DNA of 60,580 nucleotides from an uncultured Rhodospirillales bacterium (GTDB lineage Bacteria > Pseudomonadota > Alphaproteobacteria > Azospirillales > Azospirillaceae): contig CAIYNU010000046.1 in the NCBI GenBank assembly GCA_903927615.1, positions 1 to 60,580 of the forward strand, read 5' to 3'. Under the pieces are notes generated by a model. The model saw only the letters and a list, made by a program, of their open reading frames with translations, was not told where the DNA came from and searched no databases. This document shows positions 1 through 60,580 of this stretch, one piece after another; position 1 is the first letter of the stretch; every line of letters starts with the position of its first letter. Made by a program: the position numbers and the translations under genes.

Positions 1-2193
1 CTTGAAGAACAGGCTGCCAGCCACGACCATAGTAGTACTATCCCAATTTTTACCAAGGGCTATGCGCCTATCGAACAATGCTTAAATCATATTGATGATT
101 TCGGCCCCCATACTGATATTTATGCCTTTGGCGCAACACTCTATCGGGTTCTGTCGGGTATCAAACCGCCTGAAGCCCCCGCCCGGGTCTACACTGACCA
201 GATGATTCCAGCCGTGCGGTTGCTCGCAGGCCACTATCCGACCCCGTTTCTCCAGGCGATCGACTGGGCCCTTCAGCTCAAGCCACACGATCGACCCCAA
301 AGCATCGGAGATTTCCGCCAGGCTTTGCTGGCGGATGTCGCCATAACGACGCTGGTTGCGCATCCCGGACCCGAAATCACGACCAAGCCCCGGAAGCCCC
401 CGATCGATCCGGCCGATTCCGATCAGGATGCCCACGAAAACGCAACCGGCCTGACCAACGACAATGGGGGCCATTGGGACCATCGGGTAGAACCCGCGGC
501 CCCGGTCAAGGGCCAAGCCGAACCCAAGAACAGCGAAGACGTTGAACTCACCATAAAAAAAGACCTGGCCTCGCCCCCGCAGGAGGAGGTTCAACGCCCC
601 GAACTCAGCGAGGCAGAGCGGAAAGCCAAGAAGGAAGCTGATCGTCGGGCGAAAGTCGAAGCGGAACGGCAGGCAAGAAAGGAAGTCGAACAACACGCCC
701 GTGAAAAAAATTCTTTAGATGCAGCCGCTAAATTACAAGCAGATAAAAAAGCAAAAAATGAAATCAGGCAGCAAATTACAGAGCAAGAAGATTGGGAAAT
801 CGCCTATAATTACGATACCATCGATCATTACCATCGTTATCTGGCGGCTTGGCCCGATGGCGGCCACCGGTCAGCCGCTCACGAGGCCATTGCCCGCCTG
901 AATGACGCAAAGCATCCCGTTGTTTTACAAGCCCCGCAGCAGCCTGAAGAAGACCTCAAACAGCAGGTTATCGAGAAACTCGGCATCCCCCTGGACCTTT
1001 TTACCCCGGACAACCGCCCCCAAACGCTGCGACGGCTGAGAACCGGAGCGATCGCGGCCTTATTAATCGGAATCTTCGCGGTTTGGAGTCTCTGGCCCAA
1101 ATCGGACCAGCCGATTCCGGCGCCGTTAACGACATCGCTCCCCGATGACAGGGCGAAGCCACCGCCGACACCGGAACGCCCTGCGGCCGCGCAAGCGCCG
1201 GGGTCATCGGCATCGGCATCGGCATCGGCATCATCTTCGACATCGCCCCCACCACCGGCGCCGCCCCCTCAAACACCGCCCCCCCTCTCTGCCCCACCAC
1301 CCGGACAGATGGCCGTGGCTCACCCGCCGCTGTCGTCCCCGGCACCCCCGTCTCAACCCCTTGATGGTACGCAGCCCCAACCGCCGCTCCCGGCCCCTCC
1401 CGCGCCCTTGATCCCGAAAGAAGCCGGCAAGACGTTTAGCGAATGCGCTCATTGTCCGGAAATGATCGTGATCCCGGCCGGAACGTATATGATGGGTTCA
1501 CACGACAGCGAAAGCGAACACTACGACAGCGAAACCCCGCAGCATCCCGTCATCATGACCAAGCCGTTCGCGCTGGGCAAATACACCGTGCTGTTTGAGC
1601 AGTGGGATGCCTGCGTGGCGGATGGGGGTTGTAACGGCTACAAGCCCGATGATCAAGGCTGGGGTCGGGGCCGCCGGCCCGTGATCAATGTTTCCTGGAA
1701 CGACGCCCAGCGATATGTTGACTGGCTGAATCGCAAGGTACGGCCGGCGCAGATGGTTCCCACCCGGGACAGCGGTCCCTATCGACTGCCCACCGAAGCG
1801 GAATGGGAATATGCGGCGCGTGCGGGAACGACCACGGCCCGATATTGGGGGAAGACCATCGGCCGCAATAACGCCAACTGCGATGGCTGCGGCAGTCAGT
1901 GGGATAACAAGAAGACCGCGCCCGTCGGAAGTTTTGCCGCGAATAATTACGGTCTGTACGACATGCTGGGAAATGTGTGGCAGTGGATGCAGGACTGCTG
2001 GCATCCTGGCTATGTTGGGGCTCCGGACGACGGCAGCGCCTGGAGTGCCGAGACCTGCGGCCTGCATGTGGATCGCAGCGGTTCTTGGGGCAACGAGCCC
2101 AGGAGCCTGAGAGTCACCAGTCGCTATGGCGTCTCGTCCAGTCTCAGGTTCAACGACCTGGGCTTCCGCGTGGCCAGGACCCTGTCCCCATGA
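1..2193 (+). CDS. Ser/Thr protein kinase fused to an FGE-sulfatase (SUMF1)-like domain; 5' end outside the window
   Basis: The frame is open from base 1, so the start and the kinase N-lobe lie upstream. The visible part begins in the kinase C-lobe: GYAPIEQ (the APE-type motif), then GPHTDIYAFGATLYRVLSG (subdomain IX) and a DRPQS subdomain-XI motif. A Lys/Glu-rich coiled coil (about bases 590-790) leads to a WEIAYNYDTIDHYHRYL segment of the kind found beside bacterial caspases and kinases. One membrane helix follows (ALLIGIFAVWSLW, about 1050-1095), then a long Ser/Ala/Pro-rich linker and an FGE-like domain from about 1430 (IPAGTYMMGS, RLPTEAEWEYAARAG, GNVWQWMQD, LGFRVAR). The region that carries the copper-binding cysteines in true formylglycine-generating enzymes reads PRSLRVTSRYG, without Cys, so oxidase activity is unlikely. 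Inferred role: membrane-anchored signalling kinase with a ligand- or partner-binding outer domain. Confidence 0.9.
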   Translation, partial: LEEQAASHDHSSTIPIFTKGYAPIEQCLNHIDDFGPHTDIYAFGATLYRVLSGIKPPEAPARVYTDQMIPAVRLLAGHYPTPFLQAIDWALQLKPHDRPQSIGDFRQALLADVAITTLVAHPGPEITTKPRKPPIDPADSDQDAHENATGLTNDNGGHWDHRVEPAAPVKGQAEPKNSEDVELTIKKDLASPPQEEVQRPELSEAERKAKKEADRRAKVEAERQARKEVEQHAREKNSLDAAAKLQADKKAKNEIRQQITEQEDWEIAYNYDTIDHYHRYLAAWPDGGHRSAAHEAIARLNDAKHPVVLQAPQQPEEDLKQQVIEKLGIPLDLFTPDNRPQTLRRLRTGAIAALLIGIFAVWSLWPKSDQPIPAPLTTSLPDDRAKPPPTPERPAAAQAPGSSASASASASSSTSPPPPAPPPQTPPPLSAPPPGQMAVAHPPLSSPAPPSQPLDGTQPQPPLPAPPAPLIPKEAGKTFSECAHCPEMIVIPAGTYMMGSHDSESEHYDSETPQHPVIMTKPFALGKYTVLFEQWDACVADGGCNGYKPDDQGWGRGRRPVINVSWNDAQRYVDWLNRKVRPAQMVPTRDSGPYRLPTEAEWEYAARAGTTTARYWGKTIGRNNANCDGCGSQWDNKKTAPVGSFAANNYGLYDMLGNVWQWMQDCWHPGYVGAPDDGSAWSAETCGLHVDRSGSWGNEPRSLRVTSRYGVSSSLRFNDLGFRVARTLSP
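1205..1232 (+). repeat. Hexanucleotide microsatellite inside the kinase-FGE linker
   Basis: The unit catcgg occurs four times in tandem plus a partial copy. In the reading frame of the kinase-FGE gene it encodes an alternating Ser-Ala run in the linker between membrane helix and FGE-like domain. Because the unit is six bases, copy-number change alters linker length without breaking the frame. Confidence 0.8.
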
Positions 2194-2492
2194 TGGGGAT
2201 TCCGATCCATCCCCTGAACGCATCTCTGCCCCCCCTCGCCGGCAGACCGTCATCCCCGAAGATCGCCGACCCGGCTTTTGGCTCGCCGCTGGGGGTCGCG
2301 GTCGGAAGCAAGAGATACGACCGACGTTGGACAATGCATCCGAGCGTGGCGTTTGCCGCGGCGTCGGGCTAATATCCAAGCCCGATGAACCATCGCCAGC
2401 CCATCTGGCCGGAATACCAGTCGACTCCCCGTCGCTGATGTTTGAACGGTAACAAATCGATCTTTACAAGGCAGAGAAAGGGGCACAGCGAC

Positions 2493-4106
2493 TTGTTCGT
2501 GCTGGACACCAATGCTGTCATTATCTCATCCAGCGCGATTAACGTCTGCGTTGGCCTGAGCATGCTGGCCTTTAACGAGCGTCGCAACTCCATTCGCGAG
2601 CATTGGTGTTTTGCGCTAATTTTTTTCGGTGTGGCGGGTCTTCTGATTGGCTTTCGCGAGTTTTTCCCGGCTTGGTTAGCTAATATCTTTTCCAATATGC
2701 TGATCGGTCTCTCGGTCGTTCTGATGCATCGGGGCGTTTGGTTGATGATTGGCCGGCGGCCACCTGACTTGGTATATCTGATTTCAATATTAATCCTTGG
2801 CGCCATATACTATCAGTTCACTTATCCGACCCCGGACATCGGCATCCGGATTTTTTTCGTATCCATTTTCCGCGTTCCCTATTTCGTGACGGCGGCTGTC
2901 GCTCTGCGGGCCGCGGTCCCATTTCGGGGGCTCCATGGCGTCAAGGTATTGATTTTGTTGCTGCTGGCGGGCGCCTGCTGGTACCTTTTTCGTGGTTGTC
3001 TCGCGCTGTCGTCCGACGCCTGGGCGGTGTTGTTTCGAACGGGTTCCCTGCAAAGCGTCAATTTTCTGATCGCTGCGGCAGGAAACATCTTGATTACCGT
3101 CGCGTTGTCTCGCCTGGAAGCTGAACAGGCCATCAACCGCGCCTCTCAACTGGCGGCGCAATTGCAAATGCAAAGCGCCAGCCTGGAAACCGCGGTGGCG
3201 GCACGGACCAGAGAGCTGGAACTGGAAATCACCGAACGAATACGCGCAGAGCTGGCGCTCAAAGCCGCCTGCGACCGTGCCGAAACCGCTCTGAAGGACC
3301 TCCTGGCGACCCAAAACACGCTGATTCAAGCCGAAAAAATGGCCTCGCTGGGGCGATTGGTCGCCGGTGCGGCCCACGAGATCAATACGCCGCTGGGCGT
3401 TGCCGTAACCATGGGCTCCCTGTTTTCCGAGCGGATCAAAGAGTTGGCAGCCAGTTTCACGACCGGCCGCCTGCGTCGGAGCGATATGGAACAGTACATC
3501 GGCGACACCCAAGAGGGGTGTGACCTGCTGCTGGCAAACCTTCGCCGGTCCGCCGATCTGATCCATAGCTTCAAGCAAATCGCCGCCGATCAGGTCAGCG
3601 AACAGCGCCGCAAATTCAACCTTCTCGGATGCTTGTCCGACACCGTCATGACTCTGGGGCCGGTCTGGCGCAAGGGGGGACACCGACTCGATCTCCACTG
3701 CCCCGAATTTATTGAGGTCAACGGTTATCCCGGGGTCATTTCCCAAATCTTGACCAATTTGGTCACGAACTCGATCATCCACGGTTTTGAACCCGGTCAG
3801 CACGGTGTTGTGACCGTCACCGCGACCCTGTTCAGCCCCGATCTTGTCGAACTTTGCTATAGCGACAACGGCAAAGGCATCGAGCCCAAGGCCCGTGACA
3901 AGATCTTCGAGCCATTCTTCACCACGCGCCGCTCATCAGGGTGTACCGGATTGGGTCTGCACATCATTTACAATCTGGTTGTCGGCAAGTTGAAGGGCCG
4001 CATCACTCTGGAAGCGAATGGCGGGCCAGGCGTTCGCTTCGTCATAGGCTTTCCCCGCTGGCTTGGTAAGGATCAAGAGTCCTCCGCAGCATCCAACGGG
4101 TCCTAA
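2493..4106 (+). CDS. Multi-spanning membrane sensor histidine kinase without receiver domain
   Basis: The product is about 537 residues. Roughly six or seven hydrophobic segments fill residues 10-215. A coiled coil comes next (LAAQLQMQSASLETAVAARTR), then the dimerisation/phosphoacceptor box MASLGRLVAGAAHEINTPLG with the phosphorylatable His near residue 295. The catalytic domain has an N box (NLVTNSIIHGFE), G1 (DNGKGIEPKARDKIFEPFF) and G2 (GCTGLGLHII). No response regulator lies beside it, so the partner is elsewhere. The start is uncertain: TTG at 2493 sits about nine bases after AAAGGGG, GTG at 2499 is possible, and an open frame reaches a TTG at 2442. The gene converges on kup with only 31 bases between the ends. 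Confidence 0.88.
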   Translation: MFVLDTNAVIISSSAINVCVGLSMLAFNERRNSIREHWCFALIFFGVAGLLIGFREFFPAWLANIFSNMLIGLSVVLMHRGVWLMIGRRPPDLVYLISILILGAIYYQFTYPTPDIGIRIFFVSIFRVPYFVTAAVALRAAVPFRGLHGVKVLILLLLAGACWYLFRGCLALSSDAWAVLFRTGSLQSVNFLIAAAGNILITVALSRLEAEQAINRASQLAAQLQMQSASLETAVAARTRELELEITERIRAELALKAACDRAETALKDLLATQNTLIQAEKMASLGRLVAGAAHEINTPLGVAVTMGSLFSERIKELAASFTTGRLRRSDMEQYIGDTQEGCDLLLANLRRSADLIHSFKQIAADQVSEQRRKFNLLGCLSDTVMTLGPVWRKGGHRLDLHCPEFIEVNGYPGVISQILTNLVTNSIIHGFEPGQHGVVTVTATLFSPDLVELCYSDNGKGIEPKARDKIFEPFFTTRRSSGCTGLGLHIIYNLVVGKLKGRITLEANGGPGVRFVIGFPRWLGKDQESSAASNGS

Positions 4107-4137
4107 GCCTACCGGGCCGAGCGCATCGCGAAACCGC

Positions 4138-6063
4138 TCAAATATCGATCCGGATGCCGATCTCGACCACCTGATGGCCGGGAATGCGGTAGTAGTCGCT
4201 GACGTCCGCGACATTGTGGGCCATAAAGGCAAACAACCATTCCGACAGCCCGCTGAACGCCGGGTTATCGTCAGACGCCACCACCCGTTCGTGGCCGACG
4301 AAGTAGCTGACGTCGTCAGGATCCAGATCGAGCTTGAGCACCTCTGCGACACACCGGCGGACCACCACCGGAAGGTTCGGCGTCTGCATGAAGCCATAGT
4401 GGGCGGTCACCCGCCATAGCCCGTCGCCCAAAGCCACCGCGCTGTAGCGTTCCCGCGACGGCACCCGGGGAATCTCATGTCCGGCAATGGTCAGGATGAT
4501 CACATGCTGGTCCAGCACTTGATTGTGCTTGACGTGGTGCTGCATGACTTCGGGCACGTCGGCGGCGGTCCGGGTCAAAAACACCCCGACCCCCGGAGTC
4601 CGGATGATGCCGCCCGCGGCCAGACCCTCCAGGAAAACCGCAACCGGTTCGGTCATCGCGGCCACACGGTCATGCAGGTAGCAACTGCCGCGCTCCCATA
4701 ACCGCATCAACAGGAACACCACAACGCCGGCGGCCAATGGCAGCCAGCCTCCCTGGGGCAGCTTGAACAGGTTCGACACGAAAAAGCCAAGGTCGATGGC
4801 GGCAAAACCAATGGCCAAGGGCAGAACCGCGGCCCGCGGCCAGCCCCAGACCTGACGCATGGCCACCGCCAGCAACAGCGTCGTGATCAGCATGGTGCCG
4901 GACACCGCAATGCCGTACGCGGCGGCCATGTCGTCGGAACTCTTGAAGACCAGCACCACGCCCAGGGCGAACACCATCAAGCCGTAATTGATCACCGGCA
5001 GATAGATCTGGCCGTAGCCCTCGGCCGAGGTCTGAACAATCTTCATCCGCGGCCAAAGCCCCATGGCGACAGCCTGCCGGGTCAGGGTAAAGACCCCCGA
5101 GATCAGAGATTGCGAGGCGATCACCGTGGCCACGGTGGCCAGAACCACCATCGGGAGTTGAAGCGCGTCGGGCGCCAACCGGAAGAACGGATTGCCGATG
5201 GCTCCGGGTTCGGCCAGCATCACCGCCGCCTGCCCGGCATAGTTCAGCAGCAGCGCCGGCAGAACCACCAGAAACCACGTCAAGCGAATCGAGCGCCGCC
5301 CGACATGCCCCATGTCGGCGTACAGCGCCTCGCCCCCGGTGAGCGCCAGAAACACCGCGCCAAAGACCAGAAACGCCAGCCAGCCGTCACGCCCCACCAG
5401 TGCCAGCGCCCACTCCGGATCCAGCGCCGACAGCACTTGAGGGGCGCGCAGAATCCCGCCGATGCCGAGAATCGCGATCACCCCGAACCACACGAGCATC
5501 ACCGGTCCGAACCACCGGCCGATCACCGCGGTGCCGCGGCACTGGACCAGGAACAACGCGATCAGGATGGTCACGGTGATCGGCTTGACCCACGGCGTGA
5601 ATCCGGCCCCCACCACCTCCAGGCCCTCGACGGCACTCAGTACCGAAATCGCCGGCGTGATCACGCCATCGCCATAAAGCAAGGTCGCGCCGAAGATGCC
5701 GATGGCGATCAGCCACCGGCGCTGCACGGTTCCGGCGGCGCTCCAGGGCCGGACCAAAGCCAGTAACGCCAGGATGCCGCCCTCGCCATGATTGTCGGCG
5801 CGCATCACCAGCAGCACATACTTGACCGCGATCACCAGCAGCAGGGACCACACAATCAGGGACAAAATCCCCAACACCGGGACCGGATCGGCCCCCAGCG
5901 GGCCGCCGCCGCCGGCGGTCTCGGCCGCCACCTTGAAGGCGTACAGCGGACTGGTGCCGATGTCGCCATAGACGATCCCCAGCGCGGCGACGCCGGCCAC
6001 CACCAGCGATCCGGAGCCGGCGCGCCCCGCCTCGTCTCCCAAATTTTTGGTCTCGACGGACAT
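4138..6063 (-). CDS. kup: Kup/HAK-family low-affinity potassium transporter
   Basis: A 641-residue membrane protein, close to the usual size of Kup (about 620-630). The N-terminus carries the family signature GIVYGDIGTSPLYAFK, followed by about twelve membrane helices (residues 15-430) and a soluble C-terminal domain containing FLTRTAADVPEVMQHHVKHN, which is typical of the family. Kup proteins import potassium, probably with protons, across the inner membrane. ATG at 6063 was chosen because a GGGGGG purine run lies just upstream and translation then starts as MSVETKN. An in-frame extension to 6204 is low in family similarity. The gene is monocistronic and converges with the histidine kinase gene to its left. 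Confidence 0.95.
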   Translation of the reverse strand: MSVETKNLGDEAGRAGSGSLVVAGVAALGIVYGDIGTSPLYAFKVAAETAGGGGPLGADPVPVLGILSLIVWSLLLVIAVKYVLLVMRADNHGEGGILALLALVRPWSAAGTVQRRWLIAIGIFGATLLYGDGVITPAISVLSAVEGLEVVGAGFTPWVKPITVTILIALFLVQCRGTAVIGRWFGPVMLVWFGVIAILGIGGILRAPQVLSALDPEWALALVGRDGWLAFLVFGAVFLALTGGEALYADMGHVGRRSIRLTWFLVVLPALLLNYAGQAAVMLAEPGAIGNPFFRLAPDALQLPMVVLATVATVIASQSLISGVFTLTRQAVAMGLWPRMKIVQTSAEGYGQIYLPVINYGLMVFALGVVLVFKSSDDMAAAYGIAVSGTMLITTLLLAVAMRQVWGWPRAAVLPLAIGFAAIDLGFFVSNLFKLPQGGWLPLAAGVVVFLLMRLWERGSCYLHDRVAAMTEPVAVFLEGLAAGGIIRTPGVGVFLTRTAADVPEVMQHHVKHNQVLDQHVIILTIAGHEIPRVPSRERYSAVALGDGLWRVTAHYGFMQTPNLPVVVRRCVAEVLKLDLDPDDVSYFVGHERVVASDDNPAFSGLSEWLFAFMAHNVADVSDYYRIPGHQVVEIGIRIDI

Positions 6064-6354
6064 CTCGCCCCCCTGTTCCGGCAGCCTCTTGGCCCCAGCG
6101 TCGCCGAAACCGCCGGGTCGACGCAAGGAGATGTTTTGCCTAACGGTTTTGGCCGGAATCGTTGGCGACGATGGCCGGAATCGGGCGGCCGGGCTTGGGG
6201 GCACGGCACCGACATCTCAACAAGACATTAATAGTCTTTAATCGGGGTATTTTTTACTATTTCGCAGTTGCGAAATGGCAACATTGACATCAATGATAAC
6301 CCCATTTACGGTCGCGCCGCTAGCATCAGACAATATATGTCAAAGAGAACCAAG

Positions 6355-6927
6355 ATGGGTGTGTTTCGCAAGCTGCTGTTCGCCGAAGCTGCGCGGTATC
6401 AGGAACACCTGCTCCGATTGGATTTGGAATCGCGATATTGTCGATTCAGCGGCACGATTTCCGACGACACCATTCGGAGTTACTGTCAGGCGATAGACTG
6501 GCAGGAAGCGGCCATTCTCGGCTTTTTCAAAGATGGCGTGTTGCGCGGAGTCGCGGAAATTCGTTATGACCCGCGCGCCATACCCAAGCGGGCCGAGTTG
6601 GCTTTTAGCGTCGAACGCCCTTATCAGAACCGTGGAGTCGGTTCGACGCTTCTCAAACGAGCACTGGTTGTCCTGTGCAACCGGGGAATCGCCACGGCCG
6701 ACATGGTCTGCCAGACTCAGAACCGCCGCATGCAACGAATCGCGTTGCAACACCAAAGCCGTTATCAGTCCGAAGGCTCCGATCTCTTCATCGCCATCGA
6801 CATCCCGCGCCTGAGCCCGATATCCCTCTTGACTGAAATGGTCGAGGACTCCCAGAACCTCATGGCGGCGACCATCGACTACGCCTTCTTCTTCCTGCCC
6901 GGCGCGCCCGGACGCCGTCTGTCCTAA
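6355..6927 (+). CDS. GNAT-family N-acetyltransferase
   Basis: A 190-residue protein with the acetyl-CoA-binding motif A, RPYQNRGVGSTLLKRAL (the Q/RxxGxG/A loop), preceded by the beta4 strand AELAFSVER. The N-terminal part (YCRFSGTISDDTIRSYC) resembles the GNAT domains fused to CoA ligases in acyl-lysine acetyltransferases, but here the domain stands alone. Substrate unknown. ATG at 6355 has an AGAGA ribosome-binding site at a suitable distance; an ATG at 6337 and a TTG at 6268 lie further upstream in frame without clear sites. The gene starts about 290 bases from the divergent kup start, so the two probably share an upstream region. The C-terminus (YAFFFLPGAPGRRLS) is outside the GNAT core. 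Confidence 0.85.
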   Translation: MGVFRKLLFAEAARYQEHLLRLDLESRYCRFSGTISDDTIRSYCQAIDWQEAAILGFFKDGVLRGVAEIRYDPRAIPKRAELAFSVERPYQNRGVGSTLLKRALVVLCNRGIATADMVCQTQNRRMQRIALQHQSRYQSEGSDLFIAIDIPRLSPISLLTEMVEDSQNLMAATIDYAFFFLPGAPGRRLS

Positions 6928-7251
6928 ACGACCGCCATAACTTAAGGAAAGTGTTTCCGGAACCGCGGACCGGGCTGACCGTACCCTAGTGGTGTGACCG
7001 AGACGCTTCATACCCAATGATCGTGTCCCGGTCACAACACAACACCAATAACACGCTCGTGTTCCGGCCCAACGGGGTGGGAATGGTCCGTTGGAGTCGG
7101 AACACTAGCCGGAAGGATTACGCCTGATAGCGTATTGCAGTCGCGGCAGCCCAGGCGGCACCAAATTAAAGTACGCCTTCGGCAAGGATGGGATATTAAG
7201 AGCAAATATCCGTCTGCTTGAACAAGTCGATTACCCGAGGTCCCGATACCG
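6928..7251. other. 324-bp intergenic region containing an imperfect inverted repeat
   Basis: No open frame of note. An imperfect inverted repeat spans 6994-7035: GTGACCGAGAC pairs with GTCCCGGTCAC, with one A-C mismatch, around a 20-base loop. There is no following T run, so it is not a clear terminator for the acetyltransferase gene. An operator for the large kinase gene downstream is equally possible. The rest shows nothing I can name. Confidence 0.4.
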
Positions 7252-10200
7252 GTGGTGAATCAGGTCAGCGCGCCCCAGGGTTATACCATCTCCGACCTTC
7301 TGTATCGGGATAACAGCTTGATCCTCTGCCGGGGGATCCGGACCGCCGACGGCCTGCCGGTTATTTTTCGGATTCCCTGCGGGGAACCGCCGGCAGCAGG
7401 CGAGACGGAGCACTTGCGCCGTGACTTCGACATTACGCGCCGGCTTGACGGGGCGGTGGCCCTGAAACCCCAGGCACTGGTGACCTGGGATTGCCATCAG
7501 GCCCTGATCGCCGAAGATTTCGGGGGCGAACCGCTCTGTGACAGGCTCGGTGGACCGATGGCGCTGGCGACTTTCTTTGAAATCGCCATCGGCCTGTCCA
7601 CCGCCGTCTCGGAACTCCACCGGCAGGGCTTCATACACCGGAACCTGTCGCCCTGGAGCATCCTGGTTCATCCCGTCACCGGCGACGTCCGGATGATCGG
7701 CTTCGGGCTGGCCTTGGAACTGCCGAAAGGGCCGCCGAGCCTGGCCCAGCCAGGACTCATCGAAGGCACGCTGGCCTACATGGCGCCCGAGCAAACCGGA
7801 CGAACCAACCGGGCCATCGACCAGCGCAGCGATCTTTATGCGCTTGGAATCATCTTTTACGAAATGCTGACCGGGACATTGCCGTTTAGCGGTCATGACG
7901 CCCTGGAATGGGTTCACTGTCACCTGGCACATCAACCATTGGCACCCAAGACCGTCATTCCGGCATTGCCCGAGATGCTCTCGCGGCTGGTGCTCAAGTT
8001 ACTCGCCAAGCCGGCAGAAGACCGCTATCAGAGCGGGCGGGGGCTCGTGGTGGACCTCGAGCGGTGCCATGACCGCTGGCAGCGTGCCTGCAACGACGGT
8101 TTCACCTTGGGCGCCCGGGATGTCTCCGAACGATTCCAGTGGCCCCAACAACCATACGGGCGTGACGCCCAGTTCGCCCGGTTAAGGGCTGCCTTTGACC
8201 GGGTGACGGCGACCGGGGGCGCCGAACTGGTGCTGGTTTCGGGGATGTCGGGAATCGGCAAGTCGACCCTGGTCAACGAGTTGCGCCAGCCCACCCTCGA
8301 GGCCCGCGGCTCGTTCCTGGTCGGCAAATTCCAAGCCCGGCTTCAGGCCGTGCCGCCTTACGCCACCCTGGCCCAGGGGTTCCAGCCCCGGGTCCAGGAA
8401 ATTTTGGGCGAGGGCGAGGAGCGGATCGCAGTCTGGCGAGGCCGGTTGCTGGAGGCGCTGGGCCCACACGGCCAGTTGCTGACCGATGTCATCCCGCAAC
8501 TCAAGCACATCATCGGCGAGCCGCCGCCCCTGCCCGAACTGCCTGCCGCCGATGCCCAATGCCGGTTGATCGCGGTATTCCGGCGCTTTGTCGGGGTGTT
8601 CGCCACCGCCCGGCATCCGCTCGTGCTGTTTTTCGACGATCTGCACTGGGCCGATGCGTCCAACCTGATCCTGCTCCAGGACCTGCTGCTCGGTCCGGCG
8701 CCCGGCCCGCTGCTGCTGATCGGCGCCTATCGCGACGCCGAAGTCGGCCCGGACCATCCGCTGACCACGTGGCTGGCCACCGCCCAGACCCGGGGAGCGA
8801 CGGTCAGCGAAATCAGGTTGGCACCGCTCACCCCGGCCCAGGTGACGGCGTTTCTCGCCGATACCCTCCACCGGAGCCATCCTTTCGTGGCCCCGCTGGG
8901 CCGCCTGATTTATACCCGGACCGGCGGCAATCCCTTGTTCATCACCCAACTTTTGGCTGAGTGGAACCGGGAACAGTTGATCCGGTTCGACGGCAGCGGC
9001 GGCGGCTGGAGCTGGAACCTGGCCCGGATCGAGGCCGAACACTTTACCGGCGATGTCGCCGATTTGCTGACCGCCAGAATTCGACGCCTGCCGGCGGTGA
9101 CGCGAACGCTGCTGATCAATACCGCCTGCCTTGGCCACGCCGCCGACCTCCCGATCCTGGCGGTCATTCATGGCCGGGAACCTGAGCAAACCGCCGCTGA
9201 TCTGGCACCGGCCGTCCATGCCGGTCTGCTGATCTGCACCGGCCACCGGTATCGTTTTGCCCACGACAGAGTGGACGAAGCGGCCTATGCCCTGATCCCG
9301 GAAGACCGGCGCGCCGCCCGGCATCTGGCTTTGGGCCGGTTGCTGCTGGCCCGATGGGCCGCTGACCCCGACGCCGGTTCGCTTTTCGCGGCAGCCACCC
9401 AGGTCAATCACTGCCTGGATCTGGTCACCGACCCCGACGAACGGCGGCGGCTGGCTGAACTCAACCTCGCCGCGGGTCAAAGGGCCAAGGCCGCCGGCAG
9501 TTACGACGCGGCGGCCGCTTACCTGGCGGCCGGGGTCCGGCTGGTGGCGCCCGACGGCCCGACCGCCACGGATCGGCTGGTCTGGACCCTCCACCTGGAG
9601 CGCGCCCACTGCGACTACCTGCGGGGCGCCGTCGATGACGCCCTGACCCAACTCGATACCCTGTTGACCCGGTCCGGCCCGGCGCTCGACCGGGCCCGGG
9701 TCTACCGCATCCGGATCGCCCTGCTGACCACCCGGGGCGACATGGAGCGGGCGATCGAAGACGGCCTCGCCAGTCTGCGACCCTTCGGGATCATACTGCC
9801 GGCCAGCCCCAGCCGCGAACAGGTGGAGGAGGCCATTGCCGCGGTCTGGACCCACCTGGGCGACCGGCCCATTGAGGCGCTGATCGAGCTGCCGCCCATG
9901 GTCTCGGAGGACATGCGCATGGCCATGAGCCTGCTGGCCGATCTCGGCACACCGGCGATTTTCGCCCGCCCGACGCTACTGCCGATGACGCTGGCCCGAA
10001 TGGTCGACATCACCGTGTGTCACGGCACCACCGAGGCCTCGGTGTGGGCTTACCTCTGGTTCGGCGCCACCCTGGTTCAGCGCGCATTCGGTCGTATCCG
10101 CGACGGTTACCGCTTCGGCAAGCTCGCTTGGGACCTGATGGCGCGAAAGCCCCAGCATGAGCTGGAGGCCAAAGTCAATCTGGCCTTCGGCGACCTGCTG

Positions 10201-12786
10201 CACTTCTACGTCCACCCGGTTCGTGAGGGCCGGGCCTACATCATGACCGCCTTCCGGGCCGCGACCCAGATGGGCGACCTGCCGTGGGCCTGTTATAGCT
10301 GCAACCACCTTGTCACCAATATGTTGTCGTGCGCCGATCCGCTTGATCAGGTCTGGGAGGAGTCCGAGCGGTGTCTTGACTTCGTGCGCCGGGCCGGCGA
10401 TCCCAACATCGTCGACATCATCGTCAGCCAACAGCGATTTATCCTGAATCTCCGTGGTCTGACCACCACCCTGTCTCGTTTCGACGGGCCGGCCTTCGAC
10501 CAGGACCAGTTTGAAGCCCGCATCCAGTCCAGCCAGATGCCCCTGATGGTCTGCTGGTACTATATCCTTAAACTCCAGGCCCGGTTCCTCACCGGCGACT
10601 TGGACCAGGCCCTGATCGCGGCCGGGCGGGCCGGCGCGCTGATTCAGGCCAACGGCCCGGATATCCAGGGGATGGACTACGACTTCTTCGCGGCGTTGGC
10701 CAAGGCCGGCGGGTATCGCCCGGCGGCCGGACCCGAGACCACAAGTCCGGGTGTCCTGGCCGAAATCGACGGCCACCTGAAATTACTGCAAGGGTGGGCC
10801 GAAAACTGCCCCGCCAATTTCGAAACGCGCGCCGCGCTGGTGGCGGCCGAGCGGGCCCGGATCACCGGCCACGAGTTGGACGCCCAACGCCTCTACGAAC
10901 ACGCCATTCACAGTGCCCGGGACAATGGCTTCGTCCATTTCGAGGCCATGGCCAGCGAACTGGCCGCCCGGTATTACCGGGACCGCGGTTTCGAGTTGAT
11001 CGCCGAGGCCTACCTGCGCCAAGCGCACACCGGATACCGCCGCTGGGGCGCTGCCGGCAAATGCCGGCTGCTGGAACTCCAGGCGCCGCGGCTGCTGACC
11101 GCGCCGGTGTCCCCGGCTTCGGCCAGCCTTGCCGCTTCGGCCGACGGACTGGATCTGTTATCGGTGATCAAGGCCTCCCAAAGCATTTCGGCGGAACTGG
11201 TGCCGGCGCGACTCCAGGAAACCCTGCTGCGCATCGCCGTGGAACAGGCCGGCGCCCAGCGGGGCGTCCTGATGCTGGCCGAAGACCATGGTCTGGTGAT
11301 CCGGGCCATCGCCGAGACCCTGGCCGGTCTGATCAAGGTGACGATCACCCGGGTGACCATCGACCCGGGGGCTTCCACCGGTGACACCTTGCTGCCGCTC
11401 TCGGTGCTGAACGCTGTTCGTCGCACCCAGGAAGCGGTGGTCCTGGCGGCCGCCGACACCGATAGCCTGACCGCCATGGACCCCTATGTGACGCTCCGGC
11501 GCCCGCGATCGCTGTTGTGTCTGCCGATTCTCCGGAAAGGTAAGCTGGTGGGGGTGCTGTATCTGGAGAACGCGCTGCTGGCCGGCGCTTTCACCGGACG
11601 CACGCTTGTGGCGCTGGAACTGCTGACGGCACAAGCGGCGATCACCCTGGAGACCGCCACGGCCTATGCCGAACGCGAGCGGGCCGAGGCGGCACTCCGT
11701 GACCAGATCGAATTCATCCGGCGGTTGCTCGAAACCATCCCGGCGCCGGTCTATTACAAGGACGAGCATGGGCGTTATGGCGGCTGTAACCTCGCGTTCG
11801 AGCACTATGTCGGAAGACGCCAGGCCGAGCTGATCGGTAAGACCGCCGAGGCGGCGTGGCCCAAAGACCTGGCCAATCTCTATCAGCAAGCCGACCAAGC
11901 CCTGTTTCGCAACCCGGGCACCCAGGTTTACGAGACGACGTTCCTGCACGCCGATGGTCGGCGCCATGATGTGGTGCTCCATAAAGCCTCACTGGCCCGA
12001 AGCGACGGCAGCGTCAGTGGTCTGGTCGGCGTCATCTGGGACATCAGCGAGCGCACCGAGGCCGCCCGGGCACTGGCCCAGGCCAAGGAGGCGGCGGAAG
12101 CCGCGAGCGCCGCCAAATCGCGCTTCCTGGCCGCGGTCGGCCACGATCTGCGCCAGCCGTTTCAAGCCATTCAGCTTTACCACCATTTGCTGATGCGTCG
12201 CCTGACCGCCCCGCCCCTGAGCGACCTCGGCACCAGTCTGGGCGAGGCGATCGGGGTGGCCAGCGGGTTGCTCGATACCCTGCTTGAGGTTGCGACGTTG
12301 GATAGCGGCGCCATTCGGTGCCAGGTGATCGATTTTCCGTTGGGGCCGTTGATGGAACGTCTGGCGCGGCAGTTTGCCGACCAAGCCGCCGCCAAAGGCC
12401 TGGAATTGCGCCTGGTCCCAACCCCGTTGCGCATTCGCAGCGATCCCGACCTGCTGGCGCGGGTGCTGCATAATCTGTTAGTCAACGCCATCGGCTATAC
12501 CCAGCGGGGCCGGCTGTTGCTGGGCTGCCGGCGGTGCGGCGGCGAGGTGCGCATCGAAGTCTGGGACACCGGCATCGGCATTCCCAGTGAAAAACTGGAT
12601 GTGGTGTTCGAAGACTTTTTCCAGCTTGGCAATCCCGAGCGACAAAGCGCCAAGGGGTTCGGCCTCGGACTCGCGATCGCCCGCCGCACCGCCCTCTTGC
12701 TGGGCCATGATCTTCTGGTTCGATCCTGGCCAAACCGCGGCTCGGTGTTCGCCGTTAAGGTCCCGATCGCCAATTCCTCACCGTAA
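7252..12786 (+). CDS. Multidomain protein: degenerate Ser/Thr kinase, AAA-type ATPase, helical repeats, GAF, PAS, histidine kinase
   Basis: The product is 1844 residues from GTG at 7252. Residues 1-275 have the Ser/Thr kinase fold, recognisable from YMAPEQTGRTNRAID and SDLYALGIIFYEMLTG. An AAA-type ATPase follows with Walker A (GMSGIGKST, about residue 333) and Walker B (LVLFFDDLHWAD, about 460). Helical TPR-like repeats run to about 1290, then GAF (1300-1470), PAS (1485-1605), a HisKA box (FLAAVGHDLRQPFQ, His1631) and an HATPase domain with DTGIGIPSEK and GFGLGLAIARR. The order matches the known trifunctional kinase/ATPase/histidine-kinase family of cyanobacteria and proteobacteria. The kinase catalytic loop reads HRNLSP (Asn131 for Asp), DFG is replaced by GFG (Gly150), and the usual VAIK lysine position reads VIFRIP. 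The head is therefore probably a pseudokinase. Targets unknown; no response regulator is adjacent. Confidence 0.93.
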   Translation: MVNQVSAPQGYTISDLLYRDNSLILCRGIRTADGLPVIFRIPCGEPPAAGETEHLRRDFDITRRLDGAVALKPQALVTWDCHQALIAEDFGGEPLCDRLGGPMALATFFEIAIGLSTAVSELHRQGFIHRNLSPWSILVHPVTGDVRMIGFGLALELPKGPPSLAQPGLIEGTLAYMAPEQTGRTNRAIDQRSDLYALGIIFYEMLTGTLPFSGHDALEWVHCHLAHQPLAPKTVIPALPEMLSRLVLKLLAKPAEDRYQSGRGLVVDLERCHDRWQRACNDGFTLGARDVSERFQWPQQPYGRDAQFARLRAAFDRVTATGGAELVLVSGMSGIGKSTLVNELRQPTLEARGSFLVGKFQARLQAVPPYATLAQGFQPRVQEILGEGEERIAVWRGRLLEALGPHGQLLTDVIPQLKHIIGEPPPLPELPAADAQCRLIAVFRRFVGVFATARHPLVLFFDDLHWADASNLILLQDLLLGPAPGPLLLIGAYRDAEVGPDHPLTTWLATAQTRGATVSEIRLAPLTPAQVTAFLADTLHRSHPFVAPLGRLIYTRTGGNPLFITQLLAEWNREQLIRFDGSGGGWSWNLARIEAEHFTGDVADLLTARIRRLPAVTRTLLINTACLGHAADLPILAVIHGREPEQTAADLAPAVHAGLLICTGHRYRFAHDRVDEAAYALIPEDRRAARHLALGRLLLARWAADPDAGSLFAAATQVNHCLDLVTDPDERRRLAELNLAAGQRAKAAGSYDAAAAYLAAGVRLVAPDGPTATDRLVWTLHLERAHCDYLRGAVDDALTQLDTLLTRSGPALDRARVYRIRIALLTTRGDMERAIEDGLASLRPFGIILPASPSREQVEEAIAAVWTHLGDRPIEALIELPPMVSEDMRMAMSLLADLGTPAIFARPTLLPMTLARMVDITVCHGTTEASVWAYLWFGATLVQRAFGRIRDGYRFGKLAWDLMARKPQHELEAKVNLAFGDLLHFYVHPVREGRAYIMTAFRAATQMGDLPWACYSCNHLVTNMLSCADPLDQVWEESERCLDFVRRAGDPNIVDIIVSQQRFILNLRGLTTTLSRFDGPAFDQDQFEARIQSSQMPLMVCWYYILKLQARFLTGDLDQALIAAGRAGALIQANGPDIQGMDYDFFAALAKAGGYRPAAGPETTSPGVLAEIDGHLKLLQGWAENCPANFETRAALVAAERARITGHELDAQRLYEHAIHSARDNGFVHFEAMASELAARYYRDRGFELIAEAYLRQAHTGYRRWGAAGKCRLLELQAPRLLTAPVSPASASLAASADGLDLLSVIKASQSISAELVPARLQETLLRIAVEQAGAQRGVLMLAEDHGLVIRAIAETLAGLIKVTITRVTIDPGASTGDTLLPLSVLNAVRRTQEAVVLAAADTDSLTAMDPYVTLRRPRSLLCLPILRKGKLVGVLYLENALLAGAFTGRTLVALELLTAQAAITLETATAYAERERAEAALRDQIEFIRRLLETIPAPVYYKDEHGRYGGCNLAFEHYVGRRQAELIGKTAEAAWPKDLANLYQQADQALFRNPGTQVYETTFLHADGRRHDVVLHKASLARSDGSVSGLVGVIWDISERTEAARALAQAKEAAEAASAAKSRFLAAVGHDLRQPFQAIQLYHHLLMRRLTAPPLSDLGTSLGEAIGVASGLLDTLLEVATLDSGAIRCQVIDFPLGPLMERLARQFADQAAAKGLELRLVPTPLRIRSDPDLLARVLHNLLVNAIGYTQRGRLLLGCRRCGGEVRIEVWDTGIGIPSEKLDVVFEDFFQLGNPERQSAKGFGLGLAIARRTALLLGHDLLVRSWPNRGSVFAVKVPIANSSP

Positions 12787-12964
12787 TACAAATTGCTATT
12801 GTTGTTTTTGGGAATAACGTGACCGGCCAAACGGCGCCGGCGGTCGACCACATCGCCCATGTCTCCAGGGTCGGAACATTCGATGGGGATCGACCAAGCC
12901 CGGGCGAGCGGTTGATTACCGCCCGGCCAGGCTTGGTCTCTGAACGCCTGATGGACGCGACGGC

Positions 12965-13477
12965 TTACGACTTGGGCGCCGCCGGGATCGCTTTAAGCGC
13001 CGCCAGTGCGGCGTCAACCTTCGCCAGCGCGTCCTGATGCTCGCCATGGCGAAGGGCGGTCCGGGCCGCTTTAACCTCGCGGGTAATGCCGGTGATCTTG
13101 ACATGCTCGGCCCGGGGCGAAGCCTTGCGCACGGCGTTAAGCTCCGTCACGGTGTGGCTGAGGACCGACCGGGCCTCGCCGTATTTCTTGTCCGCCAGCG
13201 CCGCGCGGGCCTGATCCAACGCATTGGCAATACCGGCAAGGCTGGGCGCCGCTTTGGCGGTCGCGGTGTGCGCCGGAGCAACCGCGACGGGATGGGCCGG
13301 AACCGCTGCGCTGGCCTTCACGGATGGCGGAGCCGCGGGAACGACGGCCGGGGCAGCCGTGGGAGCCGCAACGGGAGCGGCAACCGGGACATCGGCGGCG
13401 AAGGCAGCCGATGCGCCGGCCAGGATGGCGGCGACGGCCAGGGCTCCAATCAGGCGGGATGGCAGGGTGGTGGTCAT
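12965..13477 (-). CDS. Small secreted Ala/Pro-rich protein with helical C-terminal half
   Basis: The product is 170 residues. It begins with a clear Sec signal peptide (MTTTLPSRLIGALAVAAILAG, cleavage likely after AFAA). A low-complexity Ala/Pro/Val stretch follows (about residues 28-75), then an amphipathic helical region rich in Ala, Lys and Leu (residues 80-165: LDQARAALADKKYGEARSVL, AARTALRHGEHQDALAKVDA) that looks like degenerate helical hairpins. I recognise no family; a periplasmic structural or binding role is a guess. It is divergent from the adjacent response regulator gene, with about 150 bases between starts, so it may be a target of that two-component system. A good GGAG-type site lies just before the ATG. 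Confidence 0.7.
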   Translation of the reverse strand: MTTTLPSRLIGALAVAAILAGASAAFAADVPVAAPVAAPTAAPAVVPAAPPSVKASAAVPAHPVAVAPAHTATAKAAPSLAGIANALDQARAALADKKYGEARSVLSHTVTELNAVRKASPRAEHVKITGITREVKAARTALRHGEHQDALAKVDAALAALKAIPAAPKS

Positions 13478-13631
13478 GTCGGGACTCCTCTATGTCGATG
13501 CTGGGCTTGCTGCCGACGGCCGGCGGTGCTCTTGTCGAATACAATAACCGACGCCCCATGAACGGTCCTTGGCCGGCGGATGAATTCCCGTTCATGTGTG
13601 AAGGTCAGCCGGCCCGGGCGTGGAGACTCCC

Positions 13632-14312
13632 ATGAAGCTGCTGCTGATCGAAGACAACCGACAGGTTTCGGATTTCGTGCTGAAGGGCCTGACCGAGGCC
13701 GGCCATGTCGCCGACCACGCCGAAACCGGCCGCGACGGCCTGTTCCTGGCGGTCAGTGAGCGTTACGACGCCATGATCCTTGATCGTCTGCTGCCCGGCG
13801 GCGTCGACGGCCTGGGCATCCTCGACGCCCTGCGCCGGCAGGGCAATCACACCCCGGTGCTGATTCTCAGCGCCCTCAGCGACGTGGAGGAACGCATCCG
13901 CGGCCTCAAGGCCGGGGGCGACGACTACCTGGCCAAGCCGTTCGTGTTCGGCGAACTCCTGGCCCGACTCGAGGCGTTGGTCCGTCGCGGCCACAGCCCG
14001 GGCACCGTCACCTCGCTGGCCGTGGGCGACTTGACCCTTGACCGGCTCTCGCGCCGGGTGACGCGGGGCGAGCGGCGCATCGACCTCCAGCCGCGCGAGT
14101 TCCAGATTCTGGACTATCTGATGTGTCATTCGGGACAGGTGGTGACCCGCACCATGCTGCTGGAAAGCGTTTGGGATTACCATTTCGATCCCCAAACCAA
14201 CGTCGTCGATGTCCATATCGGCAAACTTCGCCGCAAGATTGACGGTGACTCGCCGCACCCGTTGATCCGGACCGTCCGTAACGCCGGGTACATGATCCAT
14301 GCCGGCGACTAG
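13632..14312 (+). CDS. OmpR/PhoB-family response regulator
   Basis: The product is 226 residues. The receiver domain spans residues 1-115: acidic pocket EDN (7-9), phosphoacceptor Asp51 in MILDRLLPGG, and the Lys of LAKPF. The DNA-binding winged helix spans about 130-224 (LQPREFQILDYLM, NVVDVHIGKLRRKID, IRTVRNAGYMI). ATG at 13632 is preferred over an in-frame GTG at 13620 because MKLLLIEDN is the normal N-terminus. The partner kinase gene begins 94 bases downstream. The closest named groups are the QseB/CzcR/TctD-like regulators; the signal cannot be read from sequence. Confidence 0.94.
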   Translation: MKLLLIEDNRQVSDFVLKGLTEAGHVADHAETGRDGLFLAVSERYDAMILDRLLPGGVDGLGILDALRRQGNHTPVLILSALSDVEERIRGLKAGGDDYLAKPFVFGELLARLEALVRRGHSPGTVTSLAVGDLTLDRLSRRVTRGERRIDLQPREFQILDYLMCHSGQVVTRTMLLESVWDYHFDPQTNVVDVHIGKLRRKIDGDSPHPLIRTVRNAGYMIHAGD

Positions 14313-14368
14313 AGCGGTTTCATATCCGGTTGCAGAGTCCGGACCGCGGCCGTCCCGGCCGCACACGG

Positions 14369-14391
14369 GCGGGCGAGACGCCCGCGCTCCC
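14369..14391. repeat. Intergenic hairpin repeat, copy 1
   Basis: GCGGGCG and CGCCCGC form a perfect 7-bp stem around the loop AGA. A 22-base core (14370-14391) is identical to 27777-27798 beyond the hup gene. It lies between the response regulator and histidine kinase genes, where it could act as a weak attenuator or mRNA-stabilising hairpin. No T run follows. Confidence 0.75.
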
Positions 14392-14405
14392 AACGGCGAT
14401 CCAAC

Positions 14406-15845
14406 GTGATCGGAAACCGCTCTCGCCTGCCGCCAACCGGATGGTGGCGCTCGACATCGCTCCGCCTCGCGACGGGGTTCGCGGTCATCTTCGCGCTCGC
14501 CGCCCTGGTGCCGATCGGCGTGCTGTGGTGGGCGACCGCCGGGACGCTCAGCGCCGGCATCGACGCCCAAATCCGCGCCGATGCCACCGCCCTGCATCGT
14601 CTGTATCGCCAGGGCGGACTTTCAGACCTGCGGAGCGGCGTGACCGCCCGAATCGCTGCAACGCGCCACGAGGGAACACTCTATCTGATCGCCGACGCCC
14701 GGTTGACCCCCATCGCCGGCACTCTCCAGACCTGGCCGGCGGGGCTTGGTCGCGCCACCGGCTGGCATGATCTCGACCTGGACCTGGGCCACGGTGACGG
14801 CATCGCCCACGTCCGGGTCTATCAGATGCGATTGAGCGAGGCCGTTCACCTGTTGGTCGGCCGCGACATCGGCGAGTTGACCCGCCTGCGCACGCTGATT
14901 CTGGACGCGGTGGCGTGGTCGGTCCTGGTGGCCATGACCCTGGCGGCGGTGCTGGGTCTGCTGTTCCGCCGGGTGTTCCTGGCCAGCCTGCGCTCGGTCC
15001 GGGCGACCGCCGATGCCATCGCACGCGGTGATATCAGCCGTCGGCTGCCGTTGGGCGGCAGCGCCGATGAATTCGATCTGCTGGCCGGAACCCTTAACGA
15101 CCTGTTCGCCCGTATCGAGGACCTGATTGCCGAGGTCCGCAACGTGTCGAACGCCATCGCCCACGACCTGCGGACGCCGCTGGCCGAATTGCGCGGCCGG
15201 CTCGAAGCCCTTCAGCGCGGCCCGGCCGACGCCCTCGAGGTGGCCGAGGGCATCGATGCCGCCATTGCCGACGTGGACCGGTTGAACGCGATCTTCACGG
15301 CGCTGCTGCGGTTGGCCGACATCGATTCCGGAATGCGACGCTCGGCCTTCGCCCCGGTGGATCTCGGCACCGTGGCCACCGACGTCACTGACCTCTATTC
15401 CGCGCTGGCCGAAGCCAAGGACATCACGCTGACCACCGCCATCGGGTCAAACCTGTGGGTGTGGGGCGACCGCGACCTGCTGGCCCAGGCGGCCAGCAAC
15501 CTGCTGGACAACGCCATCAAGTTCACCCCCGCCGGCGGTCAGATCGCCCTTTCGGCCTCAGCCGCCATCGGGGGCGGCATCGAACTGCGCATCACCGACA
15601 GTGGCCCGGGCATCCCGGATACCGACCGCGTCAGGGCCACCCGACGCTTCTTCCGCGGCGACCGCAGCCGCCACACCCCCGGCGTCGGCCTGGGTCTCAG
15701 CCTGGTCCAGGCGGTGGCCGACCTGCATTATGCCACCCTGACCCTGTCCGACCATCGGTCAGGCCTTTCCGGCCAGCCGCCGGGGCTTTCGGTCTGTCTG
15801 GCGTTACCGGAAGGCCCGATCACCTCCGCCGCACGCGACCGATAA
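14406..15845 (+). CDS. HAMP-domain sensor histidine kinase, partner of the upstream regulator
   Basis: The product is 479 residues from GTG at 14406. A first membrane helix lies at about residues 20-42 and a periplasmic domain of about 115 residues follows. A second helix (about 163-187, LDAVAWSVLVAMTLAAVLGLL) leads to HAMP (188-240), HisKA with NAIAHDLRTPLAELRG (His253), and HATPase with N box NLLDNAIKFTP, G1 DSGPGIP and G2 GVGLGLSLV. The layout is that of EnvZ/QseC-like kinases. Its 3' end overlaps the convergent rsmB gene by 26 bases (15820-15845), so the two transcripts must be complementary there. Confidence 0.93.
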   Translation: MIGNRSRLPPTGWWRSTSLRLATGFAVIFALAALVPIGVLWWATAGTLSAGIDAQIRADATALHRLYRQGGLSDLRSGVTARIAATRHEGTLYLIADARLTPIAGTLQTWPAGLGRATGWHDLDLDLGHGDGIAHVRVYQMRLSEAVHLLVGRDIGELTRLRTLILDAVAWSVLVAMTLAAVLGLLFRRVFLASLRSVRATADAIARGDISRRLPLGGSADEFDLLAGTLNDLFARIEDLIAEVRNVSNAIAHDLRTPLAELRGRLEALQRGPADALEVAEGIDAAIADVDRLNAIFTALLRLADIDSGMRRSAFAPVDLGTVATDVTDLYSALAEAKDITLTTAIGSNLWVWGDRDLLAQAASNLLDNAIKFTPAGGQIALSASAAIGGGIELRITDSGPGIPDTDRVRATRRFFRGDRSRHTPGVGLGLSLVQAVADLHYATLTLSDHRSGLSGQPPGLSVCLALPEGPITSAARDR

Positions 15846-17115
15846 AGAAGCCGTCGATCCCGCCCAGCCCCGCCAGATGGCAGGGCAAGGTCCGCACCGT
15901 TCCGGCTGGGGTCACCAGTTCGCCAAAGCCGCCAACCTCGTCGACGGTGATCGGCAGCGGTTCCACCGGCGCTCCCGACTCCAGCAATGCCGCCAGCCGA
16001 TGCTCGCCTTCCTCGGGTTGGAGCGAACATACGGTGTAAACCAGCACACCGCCGGGCCGGACCAGCGTCACCGCATGGGCCAGCAGGCGGGTCTGAATCG
16101 CCACCAACCGGACCACATCGTCGGCACTCTTGAGCACCGGAATGTCCGGATGACGACGGATGGTGCCGGTGGCGCTGCATGGGGCATCCAGCAGCACCGC
16201 GTCGGCCGGTTGGTCCGGGGTCCAGCGCGTGACATCGGCGTTGACGGTCTCGGCGGTCAGACCCAGACGGGCCAGATTCGCTTCAAGCCGGGCCAGACGG
16301 CTGCCGGCACGATCGACCGCCACCACCCGGGCCCCCGCTGCCGCCAGTTGCGCGGTCTTACCCCCGGGGGCGGCGCCCAGGTCGTAGACCAAACGACCGT
16401 CCAACGGCCCCAGCAGCGTCGCGGGCAGAGCCGCCGCCGCGTCCTGAACCCACCAGGCGCCGTCCTGGAAGCCGGGCAGATCCGGGATGGCCCCGCCGGC
16501 GGCCCGCCGTAACGAACCGGTGGGCAAGATCTGCGCCTCCAGCCGCCCGGCCCACAGGGGGGCCTCGGCGGCCCGCGTCACCGAAAAGTCCAGGGGGGCT
16601 TCCCCCAGATGAGCGACGGCGATGGCCCGGGCGCATTCCGGACCATAAGCGGCCTCCCACGATTGCCATAGCCAGTGAGGGGTATTCAGGCGCGCGGCAT
16701 CCTGTCCGGCCAACAACGCCGCGCCCTCCCGGCCCAACCGCCGCAGCACGGCATTGATCAACGCCTTGTAGGGCGCCGTCACCGTCGATGATGCCGCCAG
16801 GGTCACGGTGGTATCGACCGCCGCGTGACCCGGGGTGCCGAGAATCAGCAACTGGGCGGCCCCCAGTCGCAACAGATCCTGGACCTCGGGCCGGAGCGAG
16901 CCCGGCCGGTCGAGCATCGCCGCCACCACCGCATCAAGCTGACCCAGGCGGCGCAACACGGTCGCCACCAGCAGCCGGACAAAACCACGGTCGCGACCGT
17001 CAAGCCCCGACTGGCCAAGCTCGGTTTCCAGCAACTCGTCAAACGACTGCTGCCGGCGCAACACCCCCGCCAGCAGCGTCAGGGCCAACGCCCGTGGCCG
17101 AACCTCCAGAGTCAT
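15820..17115 (-). CDS. rsmB: RsmB-family 16S rRNA (cytosine-C5) methyltransferase
   Basis: The product is 431 residues, the normal RsmB length. Residues 1-130 form the NusB-like RNA-binding domain (FVRLLVATVLRRLGQLDAVV). The S-adenosylmethionine-binding methyltransferase domain follows with motif I DLGAAPGGKT (about 245), motif IV LLDAPCSATG (Cys313) and motif VI VYTVCSLQPEEGE (Cys363, the probable nucleophile). It methylates C967 (E. coli numbering) of 16S rRNA using AdoMet. The ATG at 17115 starts at the NusB domain. The expected neighbour htrL/fmt is not seen; instead the DHH phosphoesterase gene lies upstream on the same strand after 94 bases. Confidence 0.92.
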   Translation of the reverse strand: MTLEVRPRALALTLLAGVLRRQQSFDELLETELGQSGLDGRDRGFVRLLVATVLRRLGQLDAVVAAMLDRPGSLRPEVQDLLRLGAAQLLILGTPGHAAVDTTVTLAASSTVTAPYKALINAVLRRLGREGAALLAGQDAARLNTPHWLWQSWEAAYGPECARAIAVAHLGEAPLDFSVTRAAEAPLWAGRLEAQILPTGSLRRAAGGAIPDLPGFQDGAWWVQDAAAALPATLLGPLDGRLVYDLGAAPGGKTAQLAAAGARVVAVDRAGSRLARLEANLARLGLTAETVNADVTRWTPDQPADAVLLDAPCSATGTIRRHPDIPVLKSADDVVRLVAIQTRLLAHAVTLVRPGGVLVYTVCSLQPEEGEHRLAALLESGAPVEPLPITVDEVGGFGELVTPAGTVRTLPCHLAGLGGIDGFFIGRVRRR

Positions 17116-17209
17116 CGAGTCCCTTCAGCGGACAACGCCTTAAGTGTTTTCCGGGGCATCGGCCCGCCCGGAACCCGAAGTTCGATGTCGCGGCCGGTCA
17201 TCATGGTCA

Positions 17210-18139
17210 TCAGCCCGCGTCATTGATCCGTTGGACCACCTCGGCCAGGATCACCTCGGCCCGGTCGTTATCGACCTGGCAGGTGCCCGCCGCATGGTGG
17301 CCGCCGCCGGCATATTCCAGCATGATCGAGCCGATATTGGCCTTGGAGGCCCGGTTAACGATGGACTTGCCCACCGCCAGCACGGTGTTCTGCCCCTTCA
17401 GGCCATTCAGGACATGGACCGAGACGGTGGCGGCCGGATAGAGGGCATAGATCATGAACCGGTTGCCGGCAAAGATCGGGTCCTGATTGCGCAGATCAAG
17501 GACCACCACGTTGCCTTCAACGCGCGATTGCCGCTCCAATTGTTCGATGAAGGCGTGTTGGTGGCTCCAATACAAGGCGACCCGCTCCCGCACGTCGGGC
17601 AGCGCCAGAATCTGCTCGATGCTGTGCGTGCGACAATAGTCGATCAATTCCATCATCAGGGCATAATTGGAAATGCGGAACGTGCGGAACCGGCCCAGCC
17701 CGGTCCGGGCATCCATGATGAAGTTGAGCAGCGACCAGCGTTCCGGCGCCAGGATATCCGCCCGCTGATATTGAGCGGAATCGGCCTGGTCCACCGCCAC
17801 CATCATTTCGTCGGCGATGGTCTGAAAACGCTCCTTGCCGCCAAAATGACGATACACCACCCGCGCCGCCGACGGCGCCGTCGCATCGATCACATGGTTG
17901 GTCTTGCTGCCCACCCGCTCCACTTCGCTGGCGTGGTGATCGAACACCAGATGAGCACCCTCAACATACGGGAGATTTGTGGTGATATCTTTGTCAGTAA
18001 TGGCGATTTTTCCATCCTGCATATCCTTGGGGTGGACGAACAGGATCTCGCCGATCAACCCCAGTTCTCGCAGCAATACGGCGCACACCAGCCCGTCAAA
18101 GTCGGAACGGGTCACCAGACGAAATTTGGTCTCAGTCAT
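17210..18139 (-). CDS. DHH/DHHA1-family phosphoesterase (exopolyphosphatase/nanoRNase-like)
   Basis: The product is 309 residues. Motifs are in order: RSDFDGL (residues 11-17, metal-binding DxD-type start), FDHHASE with DHH at 67-69, MVAVDQADSAQY (motif III), and the DHHA1 substrate-binding motif GGGHHAAG near 278. The family hydrolyses short oligonucleotides, pAp or polyphosphate with Mn2+. Alphaproteobacterial copies are often labelled exopolyphosphatase, but the specificity cannot be told from sequence. ATG at 18139 follows an AGGAGC site. The gene precedes rsmB on the same strand and may share a transcript with it. Confidence 0.88.
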   Translation of the reverse strand: MTETKFRLVTRSDFDGLVCAVLLRELGLIGEILFVHPKDMQDGKIAITDKDITTNLPYVEGAHLVFDHHASEVERVGSKTNHVIDATAPSAARVVYRHFGGKERFQTIADEMMVAVDQADSAQYQRADILAPERWSLLNFIMDARTGLGRFRTFRISNYALMMELIDYCRTHSIEQILALPDVRERVALYWSHQHAFIEQLERQSRVEGNVVVLDLRNQDPIFAGNRFMIYALYPAATVSVHVLNGLKGQNTVLAVGKSIVNRASKANIGSIMLEYAGGGHHAAGTCQVDNDRAEVILAEVVQRINDAG

Positions 18140-18276
18140 TTAAGGGCTCCTGGGTCGCACCGGAGGAAGGATGATCGCGTGAGTGTAACGGATTTCCCGC
18201 CCCAGCCCAAGGGTCCGCTGGGGCCGGCTTATCAGCCCCCGTACCGACGCTCATGCATTTGGAACGAGGTGGTGGC

Positions 18277-18780
18277 CTATGTAAGAAGCTTTCTGATGCC
18301 TGCGACCACCGCGTTGATAACACCATATCCAGCAACCAAGGTTACCAGAATTTTCAGAATATCCAGAGAGGTCTGCCTTTGTATGTCGGTCTGCCTTTGT
18401 ATGTCGGTCCCCCAGAATGCCGCCCACATTAATATAGCGATGACCACAACCAAAACGATACCACAGCAAATGGCGATACCACTGCCTAGCAAATACTTCC
18501 TTTTCTTATCGCTTTCCTTATGATTAAGTTGCTCCATTGAAAAATCATACTGACGCCGATCTGAAGCATCATTGGCATCAATAGCGCGTCTCATTATATC
18601 CGTCTTTTGATTATGACTATTGATTCGTTCTCGTTCAACATCCAAACGGCGGCGCTCAACCTCCAACATTTCCCTTAAAAGAGCTTCAGATAGGTCTCCG
18701 CTCATGGTCTTCTCTGGAGAATAAGCCGCCACTTGTTGCGCTTCTGGCAACTCTTTATCTTCTCTTGCATTGTCTATCAT
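18277..18780 (-). CDS. Unknown two-helix membrane protein with charged coiled coil (accessory cassette)
   Basis: The product is 167 residues. The first 95 are highly charged and predicted coiled (EALLREMLEVERRRLDVERE, MEQLNHKESDKKRK). A hydrophobic segment follows (about 101-123, GSGIAICCGIVLVVVIAILM), and a second near the C-terminus (about 140-160, ILKILVTLVAGYGVINAVVAG). Between them is TDIQRQTDIQRQT, a peptide duplication produced by an 18-bp tandem repeat. No family recognised. It overlaps the upstream 72-residue gene by ATGA, so the two are translationally coupled. Codon use is lower in GC than the neighbouring genes, suggesting acquisition. Confidence 0.72.
   Translation of the reverse strand: MIDNAREDKELPEAQQVAAYSPEKTMSGDLSEALLREMLEVERRRLDVERERINSHNQKTDIMRRAIDANDASDRRQYDFSMEQLNHKESDKKRKYLLGSGIAICCGIVLVVVIAILMWAAFWGTDIQRQTDIQRQTSLDILKILVTLVAGYGVINAVVAGIRKLLT
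18371..18406. repeat. 18-bp perfect tandem duplication inside the accessory membrane protein gene
   Basis: gtctgcctttgtatgtcg occurs twice head to tail. On the coding (minus) strand it adds six residues (TDIQRQ) between the two hydrophobic segments without breaking the frame. Confidence 0.9.
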
Positions 18781-18995
18781 TTTTGATAACCTCGTTTTAC
18801 GTGAGACAACGCGAAAAATTCAACCATCATTTCATTCTCTTCGTCAACGGGGTACGACCGCAAGCGATAGCCGCCATACGGTGAGGGCTCTACTTTAATC
18901 AGCATTCCCTCTTCAGCCGCCATTACGCGAAGAGCCTTTGATGCCTCGTATGCATCCTTGAAAGAGTCATATTGTCCCTCTTTTGCTTCGCGCAT
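18777..18995 (-). CDS. Small unknown protein, first gene of the two-gene accessory cassette
   Basis: The product is 72 residues: an acidic/basic N-terminal helix (FKDAYEASKALRVMAAEEG), then a probable beta segment (IKVEPSPYGGYRLRSYPVDE). No known domain recognised. It overlaps the downstream membrane-protein gene by four bases, which argues for a true coupled pair rather than chance frames. The local DNA is clearly lower in GC than the flanking ccr and DHH genes. The ATG at 18995 gives the complete charged N-terminus. Confidence 0.6.
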   Translation of the reverse strand: MREAKEGQYDSFKDAYEASKALRVMAAEEGMLIKVEPSPYGGYRLRSYPVDEENEMMVEFFALSHVKRGYQK

Positions 18996-19154
18996 TGGTT
19001 GCCTCGCCGGTTAGGAACTTCAAGACGCTCGTTTCATACCTGCCTCTTCATCATAGCTCAATAGACGTCTCTTGTCGAATCGGGCCACGCGACGGCCCGA
19101 GCGCGGACATCCGGTCTTCCGTCACGTTTTTTTGGCCACGGCTTTTCCGGCCAC

Positions 19155-19186
19155 AAAAAAACCGGGAGGCGTCGCCGCCCCCCGGT
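19155..19186 (-). terminator. Rho-independent terminator of ccr
   Basis: On the minus strand a 10-bp stem (ACCGGGGGGC / GCCTCCCGGT, one G-T pair) with loop GGCGAC is followed directly by seven T. It begins about 25 bases past the ccr stop codon. Confidence 0.9.
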
Positions 19187-19209
19187 GCTTTCCATCACAG
19201 GCCCCGGTT

Positions 19210-20490
19210 CTACTCTTCCCGGGCGTCTTCCAGGGTATGCAGACCCGGACGCTTGGCACTGATCAGCACCGCCATGTTGCCGGGCTTGTGCTGGTTCTTC
19301 CACATCTTGGTGTGGGCGCGCGGAATGTCGGACCACGAGAACACTTCGCTCATGCAGGGATCGATCCGGCGTTCGATCACCAGTTGGTTGGCCTGGCTGG
19401 CCTGGAGCAGGTTCGCGAAATGGCTCCCCTGAATACGCTTTTGACGCATCCAGACGAAGCGGGCATCGAACGTCAGATTATAGCCGGTGGTACCGGCACA
19501 GAACACCACCATGCCACCGCGCTTGACCACAAAGCACGAGACCGGGAACGTCTGCTCGCCCGGATGTTCGAACACGAAGTCGACGTCATTGCCCTTGCCG
19601 GTGACGTCCCAAATCGCCTTGCCGAACGCCCGCACCTTTTTCAGGTAGTCATTGTAAGCGGCCGTGTCATCGACGTCGGGCAACTGACCCCAGCAATCGA
19701 ACTGATTGCGGTTGATCACGCCCTTGGCGCCCAATTGCATCACGAAGTCGCGCTTGGATTCATCCGAGATGATGCCGATCGGGTTGGCGCCGGCGGTGGC
19801 GATGAGCTGAATGGCCATCGAGCCGAGACCACCCGAAGCGCCCCACACCAGCACGTTATGACCCGGCCGCAGAATGTGCGGGCGATGGCCGAACAGCATG
19901 CGATAGGCGGTGGCCAGAGTCAGGGTATAGCAGGCGCTCGCCTCCCAACTCAGGTGGCGCGGCCGGTGCATCACCTGGCGCGACTGGACCCGCGAAAACT
20001 GGGCGAACGAACCGTCCGGGGTCTCATAGCCCCAGATGCGCTGGGACGGCGAGTTCATCGGGTCGCCGCCGTTGCACTCCTCGTCGTCGCCGTCATCCTG
20101 GTTGCAGTGGACCACAACCTCATCGCCGACTTTGAATCGCTTGACCTTGCTACCGACCGCCCAAACCACGCCCGCGGCATCCGAGCCCGCGATGTGATAG
20201 GGTGCCTTGTGGTAGTCGAAGGTGGAAATCGGCTTGCCGAGGGCCGCCCATACGCCGTTATAGTTGACGCCGGCCGCCATCACGAGGATCAGCACCTCGT
20301 CGGGGCCGATGGTCGGCGTGTCGACGACTTCGATCTGCATGGCCTTTTCCGGCTCGCCATGGCGCTCGCGGCGAATCACCCAGCCATACATTTGCTTCGG
20401 CACATGACCGAGCGGCGGAATCTCGCCGACCTCGTAGAGATCCTTCAGTTGGTCGGATGAGGGGGACGCAGAGGAGGCGGACTGAGTCAT
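19210..20490 (-). CDS. ccr: Crotonyl-CoA carboxylase/reductase
   Basis: The product is 426 residues, the family's usual length. It is a zinc-independent medium-chain dehydrogenase/reductase: GroES-like N-domain (ILVMAAGVNYNGVWAALGKP), the Ccr-specific insertion HCNQDDGDDEECNGGDPMNS, the Rossmann motif VLVWGASGGLGSMAIQL, and C-terminal FVWMRQKRIQGSHFANL. The enzyme reduces and carboxylates crotonyl-CoA with NADPH and CO2 to (2S)-ethylmalonyl-CoA, the key step of the ethylmalonyl-CoA pathway for acetate assimilation. The divergent ecm gene encodes a later step of the same pathway, and the 188 bases between the starts presumably hold both promoters. ATG at 20490 gives the standard MTQS-type N-terminus. 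Confidence 0.97.
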   Translation of the reverse strand: MTQSASSASPSSDQLKDLYEVGEIPPLGHVPKQMYGWVIRRERHGEPEKAMQIEVVDTPTIGPDEVLILVMAAGVNYNGVWAALGKPISTFDYHKAPYHIAGSDAAGVVWAVGSKVKRFKVGDEVVVHCNQDDGDDEECNGGDPMNSPSQRIWGYETPDGSFAQFSRVQSRQVMHRPRHLSWEASACYTLTLATAYRMLFGHRPHILRPGHNVLVWGASGGLGSMAIQLIATAGANPIGIISDESKRDFVMQLGAKGVINRNQFDCWGQLPDVDDTAAYNDYLKKVRAFGKAIWDVTGKGNDVDFVFEHPGEQTFPVSCFVVKRGGMVVFCAGTTGYNLTFDARFVWMRQKRIQGSHFANLLQASQANQLVIERRIDPCMSEVFSWSDIPRAHTKMWKNQHKPGNMAVLISAKRPGLHTLEDAREE

Positions 20491-20547
20491 GCCTTGTTAT
20501 TCCTTGGTTTGGCCCGGGAGGCGATCACAGAGTCCCCCGGTGTGCGT

Positions 20548-20565
20548 CAGGGGTTCGATCCCCTG
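20548..20565. other. Perfect hairpin resembling a tRNA T-arm in the ccr/ecm promoter region
   Basis: CAGGGG-TTCGAT-CCCCTG forms a perfect 6-bp stem. GGTTCGATCCC is the consensus of a tRNA T-arm, but no D-arm, anticodon arm or full acceptor stem can be folded around it. It may be a tRNA 3'-end remnant or simply a hairpin in the ecm leader. Confidence 0.5.
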
Positions 20566-20678
20566 CCATAATGGTTGATGGCCGGCGAAATCCCTATGGA
20601 CCGCCGGCAGGCCGCAGATTAAACAAATTACGCGCCGCTTTGCAATGCGGCAATGATCTGTCCAATCCGAGGGGTTCC

Positions 20679-22649
20679 ATGAGCGTCCGCGAAAAGCCCT
20701 GGCTGTTCCGTACCTATTCCGGTCACTCGACGGCCGCCGCCTCCAACCGGCTGTACCGAACCAATCTGGCCCGCGGCCAGACCGGTCTCTCGGTGGCCTT
20801 CGACCTGCCGACCCAAACCGGTTACGATTCGGACCACCCGCTGGCCCGGGGCGAGGTCGGCAAGGTTGGGGTCCCGGTGTGTCATCTGGGCGACATGGAA
20901 ACCCTGTTCGAGGGCATCCCGCTGGCCGAGATGAACACCTCGATGACCATCAATGCGCCGGCAGCATGGCTGCTATCTCTGTACATCGCGGCGGCCGAAC
21001 GTCAGGGCGCGCCGCGCGCCAAGCTCAACGGCACCACCCAGAACGACATCATCAAGGAGTATCTCAGCCGCGGCACTTACATCTTCCCGCCCGGGCCGTC
21101 GCTGCGCCTGACCGGCGACGTGATCGCGTTCACGGTACGCGAAGTCCCGAAGTGGAATCCGACCAACGTCTGCTCCTATCACCTTCAGGAGGCCGGGGCG
21201 ACGCCGGTTCAGGAACTGGCCTATGCCCTGGCCACCGCGGTGGCGGTGCTGGACGCGGTCAAGGCCTCCGGGCAGCTGTCCGAGGCGGAATTCCCCGAGG
21301 TGGTCGGGCGGATCAGCTTTTTCGTCAATGCGGGCATCCGGTTCGTCACCGAGTTATGCAAGATGCGGGCCTTCGGCCAGCTTTGGGACGAGATCGCCCG
21401 GGACCGTTACGGCGTCGCCGACGAAAAGCTGCGGCGCTTCCGTTACGGCGTCCAGGTCAACTCGCTGGGCCTGACCGAGCCCCAGCCCGAGAACAACGTC
21501 TATCGCATCCTGTTGGAAATGCTGGCGGTGGTGCTGTCCAAGGACGCCCGGGCGCGGGCGGTGCAATTGCCGGCCTGGAACGAGGCCCTGGGCCTGCCCC
21601 GGCCGTGGGATCAGCAATGGAGCCTACGGCTTCAGCAGATCATGGCCTTCGAGACCGACCTGCTGGAGTTCGATGACCTGTTCAACGGCAGCACCGTGAT
21701 CGAGGCCAAGGTCGCCGAACTGGCGGCCGAGGCCCGGGCCGAACTGGCCCGGATCGACGCCCTGGGGGGCGCGGTGGCCGCCGTCGAATCCTCGTATCTG
21801 AAGCAACGCCTGGTGGAATCCAACAGCCGGCGCCTGGCCGCCATCGAGGCCGGCGACATCACCGTGGTCGGGGTCAATCGCTTTACGGAGTCGGCGCCCT
21901 CGCCGCTCACCGCCGGAGAAGACGGCGGCTTCCTGGCGGCGGATCCCGAGGCCGAAGCCGATCAGTTAGGGCGGCTGCACGCCTGGCGGGCGGCCCGGGA
22001 CGGCGCCGCGGTGGCCACGGCGCTGACCGGATTGGCCGAAGCGGCCAGGGAGGGGCGCAACGTCATGCCGGCCTCCATCGCCTGTGCCCATGCCGGCGTC
22101 ACCACCGGCGAGTGGACGGCAACACTCCGGGAGATTTTCGGCGAGTTCCGGGCGCCCACCGGCGTGGCCAAGGCGGCGGTGGCCACCGGCAACGACGGCC
22201 TGGCGAAGGTCCGGGTCCGGGTGGAGGAGGTGTCGGCCCGGTTGGGCCGCCGGATCAAGATGCTGGTGGGCAAGCCGGGCCTGGATGGTCACTCCAACGG
22301 CGCCGAACAGATCGCGGTCCGCGCCCGGGATGCCGGCCTGGAGGTGGTCTACGAGGGCATTCGGCTGACCCCGGCCCAGATCGTCAACGCCGCGGTGGAA
22401 GAAGGCGTCCATGTGGTAGGCCTGTCGATTCTCTCGGGCTCCCACCTGGCCCTGGTGGCCGAGGTGCTGGAGCGCATGAAGACCATCGGCATCGGCCAGA
22501 TTCCGGTGGTGGTCGGCGGCATCATCCCCCCCGAAGACGCGGCAACCCTGAAAACCGCCGGCGTCGCCAGGGTCTACACCCCGAAAGACTATGACTTAAC
22601 GGCGATTATGGCAGACATCGTCGAACTGGTCGGCGAAACCGAAGCCTGA
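20679..22649 (+). CDS. ecm: Coenzyme B12-dependent ethylmalonyl-CoA mutase
   Basis: The product is 656 residues. The N-terminal TIM-barrel substrate domain includes RTYSGHSTAAASN and GLSVAFDLPTQTGYDSDHP. The C-terminal cobalamin-binding domain has the DxHxxG motif (Asp536-Gly-His538-Ser-Asn-Gly541) and VVVGGIIPPEDA. The sequence GVPVCHLGDMETLF marks the ethylmalonyl-CoA mutase clade, not methylmalonyl-CoA mutase. It converts (2R)-ethylmalonyl-CoA to (2S)-methylsuccinyl-CoA. ATG at 20679 follows GAGGGG; the open frame upstream of it is promoter region. It depends on adenosylcobalamin, and two cobalamin-ring genes (cbiD, cobK) lie in this window. Confidence 0.96.
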   Translation: MSVREKPWLFRTYSGHSTAAASNRLYRTNLARGQTGLSVAFDLPTQTGYDSDHPLARGEVGKVGVPVCHLGDMETLFEGIPLAEMNTSMTINAPAAWLLSLYIAAAERQGAPRAKLNGTTQNDIIKEYLSRGTYIFPPGPSLRLTGDVIAFTVREVPKWNPTNVCSYHLQEAGATPVQELAYALATAVAVLDAVKASGQLSEAEFPEVVGRISFFVNAGIRFVTELCKMRAFGQLWDEIARDRYGVADEKLRRFRYGVQVNSLGLTEPQPENNVYRILLEMLAVVLSKDARARAVQLPAWNEALGLPRPWDQQWSLRLQQIMAFETDLLEFDDLFNGSTVIEAKVAELAAEARAELARIDALGGAVAAVESSYLKQRLVESNSRRLAAIEAGDITVVGVNRFTESAPSPLTAGEDGGFLAADPEAEADQLGRLHAWRAARDGAAVATALTGLAEAAREGRNVMPASIACAHAGVTTGEWTATLREIFGEFRAPTGVAKAAVATGNDGLAKVRVRVEEVSARLGRRIKMLVGKPGLDGHSNGAEQIAVRARDAGLEVVYEGIRLTPAQIVNAAVEEGVHVVGLSILSGSHLALVAEVLERMKTIGIGQIPVVVGGIIPPEDAATLKTAGVARVYTPKDYDLTAIMADIVELVGETEA

Positions 22650-22662
22650 GGCTTCAAGGCCT

Positions 22663-22698
22663 CCGCCGGTTCCAGGGGTGGCGCCCCTGAACCGGCGG
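22663..22698 (+). terminator. Strong hairpin after ecm, probable terminator without T run
   Basis: CCGCCGGTTCCAGGGG pairs with CCCCTGAACCGGCGG with one bulged base. It lies 14 bases beyond the ecm stop codon. A smaller palindrome, GAAGCC-TGA-GGCTTC (22641-22655), includes the stop codon itself. Confidence 0.55.
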
Positions 22699-22882
22699 GC
22701 CAAAGGCAACCCCCGCCGTTCGGACGGGTCGTTGCTAAAACCGAGTCGTTGCCGAGCGGGCCGACACGCGACGGGGCCTCGTCACATCCATTCTCAGACT
22801 CACGCGCCATGACCGGGTGGACGCCACAGACTGAGCGACACTTATTCGACTACGCCACCCCGGATAATCCAGTGCTGAACAA

Positions 22883-22926
22883 ACAAAAAAAAGAAGCCCG
22901 AAGAGCCCACCACCGGCTCTCCGGGC
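22883..22926 (-). terminator. Rho-independent terminator of the deaminase-remnant transcript
   Basis: On the minus strand GCCCGGAGAGCC pairs with GGCTCTTCGGGC (12 bp, one G-T) around a 7-base loop, followed by TTC and a run of eight T. It ends the short unit holding the 57-residue gene and the deaminase remnant. Confidence 0.93.
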
Positions 22927-22944
22927 GGAAATACCTCACGCCAA

Positions 22945-23118
22945 TCAGAGAAAGTGCTTTTCATCATTATTATTATCGTGGCGACTATTTTTAACCGTCG
23001 GCACATCGTCGACTTCATTAAGCACTCTCTTGATCGCATTTCTCTCCCACTCGCTCCATGTAGCGACCTCGGAACTCGCCTCGGCAAGGCGTTTCTCAAG
23101 CTGTGGGCAAAGTTTCAT
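22945..23118 (-). CDS. Small unknown protein downstream of the deaminase remnant
   Basis: The product is 57 residues, beginning MKLCPQLEKRLAEASSEVAT, highly charged and ending in an Asn/Asp/His-rich tail. The ATG at 23118 is supported by AAGGGG eight bases upstream. A longer frame begins at 23145, where it overlaps the end of the deaminase frame by ATGA. No family recognised. It sits between the remnant and a strong terminator, so it was probably the second gene of a two-gene unit. The lower-GC composition matches the remnant rather than the flanking housekeeping genes. Confidence 0.55.
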   Translation of the reverse strand: MKLCPQLEKRLAEASSEVATWSEWERNAIKRVLNEVDDVPTVKNSRHDNNNDEKHFL

Positions 23119-23141
23119 CTCGGTATCCCCTTTTGTTTGAT

Positions 23142-23651
23142 TCATTGCGTCGCGCCGGGGGCCGCTCCCGCTCCAGCGGACCCTGGTGCAACGTCACCGG
23201 CAGCGCCGTCCCCGGCTCCTGCGGATTGGTTCATTGTACCGGCTTTGGCGGCCATTTCACGCGCTTTATTGACACGATCGAGCACAGCAACCTCGTTGGC
23301 GAGATATGCCTTGTAGCTACCGCTTATGCGCGGGACCAAATCCCGACTACCCCACTCCTCTTTATATCCCGTTTTCCTATCTTTCCGAGAAAGCATGCTG
23401 AATAAACGATGATATATGGTTGTCGCTACACCAATAAATGGATGAAAAACCACTTTATCGTGACTCGATGACGTATCATCGAACTTTATTGCACCGCCAT
23501 ATAACGTTTTTGTCGCGCTTTTTTCATATGGTTCGATATAGACCACGCGCGCTATCCCAGCCGCAATAATGTGTCGGGCACACATATGACAGGGAAATGT
23601 TGTACAATAGAGCGTGGTGCCTTTTACAGAAATACCGCGACGAGCGGCGTC
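23142..23651 (-). pseudogene. C-terminal fragment of an anti-phage-type dCTP/dCMP deaminase (AvcD/DcdV-like)
   Basis: Reading the minus strand down from 23651 gives DAARRGISVKGTTLY followed by CTTFPCHMCARHIIAAGIAR and VVYIEPYEKSAT. This is the zinc-binding CTTFPCHMC part (PCxxC) of the cytidine-deaminase domain found in AvcD/DcdV proteins, which deplete dCTP during phage infection. The frame is closed by tandem stops (TGA TAA) immediately before DAARR. The HAE motif, expected just upstream, and the N-terminal P-loop kinase-like domain are missing. An intact first ATG exists only at 23585, inside the CHMC motif, so no active enzyme is expected. The tail (GAGDGAAGDVAPGSAGAGAA) is Gly/Ala-rich. 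Likely a decayed defence gene. Confidence 0.75.
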
Positions 23652-23821
23652 TTATCAGTGGCCCGGGATTATTTCATCAATAGATTTTTATTGTCCTGAC
23701 GACCTGCAAATCTATGCAATCTTTAATTTCACGACACGCCCGATCAACGGGAGCCGTCGACGGCGCACCACCGGCATAGGCCCGAATATTGTCCGTCTGA
23801 CGCCGGCACGCCGGCATGGCG

Positions 23822-25111
23822 TCAAGTGTTGTCCATATTCGGCAAGCTGGCGCCGCTGAGGTTGGCGTCGGTAAAGACCGTGCCGCGGATATTGGCGTCG
23901 CTGAGGATGGCGCCGGACAGGTTGGCGCTGGTCAGAATGGCGTCCGACAGATTGGCGCCGCGCAGGTTGGTGCGGACCATCGAGGCTTGAACCAGGCAAC
24001 AGCTTGCAAGGTTGGCGGGCCAAAGCCGGCCGGTGGGCCGGCCGTCCAGGCCCTTGACATCGACCCAGGCCAGACCGGCCCCATCAAAGCGGGCGCCGGT
24101 CCCGTTGGAGCCCCGCAGATTGCTGCCGTCCAGAACGGCATTGGTGAAATCGGCATCGCGCAGCGTCGCGTTGGAGATGTCGCACATGATCAGCATGGCG
24201 TCGCGCAGGCGGGCGCCGGTCAGATTGGCGGCCTTCAGGTTGGCGCCGCTGAGATTGACCCCGGACAGGTCAATGTGGCTGAGGTCGGCCCCGCCCAAAT
24301 CGGCCCGGGAGCCGGTGGCGCCATTGCTGTAAATCCATTCGAAATGCTGATTGAGCCGATCCTGAATATGGGGCGGAAAGTTCTTGGCGGCCCGGACCAT
24401 GTTGGCGCCGGTGGTGTCGGCGCCGCCGATATCGGTGTTTTCCATGTTGGCGCCATGGAGATCGGCGTTGCGCAGAACGGTGCCGGACAGGACCGCACCG
24501 GTCAGATTGGCGCCGCGCAAACAGGCGCCGGACAGATTGGCGCCGCTGAAGTTGGAGCCGCGCAGATCCGCGTTGGTCAAATTGACGTTCTTCATCATGG
24601 CGCGCGCCATGCTGGCGCCCGCCATCAGGGCGCCCCGGCAGTCGGCTCCGGCCATGGAACAGTCGGTCAGGTCGGCCCCGGTCAGATTGGCATCGACCAT
24701 GAACGCATCGTCCAGGTCGCTGCCGGACAGGTCCGAGCGCACGAAATTGACGCCGCCGCGCGCCCCCGACAACAGGGCACCGCCCCGAAAGTCGCTCTCG
24801 CGCATGATCGCGCCCTTCAGCTTGGCGCCGCGCAGATGGGCGCCGCGCAGATCGGCCCGGTAGAGATTGGCGCCGGTCAGATCGGCCTTGGTCAGGAACG
24901 CCGCAAACAAATCGGCATGACTGAGATTGGCGCCGGCCAAGTCCGCCAGGCGCAGATTGGTTCCGGAAAGCTTGGCCGACTCCAGATTCACCTTGGCCAG
25001 ACTGGCACCTTCCAGATTGATCATGGTCAGAACGGCGCGGGCGCCGTTGGTCTTTTTCTTCACCCATCGGTCGTGCTTGTCGAGGATTGCAACCAGTTCG
25101 TGCGGCGTCAT
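23822..25111 (-). CDS. Pentapeptide-repeat protein
   Basis: The product is 429 residues, made almost wholly of A(D/N)LxX-type pentapeptide repeats (ADLAGANLSHADLFAAFLTK; ANLSGACLRGANLTGAVLSG). These form a right-handed quadrilateral beta-helix. The first 25 residues (MTPHELVAILDKHDRWVKKK) are a non-repeat helix, and the repeats are interrupted around residues 250-275 by FPPHIQDRLNQHFEWIYSNG, which looks like a helical hairpin. No signal peptide or membrane segment, so cytoplasmic. Pentapeptide proteins range from gyrase mimics to scaffolds, and nothing here points to one role. Start supported by a GGCGAGG stretch next to the ATG. Single gene, with the caspase gene upstream on the same strand after 155 bases. 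Confidence 0.9.
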   Translation of the reverse strand: MTPHELVAILDKHDRWVKKKTNGARAVLTMINLEGASLAKVNLESAKLSGTNLRLADLAGANLSHADLFAAFLTKADLTGANLYRADLRGAHLRGAKLKGAIMRESDFRGGALLSGARGGVNFVRSDLSGSDLDDAFMVDANLTGADLTDCSMAGADCRGALMAGASMARAMMKNVNLTNADLRGSNFSGANLSGACLRGANLTGAVLSGTVLRNADLHGANMENTDIGGADTTGANMVRAAKNFPPHIQDRLNQHFEWIYSNGATGSRADLGGADLSHIDLSGVNLSGANLKAANLTGARLRDAMLIMCDISNATLRDADFTNAVLDGSNLRGSNGTGARFDGAGLAWVDVKGLDGRPTGRLWPANLASCCLVQASMVRTNLRGANLSDAILTSANLSGAILSDANIRGTVFTDANLSGASLPNMDNT

Positions 25112-25266
25112 GCCTCGCCCCCGCCCCTCATCCGCGCCCTTTCTTCGACGACACCCGAACCGGGTGCTTCATCGACCTCCTGGCGCCACCCCCGTCTCGG
25201 AAACAGGGTGCCCCGAATTCTAGACAAATTGTAACGCTTTTCTATCCGCCAAACAAATTGTATCGC

Positions 25267-27222
25267 TTACCGTGCCGCCGGCCCGAGCCGCTGCAAGGCC
25301 GCCCGGGCCAGAGCATTGCCCTGGGCCGCGGCCAGCCGATAAAACCGCACCGCCGCAGCATCGTCCCGGGCCACGCCACGGCCATGTTCCAGCAGGACCG
25401 CCAGATAGGCCTGCCCCAGCGGATTCCCCTGATCGGCGGCCAACCGGTAAAGGCGGGCCGCCTCGGCCTCGTCCTTGTCCACGCCGCGGCCGGTCTCCAG
25501 CAACAGGCCGAGCGTCACCTGGGCGTCGGCGTGCCCCTGGTCGGCCGCCTGACGGTAAAACCGGGCGGCGTCGGCCAGATTGCGATCCACGCCCCGACCA
25601 TTTTCCAGCGCCACCCCAAGATTGTACTGGGCCGCAGCCAGCCCTTGTTCGGCCGCCAGCCGGTACCAATGCGCCGATTCCGCTTCGTTCTTCGGCGCTC
25701 CCCGGCCCTCTTCCAGCATGGCGCCCAGGCCGTTCCGGGCCTCTGCCCGGCCCTGGTCCGCGGCCAGGCGGTACAGCCGGACCGCTTCCGCTTCATCCCG
25801 TTCGACTCCCCGGCCGCTTTCCAACATCCGCGCCAGCGCGGTTTCGGCCTCGGCGTTGCCCTGATCGGCGGCCCGGCGGTACCAGCGCGCCGCCTCGACG
25901 TCGTTCCGGCCGACGCCACGCCCGCTTTCCAGCAGCGTGCCCAGCAGGGTTTGCCCTGGGGCATGGCCCTGATCGGCCGCCAGCCGGGCATAACGGGCCG
26001 CTTCGGCTTCGTTGGCGGGAACGCCCCGGCCGGCAGCCAGCAGCGCGGCCAGGGCCGCCTGGGCTCCGGCATCGCCGCGATCGGCAGCCAGCCGGGTGAC
26101 CCGCGCCGTCTCGGCCTCGTCCTGCCCCCCGCCCTGGCCCGGCGACGCCACCGGCCCGGCGGCGACCGGGACCGGTAGCGCCGCCACGGCGGCCAGCGTC
26201 GGCGGCGAGATCATCCGACCGTTGGACGCGGTCTCCTGGTCAGAGGCGGGATCCGCCGCCCGGGGCCGCGCCCGGACCTTGGCCAGCGCGACGAACCGGC
26301 CCCGGGGATAGGTCTCGAGATAGGCCTGGTAATCGGCCGGACTGCCGCTGGACTTGATGGCATCCCAAAACGCCAGTTCGGCGGCGTCGGTGCCGCCGGC
26401 ATCTGCGGGCTGAACCGCCGACGACGCTGCCGCCGCCTGGGCCAGGTAGATCGGATCGCCGCCCAACGAGCCATAGACGAAGGGTTGCTGGCGTCCGCCG
26501 GTGGCTTCGACCACACTGTCGCGGACTTTGCCGAACATGCGCTCCAGCGACAGGCCGGGGGTCGCCAGATGCTGGAGCAACGCCGCGGTATAGGGGCTAT
26601 GACTGCCGTTGCCATCCTCGGCGATGGAGTCGGCCTTGGTGGCGAAGGCAATCAGGGTATCCGCCTCGATATCGTCGATTCGCGCAAAGCCGCGCCCGAC
26701 CAGAGCCGACCGGGTCCCCAGACTGCGGGCCATTTGAGCCTGGAAGGGGTTGTCGCGGCAGGCGTCGAGGATGACCACCCTCAGACGTCGCGCCTGGCGG
26801 GCCTCGCCGAGAATTTCTTCGACCTCGATCGCTTCCCGTCGCAGGTCGGTCTCCCGGATCAGCCGGGCATTGACCGGCAGCAAATAGTTGTGGCCGGCAA
26901 GCTGAAGTCCATGGCCGGCATAGAATACCAGCGCCATTTCGGCCCCGTCCGCGGCCTGGCCGAAATCGTGGATGCGGTCCAGCATGGCCTCGATGGACAG
27001 GTCGTAGCCTTCGATCACCGCAAAACCGAGTCCCTTCAGCGCCCCAGCCATGGCCCGGGCATCATTGACCGGATTCGGCAGCTTCGGCGCCTGCTGGTAT
27101 GCGCCGTTGCCGATCACCAGCGCGATTCGGGCGGCCGGAGCCGCCGCATCGGCCGTCGCGGACGCGGCCATCAACCCCAGCGCCCCGATCACCGCAACCA
27201 TTCTCGTCCACCAGCCGCTCAT
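25267..27222 (-). CDS. Secreted caspase-family (C14) protein with Sel1 repeats
   Basis: The product is 651 residues. A signal peptide (about 1-26, MVAVIGALGLMAASATADA) precedes a caspase p20-like domain that keeps the catalytic dyad: His104 in YAGHGLQLAGHNYLLPVNA and Cys155 in VILDACRDNPFQ. A short repeat comes next (FWDAIKSSGSPADYQAYLET) of the type also seen in the kinase-FGE protein at the left edge. About eight Sel1-like repeats of 36 residues follow (AEAARLYRLAADQG, GRGVDKDE), a helical solenoid for protein binding. The ATG at 27222 follows GAGGGGGC; a frame extending upstream to 27858 antisense to hup is spurious. Probably a periplasmic cysteine protease or inactive-scaffold relative; target unknown. 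Confidence 0.9.
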   Translation of the reverse strand: MSGWWTRMVAVIGALGLMAASATADAAAPAARIALVIGNGAYQQAPKLPNPVNDARAMAGALKGLGFAVIEGYDLSIEAMLDRIHDFGQAADGAEMALVFYAGHGLQLAGHNYLLPVNARLIRETDLRREAIEVEEILGEARQARRLRVVILDACRDNPFQAQMARSLGTRSALVGRGFARIDDIEADTLIAFATKADSIAEDGNGSHSPYTAALLQHLATPGLSLERMFGKVRDSVVEATGGRQQPFVYGSLGGDPIYLAQAAAASSAVQPADAGGTDAAELAFWDAIKSSGSPADYQAYLETYPRGRFVALAKVRARPRAADPASDQETASNGRMISPPTLAAVAALPVPVAAGPVASPGQGGGQDEAETARVTRLAADRGDAGAQAALAALLAAGRGVPANEAEAARYARLAADQGHAPGQTLLGTLLESGRGVGRNDVEAARWYRRAADQGNAEAETALARMLESGRGVERDEAEAVRLYRLAADQGRAEARNGLGAMLEEGRGAPKNEAESAHWYRLAAEQGLAAAQYNLGVALENGRGVDRNLADAARFYRQAADQGHADAQVTLGLLLETGRGVDKDEAEAARLYRLAADQGNPLGQAYLAVLLEHGRGVARDDAAAVRFYRLAAAQGNALARAALQRLGPAAR

Positions 27223-27444
27223 GGCCCCCTCATCCTGTTTGCTCCTTCGACGGTCGGCCCCGAATATGCCGCTTGAGGCGCTCGGGTTGAAGGGAGCGAT
27301 GCCCACCCCCGCCCCGCCGCGTCTTGCCGGAAACATTCGCGGGCGAAACACTTGGTCACCCGCGAAGAACACTTGCATCATGGCATCGGCCCTGCCAGTA
27401 AGGCTCCCTGTGTGGAATCGGGCGCGATTACGGAGTGATTTACC

Positions 27445-27741
27445 ATGAACCAAGCCGATCTCATTGATGCCGTCACCAGTGCCAGCGGCCTGACCAAAGG
27501 CGACGCGGCACGAGTGATGCACGAACTGTTCCAAAAGATCACGACCGCGCTGAGCCACGGCGAAGAGGTTCGGATTACCGGCTTCGGCAGCTTCGCGGTG
27601 ACCGAGCGGGCCGCCCGCGAGGGTCGCAACCCCCGAACCGGCGAAGTCGTGCAGATTCCGGCCAGCAAGGCGGCCAAATTCAAACCCGCCAAGCAGTTGC
27701 GTGACACGCTGAACCCCGCCGGCAGCCCCGAAGAGGATTGA
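27445..27741 (+). CDS. hup: HU-family DNA-binding protein
   Basis: The product is 98 residues, slightly longer than the usual 90. It has the full HU fold: MNQADLIDAVTSASGLTKGD N-terminal helices, the VRITGFGSFAV turn, and a DNA-intercalating arm with RNPRTGEVVQIPASKAAKF. A short acidic tail (SPEED) extends the C-terminus. HU bends and compacts DNA. ATG at 27445 follows GGAGTGATTTACC. It is divergent from the caspase gene with 222 bases between starts and convergent with amrS. HU is favoured over IHF because of the arm sequence, but paralogue identity is not certain. Confidence 0.92.
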   Translation: MNQADLIDAVTSASGLTKGDAARVMHELFQKITTALSHGEEVRITGFGSFAVTERAAREGRNPRTGEVVQIPASKAAKFKPAKQLRDTLNPAGSPEED

Positions 27742-27775
27742 CGGAACACCGGGAGCACGGCTACCCCTACTCCCT

Positions 27776-27798
27776 GCGGGCGAGACGCCCGCGCTCCC
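27776..27798. repeat. Intergenic hairpin repeat, copy 2
   Basis: Same element as at 14369-14391: perfect 7-bp stem GCGGGCG/CGCCCGC with loop AGA and 22 identical bases. It lies between the convergent ends of hup and amrS, so it may serve as a bidirectional transcript end. Confidence 0.75.
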
Positions 27799-27838
27799 GG
27801 TCGCTTTCCTGCCCCGTCGTTTTCGTCGTCGGCGAAGA

Positions 27839-28930
27839 TCATTCCTGGCCAACGGCAAAGTCCCGCAGACGAACCGGCAGACGACGACCGCCCCAACGAC
27901 CGGGAGGATCAGTGAAGACGCCGGGAGTAACGGTACCGCAGATGCGGCAGCGGCCGTCCGGGGTCAGAGTCCAGTCGGTCAGGGTATAACCGCGCCGGCC
28001 GATCACCCGTTCGCCGCAACCGTGGCAATATGTGCTGCCGCGCCCGACATCATCGACGTTCCCCACATAAACATGACGCAAGCCATTGGCCCGAGCGATC
28101 TCCCGGGCCCGGATCAAGGTCAGGTGGGGCGTGCGGGGCTTGTCCAGCATCTTGTAATCGGGATGAAACGCGGTGAAATGGACCGGCACGTCGGGGCCGA
28201 GATGGTCCATGATCCAACGGCTTTCCGCCTCGATCTCATCGGCGCCGTCGTTTTCTCCGGGAATCAAAAGGGTGGTGATCTCGAACCAGACCGTCGTTTC
28301 GTGCTTGAGGTACACCAGCGTGTCCAGCACCGCGCCCAGTTGGGCGGTGGCCAGTACCCGGTAAAATCGCTCGGTAAAACCCTTGAGATCGACATTGGCC
28401 GCGTCCATGTGGCGATAAAAGGCGGCGCGCGGCGCCGGGCACATGTAACCGGCAGTGACGGCAACCGCCTTGATATCCCGGGCGCGACAGGCATCGGCGA
28501 CATCCATGGCATATTCCATGAATACCACCGGGTCATTGTAGGTAAAGGCAATGCTGCGGCATCCCAGGGCGGCGGCGGCAGCGGCGATTCGTTCCGGCGA
28601 AGCCTGGTCGGCCAGGGTATCGGTCGCCCGAGACTTGCTGATATCCCAATTCTGGCAGAACTTGCAGGTTAGATTACATCCTGCGGTACCAAACGACAGG
28701 ACCGGCGTTCCCGGTAAAAAATGATTCAGCGGCTTTTTCTCGATGGGATCGACGCAGAACCCGCTGGAGCGGCCGTAAGTGGTAAGAACGATGGCATCGT
28801 CGGCGCGCGCCCGCACGAAACACAAGCCCTGCTGGCCTTCCGCCAGCCGGCAATGACGAGGACACACGTCGCATTGGATACGACCGTCATCCAATGCATG
28901 CCAGTAGCTGGTTCGCAAGGCGTCGATCAT
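27839..28930 (-). CDS. amrS: AmmeMemoRadiSam system radical SAM enzyme AmrS
   Basis: The product is 363 residues. A Cys-rich N-terminus (CDVCPRHCRLAEGQQGLC) precedes the radical SAM cluster motif CNLTCKFCQNW (Cys85, Cys89, Cys92). Family motifs include CVDPIEKKPLNHFLPGTPVLSFG and FTYNDPVVFMEYAMD; a C-terminal CHGC...CRICG pair may bind a second metal. AmrS is part of the conserved but biochemically obscure AmmeMemoRadiSam set, in which it occurs with Memo (AmrB) and AMMECR1 (AmrA) proteins. Here a fused AmrB-AmrA gene is divergent, with 176 bases between starts. ATG at 28930 starts at a typical N-terminus. Confidence 0.93.
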   Translation of the reverse strand: MIDALRTSYWHALDDGRIQCDVCPRHCRLAEGQQGLCFVRARADDAIVLTTYGRSSGFCVDPIEKKPLNHFLPGTPVLSFGTAGCNLTCKFCQNWDISKSRATDTLADQASPERIAAAAAALGCRSIAFTYNDPVVFMEYAMDVADACRARDIKAVAVTAGYMCPAPRAAFYRHMDAANVDLKGFTERFYRVLATAQLGAVLDTLVYLKHETTVWFEITTLLIPGENDGADEIEAESRWIMDHLGPDVPVHFTAFHPDYKMLDKPRTPHLTLIRAREIARANGLRHVYVGNVDDVGRGSTYCHGCGERVIGRRGYTLTDWTLTPDGRCRICGTVTPGVFTDPPGRWGGRRLPVRLRDFAVGQE

Positions 28931-29106
28931 GGCCTGCCGTCCTTTTCGATACCGGTCGCTTCGAGACGGGTCGCTTCGATCCCGCTGACCACCGCACGCC
29001 GGTCAGAATCCCCGTCAATCACAGGTCTCCTCCCCGTTATGCGTATTGTATCATGGAGAAAGGTGGCGGCAGACTGTTCGCCGCAGGCAAAGAGGGATAC
29101 CGAGCC

Positions 29107-30468
29107 ATGACCAGCGTGCGTGCTCCCGCGGTCGCGGGGATGTTCTATCCGGGTGATCCCGAGACTCTGGGCCGATCGGTGGCAGAGCTGACCCGAACAC
29201 CGCCCCCCAGGCCCATGCCGTTCAAGGCCATCGTCGCCCCCCACGCCGGCTACCCGTATTCCGGCCCGGTGGCCGGCACCGCCTATGCCGCGGTCCGCCA
29301 CCTCGCCGACCGGATTCGCCGGGTGGTGCTGCTGGGACCGGCCCACCGGGTGGGCTTCCGCGGCATCGCCGCTCCCAGCGCCGAGGCCCTGGCAACGCCC
29401 CTGGGGACCATTCCGGTGGACCGGGCGGCCATCGCCGCGGCTCTCGAGCTGCCGGGCGTTCAGGTGCTGGATGCGGCATTTGCCGGGGAACATGCGCTGG
29501 AAGTCCATCTGCCGTTCCTTCAACACATCTTTGCCGATTTCCAACTGGTGCCGCTGCTGGTGGGCGACACCCGGCCGGAGCAGGTGGACCGGGTGCTGGA
29601 GCGGCTGTGGGGCGGCCCCGAGACCCTGATCGTGGTCAGTTCCGACCTGAGCCACTACCAGACCGACGAGACCGCCCGCCGCCTCGACCTCGAAACCTCG
29701 CAAGCCATCGAGGCCCTTCAAGGCCATCGCCTGAACGGCCATTTCGCGTGCGGTTTCCTGCCGGTGGCGGGACTGTTGCGGCGGGCGACGGCCCTGGACC
29801 TGCGCGCCACCACCCTGGATCTGCGTAACTCGGGCGACACCGCCGGCGGCCGTGATCAGGTGGTGGGCTACGGCGCCTATGGCTTTGAATACGCCGCCAC
29901 CGCCCGGTTGCCCGATGCCGACCGGAACCGGTTGCTGGATGCCGCCCGGCAGGCTCTGGCGGTGGCCGCCGAGACCGGACAGGCGACAAAGATCAACCCG
30001 GCCGATTATCCCCTGGCCTTGCGGGCCGTCCGCCGCACCTTCGTCACACTGACCCGGAACGGCCAGTTGCGCGGCTGCATCGGGACCCTGACCGCCACCA
30101 ACCCGTTGGTGGTCGATGTGATCGAGAACGCCGTCCGGGCGGGCCTGCAAGACCCCCGATTCGGGCCGGTCACCGCCGGCGAGGTCGCGGAGATCGCCGT
30201 CTCGATTTCGATCCTGAGTCACCCCCGCCCCATCGCCTTTACCGGCGAAGCGCATCTGCTCGACCAGTTGCGTCCCGACGTCGATGGCCTGATCCTGCGC
30301 GACGGCAACCGGCAGGCCCTATTCCTGCCCAAGGTCTGGCACGATCTGCCGATGCCGGCGCAATTCCTGCGCCAGCTCAAGCTGAAGGCCGGTTTGCCGC
30401 CCGATCAGGCCTCCCCGACGCTCCAGGCCCTGCGGTTCACCACCGAGACATTTCCAGCCGGGGCGTAA
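29107..30468 (+). CDS. AmmeMemoRadiSam fusion protein: Memo (AmrB) plus AMMECR1 (AmrA)
   Basis: The product is 453 residues. The Memo-like domain fills about 1-265: RAPAVAGMFYPGDPETL, VAPHAGYPYSGPVAGTAY, LLGPAHRVGF, GEHALEVHLPFLQ, SSDLSHYQT. These His/Asp positions match the extradiol-dioxygenase-like metal site of the family. The AMMECR1 domain fills about 275-453, with the near-invariant signature LRGCIGTL and DPRFGPVTAGEV. The two functions are usually separate genes or a fusion; here they are one frame without a stop. ATG at 29107 follows AGAGGGAT; an in-frame ATG at 29053 would add 18 residues. Together with amrS the complete set is present. Substrate unknown. Confidence 0.93.
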   Translation: MTSVRAPAVAGMFYPGDPETLGRSVAELTRTPPPRPMPFKAIVAPHAGYPYSGPVAGTAYAAVRHLADRIRRVVLLGPAHRVGFRGIAAPSAEALATPLGTIPVDRAAIAAALELPGVQVLDAAFAGEHALEVHLPFLQHIFADFQLVPLLVGDTRPEQVDRVLERLWGGPETLIVVSSDLSHYQTDETARRLDLETSQAIEALQGHRLNGHFACGFLPVAGLLRRATALDLRATTLDLRNSGDTAGGRDQVVGYGAYGFEYAATARLPDADRNRLLDAARQALAVAAETGQATKINPADYPLALRAVRRTFVTLTRNGQLRGCIGTLTATNPLVVDVIENAVRAGLQDPRFGPVTAGEVAEIAVSISILSHPRPIAFTGEAHLLDQLRPDVDGLILRDGNRQALFLPKVWHDLPMPAQFLRQLKLKAGLPPDQASPTLQALRFTTETFPAGA

Positions 30469-30478
30469 CGACACGTTC

Positions 30479-30507
30479 GGCGACAAGGAGCGGCGCTCCT
30501 GGTCGCC
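30479..30507 (+). terminator. Hairpin after the AmrB-AmrA gene, possible terminator
   Basis: GGCGAC-aa-GGAGC, loop GGC, GCTCC-tg-GTCGCC: two perfect stems split by a 2x2 internal loop, beginning 10 bases after the stop codon. No T run follows, so termination strength is uncertain. Confidence 0.5.
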
Positions 30508-30695
30508 ACAGTGAGACTCAACAACACGAAAAAAAGCGGCTGGAAAAAATGGTGCTCTTAAACGCGACGGTTGACACGCAGTTTAAGTCGGACGATACCA
30601 TTCCTCCTGTACCTCATGCCTTTGTTCATACGCTACACACTTGCATCGGCCTACAATGTTATACGATGCGTTAATGTTACGGCCCCAGGTGGATT

Positions 30696-31262
30696 ATGGC
30701 GTTTGTGTGCGTTCTTGATGCAAGTGATGTCGACTGCGATACATTTAAAAATGGCGATGCATGGACCGTCGCGTTTCGCATCGGCGCTGACAAAGAGCTA
30801 AACCTAAATTATTTCGCACAAGTTGGACTTGAAATTCGGGGTGGTGGCGGGTTAGAATATTATTTTAATATTGTTAAAGTTGACGGTGACGATAGCAGCG
30901 AGCACACATACTGGTCAGGCAAGGAAACTTCAAGTTTCATTATAGTCAGCGATCGGGAACGCATTCTCAACGCCATTTGCCGCGCGACTGTGTGGATACT
31001 GAGTTGTGCCCAACCGCAGGAAGTTTACAGAATTACATACGACGAACATCCAACTGAGAAGTCGTTGAAAAAGCACGAACTCATTTGCGAAGCCTTTCGG
31101 CAGGCAGGTTATCAGGTGGTGCGCGGCGACCCTTATGGCGACAAGCGCATTTGGTGGGCCCATCGTCTGGCCGGCGAGCCCGCTTCGACAAATCCTACAT
31201 TGGACGATGGCGAGGAAGGGCAGTACACTATGACAGGTGGTCATGGGAGGGTACGGTTATGA
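30696..31262 (+). CDS. Unknown protein, first gene of a lower-GC pair
   Basis: The product is 188 residues with mixed alpha/beta character (MAFVCVLDASDVDCDTFKNG; EIRGGGGLEYYFNIVKVDGD), no signal peptide and no membrane helix. The middle part (ICRATVWILSCAQPQEVYRI, LKKHELICEAFRQAGYQV) reads as a helix-strand-helix unit. I do not recognise a family. The DNA before and within the first half is much lower in GC than amrBA or the following kinase gene, as expected for acquired DNA. It overlaps the next gene by ATGA, so the pair is translationally coupled. Confidence 0.65.
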   Translation: MAFVCVLDASDVDCDTFKNGDAWTVAFRIGADKELNLNYFAQVGLEIRGGGGLEYYFNIVKVDGDDSSEHTYWSGKETSSFIIVSDRERILNAICRATVWILSCAQPQEVYRITYDEHPTEKSLKKHELICEAFRQAGYQVVRGDPYGDKRIWWAHRLAGEPASTNPTLDDGEEGQYTMTGGHGRVRL

Positions 31263-31468
31263 TGCCGCAGCGGCAGGTTCCCGGGGCAGAAGCCCCACAG
31301 CCGAGGATGTCCCGGCCGGAACAAATCGAGTTTATGGAACAGGCTGAAGAGCGTTGCCGTGGCTATACCCAGCGGTGGCTTGCCGATCCGGCGTTCCGGG
31401 CTGCGTTGCATCGGTATGACCGGGATCGCTCCCGCGACGCGCCCAGCCTGTCGGAAGCGCCTCAGTAG
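31259..31468 (+). CDS. Small unknown protein coupled to the upstream gene
   Basis: The product is 69 residues starting MMPQRQVPGAEAPQPR, Arg/Glu-rich, with one amphipathic helix (EQIEFMEQAEERCRGYTQRW). The ATG at 31259 lies in the ATGA overlap with the upstream stop and is preceded by GGAGGG, which makes it a convincing start. No family recognised. Its size and coupling recall an accessory or immunity-type partner, but nothing in the sequence proves this. Confidence 0.6.
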   Translation: MMPQRQVPGAEAPQPRMSRPEQIEFMEQAEERCRGYTQRWLADPAFRAALHRYDRDRSRDAPSLSEAPQ

Positions 31469-31501
31469 CTCGCGCCCAAAACTCTAAAGTGTGCCCAAAT
31501 A

Positions 31502-31536
31502 CGGCCCGGCTTCTTCAGCGGGGCCGTTGTTGTTTC
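31502..31536 (+). terminator. Probable rho-independent terminator of the lower-GC gene pair
   Basis: CGGCCC and GGGCCG form a 6-bp stem around a 13-base loop, followed by a T-rich tail (TTGTTGTTTC). It lies 33 bases past the stop codon of the 69-residue gene. Confidence 0.6.
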
Positions 31537-31564
31537 TGGCATTGCCCATGCCCCCGGGCTTGGG

Positions 31565-34500
31565 CTACCGGGCGGCGCGGAACCGCTCCAACTCGGCCGT
31601 GGTGTCCTGGATGACCGCCGTCAGGGCCGGAACCACCGCCGCGGCCGCGTCGACATCGGAACACATCTGAAGTGTGTGAGCCAAAGTCGCCGCCCGAATG
31701 CCTCCCACATTGAGAAACATGCCTTTTGCGGTATGAGCGATCCGATGGATCTGGGACAGGCTGCGTTGATCCAGCGCAACCTCGAGCGCCGATACTTGTT
31801 CCTGACTGCACCGGGTGAGTTCCGCGATCAGGCCTCCGAAGTCCGGTGCCGTCATCACGGCCCTGATCGATGCCAGCCGATGGCTGTCCACCAGCAGAGG
31901 CGGCTGTTGTTCGGACTCCTCCAGGACGCCCATGACCGCGGTGGCCGACGGCACCGTGGTCATGGGGGCCAAGTGCGCCAGGGTGGCCAGGTGTGCCAGG
32001 GTGGAGTCGACTTTACTCCATTCGATGGGTTTGGTCAGAATATCCGTCAACCCCGCGTCCATGTAGGCGACCCGGTGTTCGGCCACGGCGTCTGCGGTCA
32101 GAGCGACGATCGGCACTTGGGAGTACGGTCGTTCCAGGGTCCGGATGCGCCGGGTGGCCTCGGCGCCATCCATCACCGGCATCTGGAGGTCCATCAAAAT
32201 CACGTCGAACCGGTGTTGCGCCGCCGCCTCGCACGCTTCAGCGCCGTTCTCGACCGCCGTCACCCGATGGTGACGCTGCTCCAGGCCGACCTTGACGATC
32301 ATCCGGTTGATCGGGTTGTCTTCGGCCAACAGGATGGACAAGGGCGGAACGACAACGGCAAGGGGCGGTTGGTCGGTGATGTCCTCCGGCCGGGCCGGGT
32401 CGACCAGACAGGTGAAGCGGAACACCGACCCCCGCCCCCGTTGGCTGGTAACGCCGATATCACCGCCCATCAACGCCACCAGGCGTTTGCAAATGGCCAG
32501 GCCGAGCCCCGTCCCGCCGTACTTCCGGGTCGCTCCCGCGTCGGTCTGGGAAAACGGCAGGAACAACCGCGCCATGTCCGCTTCCGAAATGCCGATGCCG
32601 GTGTCCTCGACTTCGAACATCAGGCGCAGGCGGCCTTCGGCATCCTGACGGCGCAACCGAACGGTGATGGCTCCGGCCCGGGTAAACTTGACCGCATTGG
32701 CGATCAGGTTTCCCAGGACTTGTTTGATCCTGGTGGAATCGCCCCAAACGGCAACCGCCGCCAAGCCGCCGGCATCCAGCGTCAGCGAGCAGATGTTCTC
32801 CTCTGCCTTGGGCCGGAACAGACGCACGGTTTCCGCGGCCAGCGACACGGCATCGAAGGCGATGCGGGCGAGGTCCAGTCGCTCGGCATCGATTTTAGAG
32901 TAATCCAGGATATCATTGAGCACCGTCAGTAAGTTTTGCGCCGATGATCGCATGGTATCGATATAAAGCCGTTGATCTTTGTTCAGCGGCGTTTGGTACA
33001 GAAAGTCAGCCATGCCGATCACGCCGGTCATCGGGGTCCGGAGTTCATGGCTCATCATCGCCAGGAACGCCGTCTTGGCACGATGTGCGGCTTCGGCGGT
33101 CTGTCGCGCCTCGATCAAATGCTGTTCCGCGACCTTGCGATCGGTGATGTCGACGCCACCCCCAACATAGCCCAGGAATCCCCCCGCGGCATCGGTGCGT
33201 GGAACGCCCTGGTCATAGACCCAGCGGTATTCGCCGTCATGGCGCCGAATCCGGAACTCCAGGGCGAATGGCTGCCGGGTTGCAAAGGCCTTGAGGAAAG
33301 CCTCCTGGCAGGATTGCCGATCATCGGGATGAAGACTATCCATCCAGCCATTGTTCATAGCTTGCGCCATAGGAAGTCCGGTGAAGTCTGTCCACTTTTG
33401 GTTGATAAACACGCAACAACCGTCGGGATCGGTCAGCCACATCAACACCGGGGCGCTATTGGCCAGATTGCGGAACCGACTCTCGCTTTCAAGGAGAGCC
33501 CGCTCGGCCTGGTGTCTCGCGCCCAGCACGGCGTTAAACCGTAGGGCCAGCGTTCTGATTTCCGCCGGACCTTGGACGGCCAGGGGCTCACCGGCCCAGC
33601 CATCCGCGGCTCGCTCCAGGATGGCCGCCATTTTCCGCAGCGGACGATCGATGCCGCGCGCCAGCAGGAGGGCGAGGCCCGCGACCACCAGGACCAGGAG
33701 CACCGATCCCATCCCGACCAGCAGGAAAGCGCCGTTGGTCGCTTCGAAGGCGGCTTTCGGCGGAATGGCGACGATCACGTGCCAGTGGGCGGCAGGGATG
33801 CCGGCAAAGGCGTAAATCTCGTCACTGTTTCCCACGCCTCCCCATCCGACTCCTTCGGTCTCCTCAAGCACCCGGGACAGCCGTTCGCTGCGCGTCAGAT
33901 TGCGACCCGCCCACGCTTCCCACTCGCTGGACCGAGCCATCACGGTGCCGTCGTCGTTTACAATGATAACTGTGCTACCTTGGGGAAGGCTGTCGCCCCG
34001 CTTCAAGGATTGAAAGTGATGGAGGTCGATGGGAAGAACCACCAGACCTCGAACGACGCCATTCACGCCCCGCAGCGGCACGCTTGCCACCGAAACCCAA
34101 GCCTGGGAAATCGGATCCACCACCGGGCTTCCGAAGATGACGGCGTCTTCGTCCTTGGCCGCGACCGCCCGGACGAACCACCGGGCGCCGGCCACGGACA
34201 GGTGCCGGACGGACGGCGGCTTCGGCGCCGCGGAACACAGGGTCTCGCCATCGAGCGTATCAATACCGATGTCGGTATAGCCGGCGTGACGATTGAGAAA
34301 GGTGACGATTTCCGGATCGCAGTGTTCGGGATCCAGCGTGCGGAACATCGGCCGCCGGGCCAACACCTTGAGGAGGGCCGCGGTGTCGCCCAAAAACTGA
34401 TCCGCGTTGTCCGCCACGACGCGCGCCGTCAACAGCGCCGATTGTTGAATGATCTCGATATTCTTCGCCTGGATCAGGGCCAGCGTCCCCGCCATCAGGC

Positions 34501-34576
34501 CAATCAGCGGGAGCATGGCGCACAACACGAGACCTGCAAGCCGTGCCCGAAGTGAATGGAGGGGAAGCAACCCCAT
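31565..34576 (-). CDS. Hybrid sensor histidine kinase with Cache, HAMP, PAS, receiver and Hpt domains
   Basis: The product is about 1003 residues. A first membrane helix (about 12-35) is followed by an extracytoplasmic Cache-type sensor (about 40-280), a second helix (LLVLVVAGLALLLARGI), HAMP, and a PAS domain with its PAC tail (EFRIRRHDGEYRWVYD). HisKA reads AFLAMMSHELRTPMTGVIG. HATPase has DTGIGISEAD and [13 protein letters not shown], the receiver has AEDN and VILMDLQMPVMDG, and a C-terminal Hpt domain carries HRIAHTAKGMFLNVGG. The full phosphorelay is thus within one chain, with the last output protein elsewhere. ATG at 34576 has an AAGGA site; a GTG at 34594 also fits the frame. It lies just downstream of a second hybrid kinase on the same strand. 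Confidence 0.93.
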   Translation of the reverse strand: MGLLPLHSLRARLAGLVLCAMLPLIGLMAGTLALIQAKNIEIIQQSALLTARVVADNADQFLGDTAALLKVLARRPMFRTLDPEHCDPEIVTFLNRHAGYTDIGIDTLDGETLCSAAPKPPSVRHLSVAGARWFVRAVAAKDEDAVIFGSPVVDPISQAWVSVASVPLRGVNGVVRGLVVLPIDLHHFQSLKRGDSLPQGSTVIIVNDDGTVMARSSEWEAWAGRNLTRSERLSRVLEETEGVGWGGVGNSDEIYAFAGIPAAHWHVIVAIPPKAAFEATNGAFLLVGMGSVLLVLVVAGLALLLARGIDRPLRKMAAILERAADGWAGEPLAVQGPAEIRTLALRFNAVLGARHQAERALLESESRFRNLANSAPVLMWLTDPDGCCVFINQKWTDFTGLPMAQAMNNGWMDSLHPDDRQSCQEAFLKAFATRQPFALEFRIRRHDGEYRWVYDQGVPRTDAAGGFLGYVGGGVDITDRKVAEQHLIEARQTAEAAHRAKTAFLAMMSHELRTPMTGVIGMADFLYQTPLNKDQRLYIDTMRSSAQNLLTVLNDILDYSKIDAERLDLARIAFDAVSLAAETVRLFRPKAEENICSLTLDAGGLAAVAVWGDSTRIKQVLGNLIANAVKFTRAGAITVRLRRQDAEGRLRLMFEVEDTGIGISEADMARLFLPFSQTDAGATRKYGGTGLGLAICKRLVALMGGDIGVTSQRGRGSVFRFTCLVDPARPEDITDQPPLAVVVPPLSILLAEDNPINRMIVKVGLEQRHHRVTAVENGAEACEAAAQHRFDVILMDLQMPVMDGAEATRRIRTLERPYSQVPIVALTADAVAEHRVAYMDAGLTDILTKPIEWSKVDSTLAHLATLAHLAPMTTVPSATAVMGVLEESEQQPPLLVDSHRLASIRAVMTAPDFGGLIAELTRCSQEQVSALEVALDQRSLSQIHRIAHTAKGMFLNVGGIRAATLAHTLQMCSDVDAAAAVVPALTAVIQDTTAELERFRAAR

Positions 34577-34700
34577 GGCCGGTCCTTTTTCCACCAGGGC
34601 GGGATCAGTTTAAACCATGACCGCCGTCAGGTTAAACCTCAACCGTTGCGACACCCCACGAAACACCCGGCGGCCCTTTGACCGTTCGGCGTCGATATGG

Positions 34701-37700
34701 TCAGGCGGCGTTCTGCCATGAACCGGCAAGAACCGCCAGCAAGGGGTTGAGTTCAGCGTCCAGCCGATCCAGCAAGAGCGCCAGTCCGTCAACCTCTCCT
34801 CGTCGAAGAGCGGCTTCCAAGCTCTGGGCCACTTCGGCAACGCCGTTCGCCGCCATGTTGCTCGCCGCCCCGCGCAAGGAATGAGTTTGGGCGGCAGCCT
34901 CATCGAAACGGCCGGCCTCGCAGTCCTGCCGCAGGCATTGCCCGATATCCGCGTACTGCTCTTGGAACATCTCCAGCAAAGTGGCAAAGAGTTCCTCGTC
35001 CTGGCCAAGCCGGCGGAGCACCTGTTCCCGGTCTATGCCCGGAATATGCAAAACCGGCGTGGACACACACTCTGGCTCTGGTTCTGAAACCGGCGGCGAT
35101 AGGGCACGCGCCCGAGTCATGTTCGCTGTACGGGCGAGCTGTCGCTTGATTGCTTCAATCATTCGGTTCACATCAAAGGGTTTTGAGATAAAATCATTCA
35201 TTCCCACGCCCAGAGCCCGTTCCCGCTCTGATTGAAAAGCCCCCGCGGTCAGGGCGATGATCGGCAAGACGCTCAGGCCCAGTTCCCGTCGGATGGCGAG
35301 GGTCGCCTGGTAGCCGTCCATCACCGGCATTTGGACATCCATCAGCACGGTATCATACCCGGTAGGATCGGCGGCCAACCGGTCCACCGCCTCGCGGCCG
35401 TCGCTGGCCAGGGTGATCACGGCGCCCTCGGCTTCAAGAATATGTCGCGCGATGGTCTGATTGACCGTGTTGTCTTCCACGATCAGGATTCGCACCCCAG
35501 GAAGGCCCCTGGCGGGTTCCTCCTGAACCATCATAACGTCGGCCAGTGCCTTGGAACCACCGGCCCGCCGCGCTCGGGCCTCCATCACCGCATTGAACAG
35601 CGACGACGCCGTGACTGGTTTCACCAGAACCGCGTCGATCGCGACGGCGTCGGGGGAATTGACCACATCTTCCCGGTTGAATGCCGTCACCATGATGACA
35701 ATCGGAAAACTGCCGGGCGAGACCTCGGACCGGATGACCTTACTGGCGGCCATTCCGTCGAGACCCGGCATCTTCCAGTCGAGAATCAGGACATCGTAGG
35801 GTTGGCTTTCCTGAAGCCGGGCCCGGGTGTGGGCCAAGGCCTCACTGCCGGACGACACCACATCCGACGTCCAGCCCAGGGCCTGGGCCGTCATTTTCAA
35901 GGTTTCCCGGGCAACATCGTGATCATCCGCAATCAACACATCAAGTTTGGTGTCGGCCGATCGTATGACGGCTTCGCCCCGCGCAAAGGACAAAGTAAAC
36001 CAGAATTCGCTCCCCTGACCCGGCGTACTGACCAGACCGATCTTCCCCCCCATCAGATCGACCAGACGCTTGCAGATGGCCAGGCCCAACCCAGACCCCC
36101 CGAAACGGCGCGTGGTCGAGGTGTCGGCCTGGGAAAAGGCCGAAAAAAGCTTGGCCTGCTGATCGGCAGGAATCCCGATGCCGGTGTCGCGAATCGAAAA
36201 GCGCAAGGTGACCGCGTCGACATCGGCCCTGGCCAGTTCCGCCCGAACCACCACCTCGCCGTGATCGGTGAATTTAAGAGCATTGCCGGCCAGGTTCAGC
36301 AAAATTTGCTTCAAGCGCAGCGGATCGCCCCTCAAATTTTCCGGAATATCGGGTCCGGTCCCAATCACCAGTTCAATATCTTTGGCGCCGGCATTGATCG
36401 ACATGATCGCCGCCAAGCCATCGAGCACGTCGCTCAGCCGAAAGTTGGTGGTCTCGATTTCCAGTCGGCCGGCCTCAATGCGGGAAAAGTCGAGAATATC
36501 ATTGAGCAGGGTCAACAGTGACCGGCCCGCCACGCCGATCTTCTCGACAAAATCCCGCTGTTGTTCGCCTAGCGCGGTCCGCCCCAGCAGATGCGTGAGC
36601 CCCAAAATGGCATTCATCGGCGTCCGGATTTCATGGCTCATATTGGCCAGAAACTCACTTTTCGCCCGGTTGGCCGCCTCGGCGTCCCCCATGGCCTTGC
36701 GAAGCGCCACTTCGGCCTGAGAACGCGCCGTGATATCATCAAGAAGCAGAAGAAGATGAGGCTTGGCGCCGATCACCGCCGGAATAAAGTAGTACTCAAG
36801 CCAGCTTTCCCGCCCAAACGTCGAGACAAAATGAGTGGTATGATGCACAATCTCATCTCCCGCGGCGGCTTTAAGCGCCGCTGGATATAACCCAAAATCT
36901 TTCCATGATTGCAAATGATGATAATTTTGTGCCAACATATTTTCAATTGTTGTGCCGATCGCCTGTGCGCTCGCTTCATTGACCAGGATGCATTGCCCGG
37001 AGTGATCGTAGACCTGAACCCCGAACGGTGACTTGGTAATGATCTTCTGGTTAAGCTCAAATAACTCCCGGCTTTTCTCCTCGGCGGCACGGAGCTTCCG
37101 TTCCGCTTGCCGGCGTGCGGTAATGTCCCGAACCACCGTCAACACCATGGGCCGCCCGGTCATTTCGAACAGATGCGCATAAATCTCCACCGGAATCTGA
37201 TGGCCACCGTTGGCAACATGGGTTCGCTCGACCACCACCATGCCTTCAGCCCGTAAACGGGCGACAAAGGACTCACCGTCGCGACGAACCTCGGGATCGA
37301 TATCGGCGGGCGACAGCCGGAGCAAGTCATCACGCGTAAACCCAAGGTGACGACAGGCCGCAGCGTTAACCTCCTCAAAACGTCCCAAGCCTCCAGAAGG
37401 CCCCACCAGACTGTGAACCAGAACGGCGTCGCTGTTGGCGTCAAACAACAGGCGCAGGCGCTCTTGATTTTCGCGCAAACTCCGCTCGTGGGCGACGAAT
37501 CGGCGGAGCATCAGAATGGTCGCAGCTATCAAAAGCAGCAACACGACGCAAGTTACCATCGTATTTCGGTACCATACCGAAAGAACCTCATCCTCGGACT
37601 GGGCAAGAACGATCACCAGACCGGGATGGTTGGTGGCGCGGTAGACCATCAGGCGCCGAATACCTTCGCTGACCGTGACCTTCACCAGATGCTGGCTGCG

Positions 37701-38417
37701 CGCACCCGACGCCAGATAACTGGAAAAGGTCGGATTGCTGATGTCCTTGCCAAACATTTCGTCCGACTCGGGCGAACGCGCAACAATGGCGCCGCTTCTG
37801 GTCACGATTTCGGCAAAACCGGTTTTCCTCGGCGCCACGGAATCGAGGACGCCGGCAAAGTAACCCGGGGTCAGAGTAGCAACCGTCACGCCCGCCCAAG
37901 ACCCTGCCGCCGATGGTCGCGCCCGCGAGAGATACAACAACCAGTCGTGGCTGAGAACCGCCTGCGACGGACCGGTGACAAACAGATGATTGCGATCGAC
38001 GGCACGCAAAGGTTCGGTGTAATAGGGGCGTTGGCTGGCATCAAACCCATTGAGCCGATCCAGGGTCGAAATCCCGACCCGGCCCTTATCATCGGTGATA
38101 AAGAATGTTCGAAGTTCCTCTAAACCGGCGATTCTGGCTTTCATATACAAATTAAGGTTTTTCTGCTCACCCTCGGAAGACGCCGTTTGAGATTCCCGCG
38201 CCACATCTTCCAGGAGAATATCGACGGCTTTCAGGCTGCCCGACACTTCTTCAGCGGCAATCCGGGCTAGATTTTCCAGGCGCTCAAAAGCTGCATTCAT
38301 GGTGTCGGTATAGTCCAGATAGATCCGCAGACCCGCCAGAACCACAATCAGCCCGATGATGATGTTCGCCCAGATAACAATGAAATTTTTCATGTTAGCC
38401 CTACCACGCTGACGCAT
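34701..38417 (-). CDS. Hybrid sensor histidine kinase with Cache, two PAS, two receivers and Hpt
   Basis: The product is about 1238 residues. N-terminal membrane helix ([20 protein letters not shown]), Cache-type sensor domain to about 290, a second helix ([17 protein letters not shown]), then two PAS domains ([30 protein letters not shown]). HisKA is [18 protein letters not shown] and HATPase has [10 protein letters not shown] and [16 protein letters not shown]. Receiver 1 has [13 protein letters not shown], receiver 2 has [13 protein letters not shown], and the Hpt domain has [15 protein letters not shown]. Domain order is close to BarA-like tandem-receiver kinases. ATG at 38417 follows AAGGGGG at nine bases; ATG at 38393 with GTAGGG is a strong alternative. 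The gap to the next kinase gene is 124 bases. Confidence 0.93.
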
Positions 38418-38697
38418 GCCGCCCAGCCCCCTTTCTTTACAGACTATTGGCACTCTTGGACAAGCCTCTGCGTGGCGTCCTGTTCCCAATGGGCTCAGTG
38501 GTCCCGCCCCATCCGCCGCCATATGATGTTATCCCGCAAGAGCCGACCATGAGTGGATCAGTCGATCCCGGCGCCACCCGGAGCGACCGAGAGCGCCCGC
38601 TCAGTCTGTCTGGCACGTCCGGGGCGTCGCCTCCACAAAAACATTTGATAGCGATGGATTGTCGCATACCGGGCGTTGAGGCCCGGCCCGCCTGATT

Positions 38698-39867
38698 TCA
38701 GCCCGGTTCGGCCAGCCACGCTTCCAGGGTGGCCACCCGGTGGCTCCAGGTGTGGTGCTCCCGGAACCATCGGGAGCCGGCCTCGGCGATCGCGTCGATT
38801 CGGCCGGGTGTCGACAGGGCCTCTTCGACCACCGCCCGGACGTCATCCCGTTCCAGGTCGACCTGAATCAGGGCGTCCGCCGGGGCCTCCCGCGCAAACC
38901 ACCGGGTTCGGCTGGTCAGGGCGGCCGTGCCCAGGGCCATCGCCCGCAACACCCGTTCGTGGCTGCCATGGTGCGGCGTGCAGGCGTTAAGGACCAGCGG
39001 CGCCCGGCCGATCAGCGACTCCAGCGCGCTGACATCCCGCGGCGGCAAGAATCGGACCCGCGCCTTAGGCCGGTCCTTCAGGTGGTCGGCCAACCGCTCC
39101 CACCCCTCGCCAAGCACCACCAACGGCTGATCTGCCAGCGCAGTGACCAGCCGCCAGCGTTGGCGCGCGCGCAAGTAGCCGTCGATGGTGGCGAAGTAGG
39201 GATGCAGCGCCAAGGGATCGCGGACCTCAATCTCGCCCCCGATGGCCTCCGCGATGATGCCGCTCAAGGCGCGCAAGGCCGTATCGGCCAGCGCCAGTTC
39301 AACAATGCGGTTAAGCCGATCGGCCACCATCGGGCCATGGCGATGCCATTCGTTGCGAATGACATCCGGGCATTCGCTTCCGGTGCCGGCAAACACCAGC
39401 GAGCCGGTGCGTCGCCGCCCGCTACGGATCGGTTGGGGCGCCGCGGCATGGGGCAAATGGCGAATCGTGGCACCGCCGGCCCTGACCGGTGCCCAGTAGT
39501 CCAGGTCGGTATCGGCGGTGGTGGTGATCACCCGCGGGGAAATCGGCAGGTCGATCTGATTGGCGTAGAGGATCAGCGGATCGAAATAAAGTGACAGGAC
39601 CGGAACACCAACATCGGTATAGATGTTATTGGTTTGACTGGTATCCAAACCATATCCCGAAATGGTGACGATCAGGTGCAGCCGGTCATCATTCAAGGCC
39701 TTTACAATTAGTCTCTTTAGTTGAACATGATCCGGAATGGCCTGCAAATCAATCAATGAGGCCCGATAACCCAGATTCCGATAGGCCTCGGCAAGTTCCG
39801 ACGCCATGGTGTTGAGACTTTGGTACTGGCTGATGCCCTTGAATATCACCACCAGACTGTCGGTCAC
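38698..39867 (-). CDS. CgeB-like glycosyltransferase
   Basis: The product is 389 residues with a GT-B-like layout. The N-terminal half carries LIVTISGYGLDTSQTNNIYT and PVLSLYFDPLILYA, which resemble N-domains of CgeB/spore-maturation-type transferases. The C-terminal half has LNACTPHHGSHERVLRAMAL and HTWSHRVATLEAWL, typical of the Glyco_trans_1_2 C-domain. No membrane helix. It overlaps the upstream gene by four bases (39864-39867), forming an operon of two glycosyltransferase-like genes. Acceptor unknown; cell-surface polysaccharide or flagellin glycosylation are possible because the organism is flagellate, but the flagellar block is 12 kb away. Confidence 0.78.
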   Translation of the reverse strand: MTDSLVVIFKGISQYQSLNTMASELAEAYRNLGYRASLIDLQAIPDHVQLKRLIVKALNDDRLHLIVTISGYGLDTSQTNNIYTDVGVPVLSLYFDPLILYANQIDLPISPRVITTTADTDLDYWAPVRAGGATIRHLPHAAAPQPIRSGRRRTGSLVFAGTGSECPDVIRNEWHRHGPMVADRLNRIVELALADTALRALSGIIAEAIGGEIEVRDPLALHPYFATIDGYLRARQRWRLVTALADQPLVVLGEGWERLADHLKDRPKARVRFLPPRDVSALESLIGRAPLVLNACTPHHGSHERVLRAMALGTAALTSRTRWFAREAPADALIQVDLERDDVRAVVEEALSTPGRIDAIAEAGSRWFREHHTWSHRVATLEAWLAEPG

Positions 39868-41090
39868 GAGGGGCGTCCACAGGCCATCGCCAGTTGGTCG
39901 TCGCTCACGCCCGACGCCAGCTTCATCAAGCTCAACTTATCGATCTCCGGACTGCAGAACTCAAGGAAATCAATGTGTTGGATGCCGATCCGTTGGGTGA
40001 AATCGGACAGCCGAAGCCGCCCGGCTTTTTCCGAAAGCACGTAGATCGCGGAATAAAGCGCCGCCTGATCGATCAACCACAACAACGGTCGCTTCAGGGA
40101 CATCTTGGACAGGATCAGGTTCCGGACCAGACGGGCGAACTCGATTCCCGACGCGGTCGGCGCAAAAGCCGTGACCGTCGCCAGATAGGCCGAGCACGGA
40201 CTGGGGTAGTCCCACCGGAAACACCCGAAGTCAGCATCATCCAAGGCCCGGTCAATGACTTCCACCGGGTGTTTCAGCGTCACGTCGACATCAAAGGCCA
40301 GAATCGACTGCCGGTAGTGTCCCAGCAGTTCGGGCATTCGCACGAACCGGGCCGAAGCATAATACGCGCTGCATTTCAAAGGCCCGCTGCGCTCCCAGGT
40401 CAAGGCCCGGCGGTTGTGGCGCAGCGCCGGCAAATCTTCGGGCCGTGGCGGTTCTTCGTGAGGGTCCATCAAATGGATGTGGACCAGCCGGTCCCGACAG
40501 ACCCCGTCAACGGACTCCAGGAATCGCGCCAGAAACAGCTCGGCATAGTTTCGATCGCAGGAAACCAGGATCACCGGCCGGTCGTCCGCCGGACCGTTCG
40601 GCGGCGGCGTCACCCACCGAAGCTGGTCCAGTTTCGCCTCATTGATGGCCAAATGTTCATGGTAATAAGGTGCCGACAGATATCGGTCATCGTTCAACAA
40701 CAGCGCATGGCGAAACAGCACCATAAAGCCGTCGGCATCCTCGGTCGGCAGATGTTCGAGGTTTTCCAGGCAGCGATTGCGAAAAGCATCGAGCAGGGCA
40801 AAGCCGGCCTCGAACTGCCCCCGATGCAGAAGCACGCAAGCTGCGAAATAGCTTGGGATAAGAGCGAACAGCTCGTGGGTCGGGACCTTGAGCGTCGCAT
40901 CGAGAATCGCGTCATGGGCGTCCTGTCGCAACAGAACGAGAAAGACATCCTTGAGAAACACCAAAGCACGAGCATCCGCCGGCGCGCCCGGCCGGGACCC
41001 CAGCCAACCATAGACGGTTTCTGACTGCCCCTTCAGGATCAGCGCCCCGGCCTTGCGCACCGTCGCTGCATCATGCGTCCAAACCAGCAT
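39864..41090 (-). CDS. Putative glycosyltransferase (GT-A-like) with helical N-terminal region
   Basis: The product is 408 residues. Residues 1-160 are helical and TPR-like (ALIPSYFAACVLLHRGQFEA, FALLDAFRNRCLENL). From about 172 a nucleotide-sugar transferase-like fold begins: PVILVSCDRNYAELFLARFL, VHIHLMDPHEE, and AFDVDVTLKHPVE, in which DVD could be the metal-binding DxD. The final part (PLLWLIDQAALYSAIYVLSE) recalls the end of GT8-type domains. The family assignment is by pattern only. It is the first gene of a pair coupled by a four-base overlap with the CgeB-like transferase. The ATG at 41090 has no strong ribosome-binding site. Confidence 0.6.
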   Translation of the reverse strand: MLVWTHDAATVRKAGALILKGQSETVYGWLGSRPGAPADARALVFLKDVFLVLLRQDAHDAILDATLKVPTHELFALIPSYFAACVLLHRGQFEAGFALLDAFRNRCLENLEHLPTEDADGFMVLFRHALLLNDDRYLSAPYYHEHLAINEAKLDQLRWVTPPPNGPADDRPVILVSCDRNYAELFLARFLESVDGVCRDRLVHIHLMDPHEEPPRPEDLPALRHNRRALTWERSGPLKCSAYYASARFVRMPELLGHYRQSILAFDVDVTLKHPVEVIDRALDDADFGCFRWDYPSPCSAYLATVTAFAPTASGIEFARLVRNLILSKMSLKRPLLWLIDQAALYSAIYVLSEKAGRLRLSDFTQRIGIQHIDFLEFCSPEIDKLSLMKLASGVSDDQLAMACGRPS

Positions 41091-41188
41091 GGCTCTTCAA
41101 GACCCTGACCAATCACGTCACGGCTTCCAAAGGTCAGAAACCTTCTACGGGATGCCAGGGAGCCCGGCCCCCTGGCCTTCGCGCGTCT

Positions 41189-41854
41189 TCAGCCGACCAG
41201 TTCCAGAATCGCCCGAATGGCATTGTCCGCCCCGTCGGCGATCTGAGCGATGCTCGAGTCGAGCATGTAGCACGGCGTGGTGACGACCCGCTTTTCGCGA
41301 TCCACCACCACTTCGGCGGCATGGGTCTTGATATGGCGGGCGCCCAGAGCTTCCAACGCCCCGGCAGTGCCGTCATCCTGACCGATGGTCAGGTCCACCG
41401 AGCCGAGCACCTTAGCCAGCAGCGCCGGGGCGATGCATAGGGCGCCAACCGGCTTGCCGGCGGCCACGGTGGCGTTAATCGCCGCCGCGACCAGGGGATG
41501 GACAGTACACCCGGCACCGTCGAAGGCGAAGCTGGACAGGTTCTTGGCGGCGCCGAAGCCGCCCGGGAACACCAGCGCGTCGACCTCGGCCACGTCGAAC
41601 GCCGCCAAGTCGCGGATTTTGCCCCGGGCAATCCGCGCCGATTCCACCAGAACGTTGCGGGTTTCCCCGGACTCTTCGCCGTTCAGATGATTGACCACAT
41701 GATGCTGGGGAATGTTCGGAGCATAGCAAACCGCTTCGGCCCCCTGCCGGCTGATGGCCAGCAGGGTCAGAACCGATTCATGGATCTCGGCGCCGTCATA
41801 AACACCACACCCCGACAGAACCACACCGATCTTCACCGACTTGGCACTCATCAT
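41189..41854 (-). CDS. elbB: ElbB-type DJ-1/PfpI-family glyoxalase
   Basis: The product is 221 residues, the normal length. KIGVVLSGCGVYDGAEIHES starts the fold, PGGFGAAKNLS and the nucleophile elbow GALCIAPALLAK (Cys140) follow, then GARHIKTHAAEVVVD and TPCYMLD. ElbB (yhbL) was named for a role in isoprenoid formation in E. coli; purified homologues have glyoxalase activity. Its position directly after hpnI and hpnJ on the same strand (28 bases from the hpnJ stop) fits a link to hopanoid, that is isoprenoid-derived, lipids. ATGs at 41854 and 41851 are both possible. Confidence 0.93.
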   Translation of the reverse strand: MMSAKSVKIGVVLSGCGVYDGAEIHESVLTLLAISRQGAEAVCYAPNIPQHHVVNHLNGEESGETRNVLVESARIARGKIRDLAAFDVAEVDALVFPGGFGAAKNLSSFAFDGAGCTVHPLVAAAINATVAAGKPVGALCIAPALLAKVLGSVDLTIGQDDGTAGALEALGARHIKTHAAEVVVDREKRVVTTPCYMLDSSIAQIADGADNAIRAILELVG

Positions 41855-41882
41855 GCTTCTCCCCGTGGGTTTGACCGCAATT

Positions 41883-43310
41883 CTAGCACGCGGTCTTACG
41901 ATCCTTCAAGAACTGAAAGAATTCCACGCCTTCACGCAACCGCCGCTTCATCATCTCCGGACTCCGCACCATTTCCCCAACGATCGAGGCGATTTTGCCG
42001 CTGCGGAAATAGAACCGCTTGTAGAATGTTTCAACGGAATCAAAAATCTCGGTGTGCGACAGATGCGGGTAATGGAGCGGCGCGATCTGAACGCCCCGCT
42101 CATCGATCAACTCGGCATGAGCGGTATCCAACCAGCCATTGGCCACGGCATCCTGATAAAGCCTGGTGCCGGGATAGGGCGCGGCCAGCGACACCTGAAC
42201 CGTGTGCGGGTTGATTTCCGCGGCGTAGCGGATGGTTTCTTCGATGGTTTCCTTGGTCTCTCCCGGCAAACCGAGGATGAAGGTGCCGTGAATGGCAATC
42301 CCCAACTCGTGGCAGTCCTTGGTGAACTGCTTGGCCACCTCGATCCGCAAACCCTTGCGGATGTTATGAAGAATCTGCTGATTGCCGGATTCATAACCGA
42401 CCAGCAGCAACCGCAAGCCATTATCCTTCAACACCTTCAGGGTATCCCTGGGGACGTTGGCCTTGGCGTTGCACGACCAGGTGACGCCCATCCGCCCCAG
42501 TTCCCGGGCGATGGCTTCGGCCCGCGGCAAATTGTCGGTAAAGGTGTCGTCGTCGAAGAAAAACTCCCGCACCTGCGGGAAGGCCTGCCGGGCATAGGCG
42601 ATTTCGGCGGCAACGTGAGCGGCACTGCGCACCCGATACCGGTGCCCCCCGACGGTCTGGGGCCACAGACAAAAGGTGCAATGGGATTTGCAGCCCCGGC
42701 CGGTGTAAAACGAGATATAGGGATGTTTGAGGTAGCCGATGAAGTAGTCTTCGATCCGCAAATCGCGCTTGTAAACTTCGGTCACGAACGGCAACTCGTC
42801 CATGTTTTCAAGCATCGCGCGCTCGGGATTATGGACGACGACTCCTTCGGCATTGCGGTAGCTGAGGCCGTCGATATCCTTGAAGGGCCGGCCTTCGGCC
42901 ACCTCCCGAAGGGTAAAGTCGAACTCGTTGCGGCCGACGAAATCCAGCACCGGCGCCATCTCCAGGCTACCGGCCGGGTCGACCGCCACCTTGGCGCCGA
43001 CCAAGCCGATCAGCAGCTTGGGGTTTTGCTCCTTCAGCGCGCTGGCCACCTTGACGTCGTTCGGGAACGAGGGCTGGGAGGTATGCATCACCACCAGATC
43101 GTAGTCGCGCGCCAGCGGCAGCACCCGGTCCATGCCGATCCGCGCGGGCGGCGCGTCGATCAGCTTGCTGCCCGGAACCAGCGCCGCCGGTTGGGCCAGC
43201 CAGGTGGGATACCAGAACGACCGAATTTCCCGCCGCGCCTGGTAGCGCGAACCGGCGCCACCGTCGAAGCCCTCGAACGACGGCGGCTGGAGAAACAGGG
43301 TCTTCATCAT
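41883..43310 (-). CDS. hpnJ: B12-binding radical SAM enzyme of hopanoid biosynthesis, HpnJ
   Basis: The product is 475 residues. An N-terminal cobalamin-binding-type domain (MMKTLFLQPPSFEGFDGGAG) precedes the radical SAM motif GRGCKSHCTFCLWPQ (CxxxCxxC). Then come FFDDDTFTDN, LLLVGYESGNQQIL and FILGLPGETKETIEETI. In hopanoid producers HpnJ contracts the sugar ring to make bacteriohopanetetrol cyclitol ether. The ATG at 43310 overlaps the hpnI stop (ATGA), so the two are coupled. Frames extending upstream to 43508 lie inside hpnI and are rejected. hpnK, the deacetylase acting between HpnI and HpnJ, is not in the window. Confidence 0.92.
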   Translation of the reverse strand: MMKTLFLQPPSFEGFDGGAGSRYQARREIRSFWYPTWLAQPAALVPGSKLIDAPPARIGMDRVLPLARDYDLVVMHTSQPSFPNDVKVASALKEQNPKLLIGLVGAKVAVDPAGSLEMAPVLDFVGRNEFDFTLREVAEGRPFKDIDGLSYRNAEGVVVHNPERAMLENMDELPFVTEVYKRDLRIEDYFIGYLKHPYISFYTGRGCKSHCTFCLWPQTVGGHRYRVRSAAHVAAEIAYARQAFPQVREFFFDDDTFTDNLPRAEAIARELGRMGVTWSCNAKANVPRDTLKVLKDNGLRLLLVGYESGNQQILHNIRKGLRIEVAKQFTKDCHELGIAIHGTFILGLPGETKETIEETIRYAAEINPHTVQVSLAAPYPGTRLYQDAVANGWLDTAHAELIDERGVQIAPLHYPHLSHTEIFDSVETFYKRFYFRSGKIASIVGEMVRSPEMMKRRLREGVEFFQFLKDRKTAC

Positions 43311-44458
43311 GAGCGCAAATCTCCGTCGAGGGTCAGTTGGCCATCCGACGCGACGCGAAACGTCTGTTCGCGCCACGTCACACTTGTTCCGCAGAAGCTG
43401 GCGATCAGCACCGACACCGACACAAGATCGCGCACCAGCACCAGCCACGCCGCCGACGGGGTCACCGCGAGCGCCGAGTCGGTAACAGTGTTGTAGACCA
43501 TTCGGCAAGCCAAAACCGCGGCAAAAATCGCAAGAGCATACGGCGCGGCGCCGCTCGCCACCACCAACAGCAGGGCCAGCGGTAACGGCAGGGTGACGAC
43601 CGAGGCGCCGTAGCCCAACGGCTCGATGGAGCGCAGGGTCCGGGCCCAGCGCAGTTCATGGCGAAGCAGGGCGTGGATGTCCGGTTCGCACACCTGAGTG
43701 TCGACAATGTGAGGCGACAGCACAACCCGCAAACCAAGGTCGCGCACCGCCGCCCCCAGGGCGTAGTCGTCGGCCAGCCGGTCCCGAAACGCTTCGAAGC
43801 CGCCCACCTGCTCCAGGGTCTGGCGCCGCAACGCCATGGTCGCACCAAAACAGCCGCTGTCGGCCCCGACCAGGCGGCCCACCAGCACCTGGGCCAGAAA
43901 GCCGTGGTTGATAAACATCGCCCCCACCCGCGACCAGACACCGCCCACCGGGCGACCGCGATAAAGGCACGTCACCAACCCGACGCCGGGTTCGAGCAAG
44001 GGGCCGATCACCCCGTCCAGGTAGTCCGGCCCGGCGCGCATGTCGCTGTCGGCAATCACCAACAGGTCATGTTTGGCCTTGGCCATCATGTTGATCAGAT
44101 TGCCGATCTTGAAATTGGTGCCATGAATCCGGCCGTCCACCACCAGCTCGATATCGATCCCGGGCAAATCGGTCTGAAGTTGCTTGACCGCCAGAACGGC
44201 GGGATCGGCGGCCCTGCCCACCCCGAACACCACCTGGATGCCGGGATAATCCTGAACGCAGAACGAGCGAAGATTGTCATAGAGATTAGGCTCGTCGCCG
44301 TGAAGCGGTTTCAGCACCGTGACCGGCGGTCGACCGGCCGGCTGCGGCCGGGGCAGCGCCACAAAGCGCCGGACCGCCCAGGCGGCAACCGCCAGATACA
44401 GCACCCCCACGCCACAACAGCCGGCCAAGACGCCCAGCACGACATCAATAACAGTCAT
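43307..44458 (-). CDS. hpnI: Hopanoid biosynthesis glycosyltransferase HpnI
   Basis: The product is 383 residues. A signal-anchor helix (MTVIDVVLGVLAGCCGVGVL) is followed by a family-2 transferase domain with PVTVLKPLHGDEPNLYDNL, FGVGRAADPA, the metal-binding ADSDMRAGPDY, GCFGATMALRR and the HELRWARTLR motif (Q/RxxRW-type). C-terminal membrane helices (LPLALLLVVASGAAPYALAI) resemble ceramide glucosyltransferases. HpnI adds GlcNAc to bacteriohopanetetrol. ATG at 44458 is the first start that gives the anchor helix; frames to 44539 add a non-family stretch. First gene of the hpnI-hpnJ-elbB run. Confidence 0.92.
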   Translation of the reverse strand: MTVIDVVLGVLAGCCGVGVLYLAVAAWAVRRFVALPRPQPAGRPPVTVLKPLHGDEPNLYDNLRSFCVQDYPGIQVVFGVGRAADPAVLAVKQLQTDLPGIDIELVVDGRIHGTNFKIGNLINMMAKAKHDLLVIADSDMRAGPDYLDGVIGPLLEPGVGLVTCLYRGRPVGGVWSRVGAMFINHGFLAQVLVGRLVGADSGCFGATMALRRQTLEQVGGFEAFRDRLADDYALGAAVRDLGLRVVLSPHIVDTQVCEPDIHALLRHELRWARTLRSIEPLGYGASVVTLPLPLALLLVVASGAAPYALAIFAAVLACRMVYNTVTDSALAVTPSAAWLVLVRDLVSVSVLIASFCGTSVTWREQTFRVASDGQLTLDGDLRS

Positions 44459-44762
44459 GATCCTGACACACTCTAACAAGGCCGGTGGAGAATAAGGCCG
44501 GTTGGCGACGATAAAGCTCCAGCACCATGACGCAGCCACTCCGGCCGGTCAAGCCGGGGCCGGAGCCGGGGCCGATGTCGACCCGGACGGAAGCCGGTCG
44601 CGGACGACCACACCAATAGTGAAACCTCAACAGTTCCGGGGGGCCTGCGTCCAGTTGCCGCAGAACCGGTCGGAATACCCCTAAAAAGCCCACACCTTCT
44701 GTTACTTTCACTCATTTATAGTTATAATACGGCGATAAACCAACGCATAAGAGGGTATGCGG
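44459..44762. other. 304-bp divergent intergenic region with a TATAAT promoter element
   Basis: Between hpnI (leftward) and the 2TM protein gene (rightward). A perfect TATAAT at 44723-44728, in a lower-GC tract, is about 34 bases before the downstream start; a TGTTAC at 44700-44705 with 17-bp spacing is a weak -35 candidate. The part near hpnI is high in GC with direct CCGGGGCCGGAG-type repeats. No open frame seen. Confidence 0.5.
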
Positions 44763-45632
44763 ATGACAACCAAGCTTTCCGTATTTCTGTCGGCGTTTGC
44801 GGTCCGGCTGATTTCGCTAATGACGATGGTCTTTGACCGTCTGAGAACACTCTATCGGGCGTTTGCCGCAAGCGAAGGATGGCAGCTTGGCGCCGTAGCA
44901 CTCTTGTTGCTCTTATTGGTTCTGGCGGTGGGATACTACCGGGCCTGTGGTCTGGAGGCGTGCGACGCGATCAAACGTCCCCTGAATGCCCTCCTGCTGT
45001 GGCCCTTCGATATCGTTAATCAAGTCGTCAAGGCCATCTGGGGGGGCGTCGCAGCGTTATGGTCGACGATCTGGCTGCCCAATCATGACTGTCAATTTCC
45101 TTCCGAGCTTTCCAAACATCTACCACCAAGATTAAGCAGCCAGGATGACAAAGATTTTGCAGATATTATTGCCTGCAAGATGAGTGTCTGGCGGGCGATG
45201 GGGAGTGATTACAACAAATCATATCTATCGCTGTCCTACGCCTCAATTCTTCTATCGACCTTGGTCGCCGCCGCGGCCACCCTGTTGCCTGGGAAAGAGC
45301 GGGCCAAGGCGTTCATCGCCTGGCTCGCGGCCATCGTCGCTGGCCTGCTGTCGCTGCTTCAGCCGGCCGACACGTACCATCGATACGACGAAGCCTGGCT
45401 GGTGTTGGATATGCGCTGGAACGAATATCGCAACCAACTTGATAACGTAACTCGCGAAAAGCTATGGGAAGCGGTGGCCCAGGGCGAGTCCATCATCCAC
45501 CAGGGCTCCAAAGTGACCGATATTCTTCGGAACACCCAGTTTAACGAGGAGAACCAAAAGACGCCCAAGACCAACCCGGCGCCCCTGCCGGCGCCGACGG
45601 TGCCGGCCGGCGAAATCAAATCGCCCGAGTAG
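44763..45632 (+). CDS. Solitary membrane protein resembling SLATT/DUF4231 2TM effectors
   Basis: The product is 289 residues. A first hydrophobic helix (AVALLLLLLVLAVGYYRA, about residues 47-64) and a possible second (about 75-100) precede a cytoplasmic segment. Then two adjacent helices (SYASILLSTLVAAAATLL; AKAFIAWLAAIVAGLLSLLQ) are followed by PADTYHRYDEAWLVLDMRWN and EYRNQL. Two helices followed by an amphipathic Y-x-R/W-rich helix is the layout of SLATT/DUF4231 proteins, known as pore-like effectors near nucleotide-signal synthases. No SMODS, SLOG or nuclease gene lies beside it. ATG at 44763 is chosen because GAGGG lies seven bases upstream, while ATG 44757 is too close to that site. Confidence 0.6.
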   Translation: MTTKLSVFLSAFAVRLISLMTMVFDRLRTLYRAFAASEGWQLGAVALLLLLLVLAVGYYRACGLEACDAIKRPLNALLLWPFDIVNQVVKAIWGGVAALWSTIWLPNHDCQFPSELSKHLPPRLSSQDDKDFADIIACKMSVWRAMGSDYNKSYLSLSYASILLSTLVAAAATLLPGKERAKAFIAWLAAIVAGLLSLLQPADTYHRYDEAWLVLDMRWNEYRNQLDNVTREKLWEAVAQGESIIHQGSKVTDILRNTQFNEENQKTPKTNPAPLPAPTVPAGEIKSPE

Positions 45633-45740
45633 GCTCGGGTCCGGCCCCCAACGTCCTAACGCTCCCGCCGCGCCTTGACGTTCCGGTGCGGCCGGCTATG
45701 TTCCCGCTCAGCGCAGGCAAGGTCGGGGGACCGTAGGAGC

Positions 45741-46868
45741 ATGGCAGACAGCCCGGAAACGACCGAGGCCCCAGGATCGGCGCGGTCGTTACGGCGTGGC
45801 TGGACCACTGGCGCCTGTGCCACCGCGGCGGCCACGGCCGCCCTGGGGGCGTTGATGGGCGGCGGGTTTCCCGACGGGGTGACGGTGCATCTGCCCGAAG
45901 GCCGCACCCCGCGCTTTGTATTGGCGCACCGGCGGTGGCATGGCGACGGGGCCGAGGCCGGCGTGATCAAGGATGCCGGCGACGATCCCGATGTCACCCA
46001 TGGCGCTCTGGTGATTGCGCGGGTTCGGCTGCTGGCGCCGGGGTCGGGCCTGGTGTTCCGGGCCGGCGACGGCGTCGGCACCGTCACCCGTCCCGGCCTG
46101 CCCCTGCCGCCGGGCGAACCCGCCATCAACCCGGGGCCGCGAGCGATGATCGCCGCCAATCTGGCCCGGGTCTGGCGGGACGCGGGCCGTCCGGGCCGTC
46201 CCGACGTCGAGGTCGAAATCGCCATTCCCGGCGGCGCCGCGCTGGCGGAAAAGACGCTTAACGGCCGGTTGGGTATCGTCGGCGGCCTGTCGGTGCTGGG
46301 CACCACCGGCGTCGTGGTGCCCTATTCCTGCGCCGCCTGGGTCCATTCGATCCACCGGGCGGTGGATGTCGCCCGGGCCGCGGGTCTCGGCCATTTGGGC
46401 GCCGTCACCGGCAAGGCTTCGGAAACCGGATTGCGCACCCTGCATCCCGACCTGGACGAGATGGCGGTGATCGACGCCGGCGATTTCATCGGCGGCTTCC
46501 TCAAGTATCTGCGCAAGCACCCGGTGAGCCGGGTAACCTTGGCCGCAGGCTTCGCCAAGGCCTCGAAACTGGCGGCGGGGCACCTCAATCTCCATTCCCA
46601 GGCCAGCGCCATCGACCTGCCCCGACTCGCTGAACGGTTGAAAACGGTGGGCGGTTCCCCCGATCTGGTCGCGGCGGCCCGGGACGCCGGCACCGCCCTC
46701 GGCGTGCTGGACCTGGCCCGGACCGCGGGCCTCCCCCTGGCCGACGCCGTGGCCGCCGACGCCCGTCGGGTGGCCTTGCACGCGGTCGAACGCCGCCTGG
46801 CCGTCGAGGTCGCGGTGTTCGACCGGACCGGCGGATTGGTCGGGTTCGCCCGCACCGATCAACCGTGA
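45741..46868 (+). CDS. cbiD: Cobalt-precorrin-5B C1-methyltransferase CbiD
   Basis: The product is 375 residues. The N-terminal motif RRGWTTGACATAAATAALGAL is diagnostic. VIKDAGDDPDVTHGALV and EPAINPGPRAMIAANL follow, as does TTGVVVPYSCAAWVHSIHRA. It methylates C1 of cobalt-precorrin-5B with AdoMet in corrin-ring assembly. ATG at 45741 follows GTAGGAGC. The stop overlaps a possible GTG start of the next gene (cobK). The gene supports the B12 need of ecm, of hpnJ (cobalamin-binding) and possibly others. Confidence 0.95.
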   Translation: MADSPETTEAPGSARSLRRGWTTGACATAAATAALGALMGGGFPDGVTVHLPEGRTPRFVLAHRRWHGDGAEAGVIKDAGDDPDVTHGALVIARVRLLAPGSGLVFRAGDGVGTVTRPGLPLPPGEPAINPGPRAMIAANLARVWRDAGRPGRPDVEVEIAIPGGAALAEKTLNGRLGIVGGLSVLGTTGVVVPYSCAAWVHSIHRAVDVARAAGLGHLGAVTGKASETGLRTLHPDLDEMAVIDAGDFIGGFLKYLRKHPVSRVTLAAGFAKASKLAAGHLNLHSQASAIDLPRLAERLKTVGGSPDLVAAARDAGTALGVLDLARTAGLPLADAVAADARRVALHAVERRLAVEVAVFDRTGGLVGFARTDQP

Positions 46869-46890
46869 CCCCATCAACCGTGACCCCATC
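46861..46890. repeat. 15-bp tandem duplication at the cbiD/cobK junction
   Basis: AACCGTGACCCCATC occurs twice in direct tandem, followed by AACC. It contains the cbiD stop and duplicates a GTG that could start cobK, so the repeat creates two alternative in-frame GTG starts. Confidence 0.85.
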
Positions 46891-46912
46891 AACCACCACC
46901 AAGGCCCCCACC

Positions 46913-47674
46913 ATGACGTCTGCACCCGTTCCTCTGCTGCTGCTGGGTGGCACCACCGAAGCCCTGACCCTGGCCGAGCGGCTGGCCGAACACCCGGGGC
47001 TGGAGGTGATCTCGTCCATGGCCGGCCGAACCATGGCGCACCGCCTGCCGCCGGGGCGGCTTCGGGTCGGGGGGTTCGGCGGCGCCGCCGGCCTCAAGGC
47101 CTTTTTGGCCGAAGAGCGGATCGGGCTGGTGATCGACGCCACCCACCCGTTCGCGGCCACCATCTCCCGGCACGCCGCCACCGCCTGCGCCGAGGCCGGT
47201 ATCCCCCGGCTACAGGTCCTGCGCCCGGCCTGGCAACCCGAGCCCGGCGACCGCTGGATCGAGGTTCCCGACATGGCCGCCGCCGCCGCCGCCCTGCCCG
47301 GCCTGGCCCGGGTGGTGGTGTTCCTGGCCATCGGCCGGCAAGAGCTGGCGCCCTTTGCCGGCCTCCCCGGCATCCGGCTGGTGGTCCGCATGGTCGAAGC
47401 CCCGACCGAGCCGCTGCCCCTGGCCGACGCCACCGTCATTCTGGCCCGCGGCCCCTACGCCGCCGACCATGAGGAGGCGCTGTTCGCCCGACACGCCATC
47501 GAAGCGTTGGTCAGCAAGAACAGCGGCGGCGACGCCACCCTCGCCAAACTCACCGCCGCCCGCCGGCGGGGCCTTCCGGTGGTGATGGTGCGACGCCCGG
47601 ACGCTCCGGCCGGCGCACGGGTCGGGACCGTAACGGAAGCGTTGGCGTGGGTCGAAGCCCAAAGCGGTCGGTAG
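46913..47674 (+). CDS. cobK: Precorrin-6A reductase (CobK/CbiJ)
   Basis: The product is 253 residues. LLLLGGTTEALTLAERLAE marks the N-terminal Rossmann-like fold. Signatures DATHPFAATISRHA and VSKNSGGDATLAKLTAARR follow. The enzyme reduces precorrin-6A with NADPH. ATG at 46913 gives a normal N-terminus (MTSAPVPLLLLGGTTEA); in-frame GTGs at 46865 and 46880 in the tandem repeat would add a Thr/Ser/Pro leader unlike the family. Overlap or 44-base spacing from cbiD, depending on start, indicates one operon. Confidence 0.93.
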   Translation: MTSAPVPLLLLGGTTEALTLAERLAEHPGLEVISSMAGRTMAHRLPPGRLRVGGFGGAAGLKAFLAEERIGLVIDATHPFAATISRHAATACAEAGIPRLQVLRPAWQPEPGDRWIEVPDMAAAAAALPGLARVVVFLAIGRQELAPFAGLPGIRLVVRMVEAPTEPLPLADATVILARGPYAADHEEALFARHAIEALVSKNSGGDATLAKLTAARRRGLPVVMVRRPDAPAGARVGTVTEALAWVEAQSGR

Positions 47675-47785
47675 AGAACGGGCCATCGCCTGATCCCCCC
47701 GCCCCTACCGAATCTAGCGCCTTTGGCTGATTCTGTGCGATAAGTCGGGCTCGCTTTTTTCGCCAACGCAGCAGTGGACACGACG

Positions 47786-49402
47786 ATGGCCAAAGCCGCC
47801 AGCTCTCTTTTTCCTTTGGGGGAGGATACCACTCCCTATCGGAAGCTCACCGACCAGTATGTTACCGTCGAGCGTTTCGACGGGCAGGATATTCTGCGGG
47901 TCGACACCGCGGCGCTCCGTCTGCTTGCCGAGCAGGCGTTTGGCGACATCAACCATCTGATGCGGCCGGGCCACCTGCAACAGTTGCGGGCGATCCTCGA
48001 TGACCCCGAGGCCTCCCCCAACGACCGGTTCGTGGCCTATGACCTGATGAAGAACGCCAACATTGCCGCCGGCGGCGTGTTGCCCATGTGCCAGGACACC
48101 GGCACCGCGATCATCATGGGCAAGAAGGGCCGGCTGGTCTGGACCGACGGCGGCGACGAGGACGCGCTGGCCGCGGGAGTCAGCGACGCCTACCTGAAGC
48201 GCAACCTGCGTTACAGTCAGTTGGCCCCGCTCTCGATGTTCGAGGAACAGAACACGCGCAACAACCTGCCGGCTCAGATCGACCTGTATGCCGACGGCGA
48301 GGATGCCTACAAGTTCCTGTTCATGGCCAAAGGCGGCGGCTCGGCCAACAAGACCTTCCTGTATCAGGAAACCCCGTCGCTGCTGACCCGCGACCGGTTG
48401 CTGGCGTTCCTGGAGGCCAAGGTCCGGTACCTGGGCACCGCCGCCTGCCCGCCCTACCATCTGGCCATCGTCATCGGCGGAACCAGCGCCGAGGTCAATC
48501 TCAAGGCGGTCAAGCTGGCTTCGGCCAAGTATCTGGACACGCTGCCGACCCAGGGTTCGGCCAGCGGCCACGGCTTCCGCGACCTGGAGCTGGAGGCGGT
48601 GGTCCTGGCGATGACCCGGGCGCTGGGCATCGGCGCCCAGTTCGGGGGCAAGTATTTCTGCCACGACGTGCGGGTGATTCGCCTGCCGCGTCACGGCGCC
48701 AGCCTGCCCATCGGCATCGGCGTGTCCTGTTCCGCCGACCGTCAGGCGGTGGGCAAGATCACCCGCGACGGCGTCTATCTGGAACAGCTCGAAACCGAGC
48801 CGGCGCGCTTCCTGCCCGAGATCAATCCGGCCAAACTGGCCGGCGAGGTGGTCCAGATCGATCTGACCCGGCCGATGGCCGAGATTCAGGCCGAGTTGAG
48901 CCGGCATCCGATTCGCACCCGGTTGTCCCTGACCGGCCCGGTGATCGTCGCCCGCGACCTGGCCCACGCCAAACTGCGCGAGCGGCTGGACGCCGGGCAA
49001 AGCCTGCCCGATTACTTCAAGAACCATCCGATCTACTACGCCGGCCCGGCCAAGACCCCCGAAGGTTACGCATCGGGTTCGTTCGGTCCGACCACCGCCG
49101 GCCGTATGGATAGTTTCGTGAATCAGTTCCAGGCGGCGGGCGGGTCCCTGGTGATGCTGGCCAAGGGCAATCGCAGCGCCGACGTCCGCAAGGCCTGTCA
49201 GGCTCATGGCGGCTTCTATCTCGGCTCCATCGGCGGTCCGGCGGCCCGGCTGGCCCAGGATTGCATCAAAAAGGTCGAATGCGTCGAATACCCCGAGTTG
49301 GGCATGGAAGCCATCTGGCGCATCGAGGTGGTAGACTTCCCAGCCTTCATCGTGGTCGATGACAAAGGCAACGACTTCTTCCACGAGCTGAAACTGGGCT
49401 GA
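47786..49402 (+). CDS. fumA: Class I (Fe-S) fumarate hydratase
   Basis: The product is 538 residues. N-terminal alpha-type domain ([20 protein letters not shown], Cys102; [16 protein letters not shown], Cys221; [15 protein letters not shown], Cys315), with cysteine spacing matching the cluster ligands of E. coli FumA. The beta-type domain follows ([40 protein letters not shown]). It interconverts fumarate and malate in the citric acid cycle. ATG at 47786 is preferred; a GTG at 47774 is in frame. It is monocistronic, ending in a strong hairpin. Confidence 0.96.
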
Positions 49403-49419
49403 ACGGACTGACGCCGGCC

Positions 49420-49451
49420 GCCGGCCGGGGAGCGCCGCCTCCCCGGCCGGC
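49420..49451 (+). terminator. Perfect 13-bp hairpin after fumA
   Basis: GCCGGCCGGGGAG and CTCCCCGGCCGGC pair perfectly around a 6-base loop, 17 bases past the stop codon. Only a TTGG tail follows, so it is a strong structure but not a classic U-tract terminator. Confidence 0.7.
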
Positions 49452-49480
49452 TTGGTCCCTGCGGCGGTGGATCTCCGGCC

Positions 49481-50254
49481 ATGTCATCAGACTTCGGCCC
49501 TTATGATTTTTACGTCTTCGCCGGGCTGGCGATGGCCGGGACGTTTGTCGGTGCGGGGCTGCTGCTGTGGCTGTCCCAACGGTCGCGTTTTGCGCCGCTG
49601 ATTCATTCGTTTCGCGGGATCGCGCCCAACTACCTGAGCGTCATCGGCGTGCTGTTCGCCCTGAATCTGGTGTTCTTGGCCAACGACACCTGGCACGCCC
49701 ACGATCACGCCCTCGACGCCATCGTTCAGGAGGCGGGCGCGCTGCACAGCATCACCGCGCTGGCCAAGCCTCTGCCCGAACCGACCCGGATCAAGGTCGA
49801 CACCGGGGTCCGAACCTATGCCCGGCTGGCCGCCATCGTGGAATGGCCGATGCTCGCCCACCGGGGCAGCAGCCAGGCGGCTTCGGACCAATTGGATGCC
49901 CTGCTGGGGCTACTGGCCTCCGACGAAGTCGGCCAGGTGCTGTCCCCCAACGTCCATTCGCTGATGCTGCAACAGGCAATCCGCATCCGCAGCACCCGCG
50001 GCGAGCGCCTGGCGCTCAGCCAAACCCACGTCAATCCCTTGAAATGGCTGGGTATGGCGTTTCTAGGGTTCATCATGATGATCGCCATCGTGATGGTCCA
50101 TGTGGATCAGGCCCGAGCCGAGGTCCTGGCCATCTTCCTGTTCGCCGCCGCCGCCGCCCCCACCGCCGCCATCGTCCTGGTCCAGGGCAACCCGTTCCAA
50201 CTCCCGGCCCCGGTCTCGGCCGCGCCCATCGCGGCTCTGGCGGACGGGCGGTGA
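49481..50254 (+). CDS. DUF4239 (bestrophin-like) membrane protein
   Basis: The product is 257 residues. Membrane helices lie at about 10-30, 50-70 (LSVIGVLFALNLVFLANDTW), 190-210 (LGMAFLGFIMMIAIVMVHVD) and 215-235. The phrase NDTWHAHDHALDAIVQEAGA is characteristic of DUF4239 proteins, whose cytoplasmic helix bundle links the two helix pairs. The function of the family is unknown; a fold similarity to bestrophin anion channels is proposed. Found between fumA and the convergent penicillin-acylase gene. ATG at 49481 is the only sensible start. Confidence 0.88.
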   Translation: MSSDFGPYDFYVFAGLAMAGTFVGAGLLLWLSQRSRFAPLIHSFRGIAPNYLSVIGVLFALNLVFLANDTWHAHDHALDAIVQEAGALHSITALAKPLPEPTRIKVDTGVRTYARLAAIVEWPMLAHRGSSQAASDQLDALLGLLASDEVGQVLSPNVHSLMLQQAIRIRSTRGERLALSQTHVNPLKWLGMAFLGFIMMIAIVMVHVDQARAEVLAIFLFAAAAAPTAAIVLVQGNPFQLPAPVSAAPIAALADGR

Positions 50255-50267
50255 CGGGAGGCCGATA

Positions 50268-52688
50268 TCACCGCCGTTCCCGGGGGACCAGTGCCAGGGT
50301 CGAGCTGTGCATCCCGTTGGCCACCGCTGCCAGGGTCATCATGGTGCCGTCGCGCCAGCTATCGACCAGATCCCGGTAGTGAGACGACAAAGGGTTGCCG
50401 GACTGGCCGGTGGCGATCATGAACAGCGACTGGTCGAGAGAGCCCAGATCATAGACCGCGCGCAGACCGGGGCCGTGAATGTCGGCGAACGGCGCCTGAT
50501 CATTGGTGATCCGGGTGCCGCCCCGATTGAGGGTGAAATCGTCACCGTCGGTGGCGATGTTGAAGGCCAACAGCGAGCCCAGGACCGGGACACGGGACAA
50601 CAGCAGGTGATCGAACGGGGCGCGGTGCGCGTCCCCCCAATGCCAGCGGCTGGGGTCGTCGCCATAGCGGTCGGCCAGGGCGCGCACGGTGACTTCCAGG
50701 CTGGTCCGCAGCCCGTCGGCGCAGGTCCGGGTCCCCGGTTCGCCCGGCCGGTCACACCAGCTTGGCGCCTCAGTCAGGATATGGGCGATCACCCCGGGCC
50801 GCAGGTCCCAATAGTCCGGGAACATCGGACCCAATCGCGCCGCGAACAAGGACCGGTTGAACTCGCGCAGCCACCAGGAGAAAATCAGCGGCTCCGGGTC
50901 ACCACGGCCGGTGGCCCCGTCCCAATGCCGCAGCAACGCCACCGCCGCCTGGGCGGTCCGGGAGAGGGCGGCGGTGTCCGGCCCGGGATAGGGCAGCATC
51001 AGCGGCAGCAATTGCCGGGCCGGCAGCGACACGTCATCGCCCTGCATGGCCACACTGGCGGCCACAGACTGCCGCTCGCTGTGATCCAGCAGCGCGTTAA
51101 TCCGCTGGGCGCGATAGGGCACCGGCCAACCGGCGGCCAGGAACCAGGGATAGTCCGCTCCCACCGGGGCATTGTTGGCATTGACCAGACGGCCCGACGG
51201 CGGATTGACGGCATGGGGCAAAGCGTCAAACGGCACCATCCCGGTCCAATCATAGGCCCCCGACCAGCCGGGCGCCGGAACCAGACCGTTGCCACGGCTT
51301 CGGACCGGCACCAGCCCGGGCGCATAAAAGCCGATGGTGCCCGAGGTGTCGGCATAGACGAAATTAAGCTGGGGCGTCTGGTACAGCCGGAGCGCCCCGA
51401 CGAAGGCGTCCCAATTGCGGGCGCGATTCAGCCGATAGAGCGCCTCGGCGGTGGTATCGTTTCCGGACAGCCCGGTGAAGGCCAGCGCCAGCACCTGCCC
51501 GGGCGGACTCCGGGTATCGGCCAGCGGACTGTCTTCGGGCAGCACCGGGCCGTGACGGGTCGCCTGCACGGTGACGGTCAGGTCGGGTCCGCCGCGCCGG
51601 CGAATGGCTTCATTGCGTGTCGCGAATGGCTTCGGTCCATCCGGGGTCAGGTAGCGGTCGCGCGCCGCGGGGTCAAGCCGCTCGACAAACAGATCCTGGG
51701 TATCGCTGCCGGTGGCGGTGATGCCCCAAGCGATGGTGCCGTTGTGGCCGAGCACATGAAACGGCACGCCGGGTACGGTGGCGCCACTCAGCGTCAGCTC
51801 CGGCGTCTCGATTCGCGCCAGATACCACAACACCGGCGCCTGAAGGCCAAGATGAGGATCATTGGCCAGGATCGGGTGCCCGGTGGCGGTCTTGCTCCCC
51901 GAAACCACCCACTCGTCGGACGCGGTTTCCGGGCCGAGCGGCGGCGGCAGCGCCCGGGCCGTCGCCTCTAGCGCCGCCGCGAACCGGTCACCGGACGCCG
52001 ACAGGTCGCCGGCCAGGGTCACCGGTCCCGACTCCGAGGGAAACAGATCCGCCACCTCGCCCGGGGACAGGCGGAGCAACAGCCGCGCCCGCAGCAATTC
52101 CTCCCGGAAATTGCCGCTGAGTTGGAGCGCCTCGAGCTTGCCCCAGACCAGGCTATCGGCCGGCCGCCAGGGCTCCGGCTGATAGCCCAGCATCTGGAAT
52201 TCGATGGGTAATGGCGTCTGCCGGGCCGCAAGCCAGGCATTGACCCCGGCGGCGTAGGCATCCAGGGCGCCGCGAACCTCGGGCGCCAGAGCGTCATAGC
52301 TGGTCCGGGCCAGGTCATAGAGCCCCAGGGCCCGCATCGAACGGTCCTGGCGCACCGCCCAGGAACCGAACTCCTGGGGAAAAATTTCCGCCACCCGCCC
52401 GGCCCCCAGCCGGCGCATCAGTTCCATCTGCCACAGCCGGTCCTGGGCATGGACGTACCCCAACGCGAAATAAGCGTCGTTCATGGTCTGAGCCTGTATG
52501 CGTGGCACGGCACGACCATCCCGGACGATCCGCACCGGCGCATCAAGGCCAACCATGGCCAGTGTCCCCTCATAGGACGGCAAGCCGGTGCGCAGCCACC
52601 ACCAACAGCCCGTAACCGCCAGGGCCGGAATCACCACGCCCAACACCAGCAAGCCGACAAGGGCTCGCCCAAGCCACCACACGGCCAA
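50268..52688 (-). CDS. Penicillin-acylase-family (Ntn hydrolase) protein
   Basis: The product is about 806 residues. An N-terminal membrane anchor/signal (LVGLLVLGVVIPALAVTGCW) is followed by VRIVRDGRAVPRIQA and YVHAQDRLWQMELMRR of the alpha chain, then TASDEWVVSGSKTATGHPIL, where Ser257 would be the autocatalytic nucleophile exposed at the beta-chain N-terminus. ANDPHLGLQAPVLWYL, HNGTIAWGITATGSDTQDLF and LNFVYADTSGTIGFYAPG complete the fold. Relatives cleave penicillins, acyl-homoserine lactones or other amides; substrate not readable. A TTG at 52688, nine bases after AAGGAG, is the best start. The gene is 44 bases downstream of sciP. Confidence 0.9.
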   Translation of the reverse strand: MAVWWLGRALVGLLVLGVVIPALAVTGCWWWLRTGLPSYEGTLAMVGLDAPVRIVRDGRAVPRIQAQTMNDAYFALGYVHAQDRLWQMELMRRLGAGRVAEIFPQEFGSWAVRQDRSMRALGLYDLARTSYDALAPEVRGALDAYAAGVNAWLAARQTPLPIEFQMLGYQPEPWRPADSLVWGKLEALQLSGNFREELLRARLLLRLSPGEVADLFPSESGPVTLAGDLSASGDRFAAALEATARALPPPLGPETASDEWVVSGSKTATGHPILANDPHLGLQAPVLWYLARIETPELTLSGATVPGVPFHVLGHNGTIAWGITATGSDTQDLFVERLDPAARDRYLTPDGPKPFATRNEAIRRRGGPDLTVTVQATRHGPVLPEDSPLADTRSPPGQVLALAFTGLSGNDTTAEALYRLNRARNWDAFVGALRLYQTPQLNFVYADTSGTIGFYAPGLVPVRSRGNGLVPAPGWSGAYDWTGMVPFDALPHAVNPPSGRLVNANNAPVGADYPWFLAAGWPVPYRAQRINALLDHSERQSVAASVAMQGDDVSLPARQLLPLMLPYPGPDTAALSRTAQAAVALLRHWDGATGRGDPEPLIFSWWLREFNRSLFAARLGPMFPDYWDLRPGVIAHILTEAPSWCDRPGEPGTRTCADGLRTSLEVTVRALADRYGDDPSRWHWGDAHRAPFDHLLLSRVPVLGSLLAFNIATDGDDFTLNRGGTRITNDQAPFADIHGPGLRAVYDLGSLDQSLFMIATGQSGNPLSSHYRDLVDSWRDGTMMTLAAVANGMHSSTLALVPRERR

Positions 52689-52732
52689 AAACCGACACTC
52701 CTTCGCCAAACACCCCCGTCCCGGTTCCGGTT

Positions 52733-53248
52733 CTAGTCCTCCCGTCGGGACACGCCGTTTCGCTCCGGGCCACAGCCCTCTTCGTCGTTGCCACCCCGGT
52801 AATCCTGCAACCGTGTGGCCCGCAGGCCGCGCAACCCGTGGCTATCGATCAGACGCTGCCAGGACAGGAACTCCTCCACCGACAGGGTATACCGCCGGCA
52901 GGCTTCTTCCAAACTGATCAGGCCGCACCGCACGCCCGCGACCACTTCGGCCTTGCGCCGCATGACCCAACGCTTGGTATCCGGCGGCGGCAAATCCCGT
53001 TCGGTCATGGGCCGACCGCCGGTCTCCCCCTCTCCCGATCCTGCGAGACCGCCGCTTCCGAGTCCGCTCCTCCCCAGAGCGCCCCCGCCCGATCCGGCGG
53101 CGACGGCCTGTAGGGTGACCACGGTATCGGAGCCACCCGGCCCGGGTCCGATCCAGGCGGCGCTGCCGAATCCCGCGGCGCCCGGTATTCCGCTGTTCGC
53201 TTTCGTGGCGGCGTTGCCAATCGAAAGGCCGATGTTCCGTGAGGACAT
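52733..53248 (-). CDS. sciP: SciP (DUF1153) CtrA-antagonist regulator with unusual N-terminal extension
   Basis: The last about 90 residues are a full SciP domain: DLPPPDTKRWVMRRKAEVVA, ISLEEACRRYTLSVEEFLSW and QRLIDSHGLRGLRATRLQDY. SciP is a small helix-turn-helix protein that blocks CtrA-dependent transcription in alphaproteobacteria. Normal SciP is about 90 residues; here the frame extends to ATG 53248 (171 residues), which has a GGAG site nine bases upstream. The extension includes IGPGPGGSDTVVTL, which resembles the start of other SciP proteins, followed by a Gly/Ser-rich insertion of about 35 residues. A short form from ATG 53008 cannot be excluded. It is located beside flgD and fliK. 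Confidence 0.85.
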   Translation of the reverse strand: MSSRNIGLSIGNAATKANSGIPGAAGFGSAAWIGPGPGGSDTVVTLQAVAAGSGGGALGRSGLGSGGLAGSGEGETGGRPMTERDLPPPDTKRWVMRRKAEVVAGVRCGLISLEEACRRYTLSVEEFLSWQRLIDSHGLRGLRATRLQDYRGGNDEEGCGPERNGVSRRED

Positions 53249-53309
53249 GCGGGAAAGCTCCACCCAACCAGTGTACTCTGCGCGACAAAGACAGCTTAGC
53301 CAGCGCGAC

Positions 53310-53325
53310 TTAATAAAAGGCTAAA
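53310..53325. promoter_or_regulatory. Candidate CtrA half-site pair upstream of sciP
   Basis: TTAA-N7-CTAA matches the CtrA pattern TTAA-N7-TTAA with one mismatch. It lies about 60 bases upstream of the long sciP start, in the 196-bp gap before the flgD end. In Caulobacter sciP is activated by CtrA. This is one short match in a lower-GC stretch, so it may be chance. Confidence 0.4.
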
Positions 53326-53444
53326 CGATCCTCGCGACCACGCATGGCCGCCGCCCTGCCGCGCCGTCGCGGCACGGCTTCGTACCGACGGGCGCCAACC
53401 CGAAAGCCGGCCGATAGACGCTGTCGCCCCCCACCGAAACACGG

Positions 53445-54173
53445 CTACGAGGTCAACGCCAGTACCGCCGAGGTCTTGACCTTGATGCCGCTGCCCAGGT
53501 CAAGCATGGTATCGCTCCCGCTGGTCTCGACGCCGGTGACCGTACCGCTGGTGTAGGTGGTCGGCGTGATGGCGTTGCCTTTGGTATCCGCAGCGGTTGC
53601 CGACAGGGTGTACGTGCCGTCGGCAACGGTGCCGCCCGTGTTGTCGGTGCCGTTCCACGTCACCTGATGGCTGCCGGAAGTGCCGTCTCCCGTCAGGGTC
53701 GTTACGACATTGCCGGAACTGTCCAGGACTTCGATCGCCACCGACGTCCCGGTTGACGGCATCGAGTAGGCAATGGTTGCGGTGCCACTGCTCAAGGCAA
53801 CCTGATTACCGGAAGCCTCGACGGTATGACCGATATAGCCCACCGACGAGGTCAGGCTATTGCCGGCCGAGGCGGCGACCAGCTTGTCCAGTCGGCTGTT
53901 GGTCCCTGCCTGCTCTTCGACCTGGGAGAACAGCGCCAGCTGATTGGTCATCTGGCTGGTGTCCATCGGATTGGTCGGGTCTTGATTCTTAAGCTGGGTG
54001 GTGAACAGCGTCAGAAACTCGTTAAAGTTGTAGTTCAGCTGTGACAGCGACGATGACGTGGTTGAACTGGTGCTGCTACTGCTGGTGCTGGTGCTGGTTT
54101 TCGCCGACGAGATCAGCGGATTGGACGACAAATTGTTGGTTGGTACCGATGAATTGGTGGCGCTGGTGCTCAT
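53445..54173 (-). CDS. flgD: Flagellar hook assembly protein FlgD
   Basis: The product is 242 residues. A Ser/Thr-rich N-terminal segment leads to FNEFLTLFTTQLKNQDPTNP and MDTSQMTNQLALFSQVEEQA, the FlgD signature. The C-terminal half is a Tudor/FnIII-like region with VAIEVLDSSGNVVTTLTGDG and DNTGGTVADGTYTLSATAAD. FlgD caps the growing hook. ATG at 54173 follows a GGAG site; a GTG at 54185 is in frame. It is probably co-transcribed with fliK 41 bases upstream. Confidence 0.95.
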   Translation of the reverse strand: MSTSATNSSVPTNNLSSNPLISSAKTSTSTSSSSTSSTTSSSLSQLNYNFNEFLTLFTTQLKNQDPTNPMDTSQMTNQLALFSQVEEQAGTNSRLDKLVAASAGNSLTSSVGYIGHTVEASGNQVALSSGTATIAYSMPSTGTSVAIEVLDSSGNVVTTLTGDGTSGSHQVTWNGTDNTGGTVADGTYTLSATAADTKGNAITPTTYTSGTVTGVETSGSDTMLDLGSGIKVKTSAVLALTS

Positions 54174-54213
54174 GGCGATCTCCACTGGTCAGTAACGAGG
54201 ACAATGGCCCCGG

Positions 54214-56082
54214 TCAGATGCGGACATCCACACGACCGGGGGCAGTCTGATACCGACGAAGGACCATCATTGCGGTGGCCGTGGTGTCGTCTCCGGTCGT
54301 CCCTACGCCCCCCAGGCCCCGACGCTGACCCCCACCAGTGCCGTTGCCGCCGGCGTTCCCCTGGTATTGCTGCTGGTACTGCTGCTGTTGCTGCTGCTGG
54401 CTGTAACCCTGACCACCGTCACCGCGCAATCCAAAATTCAGACTGTCGCTGTTGGTCTGAAGGCCGGCATCCTGAAGCGCCCGCTCCAGCGTGTGGGAAT
54501 CCCGCTGAAGCAACTCCAAGGTCTGGGGCCGTTCGGCGGTAATGGTCGCATTGACCATGCCGTCTTTGCCGATGTCCAGCTTGATGTCGATCCGCCCCAA
54601 TTCCTCGGGCCTCAGTTGCATGGAGATGCTACCGTCCCCGTCTTTGACGCTCCGCTGGATTTGTACCGTCACCTGTTCGGTCGCGCCGGCGGGCTGGCCC
54701 GACCGACCGCCGCGCACCGCGGTCAACTGGCTGGCGAAGTCCTGACCGTCGGCCGCTTGTGGCCCATTGATCCCGGCCAACGCCGGGGTATTACCGTCCT
54801 GACCGGCAACACCGCTCCTGGCACGGTTCGAGCCGCCGTCACCGGACAAGCCCGGATCATCGTCACCCTGACCGCCGGTGGAGCTGGTGGACAAAGCCGC
54901 TTGGGCCGCGCCAACCGGTTGCGCCAGTTCGGCCGCGGCCCGCGCCGCCGCCAGAGCCGCTGCCGTCTGCCCGGCTGCAACGGCAGAAGGAAGTCCGTTC
55001 AGCGACGCCGCCAGATTTTTCGCCGCAGTCCCGGCACCGTCCGGATCGCCACCGAACGGGAGCCCGGCCCCAAGCCCGCCGGCGTCGGCGCCGGGATCCG
55101 CGGCGGCGCTCACATCGGGGCCGCCGGCAGCAGCCAAGACGACACCGCCCGCAAGCCCCGCCTGCGAACCGGCGGCCGTCGTCCCCTGCCCTTTTCCCGC
55201 CTTGGACTGGACCGTGGCTGGCCCGATGCCCGCCTTACCGCCATCGGTGGTGGCGGCGCCCAAACTGCCGTCACGTCCCTTGGCCGACGAACCGGCGGTG
55301 GCGCCGCCCGGAAGTCCGGGTCCGGTCTTAATGCTCCCGCCGGTTCCCACCAGGGGGTTGGCCTGGACCATCACGGCCATCAGCCCCGGCGACACCGCCT
55401 GGGCATTCGGATCGCCCTGGGCTGCCTTCGGGTCCGGGCCGGCGCCGGCATCCTTGCCGGTCACGTCACGCTTGGCGCCACCTTTCCCCTTCCCATCGGC
55501 CTCTGTCGCCTGGCCCGTGGTTGGGTCGACACTTCCGGACGGGTCGGTGCTGCCGGTCTGGTCGCTCTTGCTCGTCGTCCCGGCCCGGGCCGCCGTCGTG
55601 GCACGGGTCTGGCGCCTCCCGGGTCCGCCGGACTGACCATTGACCGCCGACGTATTCGCGGGACTCTTGGTATCGTCCTGGGTCTGGCGCTGATCGGTAT
55701 TGGCCGCAGGGGTGTCCGTTTGATCGGCGTCGCCAGCATCCGACGAAGAGGATGACGGCGAAGACGAAGAAGACGCCGAAGATGCCGAAGACGACGAAGC
55801 CGAAGAGCCTGAGGACGAAGAGGACGGGGGCGGCGATGAAGACGACGACTGGGACGTGGTCTCGGGCGGGCTTGACGGCGGCGGCGCCAGGGTTGGCGCT
55901 GGCGCTGGAAGCGGCAAAGCCGCCAGGCGCACCGACGAGTCCATTTGCTGGGCCGCACCCGCGGCCAGTTGGCTGAGAAAGTTCGTAAAGTAATCAACCT
56001 GCCCTGACGACCCGACGCTCGCGGCCGGGCCGGCGGCAAGGGTATCAAAGGAGGCGCGGGACGTGATTGCGGAGGTTACCAT
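54214..56082 (-). CDS. fliK: Flagellar hook-length control protein FliK
   Basis: The product is about 622 residues. The first 450 are low-complexity, rich in Ser, Ala, Gly, Pro and Asp, which is usual for FliK rulers. The conserved C-terminal domain reads VQIQRSVKDGDGSISMQLRP then EELGRIDIKLDIGKDGMVNA and ITAERPQTLELLQRDSHTLE. After it lies a Gln-rich run and a Gly-rich tail. FliK measures the hook and switches export specificity from hook to filament. ATG at 56082 follows AAGGGTG; GTG 56109 is possible. A sigma-54-type promoter lies about 40 bases upstream. flgD follows on the same strand. Confidence 0.92.
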   Translation of the reverse strand: MVTSAITSRASFDTLAAGPAASVGSSGQVDYFTNFLSQLAAGAAQQMDSSVRLAALPLPAPAPTLAPPPSSPPETTSQSSSSSPPPSSSSSGSSASSSSASSASSSSSPSSSSSDAGDADQTDTPAANTDQRQTQDDTKSPANTSAVNGQSGGPGRRQTRATTAARAGTTSKSDQTGSTDPSGSVDPTTGQATEADGKGKGGAKRDVTGKDAGAGPDPKAAQGDPNAQAVSPGLMAVMVQANPLVGTGGSIKTGPGLPGGATAGSSAKGRDGSLGAATTDGGKAGIGPATVQSKAGKGQGTTAAGSQAGLAGGVVLAAAGGPDVSAAADPGADAGGLGAGLPFGGDPDGAGTAAKNLAASLNGLPSAVAAGQTAAALAAARAAAELAQPVGAAQAALSTSSTGGQGDDDPGLSGDGGSNRARSGVAGQDGNTPALAGINGPQAADGQDFASQLTAVRGGRSGQPAGATEQVTVQIQRSVKDGDGSISMQLRPEELGRIDIKLDIGKDGMVNATITAERPQTLELLQRDSHTLERALQDAGLQTNSDSLNFGLRGDGGQGYSQQQQQQQYQQQYQGNAGGNGTGGGQRRGLGGVGTTGDDTTATAMMVLRRYQTAPGRVDVRI

Positions 56083-56119
56083 GACAACAGCACCCTTGTT
56101 CGGGGACACCGTGGTGTAA

Positions 56120-56134
56120 GCAAACCCCAGGCCA
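56120..56134 (-). promoter_or_regulatory. Sigma-54-type -24/-12 promoter of fliK-flgD
   Basis: On the minus strand TGGCCTGGGGTTTGC has GG and GC at the required 10-base spacing, with TGGC and TTGC boxes matching the TGGCAC-N5-TTGC consensus well. The predicted start of transcription is about 25 bases before the fliK ATG. Confidence 0.65.
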
Positions 56135-56242
56135 ACCCCAATCCAAAGCCACCCTTATGATTTCATGTGACCTTTTCCGCCGACTGGTCAGCCCCGGCCC
56201 CTCATCGGTGCCGACCGGCAGTTCCCGCCCGGTGGTCTCCGG

Positions 56243-56278
56243 CAATTCCTGCCGGGACATGCCCCCGAACATCCGGCA
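56243..56278 (-). other. Twelve-codon stretch resembling part of the adjacent DUF2384-like gene
   Basis: On the minus strand CRMFGGMSRQEL is encoded just downstream of the DUF2384-like gene, whose own residues read CRFLGGMSRDDL. Eight of 12 positions are identical. It may be a remnant of a duplication, or chance. Confidence 0.35.
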
Positions 56279-56303
56279 ACCGCGATAAAAACCGGAATGA
56301 ACT

Positions 56304-56807
56304 CTAATCTTGCTCGAAGTCATGAACAAGCCGGGCCGCAGCCACAACCGTGTCGACCTTTCCTTCTGCGAGCAGGTCGATCGGTCGGCGGCCCGCCAGA
56401 TGGCGGTCTGAATTGACCAGATAGTGAAATTGAACCCAAGGATCTTCGTCCGGCAAGGCCGCCAGGACCCGAGCCAAGCCCGGCAAAACGCCGGTATCGG
56501 TAAACTGAATCCGGGGAAAACCTTCAACCTGGCCCAACGATTCCAGTTCCACCGGCGGCAATGCCAGCAATTCCCGGCGCTCGACCCGCGCCTCCAGATC
56601 GTCGCGGCTCATGCCGCCCAGGAACCGGCAAACCGCTTCGGCCCCGATCAAGTCGCCATTGGCGATCAGATCTTGGCGCATCCAAGCCAACCCCTGCTGG
56701 CGCAGCCGCTCCAGCGCCCGGCCGAACGCCCCGTCAGGCTGGGATGCCTCCGACCCGGTGGCTGCTGGCCAGAGTCCGACCCCGGACCTCAACAAAGTTT
56801 GCCCCAT
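56304..56807 (-). CDS. DUF2384 (Xre/MbcA/ParS toxin-binding)-like protein in the flagellar block
   Basis: The product is about 167 residues. Residues 30-100 are helical with MRQDLIANGDLIGAEAVCRF and LGGMSRDDLEARVERRELLA. The C-terminal part (PWVQFHYLVNSDRHLAGRRP then IDLLAEGKVDTVVAAARLVH) closely follows the DUF2384 pattern, with the G-x-x-P-I-x-L-L core. Such domains occur in antitoxins of RES-domain toxins, but no toxin frame is adjacent. It lies between flgN and fliK on the same strand, so a role in flagellar regulation is as likely. Start uncertain: ATG 56807 with GAGG, ATG 56810, or TTG 56870. Confidence 0.72.
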   Translation of the reverse strand: MGQTLLRSGVGLWPAATGSEASQPDGAFGRALERLRQQGLAWMRQDLIANGDLIGAEAVCRFLGGMSRDDLEARVERRELLALPPVELESLGQVEGFPRIQFTDTGVLPGLARVLAALPDEDPWVQFHYLVNSDRHLAGRRPIDLLAEGKVDTVVAAARLVHDFEQD

Positions 56808-57024
56808 CATCGCCTCTTCGGCCAAGATCTGGGGCTGAAACCTGGGGCCAGGATCCGGCGCTTGGTCCAAATCCCGAACAGCCCCGGACGCCCCGCTCCG
56901 GTAGGCCTTCGTGGCGAGATTAGGGCGATTCGGCCAGGGTCTTCAATCGGAATATCGGAGCATGGTGGCCTTGGGCCCACACGCCTCCGGGCGAGCGGCG
57001 CGTCAGCGCCCTTGGTTGGCGGGA

Positions 57025-57564
57025 TCACAAAGTGGCGTTGAAGGTCATCGAGCCTTGGGAAGCCGGGGCCCGGGTCGGCTTGGCAACCCCTTTGCGCAAT
57101 TGACCATAGGCCGCAACGGCCCGACGCTCGTGGTTGACGGTCTTGACCACCACATCCACCACGCACTTTTGTGCACGCCCCTGAATGTCAAGAAGCTCGG
57201 CGCTGGCCATGGTGATCTCCCCAAGCCGGCGGCTCGACTCCACCAGGGCCAACTGCAACTCCGGGGGCAATCCCCCAAGACCCGCGCGATCAAGCCGCAA
57301 CAGCCGGCCGACCTCGTCAAGACGGGCCGCCAGCGCCCGCTTGTCGGCCTGGATCGCCGCCACCCGGTCAAGAGCACCGTTCCGCACCGATTCCAACTCC
57401 AGCGCCATCACGTCGGACAGGCGATGCATGACCGAGATCAGGGTCTGCGCCCGTTCCGCCGGGGTTTCCGACGACGTCGGCTGCGCCGTCCCGGACGCGG
57501 TCCTTGACGCCACCGGAACCGGTCCACGGGCAGAGGACGGGGCTTTTGGAGAACGTGGGGTCAT
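57025..57564 (-). CDS. flgN: FlgN-family flagellar chaperone
   Basis: The product is 179 residues. A disordered N-terminus (about 1-38) precedes a long helical hairpin: LISVMHRLSDVMALELESVR, VAAIQADKRALAARLDEVGR, and a C-terminal helix ending in QGSMTFNATL, which resembles the SxTxNxxL end of FlgN-like proteins. FlgN binds the hook-filament junction proteins FlgK and FlgL before export. It starts five bases after the flgJ stop, with AAGGAG inside the end of flgJ, so it is translationally linked to flgJ. Position after flgI-flgJ is typical. Confidence 0.75.
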   Translation of the reverse strand: MTPRSPKAPSSARGPVPVASRTASGTAQPTSSETPAERAQTLISVMHRLSDVMALELESVRNGALDRVAAIQADKRALAARLDEVGRLLRLDRAGLGGLPPELQLALVESSRRLGEITMASAELLDIQGRAQKCVVDVVVKTVNHERRAVAAYGQLRKGVAKPTRAPASQGSMTFNATL

Positions 57565-57569
57565 CGCGT

Positions 57570-58055
57570 TCAGGCTCCTTTCACCGCAGGCGACGCCACC
57601 GGGCCCGGGATCGGCTTCAAGCCCTGGGCGCGCAGCAATTCGCGCTCCACCTGGGCCGAAATGCCGGTGGCGCCGGATTTGCGCATCAGCTTGCCGTATT
57701 CGGTGGTCAGCATCTGGCGGAACATCTCTTCGCCGTGACCACCGCCGAAATCAGGATCAACCTCAACGGTGTCCGAGATGAACTGCAACATCTGGCCGAG
57801 CGTGGTGGATTCGAAATCCTGAGCCGATTTGTGAATCGCCTGTCGGGTTTCGGCCTCGGACTTGGGGTTCAGCGACCCCACCAACCGCGGTCCCTGGGGC
57901 AGTCCGCCGGCCGAACCGGGCGCCGGGGACACGGCAGGGGCCTGTTGCTGGTCAAGGGCGGCGGCGAAGCCGCCCGCGGAGCTACCCGAACGCGGCCCCC
58001 CCTGGGACAACGCGGGCGAGAGAACCGGAGCGGCCGTCAGGGCGGTGGGAGTCAT
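57570..58055 (-). CDS. flgJ: FlgJ rod-binding protein, short form without muramidase domain
   Basis: The product is 161 residues. KSEAETRQAIHKSAQDFEST followed by TLGQMLQFISDTVEVDPDFG and GGHGEEMFRQMLTTEYGKLM is the rod-binding domain. The C-terminal peptidoglycan hydrolase domain found in enteric FlgJ (about 310 residues) is absent, as is usual in alphaproteobacteria, which rely on a separate lytic enzyme. ATG at 58055 follows AAGGACG. Placed 36 bases after flgI and five before flgN in the same operon. Confidence 0.9.
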   Translation of the reverse strand: MTPTALTAAPVLSPALSQGGPRSGSSAGGFAAALDQQQAPAVSPAPGSAGGLPQGPRLVGSLNPKSEAETRQAIHKSAQDFESTTLGQMLQFISDTVEVDPDFGGGHGEEMFRQMLTTEYGKLMRKSGATGISAQVERELLRAQGLKPIPGPVASPAVKGA

Positions 58056-58091
58056 GGCGAACGTCCTTGGCAATCGGAGGTCGTGTTCGGA

Positions 58092-59249
58092 TCACATCAC
58101 GTCGATTTCAGCCTGGAGTGCCCCGGAAGCCTTGATCGACTGAAGGATGCTGACCATATCACGCGGGCCGATCCCCAGCGCGTTGAGGTTCTGAACCAGT
58201 TCCTGCAAGCTGATGCCCGCCGGCAGAACCGCCATCCGTCGGTCATTTTGCTGATCGACCTGAATATCGGTCCGCGGCACGACGGCGGTCTGGCCCTGGC
58301 TGAAGGCATTGGGCTGCGAGACCTGGGGCGTTTCGGTGATGCGGACGGTCAGATTGCCTTGCGCCACCGCAACGGTGCTGATCCGGACGTTTTCGCCCAT
58401 CACAATCACCCCGGTCTTTTCATCGATGACCACCCGGGCGTGCTGATCCGGCTCGACCCGGATTTGCTCGATATCGGTCATCAGACTGACGATGTCGCCA
58501 CGCCGGTTATCGGGAACGGTCAGCACGATGGTCGAGGGGTCCGAGGCCCGCGCCGCCGGCACACCAAGCCGGCTGTCGATGGCCTGGGCGATCCGGCGGG
58601 CCGTGGTGAAGTCGGGATTGCGCAGCGACAACCGGATCACCGGCAATTCGGCCAGCGCGAACTCGATCTCACGTTCGACAATGCCGCCCGAAGCGATACG
58701 GCCAGAGGTCGGCACACCCTGGGTAATGCTGGCCCCGGCCCCCGAAGCCGTAAAGCCGCTGACCGAGACCGGCCCCTGCGCCACCGCATAGACCTCCCCG
58801 TCGGCGCCGACCAGGGGCGTCACCAGCAAAGTCCCCCCCTGAAGACTGGTGGCGTCGCCCATAGCCCCCACCGACACGTCGATCCGGGTCCCTTGGGCCG
58901 CGAAGGCCGGCAGGGTCGCTGTAACCATCACCGCCGCGATGTTCTTGGTGTCGAGAGAAGCGCCCCGGGTGTTGACACCCATGCGCTCCAACATACCGGT
59001 CAGGCTCTGGCCGGTGAACGGCGCGTTGCGGATACTGTCGCCGGTGCCCCTGACGCCGATCACCAGACCGTATCCCACCAGCATATTGTCCCGAACGCCC
59101 TCGATATCGATGACATCCTTCAGGCGCACGGTGGCGGCGGCGTCTCCCGGCGTTACCACCAGTGCCAGCACCCCCACCCCCAGGGCCGCAGCCAGCACCA
59201 CGGCGCGACGGGCGAAGCCGAAGGGAAAGGAAAGAGGAAACAGGGTCAT
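58092..59249 (-). CDS. flgI: Flagellar P-ring protein FlgI
   Basis: The product is 385 residues. A signal peptide (about 1-38, FARRAVVLAAALGVGVLALV) is followed by VRLKDVIDIEGVRDNMLVGY and GLVIGVRGTGDSIRNAPFTG, then GVNTRGASLDTKNIAAVMVT and the C-terminal LQELVQNLNALGIGPRDMVS. It forms the P ring in the peptidoglycan layer around the flagellar rod. ATG at 59249 follows GGAGG. First gene of flgI-flgJ-flgN, with a sigma-54-type promoter about 35 bases upstream. Confidence 0.97.
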   Translation of the reverse strand: MTLFPLSFPFGFARRAVVLAAALGVGVLALVVTPGDAAATVRLKDVIDIEGVRDNMLVGYGLVIGVRGTGDSIRNAPFTGQSLTGMLERMGVNTRGASLDTKNIAAVMVTATLPAFAAQGTRIDVSVGAMGDATSLQGGTLLVTPLVGADGEVYAVAQGPVSVSGFTASGAGASITQGVPTSGRIASGGIVEREIEFALAELPVIRLSLRNPDFTTARRIAQAIDSRLGVPAARASDPSTIVLTVPDNRRGDIVSLMTDIEQIRVEPDQHARVVIDEKTGVIVMGENVRISTVAVAQGNLTVRITETPQVSQPNAFSQGQTAVVPRTDIQVDQQNDRRMAVLPAGISLQELVQNLNALGIGPRDMVSILQSIKASGALQAEIDVM

Positions 59250-59282
59250 GACGGCAGGCCTCCAGTGAGTCCCCATTCTCCC

Positions 59283-59298
59283 TGCAAGACCTGCGCCA
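59283..59298 (-). promoter_or_regulatory. Sigma-54-type -24/-12 promoter of flgI-flgJ-flgN
   Basis: On the minus strand TGGCGCAGGTCTTGCA has GG and GC with the exact 10-base spacing and near-consensus TGGCRC/TTGCA boxes. The predicted transcription start is about 20 bases upstream of the flgI ATG, leaving room for its GGAGG site. Confidence 0.75.
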
Positions 59299-59441
59299 GC
59301 CACCCAAGCCCGCCCCCCGCCGGTCCGACGGCAATCTCTACCCCTAAACCCGGCAGTTCTTGCCTTCCCCGGCTCCGACCTTGGCCGCGATGCCGGCCCA
59401 CATCCGGCCGGCATCCCCAACCATCAACGCCACTGTCGGCA

Positions 59442-60580
59442 TCAGGGGACGATCGATACCGCTGTCGGAGGTTGAGCGGCAAACGATTCGACCACCACCG
59501 GCCGCACCGAGGGATTGACCACCTTCACCCGGGTGTTGACATCCACGAGGTTGAAGAGGGTCTTGATGTCCTCCGCCAACATCCGGTAACAGCCATGGGA
59601 CTCGGCCCGGCCTACCGAATTCGGCTGGTTGGTCCCATGGATCCGAATGTACGGCCAGCCAAGATACAGGGCATAGTCGCCCATCGGGTTGTGAGGACCG
59701 GGCCCGACCTCTGCCGGCAACCGGGGGTCATGCTGCCGCATGGTCGAGGTGGGGTACCACGTTGGATGTTCCCGCTTCCGGATCACTTGGGTTTCACCGA
59801 AGATCAGCACCCGCCGGGTGCGGCCGACGCCGACCGGAAAGTCAAGCAACCGACCGTCGGGCGCGGCATAGTACAACCGCCGGTCGGCGATGCTGATCAT
59901 GATCTGATTGCGTTCGATCGGTGTCGGGGCAGCCGGCTCCTGAGCTTGGGTAACGTGGTGGCTCGCCACCTTATGGGGAGCCACGTCCTGATCGGGAACC
60001 GCATCGGCAACCGGCGCCGACGGCAGGGGGTGGATCTTGGCCGGGGCCACCTGCTCCAGGGTGCAGGTCCGCCCCGAATTCTCCATCTCATCGCATAACT
60101 GGCGCAACGCCGCCTCAGAAGGCCCCTGCAAGGCCAGCACGAACCGCGCCGACCGGTGCGATTGCCTGGCGGACGTGGCCGAAACCAACAAGGGCGTCAC
60201 GGTCGCCATCCGGTCTCCGTAGTGATCCCGCAGTCGCTCCCAACTCACGCGGATTTTTTGACGGGAACGAGCCGGACCGACCCGCAACAGCGTGACGGTC
60301 GAGGCCGGGTCCACGGTGTCGCCGACCGTCACCGGCGCCGCGACGGCCCCGGGCTCGGTGGCTACCGCTGCCGGGGGCGACTCGGGCTTCGGGGCGGCAG
60401 CCTGAACCGCGGCGTCCGGCGGTGTCGGCGGCGACACGGCACCGCCGCCCGCCGCGGGCGTCGCATCGGCCGCCTTAACCGGGGGCGCCGATGGCGACTC
60501 GGGCGCCGGCGCGGTGGCCGCCGGAACCGCAGCGGTCACGGTCATCGGCGGCGACGTCACCGGCGGCGACTCGGCACCGC
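59442..60580 (-). CDS. L,D-transpeptidase (YkuD) with Pro/Ala-rich leader; 5' end outside the window
   Basis: The frame is still open at the right edge, so the true start is not seen (a GTG at 60560 is internal or alternative). The visible part has a Pro/Ala-rich disordered region (about 100 residues), then a SPOR-like fold region (RFVLALQGPSEAALRQLCDE, RTCTLEQV), then the YkuD domain: ISIADRRLYYAAPDGRLLDF, the metal-free active-site RIHGTNQPNSVGRAESHGCY with catalytic Cys in SHGCYRM, and a C-terminal strand (VDVNTRVKVVNPSVRP). It forms or edits 3-3 peptidoglycan cross-links or anchors proteins. The gene ends 192 bases upstream of flgI on the same strand, without evidence that it belongs to the flagellar operon. 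Confidence 0.88.
   Translation of the reverse strand, partial: GAESPPVTSPPMTVTAAVPAATAPAPESPSAPPVKAADATPAAGGGAVSPPTPPDAAVQAAAPKPESPPAAVATEPGAVAAPVTVGDTVDPASTVTLLRVGPARSRQKIRVSWERLRDHYGDRMATVTPLLVSATSARQSHRSARFVLALQGPSEAALRQLCDEMENSGRTCTLEQVAPAKIHPLPSAPVADAVPDQDVAPHKVASHHVTQAQEPAAPTPIERNQIMISIADRRLYYAAPDGRLLDFPVGVGRTRRVLIFGETQVIRKREHPTWYPTSTMRQHDPRLPAEVGPGPHNPMGDYALYLGWPYIRIHGTNQPNSVGRAESHGCYRMLAEDIKTLFNLVDVNTRVKVVNPSVRPVVVESFAAQPPTAVSIVP

Follow-up and report, generated by a model that had tools for sequence, protein, structure and literature searches.

As described in the CP1 sections of O'Boyle et al. (2025, PMC12599244), the CP1 kinases are found mainly in cyanobacteria and proteobacteria, have no transmembrane regions, and comprise about 40% pseudokinases with varied lesions, all of which are joined to a COG3899 predicted ATPase. 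The protein analysed here, which is encoded in the window (the whole stretch of 60,580 nucleotides that was analysed), resembles these kinases in carrying GAF/FhlA or PAS domains beside its kinase fold, and probably also in the predicted ATPase joined to that fold (COG3899 in CP1, AAA_16 here), and it has the further CP1 traits of no evident transmembrane segment, the presence of GAF and PAS_4, and relatives in both cyanobacteria and proteobacteria (PMC12599244). It is a strongly degraded and new member of a kind already described. A literature search found no paper on the clade of catalytically dead heads considered below, PMC12599244 being the closest, and the CP1 sections of that paper single out neither the GFG lineage nor its transmitters. 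The window protein is unlike CP1 in general in that all three core residues, together with the asparagine of the catalytic loop, have been lost from its head.

The cyanobacterial dual Ser/Thr-His kinases of the cbSTKIII type, of which HstK is an example, provide a second comparison. These proteins likewise place a kinase domain, GAF and HisKA in one chain, and their “KD” catalytic loop is that of the intact relatives of the window protein, but they were kept in the survey that describes them as having catalytic motifs, which the window head does not have (PMC2176072). A listed example of the DLHK family has GFG and no VAIK lysine, like the relatives in the dead-head clade; DLHK kinases as described nevertheless retain the HRD aspartate, from which the window head differs in having Asn131 at this position, and they are most often joined to helicase or nuclease domains, unlike the window protein (PMC12599244). 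Human VRK3, which is inactive and in which ATP binding is absent, has lesions of the same kind as those of the window head (HRD to HGN and DFG to GFG) in a retained fold, but it keeps the beta-3 lysine and its domain context is different (PMC2639636); the likeness is one of convergence and not of membership.

The fusion gene lies on contig C46 of a genome of 4.57 Mb, and the open reading frame given for it in the initial annotation is right at both ends (GTG start, 1844 aa). Its features are collected in Table 1. The succession of Pkinase and AAA_16 in the Pfam results would correspond to the ATPase trait of CP1 if the AAA_16 domain is an ATPase of the COG3899 type, and the long region that follows the ATPase is presumably TPR-like. 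The ATPase and histidine kinase motifs, which had been judged intact from the sequence, are indeed all present (Walker A, Walker B, the H-box with His1631, and the N-, D- and G-boxes). No receiver domain was found by Pfam in the 1844 aa, and no transmembrane segment is evident over the same length, in which the highest 19-residue Kyte-Doolittle mean is 1.71. The histidine kinase part has its best NCBIfam match in the NahK/ErcS model NF041832 (E 1.1e-71), but it differs from NahK/ErcS in scoring below the curated cut-offs (241.8 of 400 bits for NF041832, 226.7 of 1500 bits for NF041831) and in having no receiver domain.

Table 1. Features of the fusion gene and of two genes downstream of it (positions are those of the window).
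Feature	Coordinates	Strand	Remarks
Fusion protein, 1844 aa	7252..12786	+	GTG start; pseudokinase head - AAA_16 ATPase - region without Pfam match - GAF - PAS - HisKA - HATPase_c
Protein-kinase-like head, residues 1-290	7252..8121	+	Pfam Pkinase 76-258, E 2.2e-19; AlphaFold2 pLDDT 92
Arg40 (CGG), VAIK lysine position, in VIFR	7369..7371	+	alignment
Asp58 (GAC), alpha-C glutamate position	7423..7425	+	alignment
Asn131 (AAC), HRD aspartate position	7642..7644	+	alignment
Ser136 (AGC), catalytic-loop asparagine position	7657..7659	+	alignment
Gly150 (GGC), DFG aspartate position	7699..7701	+	alignment
AAA_16 ATPase, residues 300-490	8149..8721	+	Pfam, E 6.6e-36
Walker A, GMSGIGKST	8242..8268	+	motif present in ATPase
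Walker B, LVLFFDDLHW	8620..8649	+	motif present in ATPase
Long region, residues 691-1310	9322..11181	+	no Pfam match; identity 72% to L080, 67% to L079
GAF domain, residues 1322-1466	11215..11649	+	Pfam
PAS domain (PAS_4), residues 1493-1602	11728..12057	+	Pfam
HisKA, residues 1621-1686	12112..12309	+	Pfam; H-box GHDLRQP, acceptor His1631; most like NahK/ErcS
HATPase_c, residues 1731-1840	12442..12771	+	Pfam; N, D and G boxes present
OmpR-type response regulator	13620..14312	+	also beside the fusion gene in L080 and L079; identity about 89-90%
HAMP-HisKA-HATPase sensor kinase	14406..15845	+	beside OmpR regulator; present in L089

The alignment agrees with the initial annotation on each of the three lesions that it had reported in the head: the catalytic loop reads H129-R130-N131-L132-S133-P134 with Asn131 in place of the HRD aspartate, DFG is replaced by G150-F151-G152, and the VAIK lysine column is occupied by Arg40. 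Two further losses were found, that of the catalytic-loop asparagine (now Ser136) and that of the alpha-C glutamate (now Asp58), which makes the case slightly stronger than first described. By the sequence definition, which requires the loss of at least one of the VAIK lysine, the HRD aspartate and the DFG aspartate, the head is a pseudokinase with all three gone. A catalytic aspartate at a shifted position is unlikely, because neither motif contains an aspartate and the anchor residues are invariant (P134, P179, E180, D194, G199, R258) or nearly so (H129, F151) in a 26-row alignment; the aspartate nearest to GFG is Asp145, which precedes the predicted strand 146-148. Asn131 can be rejected as a single sequencing error, since the ortholog L079, from a different metagenome-assembled genome (MAG), has asparagine at the same position through a different codon (AAT as opposed to AAC). 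Decay of the G-loop was considered as a sign of a dead kinase and dropped: intact heads have no glycine there in 25 of 50 cases and one glycine in 24 of 50, so that a glycine-poor G-loop is uninformative, and the G-loop argument made for VRK3 does not carry over to the window head.

The head is nevertheless predicted to fold as a kinase. Its AlphaFold2 model is confident (pLDDT 92), and the closest solved structure is PknB (Z 30.9, rmsd 2.4 over 255 residues), with which nearby rows tie; VRK3 and CASK are absent among the 50 structural matches listed, which carries no weight against either. In a model of the head together with the ATPase, the packing between the two is not fixed (pTM 0.59).

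Activity is not readable from such a sequence, because CASK, as described in PMC2639636 and PMC4718504, is active despite its GFG motif, having kept a VAIK-type lysine and HRD. The case of CASK, along with those of SelO and SidJ, which the CP1 paper cites as pseudokinases with other activities (PMC12599244), gives some weight to the possibility that the head still catalyses a reaction, as an atypical kinase or as a transferase of another type (AMPylase or glutamylase), with other residues substituting for the lost ones, and the poor G-loop, being found in intact heads also, is no argument against nucleotide binding. We nevertheless consider this unlikely, given that the lysine, the HRD aspartate, the catalytic-loop asparagine and the DFG aspartate have gone together, and that Arg27 in beta-2 is conserved at 85% or above in intact heads also and hence represents no special compensation. 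Phosphotransfer by the head is presumed to be absent. Another possibility, compatible with the pseudokinase reading, is that the head is an ATP sensor which binds nucleotide but transfers no phosphate. STRAD, which has neither the HRD nor the DFG aspartate and has an arginine in its beta-3 motif, binds ATP (PMC2639636), and Arg40 of the window head stands at the same place as that arginine; for DLHK proteins, models have led to a proposal of arginine-based ATP binding (PMC12599244). Against this, both the DFG aspartate and the catalytic-loop asparagine are missing from the head, and VRK3, its closest lesion match, does not bind ATP (PMC2639636). We regard the ATP-sensor reading as less likely than not.

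The losses are not peculiar to the window protein. When the five catalytic positions (VAIK lysine, alpha-C glutamate, HRD aspartate, catalytic-loop asparagine, DFG aspartate) were read in 135 aligned heads, the commonest pattern was KEDND (n=63, 13 of these being remote outgroup kinases), followed by REDNG (n=26); the window protein is the sole RDNSG, and its two nearest relatives are RDNTG (L079) and RDDSG (L080). All three core residues are lost in only four heads, namely the window protein, L079, L075 and L077. The last two are very divergent dead heads (HGALSP and HGALQP), found as second copies in two family genomes that also carry a REDNG copy. The HRD aspartate is lost in 16 of the 135 heads, and it must have been lost repeatedly, because 10 of the 16 retain both the lysine and the DFG aspartate. 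A different lesion type is seen in seven relatives from Neptunomonas and Neptuniibacter (L091-L094, L097-L099), which have HKQ for HKD and keep the VAIK lysine and the DFG aspartate. The combined loss of the lysine and the DFG aspartate is common to the window protein and relatives in Azospirillum, Rhizobium, Microvirga, Paraburkholderia, Cupriavidus and Pseudomonas, and GFG heads among the named relatives include those of Microvirga, Rhizobium, Paraburkholderia, Cupriavidus, Bradyrhizobium, Pseudomonas, Mesorhizobium and Pantoea plasmids, while a Caballeronia relative has GLG. The idea that the window protein alone lost its residues is accordingly rejected, and the loss, being common to a set of relatives, is more than chance.

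Among 82 family genomes, 45 match the window protein at E 1e-40, and of the 62 heads examined 25 are canonical, 2 are gapped and 35 have lost at least one core residue, this last count including a degenerate head, L033, with aspartate in the DFG column. Evenly drawn samples searched at E 1e-80 gave matches in 6 of 385 genomes of the class and in 36 of 398 of the phylum, the two samples overlapping and each including the genome of the window. The 35 heads taken from these samples, a set that omits the headless L141, the window's family and rows without a retained locus, comprise 21 canonical heads, 12 with a core residue lost and 2 gapped. Relatives occur in Alpha-, Beta- and Gammaproteobacteria and also in Nostoc and Leptolyngbya.

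We regard one old loss as the likely origin of the main dead lineage, with some separate losses in addition. When 32 chosen rows were analysed with three outgroup kinases, a single clade united the 16 dead heads on head plus ATPase (SH-aLRT 99), on the kinase with the motif columns blanked (83/94), and on the ATPase alone, which does not contain the trait (97/96). In the 58-row family tree two changes, one of them L033, account for the DFG-lost label. A single loss was not obtained in every tree, however: the 76-row tree shows no single dead clade under its root, which lies among long-branched dead heads where the outgroup joins (L075/L077, L095/L100, L152/L166), and there the DFG-loss label takes six changes, five of them forced by starred branches. 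L070/L087, L136 and L140 sit among intact heads in this tree and look like separate losses. The window trio, which consists of the window protein, L079 and L080, branches first in the dead clade as sister to the other 13 dead heads, many heads within the clade retaining the HRD aspartate. This aspartate is lost in the window protein and L079 and kept in L080; a single loss within the trio would fit the ATPase tree, in which the window protein and L079 are sisters (97/90), while in the kinase-only tree it is L080 that groups with the window protein (94/27). On the question raised in the initial annotation of whether the substitutions form a clade, it can thus be said that they do cluster, but in a broad group, and that only the loss of the HRD aspartate is local, to the window protein and L079.

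Two MAG contigs carry the nearest relatives, L080 and L079 (the same loci as L090 and L089 respectively), whose best segments over head and ATPase are 68% and 65% identical to the window protein. A frame slip between HisKA and HATPase_c at about 13415-13418 of L080 is either an assembly error or a real break. Rough dN/dS values (NG86), for which dS is high at 0.8 to 1.6, are 0.20 (C-lobe) and 0.40 (N-lobe) for the window protein against L080, and 0.16 (C-lobe) and 0.22 (N-lobe) against L079, and across the three ortholog pairs the C-lobe values are 0.16-0.21; by these estimates the head is under purifying selection. They bear on the possibility that constraint on the head has been relaxed and that the domain is a relic in decay. 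The N-lobes of the orthologs are 53-55% identical as compared with 69-74% for the C-lobes, which is slightly below the 57-58% that N-lobes average in pairs whose C-lobes are 60-75% identical, and the HRD aspartate was lost within the trio itself, both of which would suit a relic. The relation between N-lobe and C-lobe identity is nevertheless similar for dead and intact heads (50 of each), the C-lobe ratios are low even if rough, fold residues are retained, and dead heads are found across many genera, so that decay has very little probability. At 40 positions the same residue is conserved at 85% or above in dead and intact groups alike, and the window protein departs from these at E58 and D131 alone. 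A further 39 positions are conserved only in the dead group, which was chosen by Gly150 and the absence of Lys40 and in which the trio itself and numerous closely similar Azospirillum copies are counted; the window protein shares 31 of them, including Asp20, Pro73, Pro94, Arg147, Met177, Ser193, Leu195, Leu210 and Trp220, and departs at eight (G21, L61, W69, L109, L148, T149, R227, A262).

The initial annotation had proposed that the protein turned its own kinase into a pseudokinase. As far as can be judged from sequence, the pseudokinase is well supported, by the five lost positions, the predicted kinase fold, the purifying selection and the relatives that share the main losses, but the conversion is not the work of the window protein, since the substitutions cluster in a broad group. 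The reading that we regard as probable is that the head is a pseudokinase forming the N-terminal part of an input module, made up of the pseudokinase, the AAA_16 ATPase and the long region, which feeds the histidine kinase. The ATPase shows no decay beside the dead heads: among 76 rows, two of which have asparagine at the DFG position and were left uncounted, the Walker A lysine and both Walker B aspartates are retained in 31 of 31 rows with glycine and in 43 of 43 with aspartate at that position. The further proposal that the head is a sensor controlling the ATPase and the histidine kinase is plausible, and it fits this selective pattern of loss; most likely the domain would have been kept as a structural switch on both and not as an enzyme. 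Under the most likely mechanism, the dead kinase fold together with the long region 691-1310 would sense a partner or a conformational signal, the nucleotide state of the ATPase might store or amplify it, and the GAF, PAS and histidine kinase domains would turn it into phosphotransfer, presumably to a separate response regulator, since the fusion protein has no receiver domain. Dead heads beside an ATPase with its Walker residues kept make it possible to study in bacteria how a pseudokinase acts on a neighbouring ATPase and histidine kinase.

An alternative is that the dead head pairs with an intact paralog of this type, here the KEDND protein of 2573 aa on contig C77, and acts on it allosterically, and both head types do occur in the window genome and in both ortholog genomes. 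An intact head is nonetheless present in only 9 of the 33 family genomes with a core-loss head and was not seen in the other 24, although paralogs may be missed when the window protein is the query at E 1e-40. Obligate pairing is not supported by these counts, and although other Ser/Thr kinases could serve as partners in place of a paralog, we hold the paralog explanation to be decidedly unlikely.

The transmitters behind the dead heads are of several kinds, namely NahK-like with HDLRQP in the trio, HEV-x-QP in L156-L160, L163, L168 and L177, and HisKA_2 in L170, L172 and L174. Since transmitters vary behind intact heads also, this variation does not establish the dead head as a module. It is possible, and we put it forward tentatively, that the dead kinase and the ATPase constitute an old input module in which the kinase died once in the main lineage before it spread through alpha-, beta- and gammaproteobacteria, that the dead head was kept while the transmitter changed among three kinds (NahK-like HisKA, HEV-x-QP HisKA and HisKA_2), and that the fold would now be solely an allosteric switch on the ATPase. 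The record name “trifunctional serine/threonine-protein kinase/ATP-binding protein/sensor histidine kinase”, which is attached to this layout with a GFG head (L156, L160, L163), claims an activity that GFG heads probably lack. Of nine annotated plasmid loci with dead heads, whose gene tables are incomplete, five have a LuxR-type response regulator at a distance of no more than 1 kb (L157, L163, L164, L166, L168); none was seen within that distance at L156, L158, L160 and L169, and the unannotated L159 is outside the nine.

At the window locus, an upstream neighbour at 4141-6216, presumably KUP-like, is matched in both orthologs. On the downstream side, no counterpart of the sensor kinase was found in L080 over the 2.6 kb beyond the regulator, so that the OmpR-type regulator, which stays beside the fusion gene there, may serve the fusion protein; this is a mild hint of a functional link. 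The L080 regulator itself is at 15024-15713, and a permease gene and an MlaD-type gene come after it. Between the fusion gene and the regulator of the window, 12965-13477 on the minus strand holds a convergent ORF of 170 aa with a signal-like start, an Ala/Pro-rich part and no Pfam match, and similar ORFs adjoin the fusion gene in both orthologs. Elsewhere in the window, 202-2193 on the plus strand encodes a 663-aa protein with a C-terminal FGE-sulfatase domain, 25267-27858 on the minus strand an 863-aa protein in which a caspase-like (Peptidase_C14) domain is followed by Sel1 repeats, and 31565-38522 on the minus strand two adjacent, large histidine kinases of the hybrid type, both of which contain dCache, PAS, HisKA, HATPase_c, receiver and Hpt domains.
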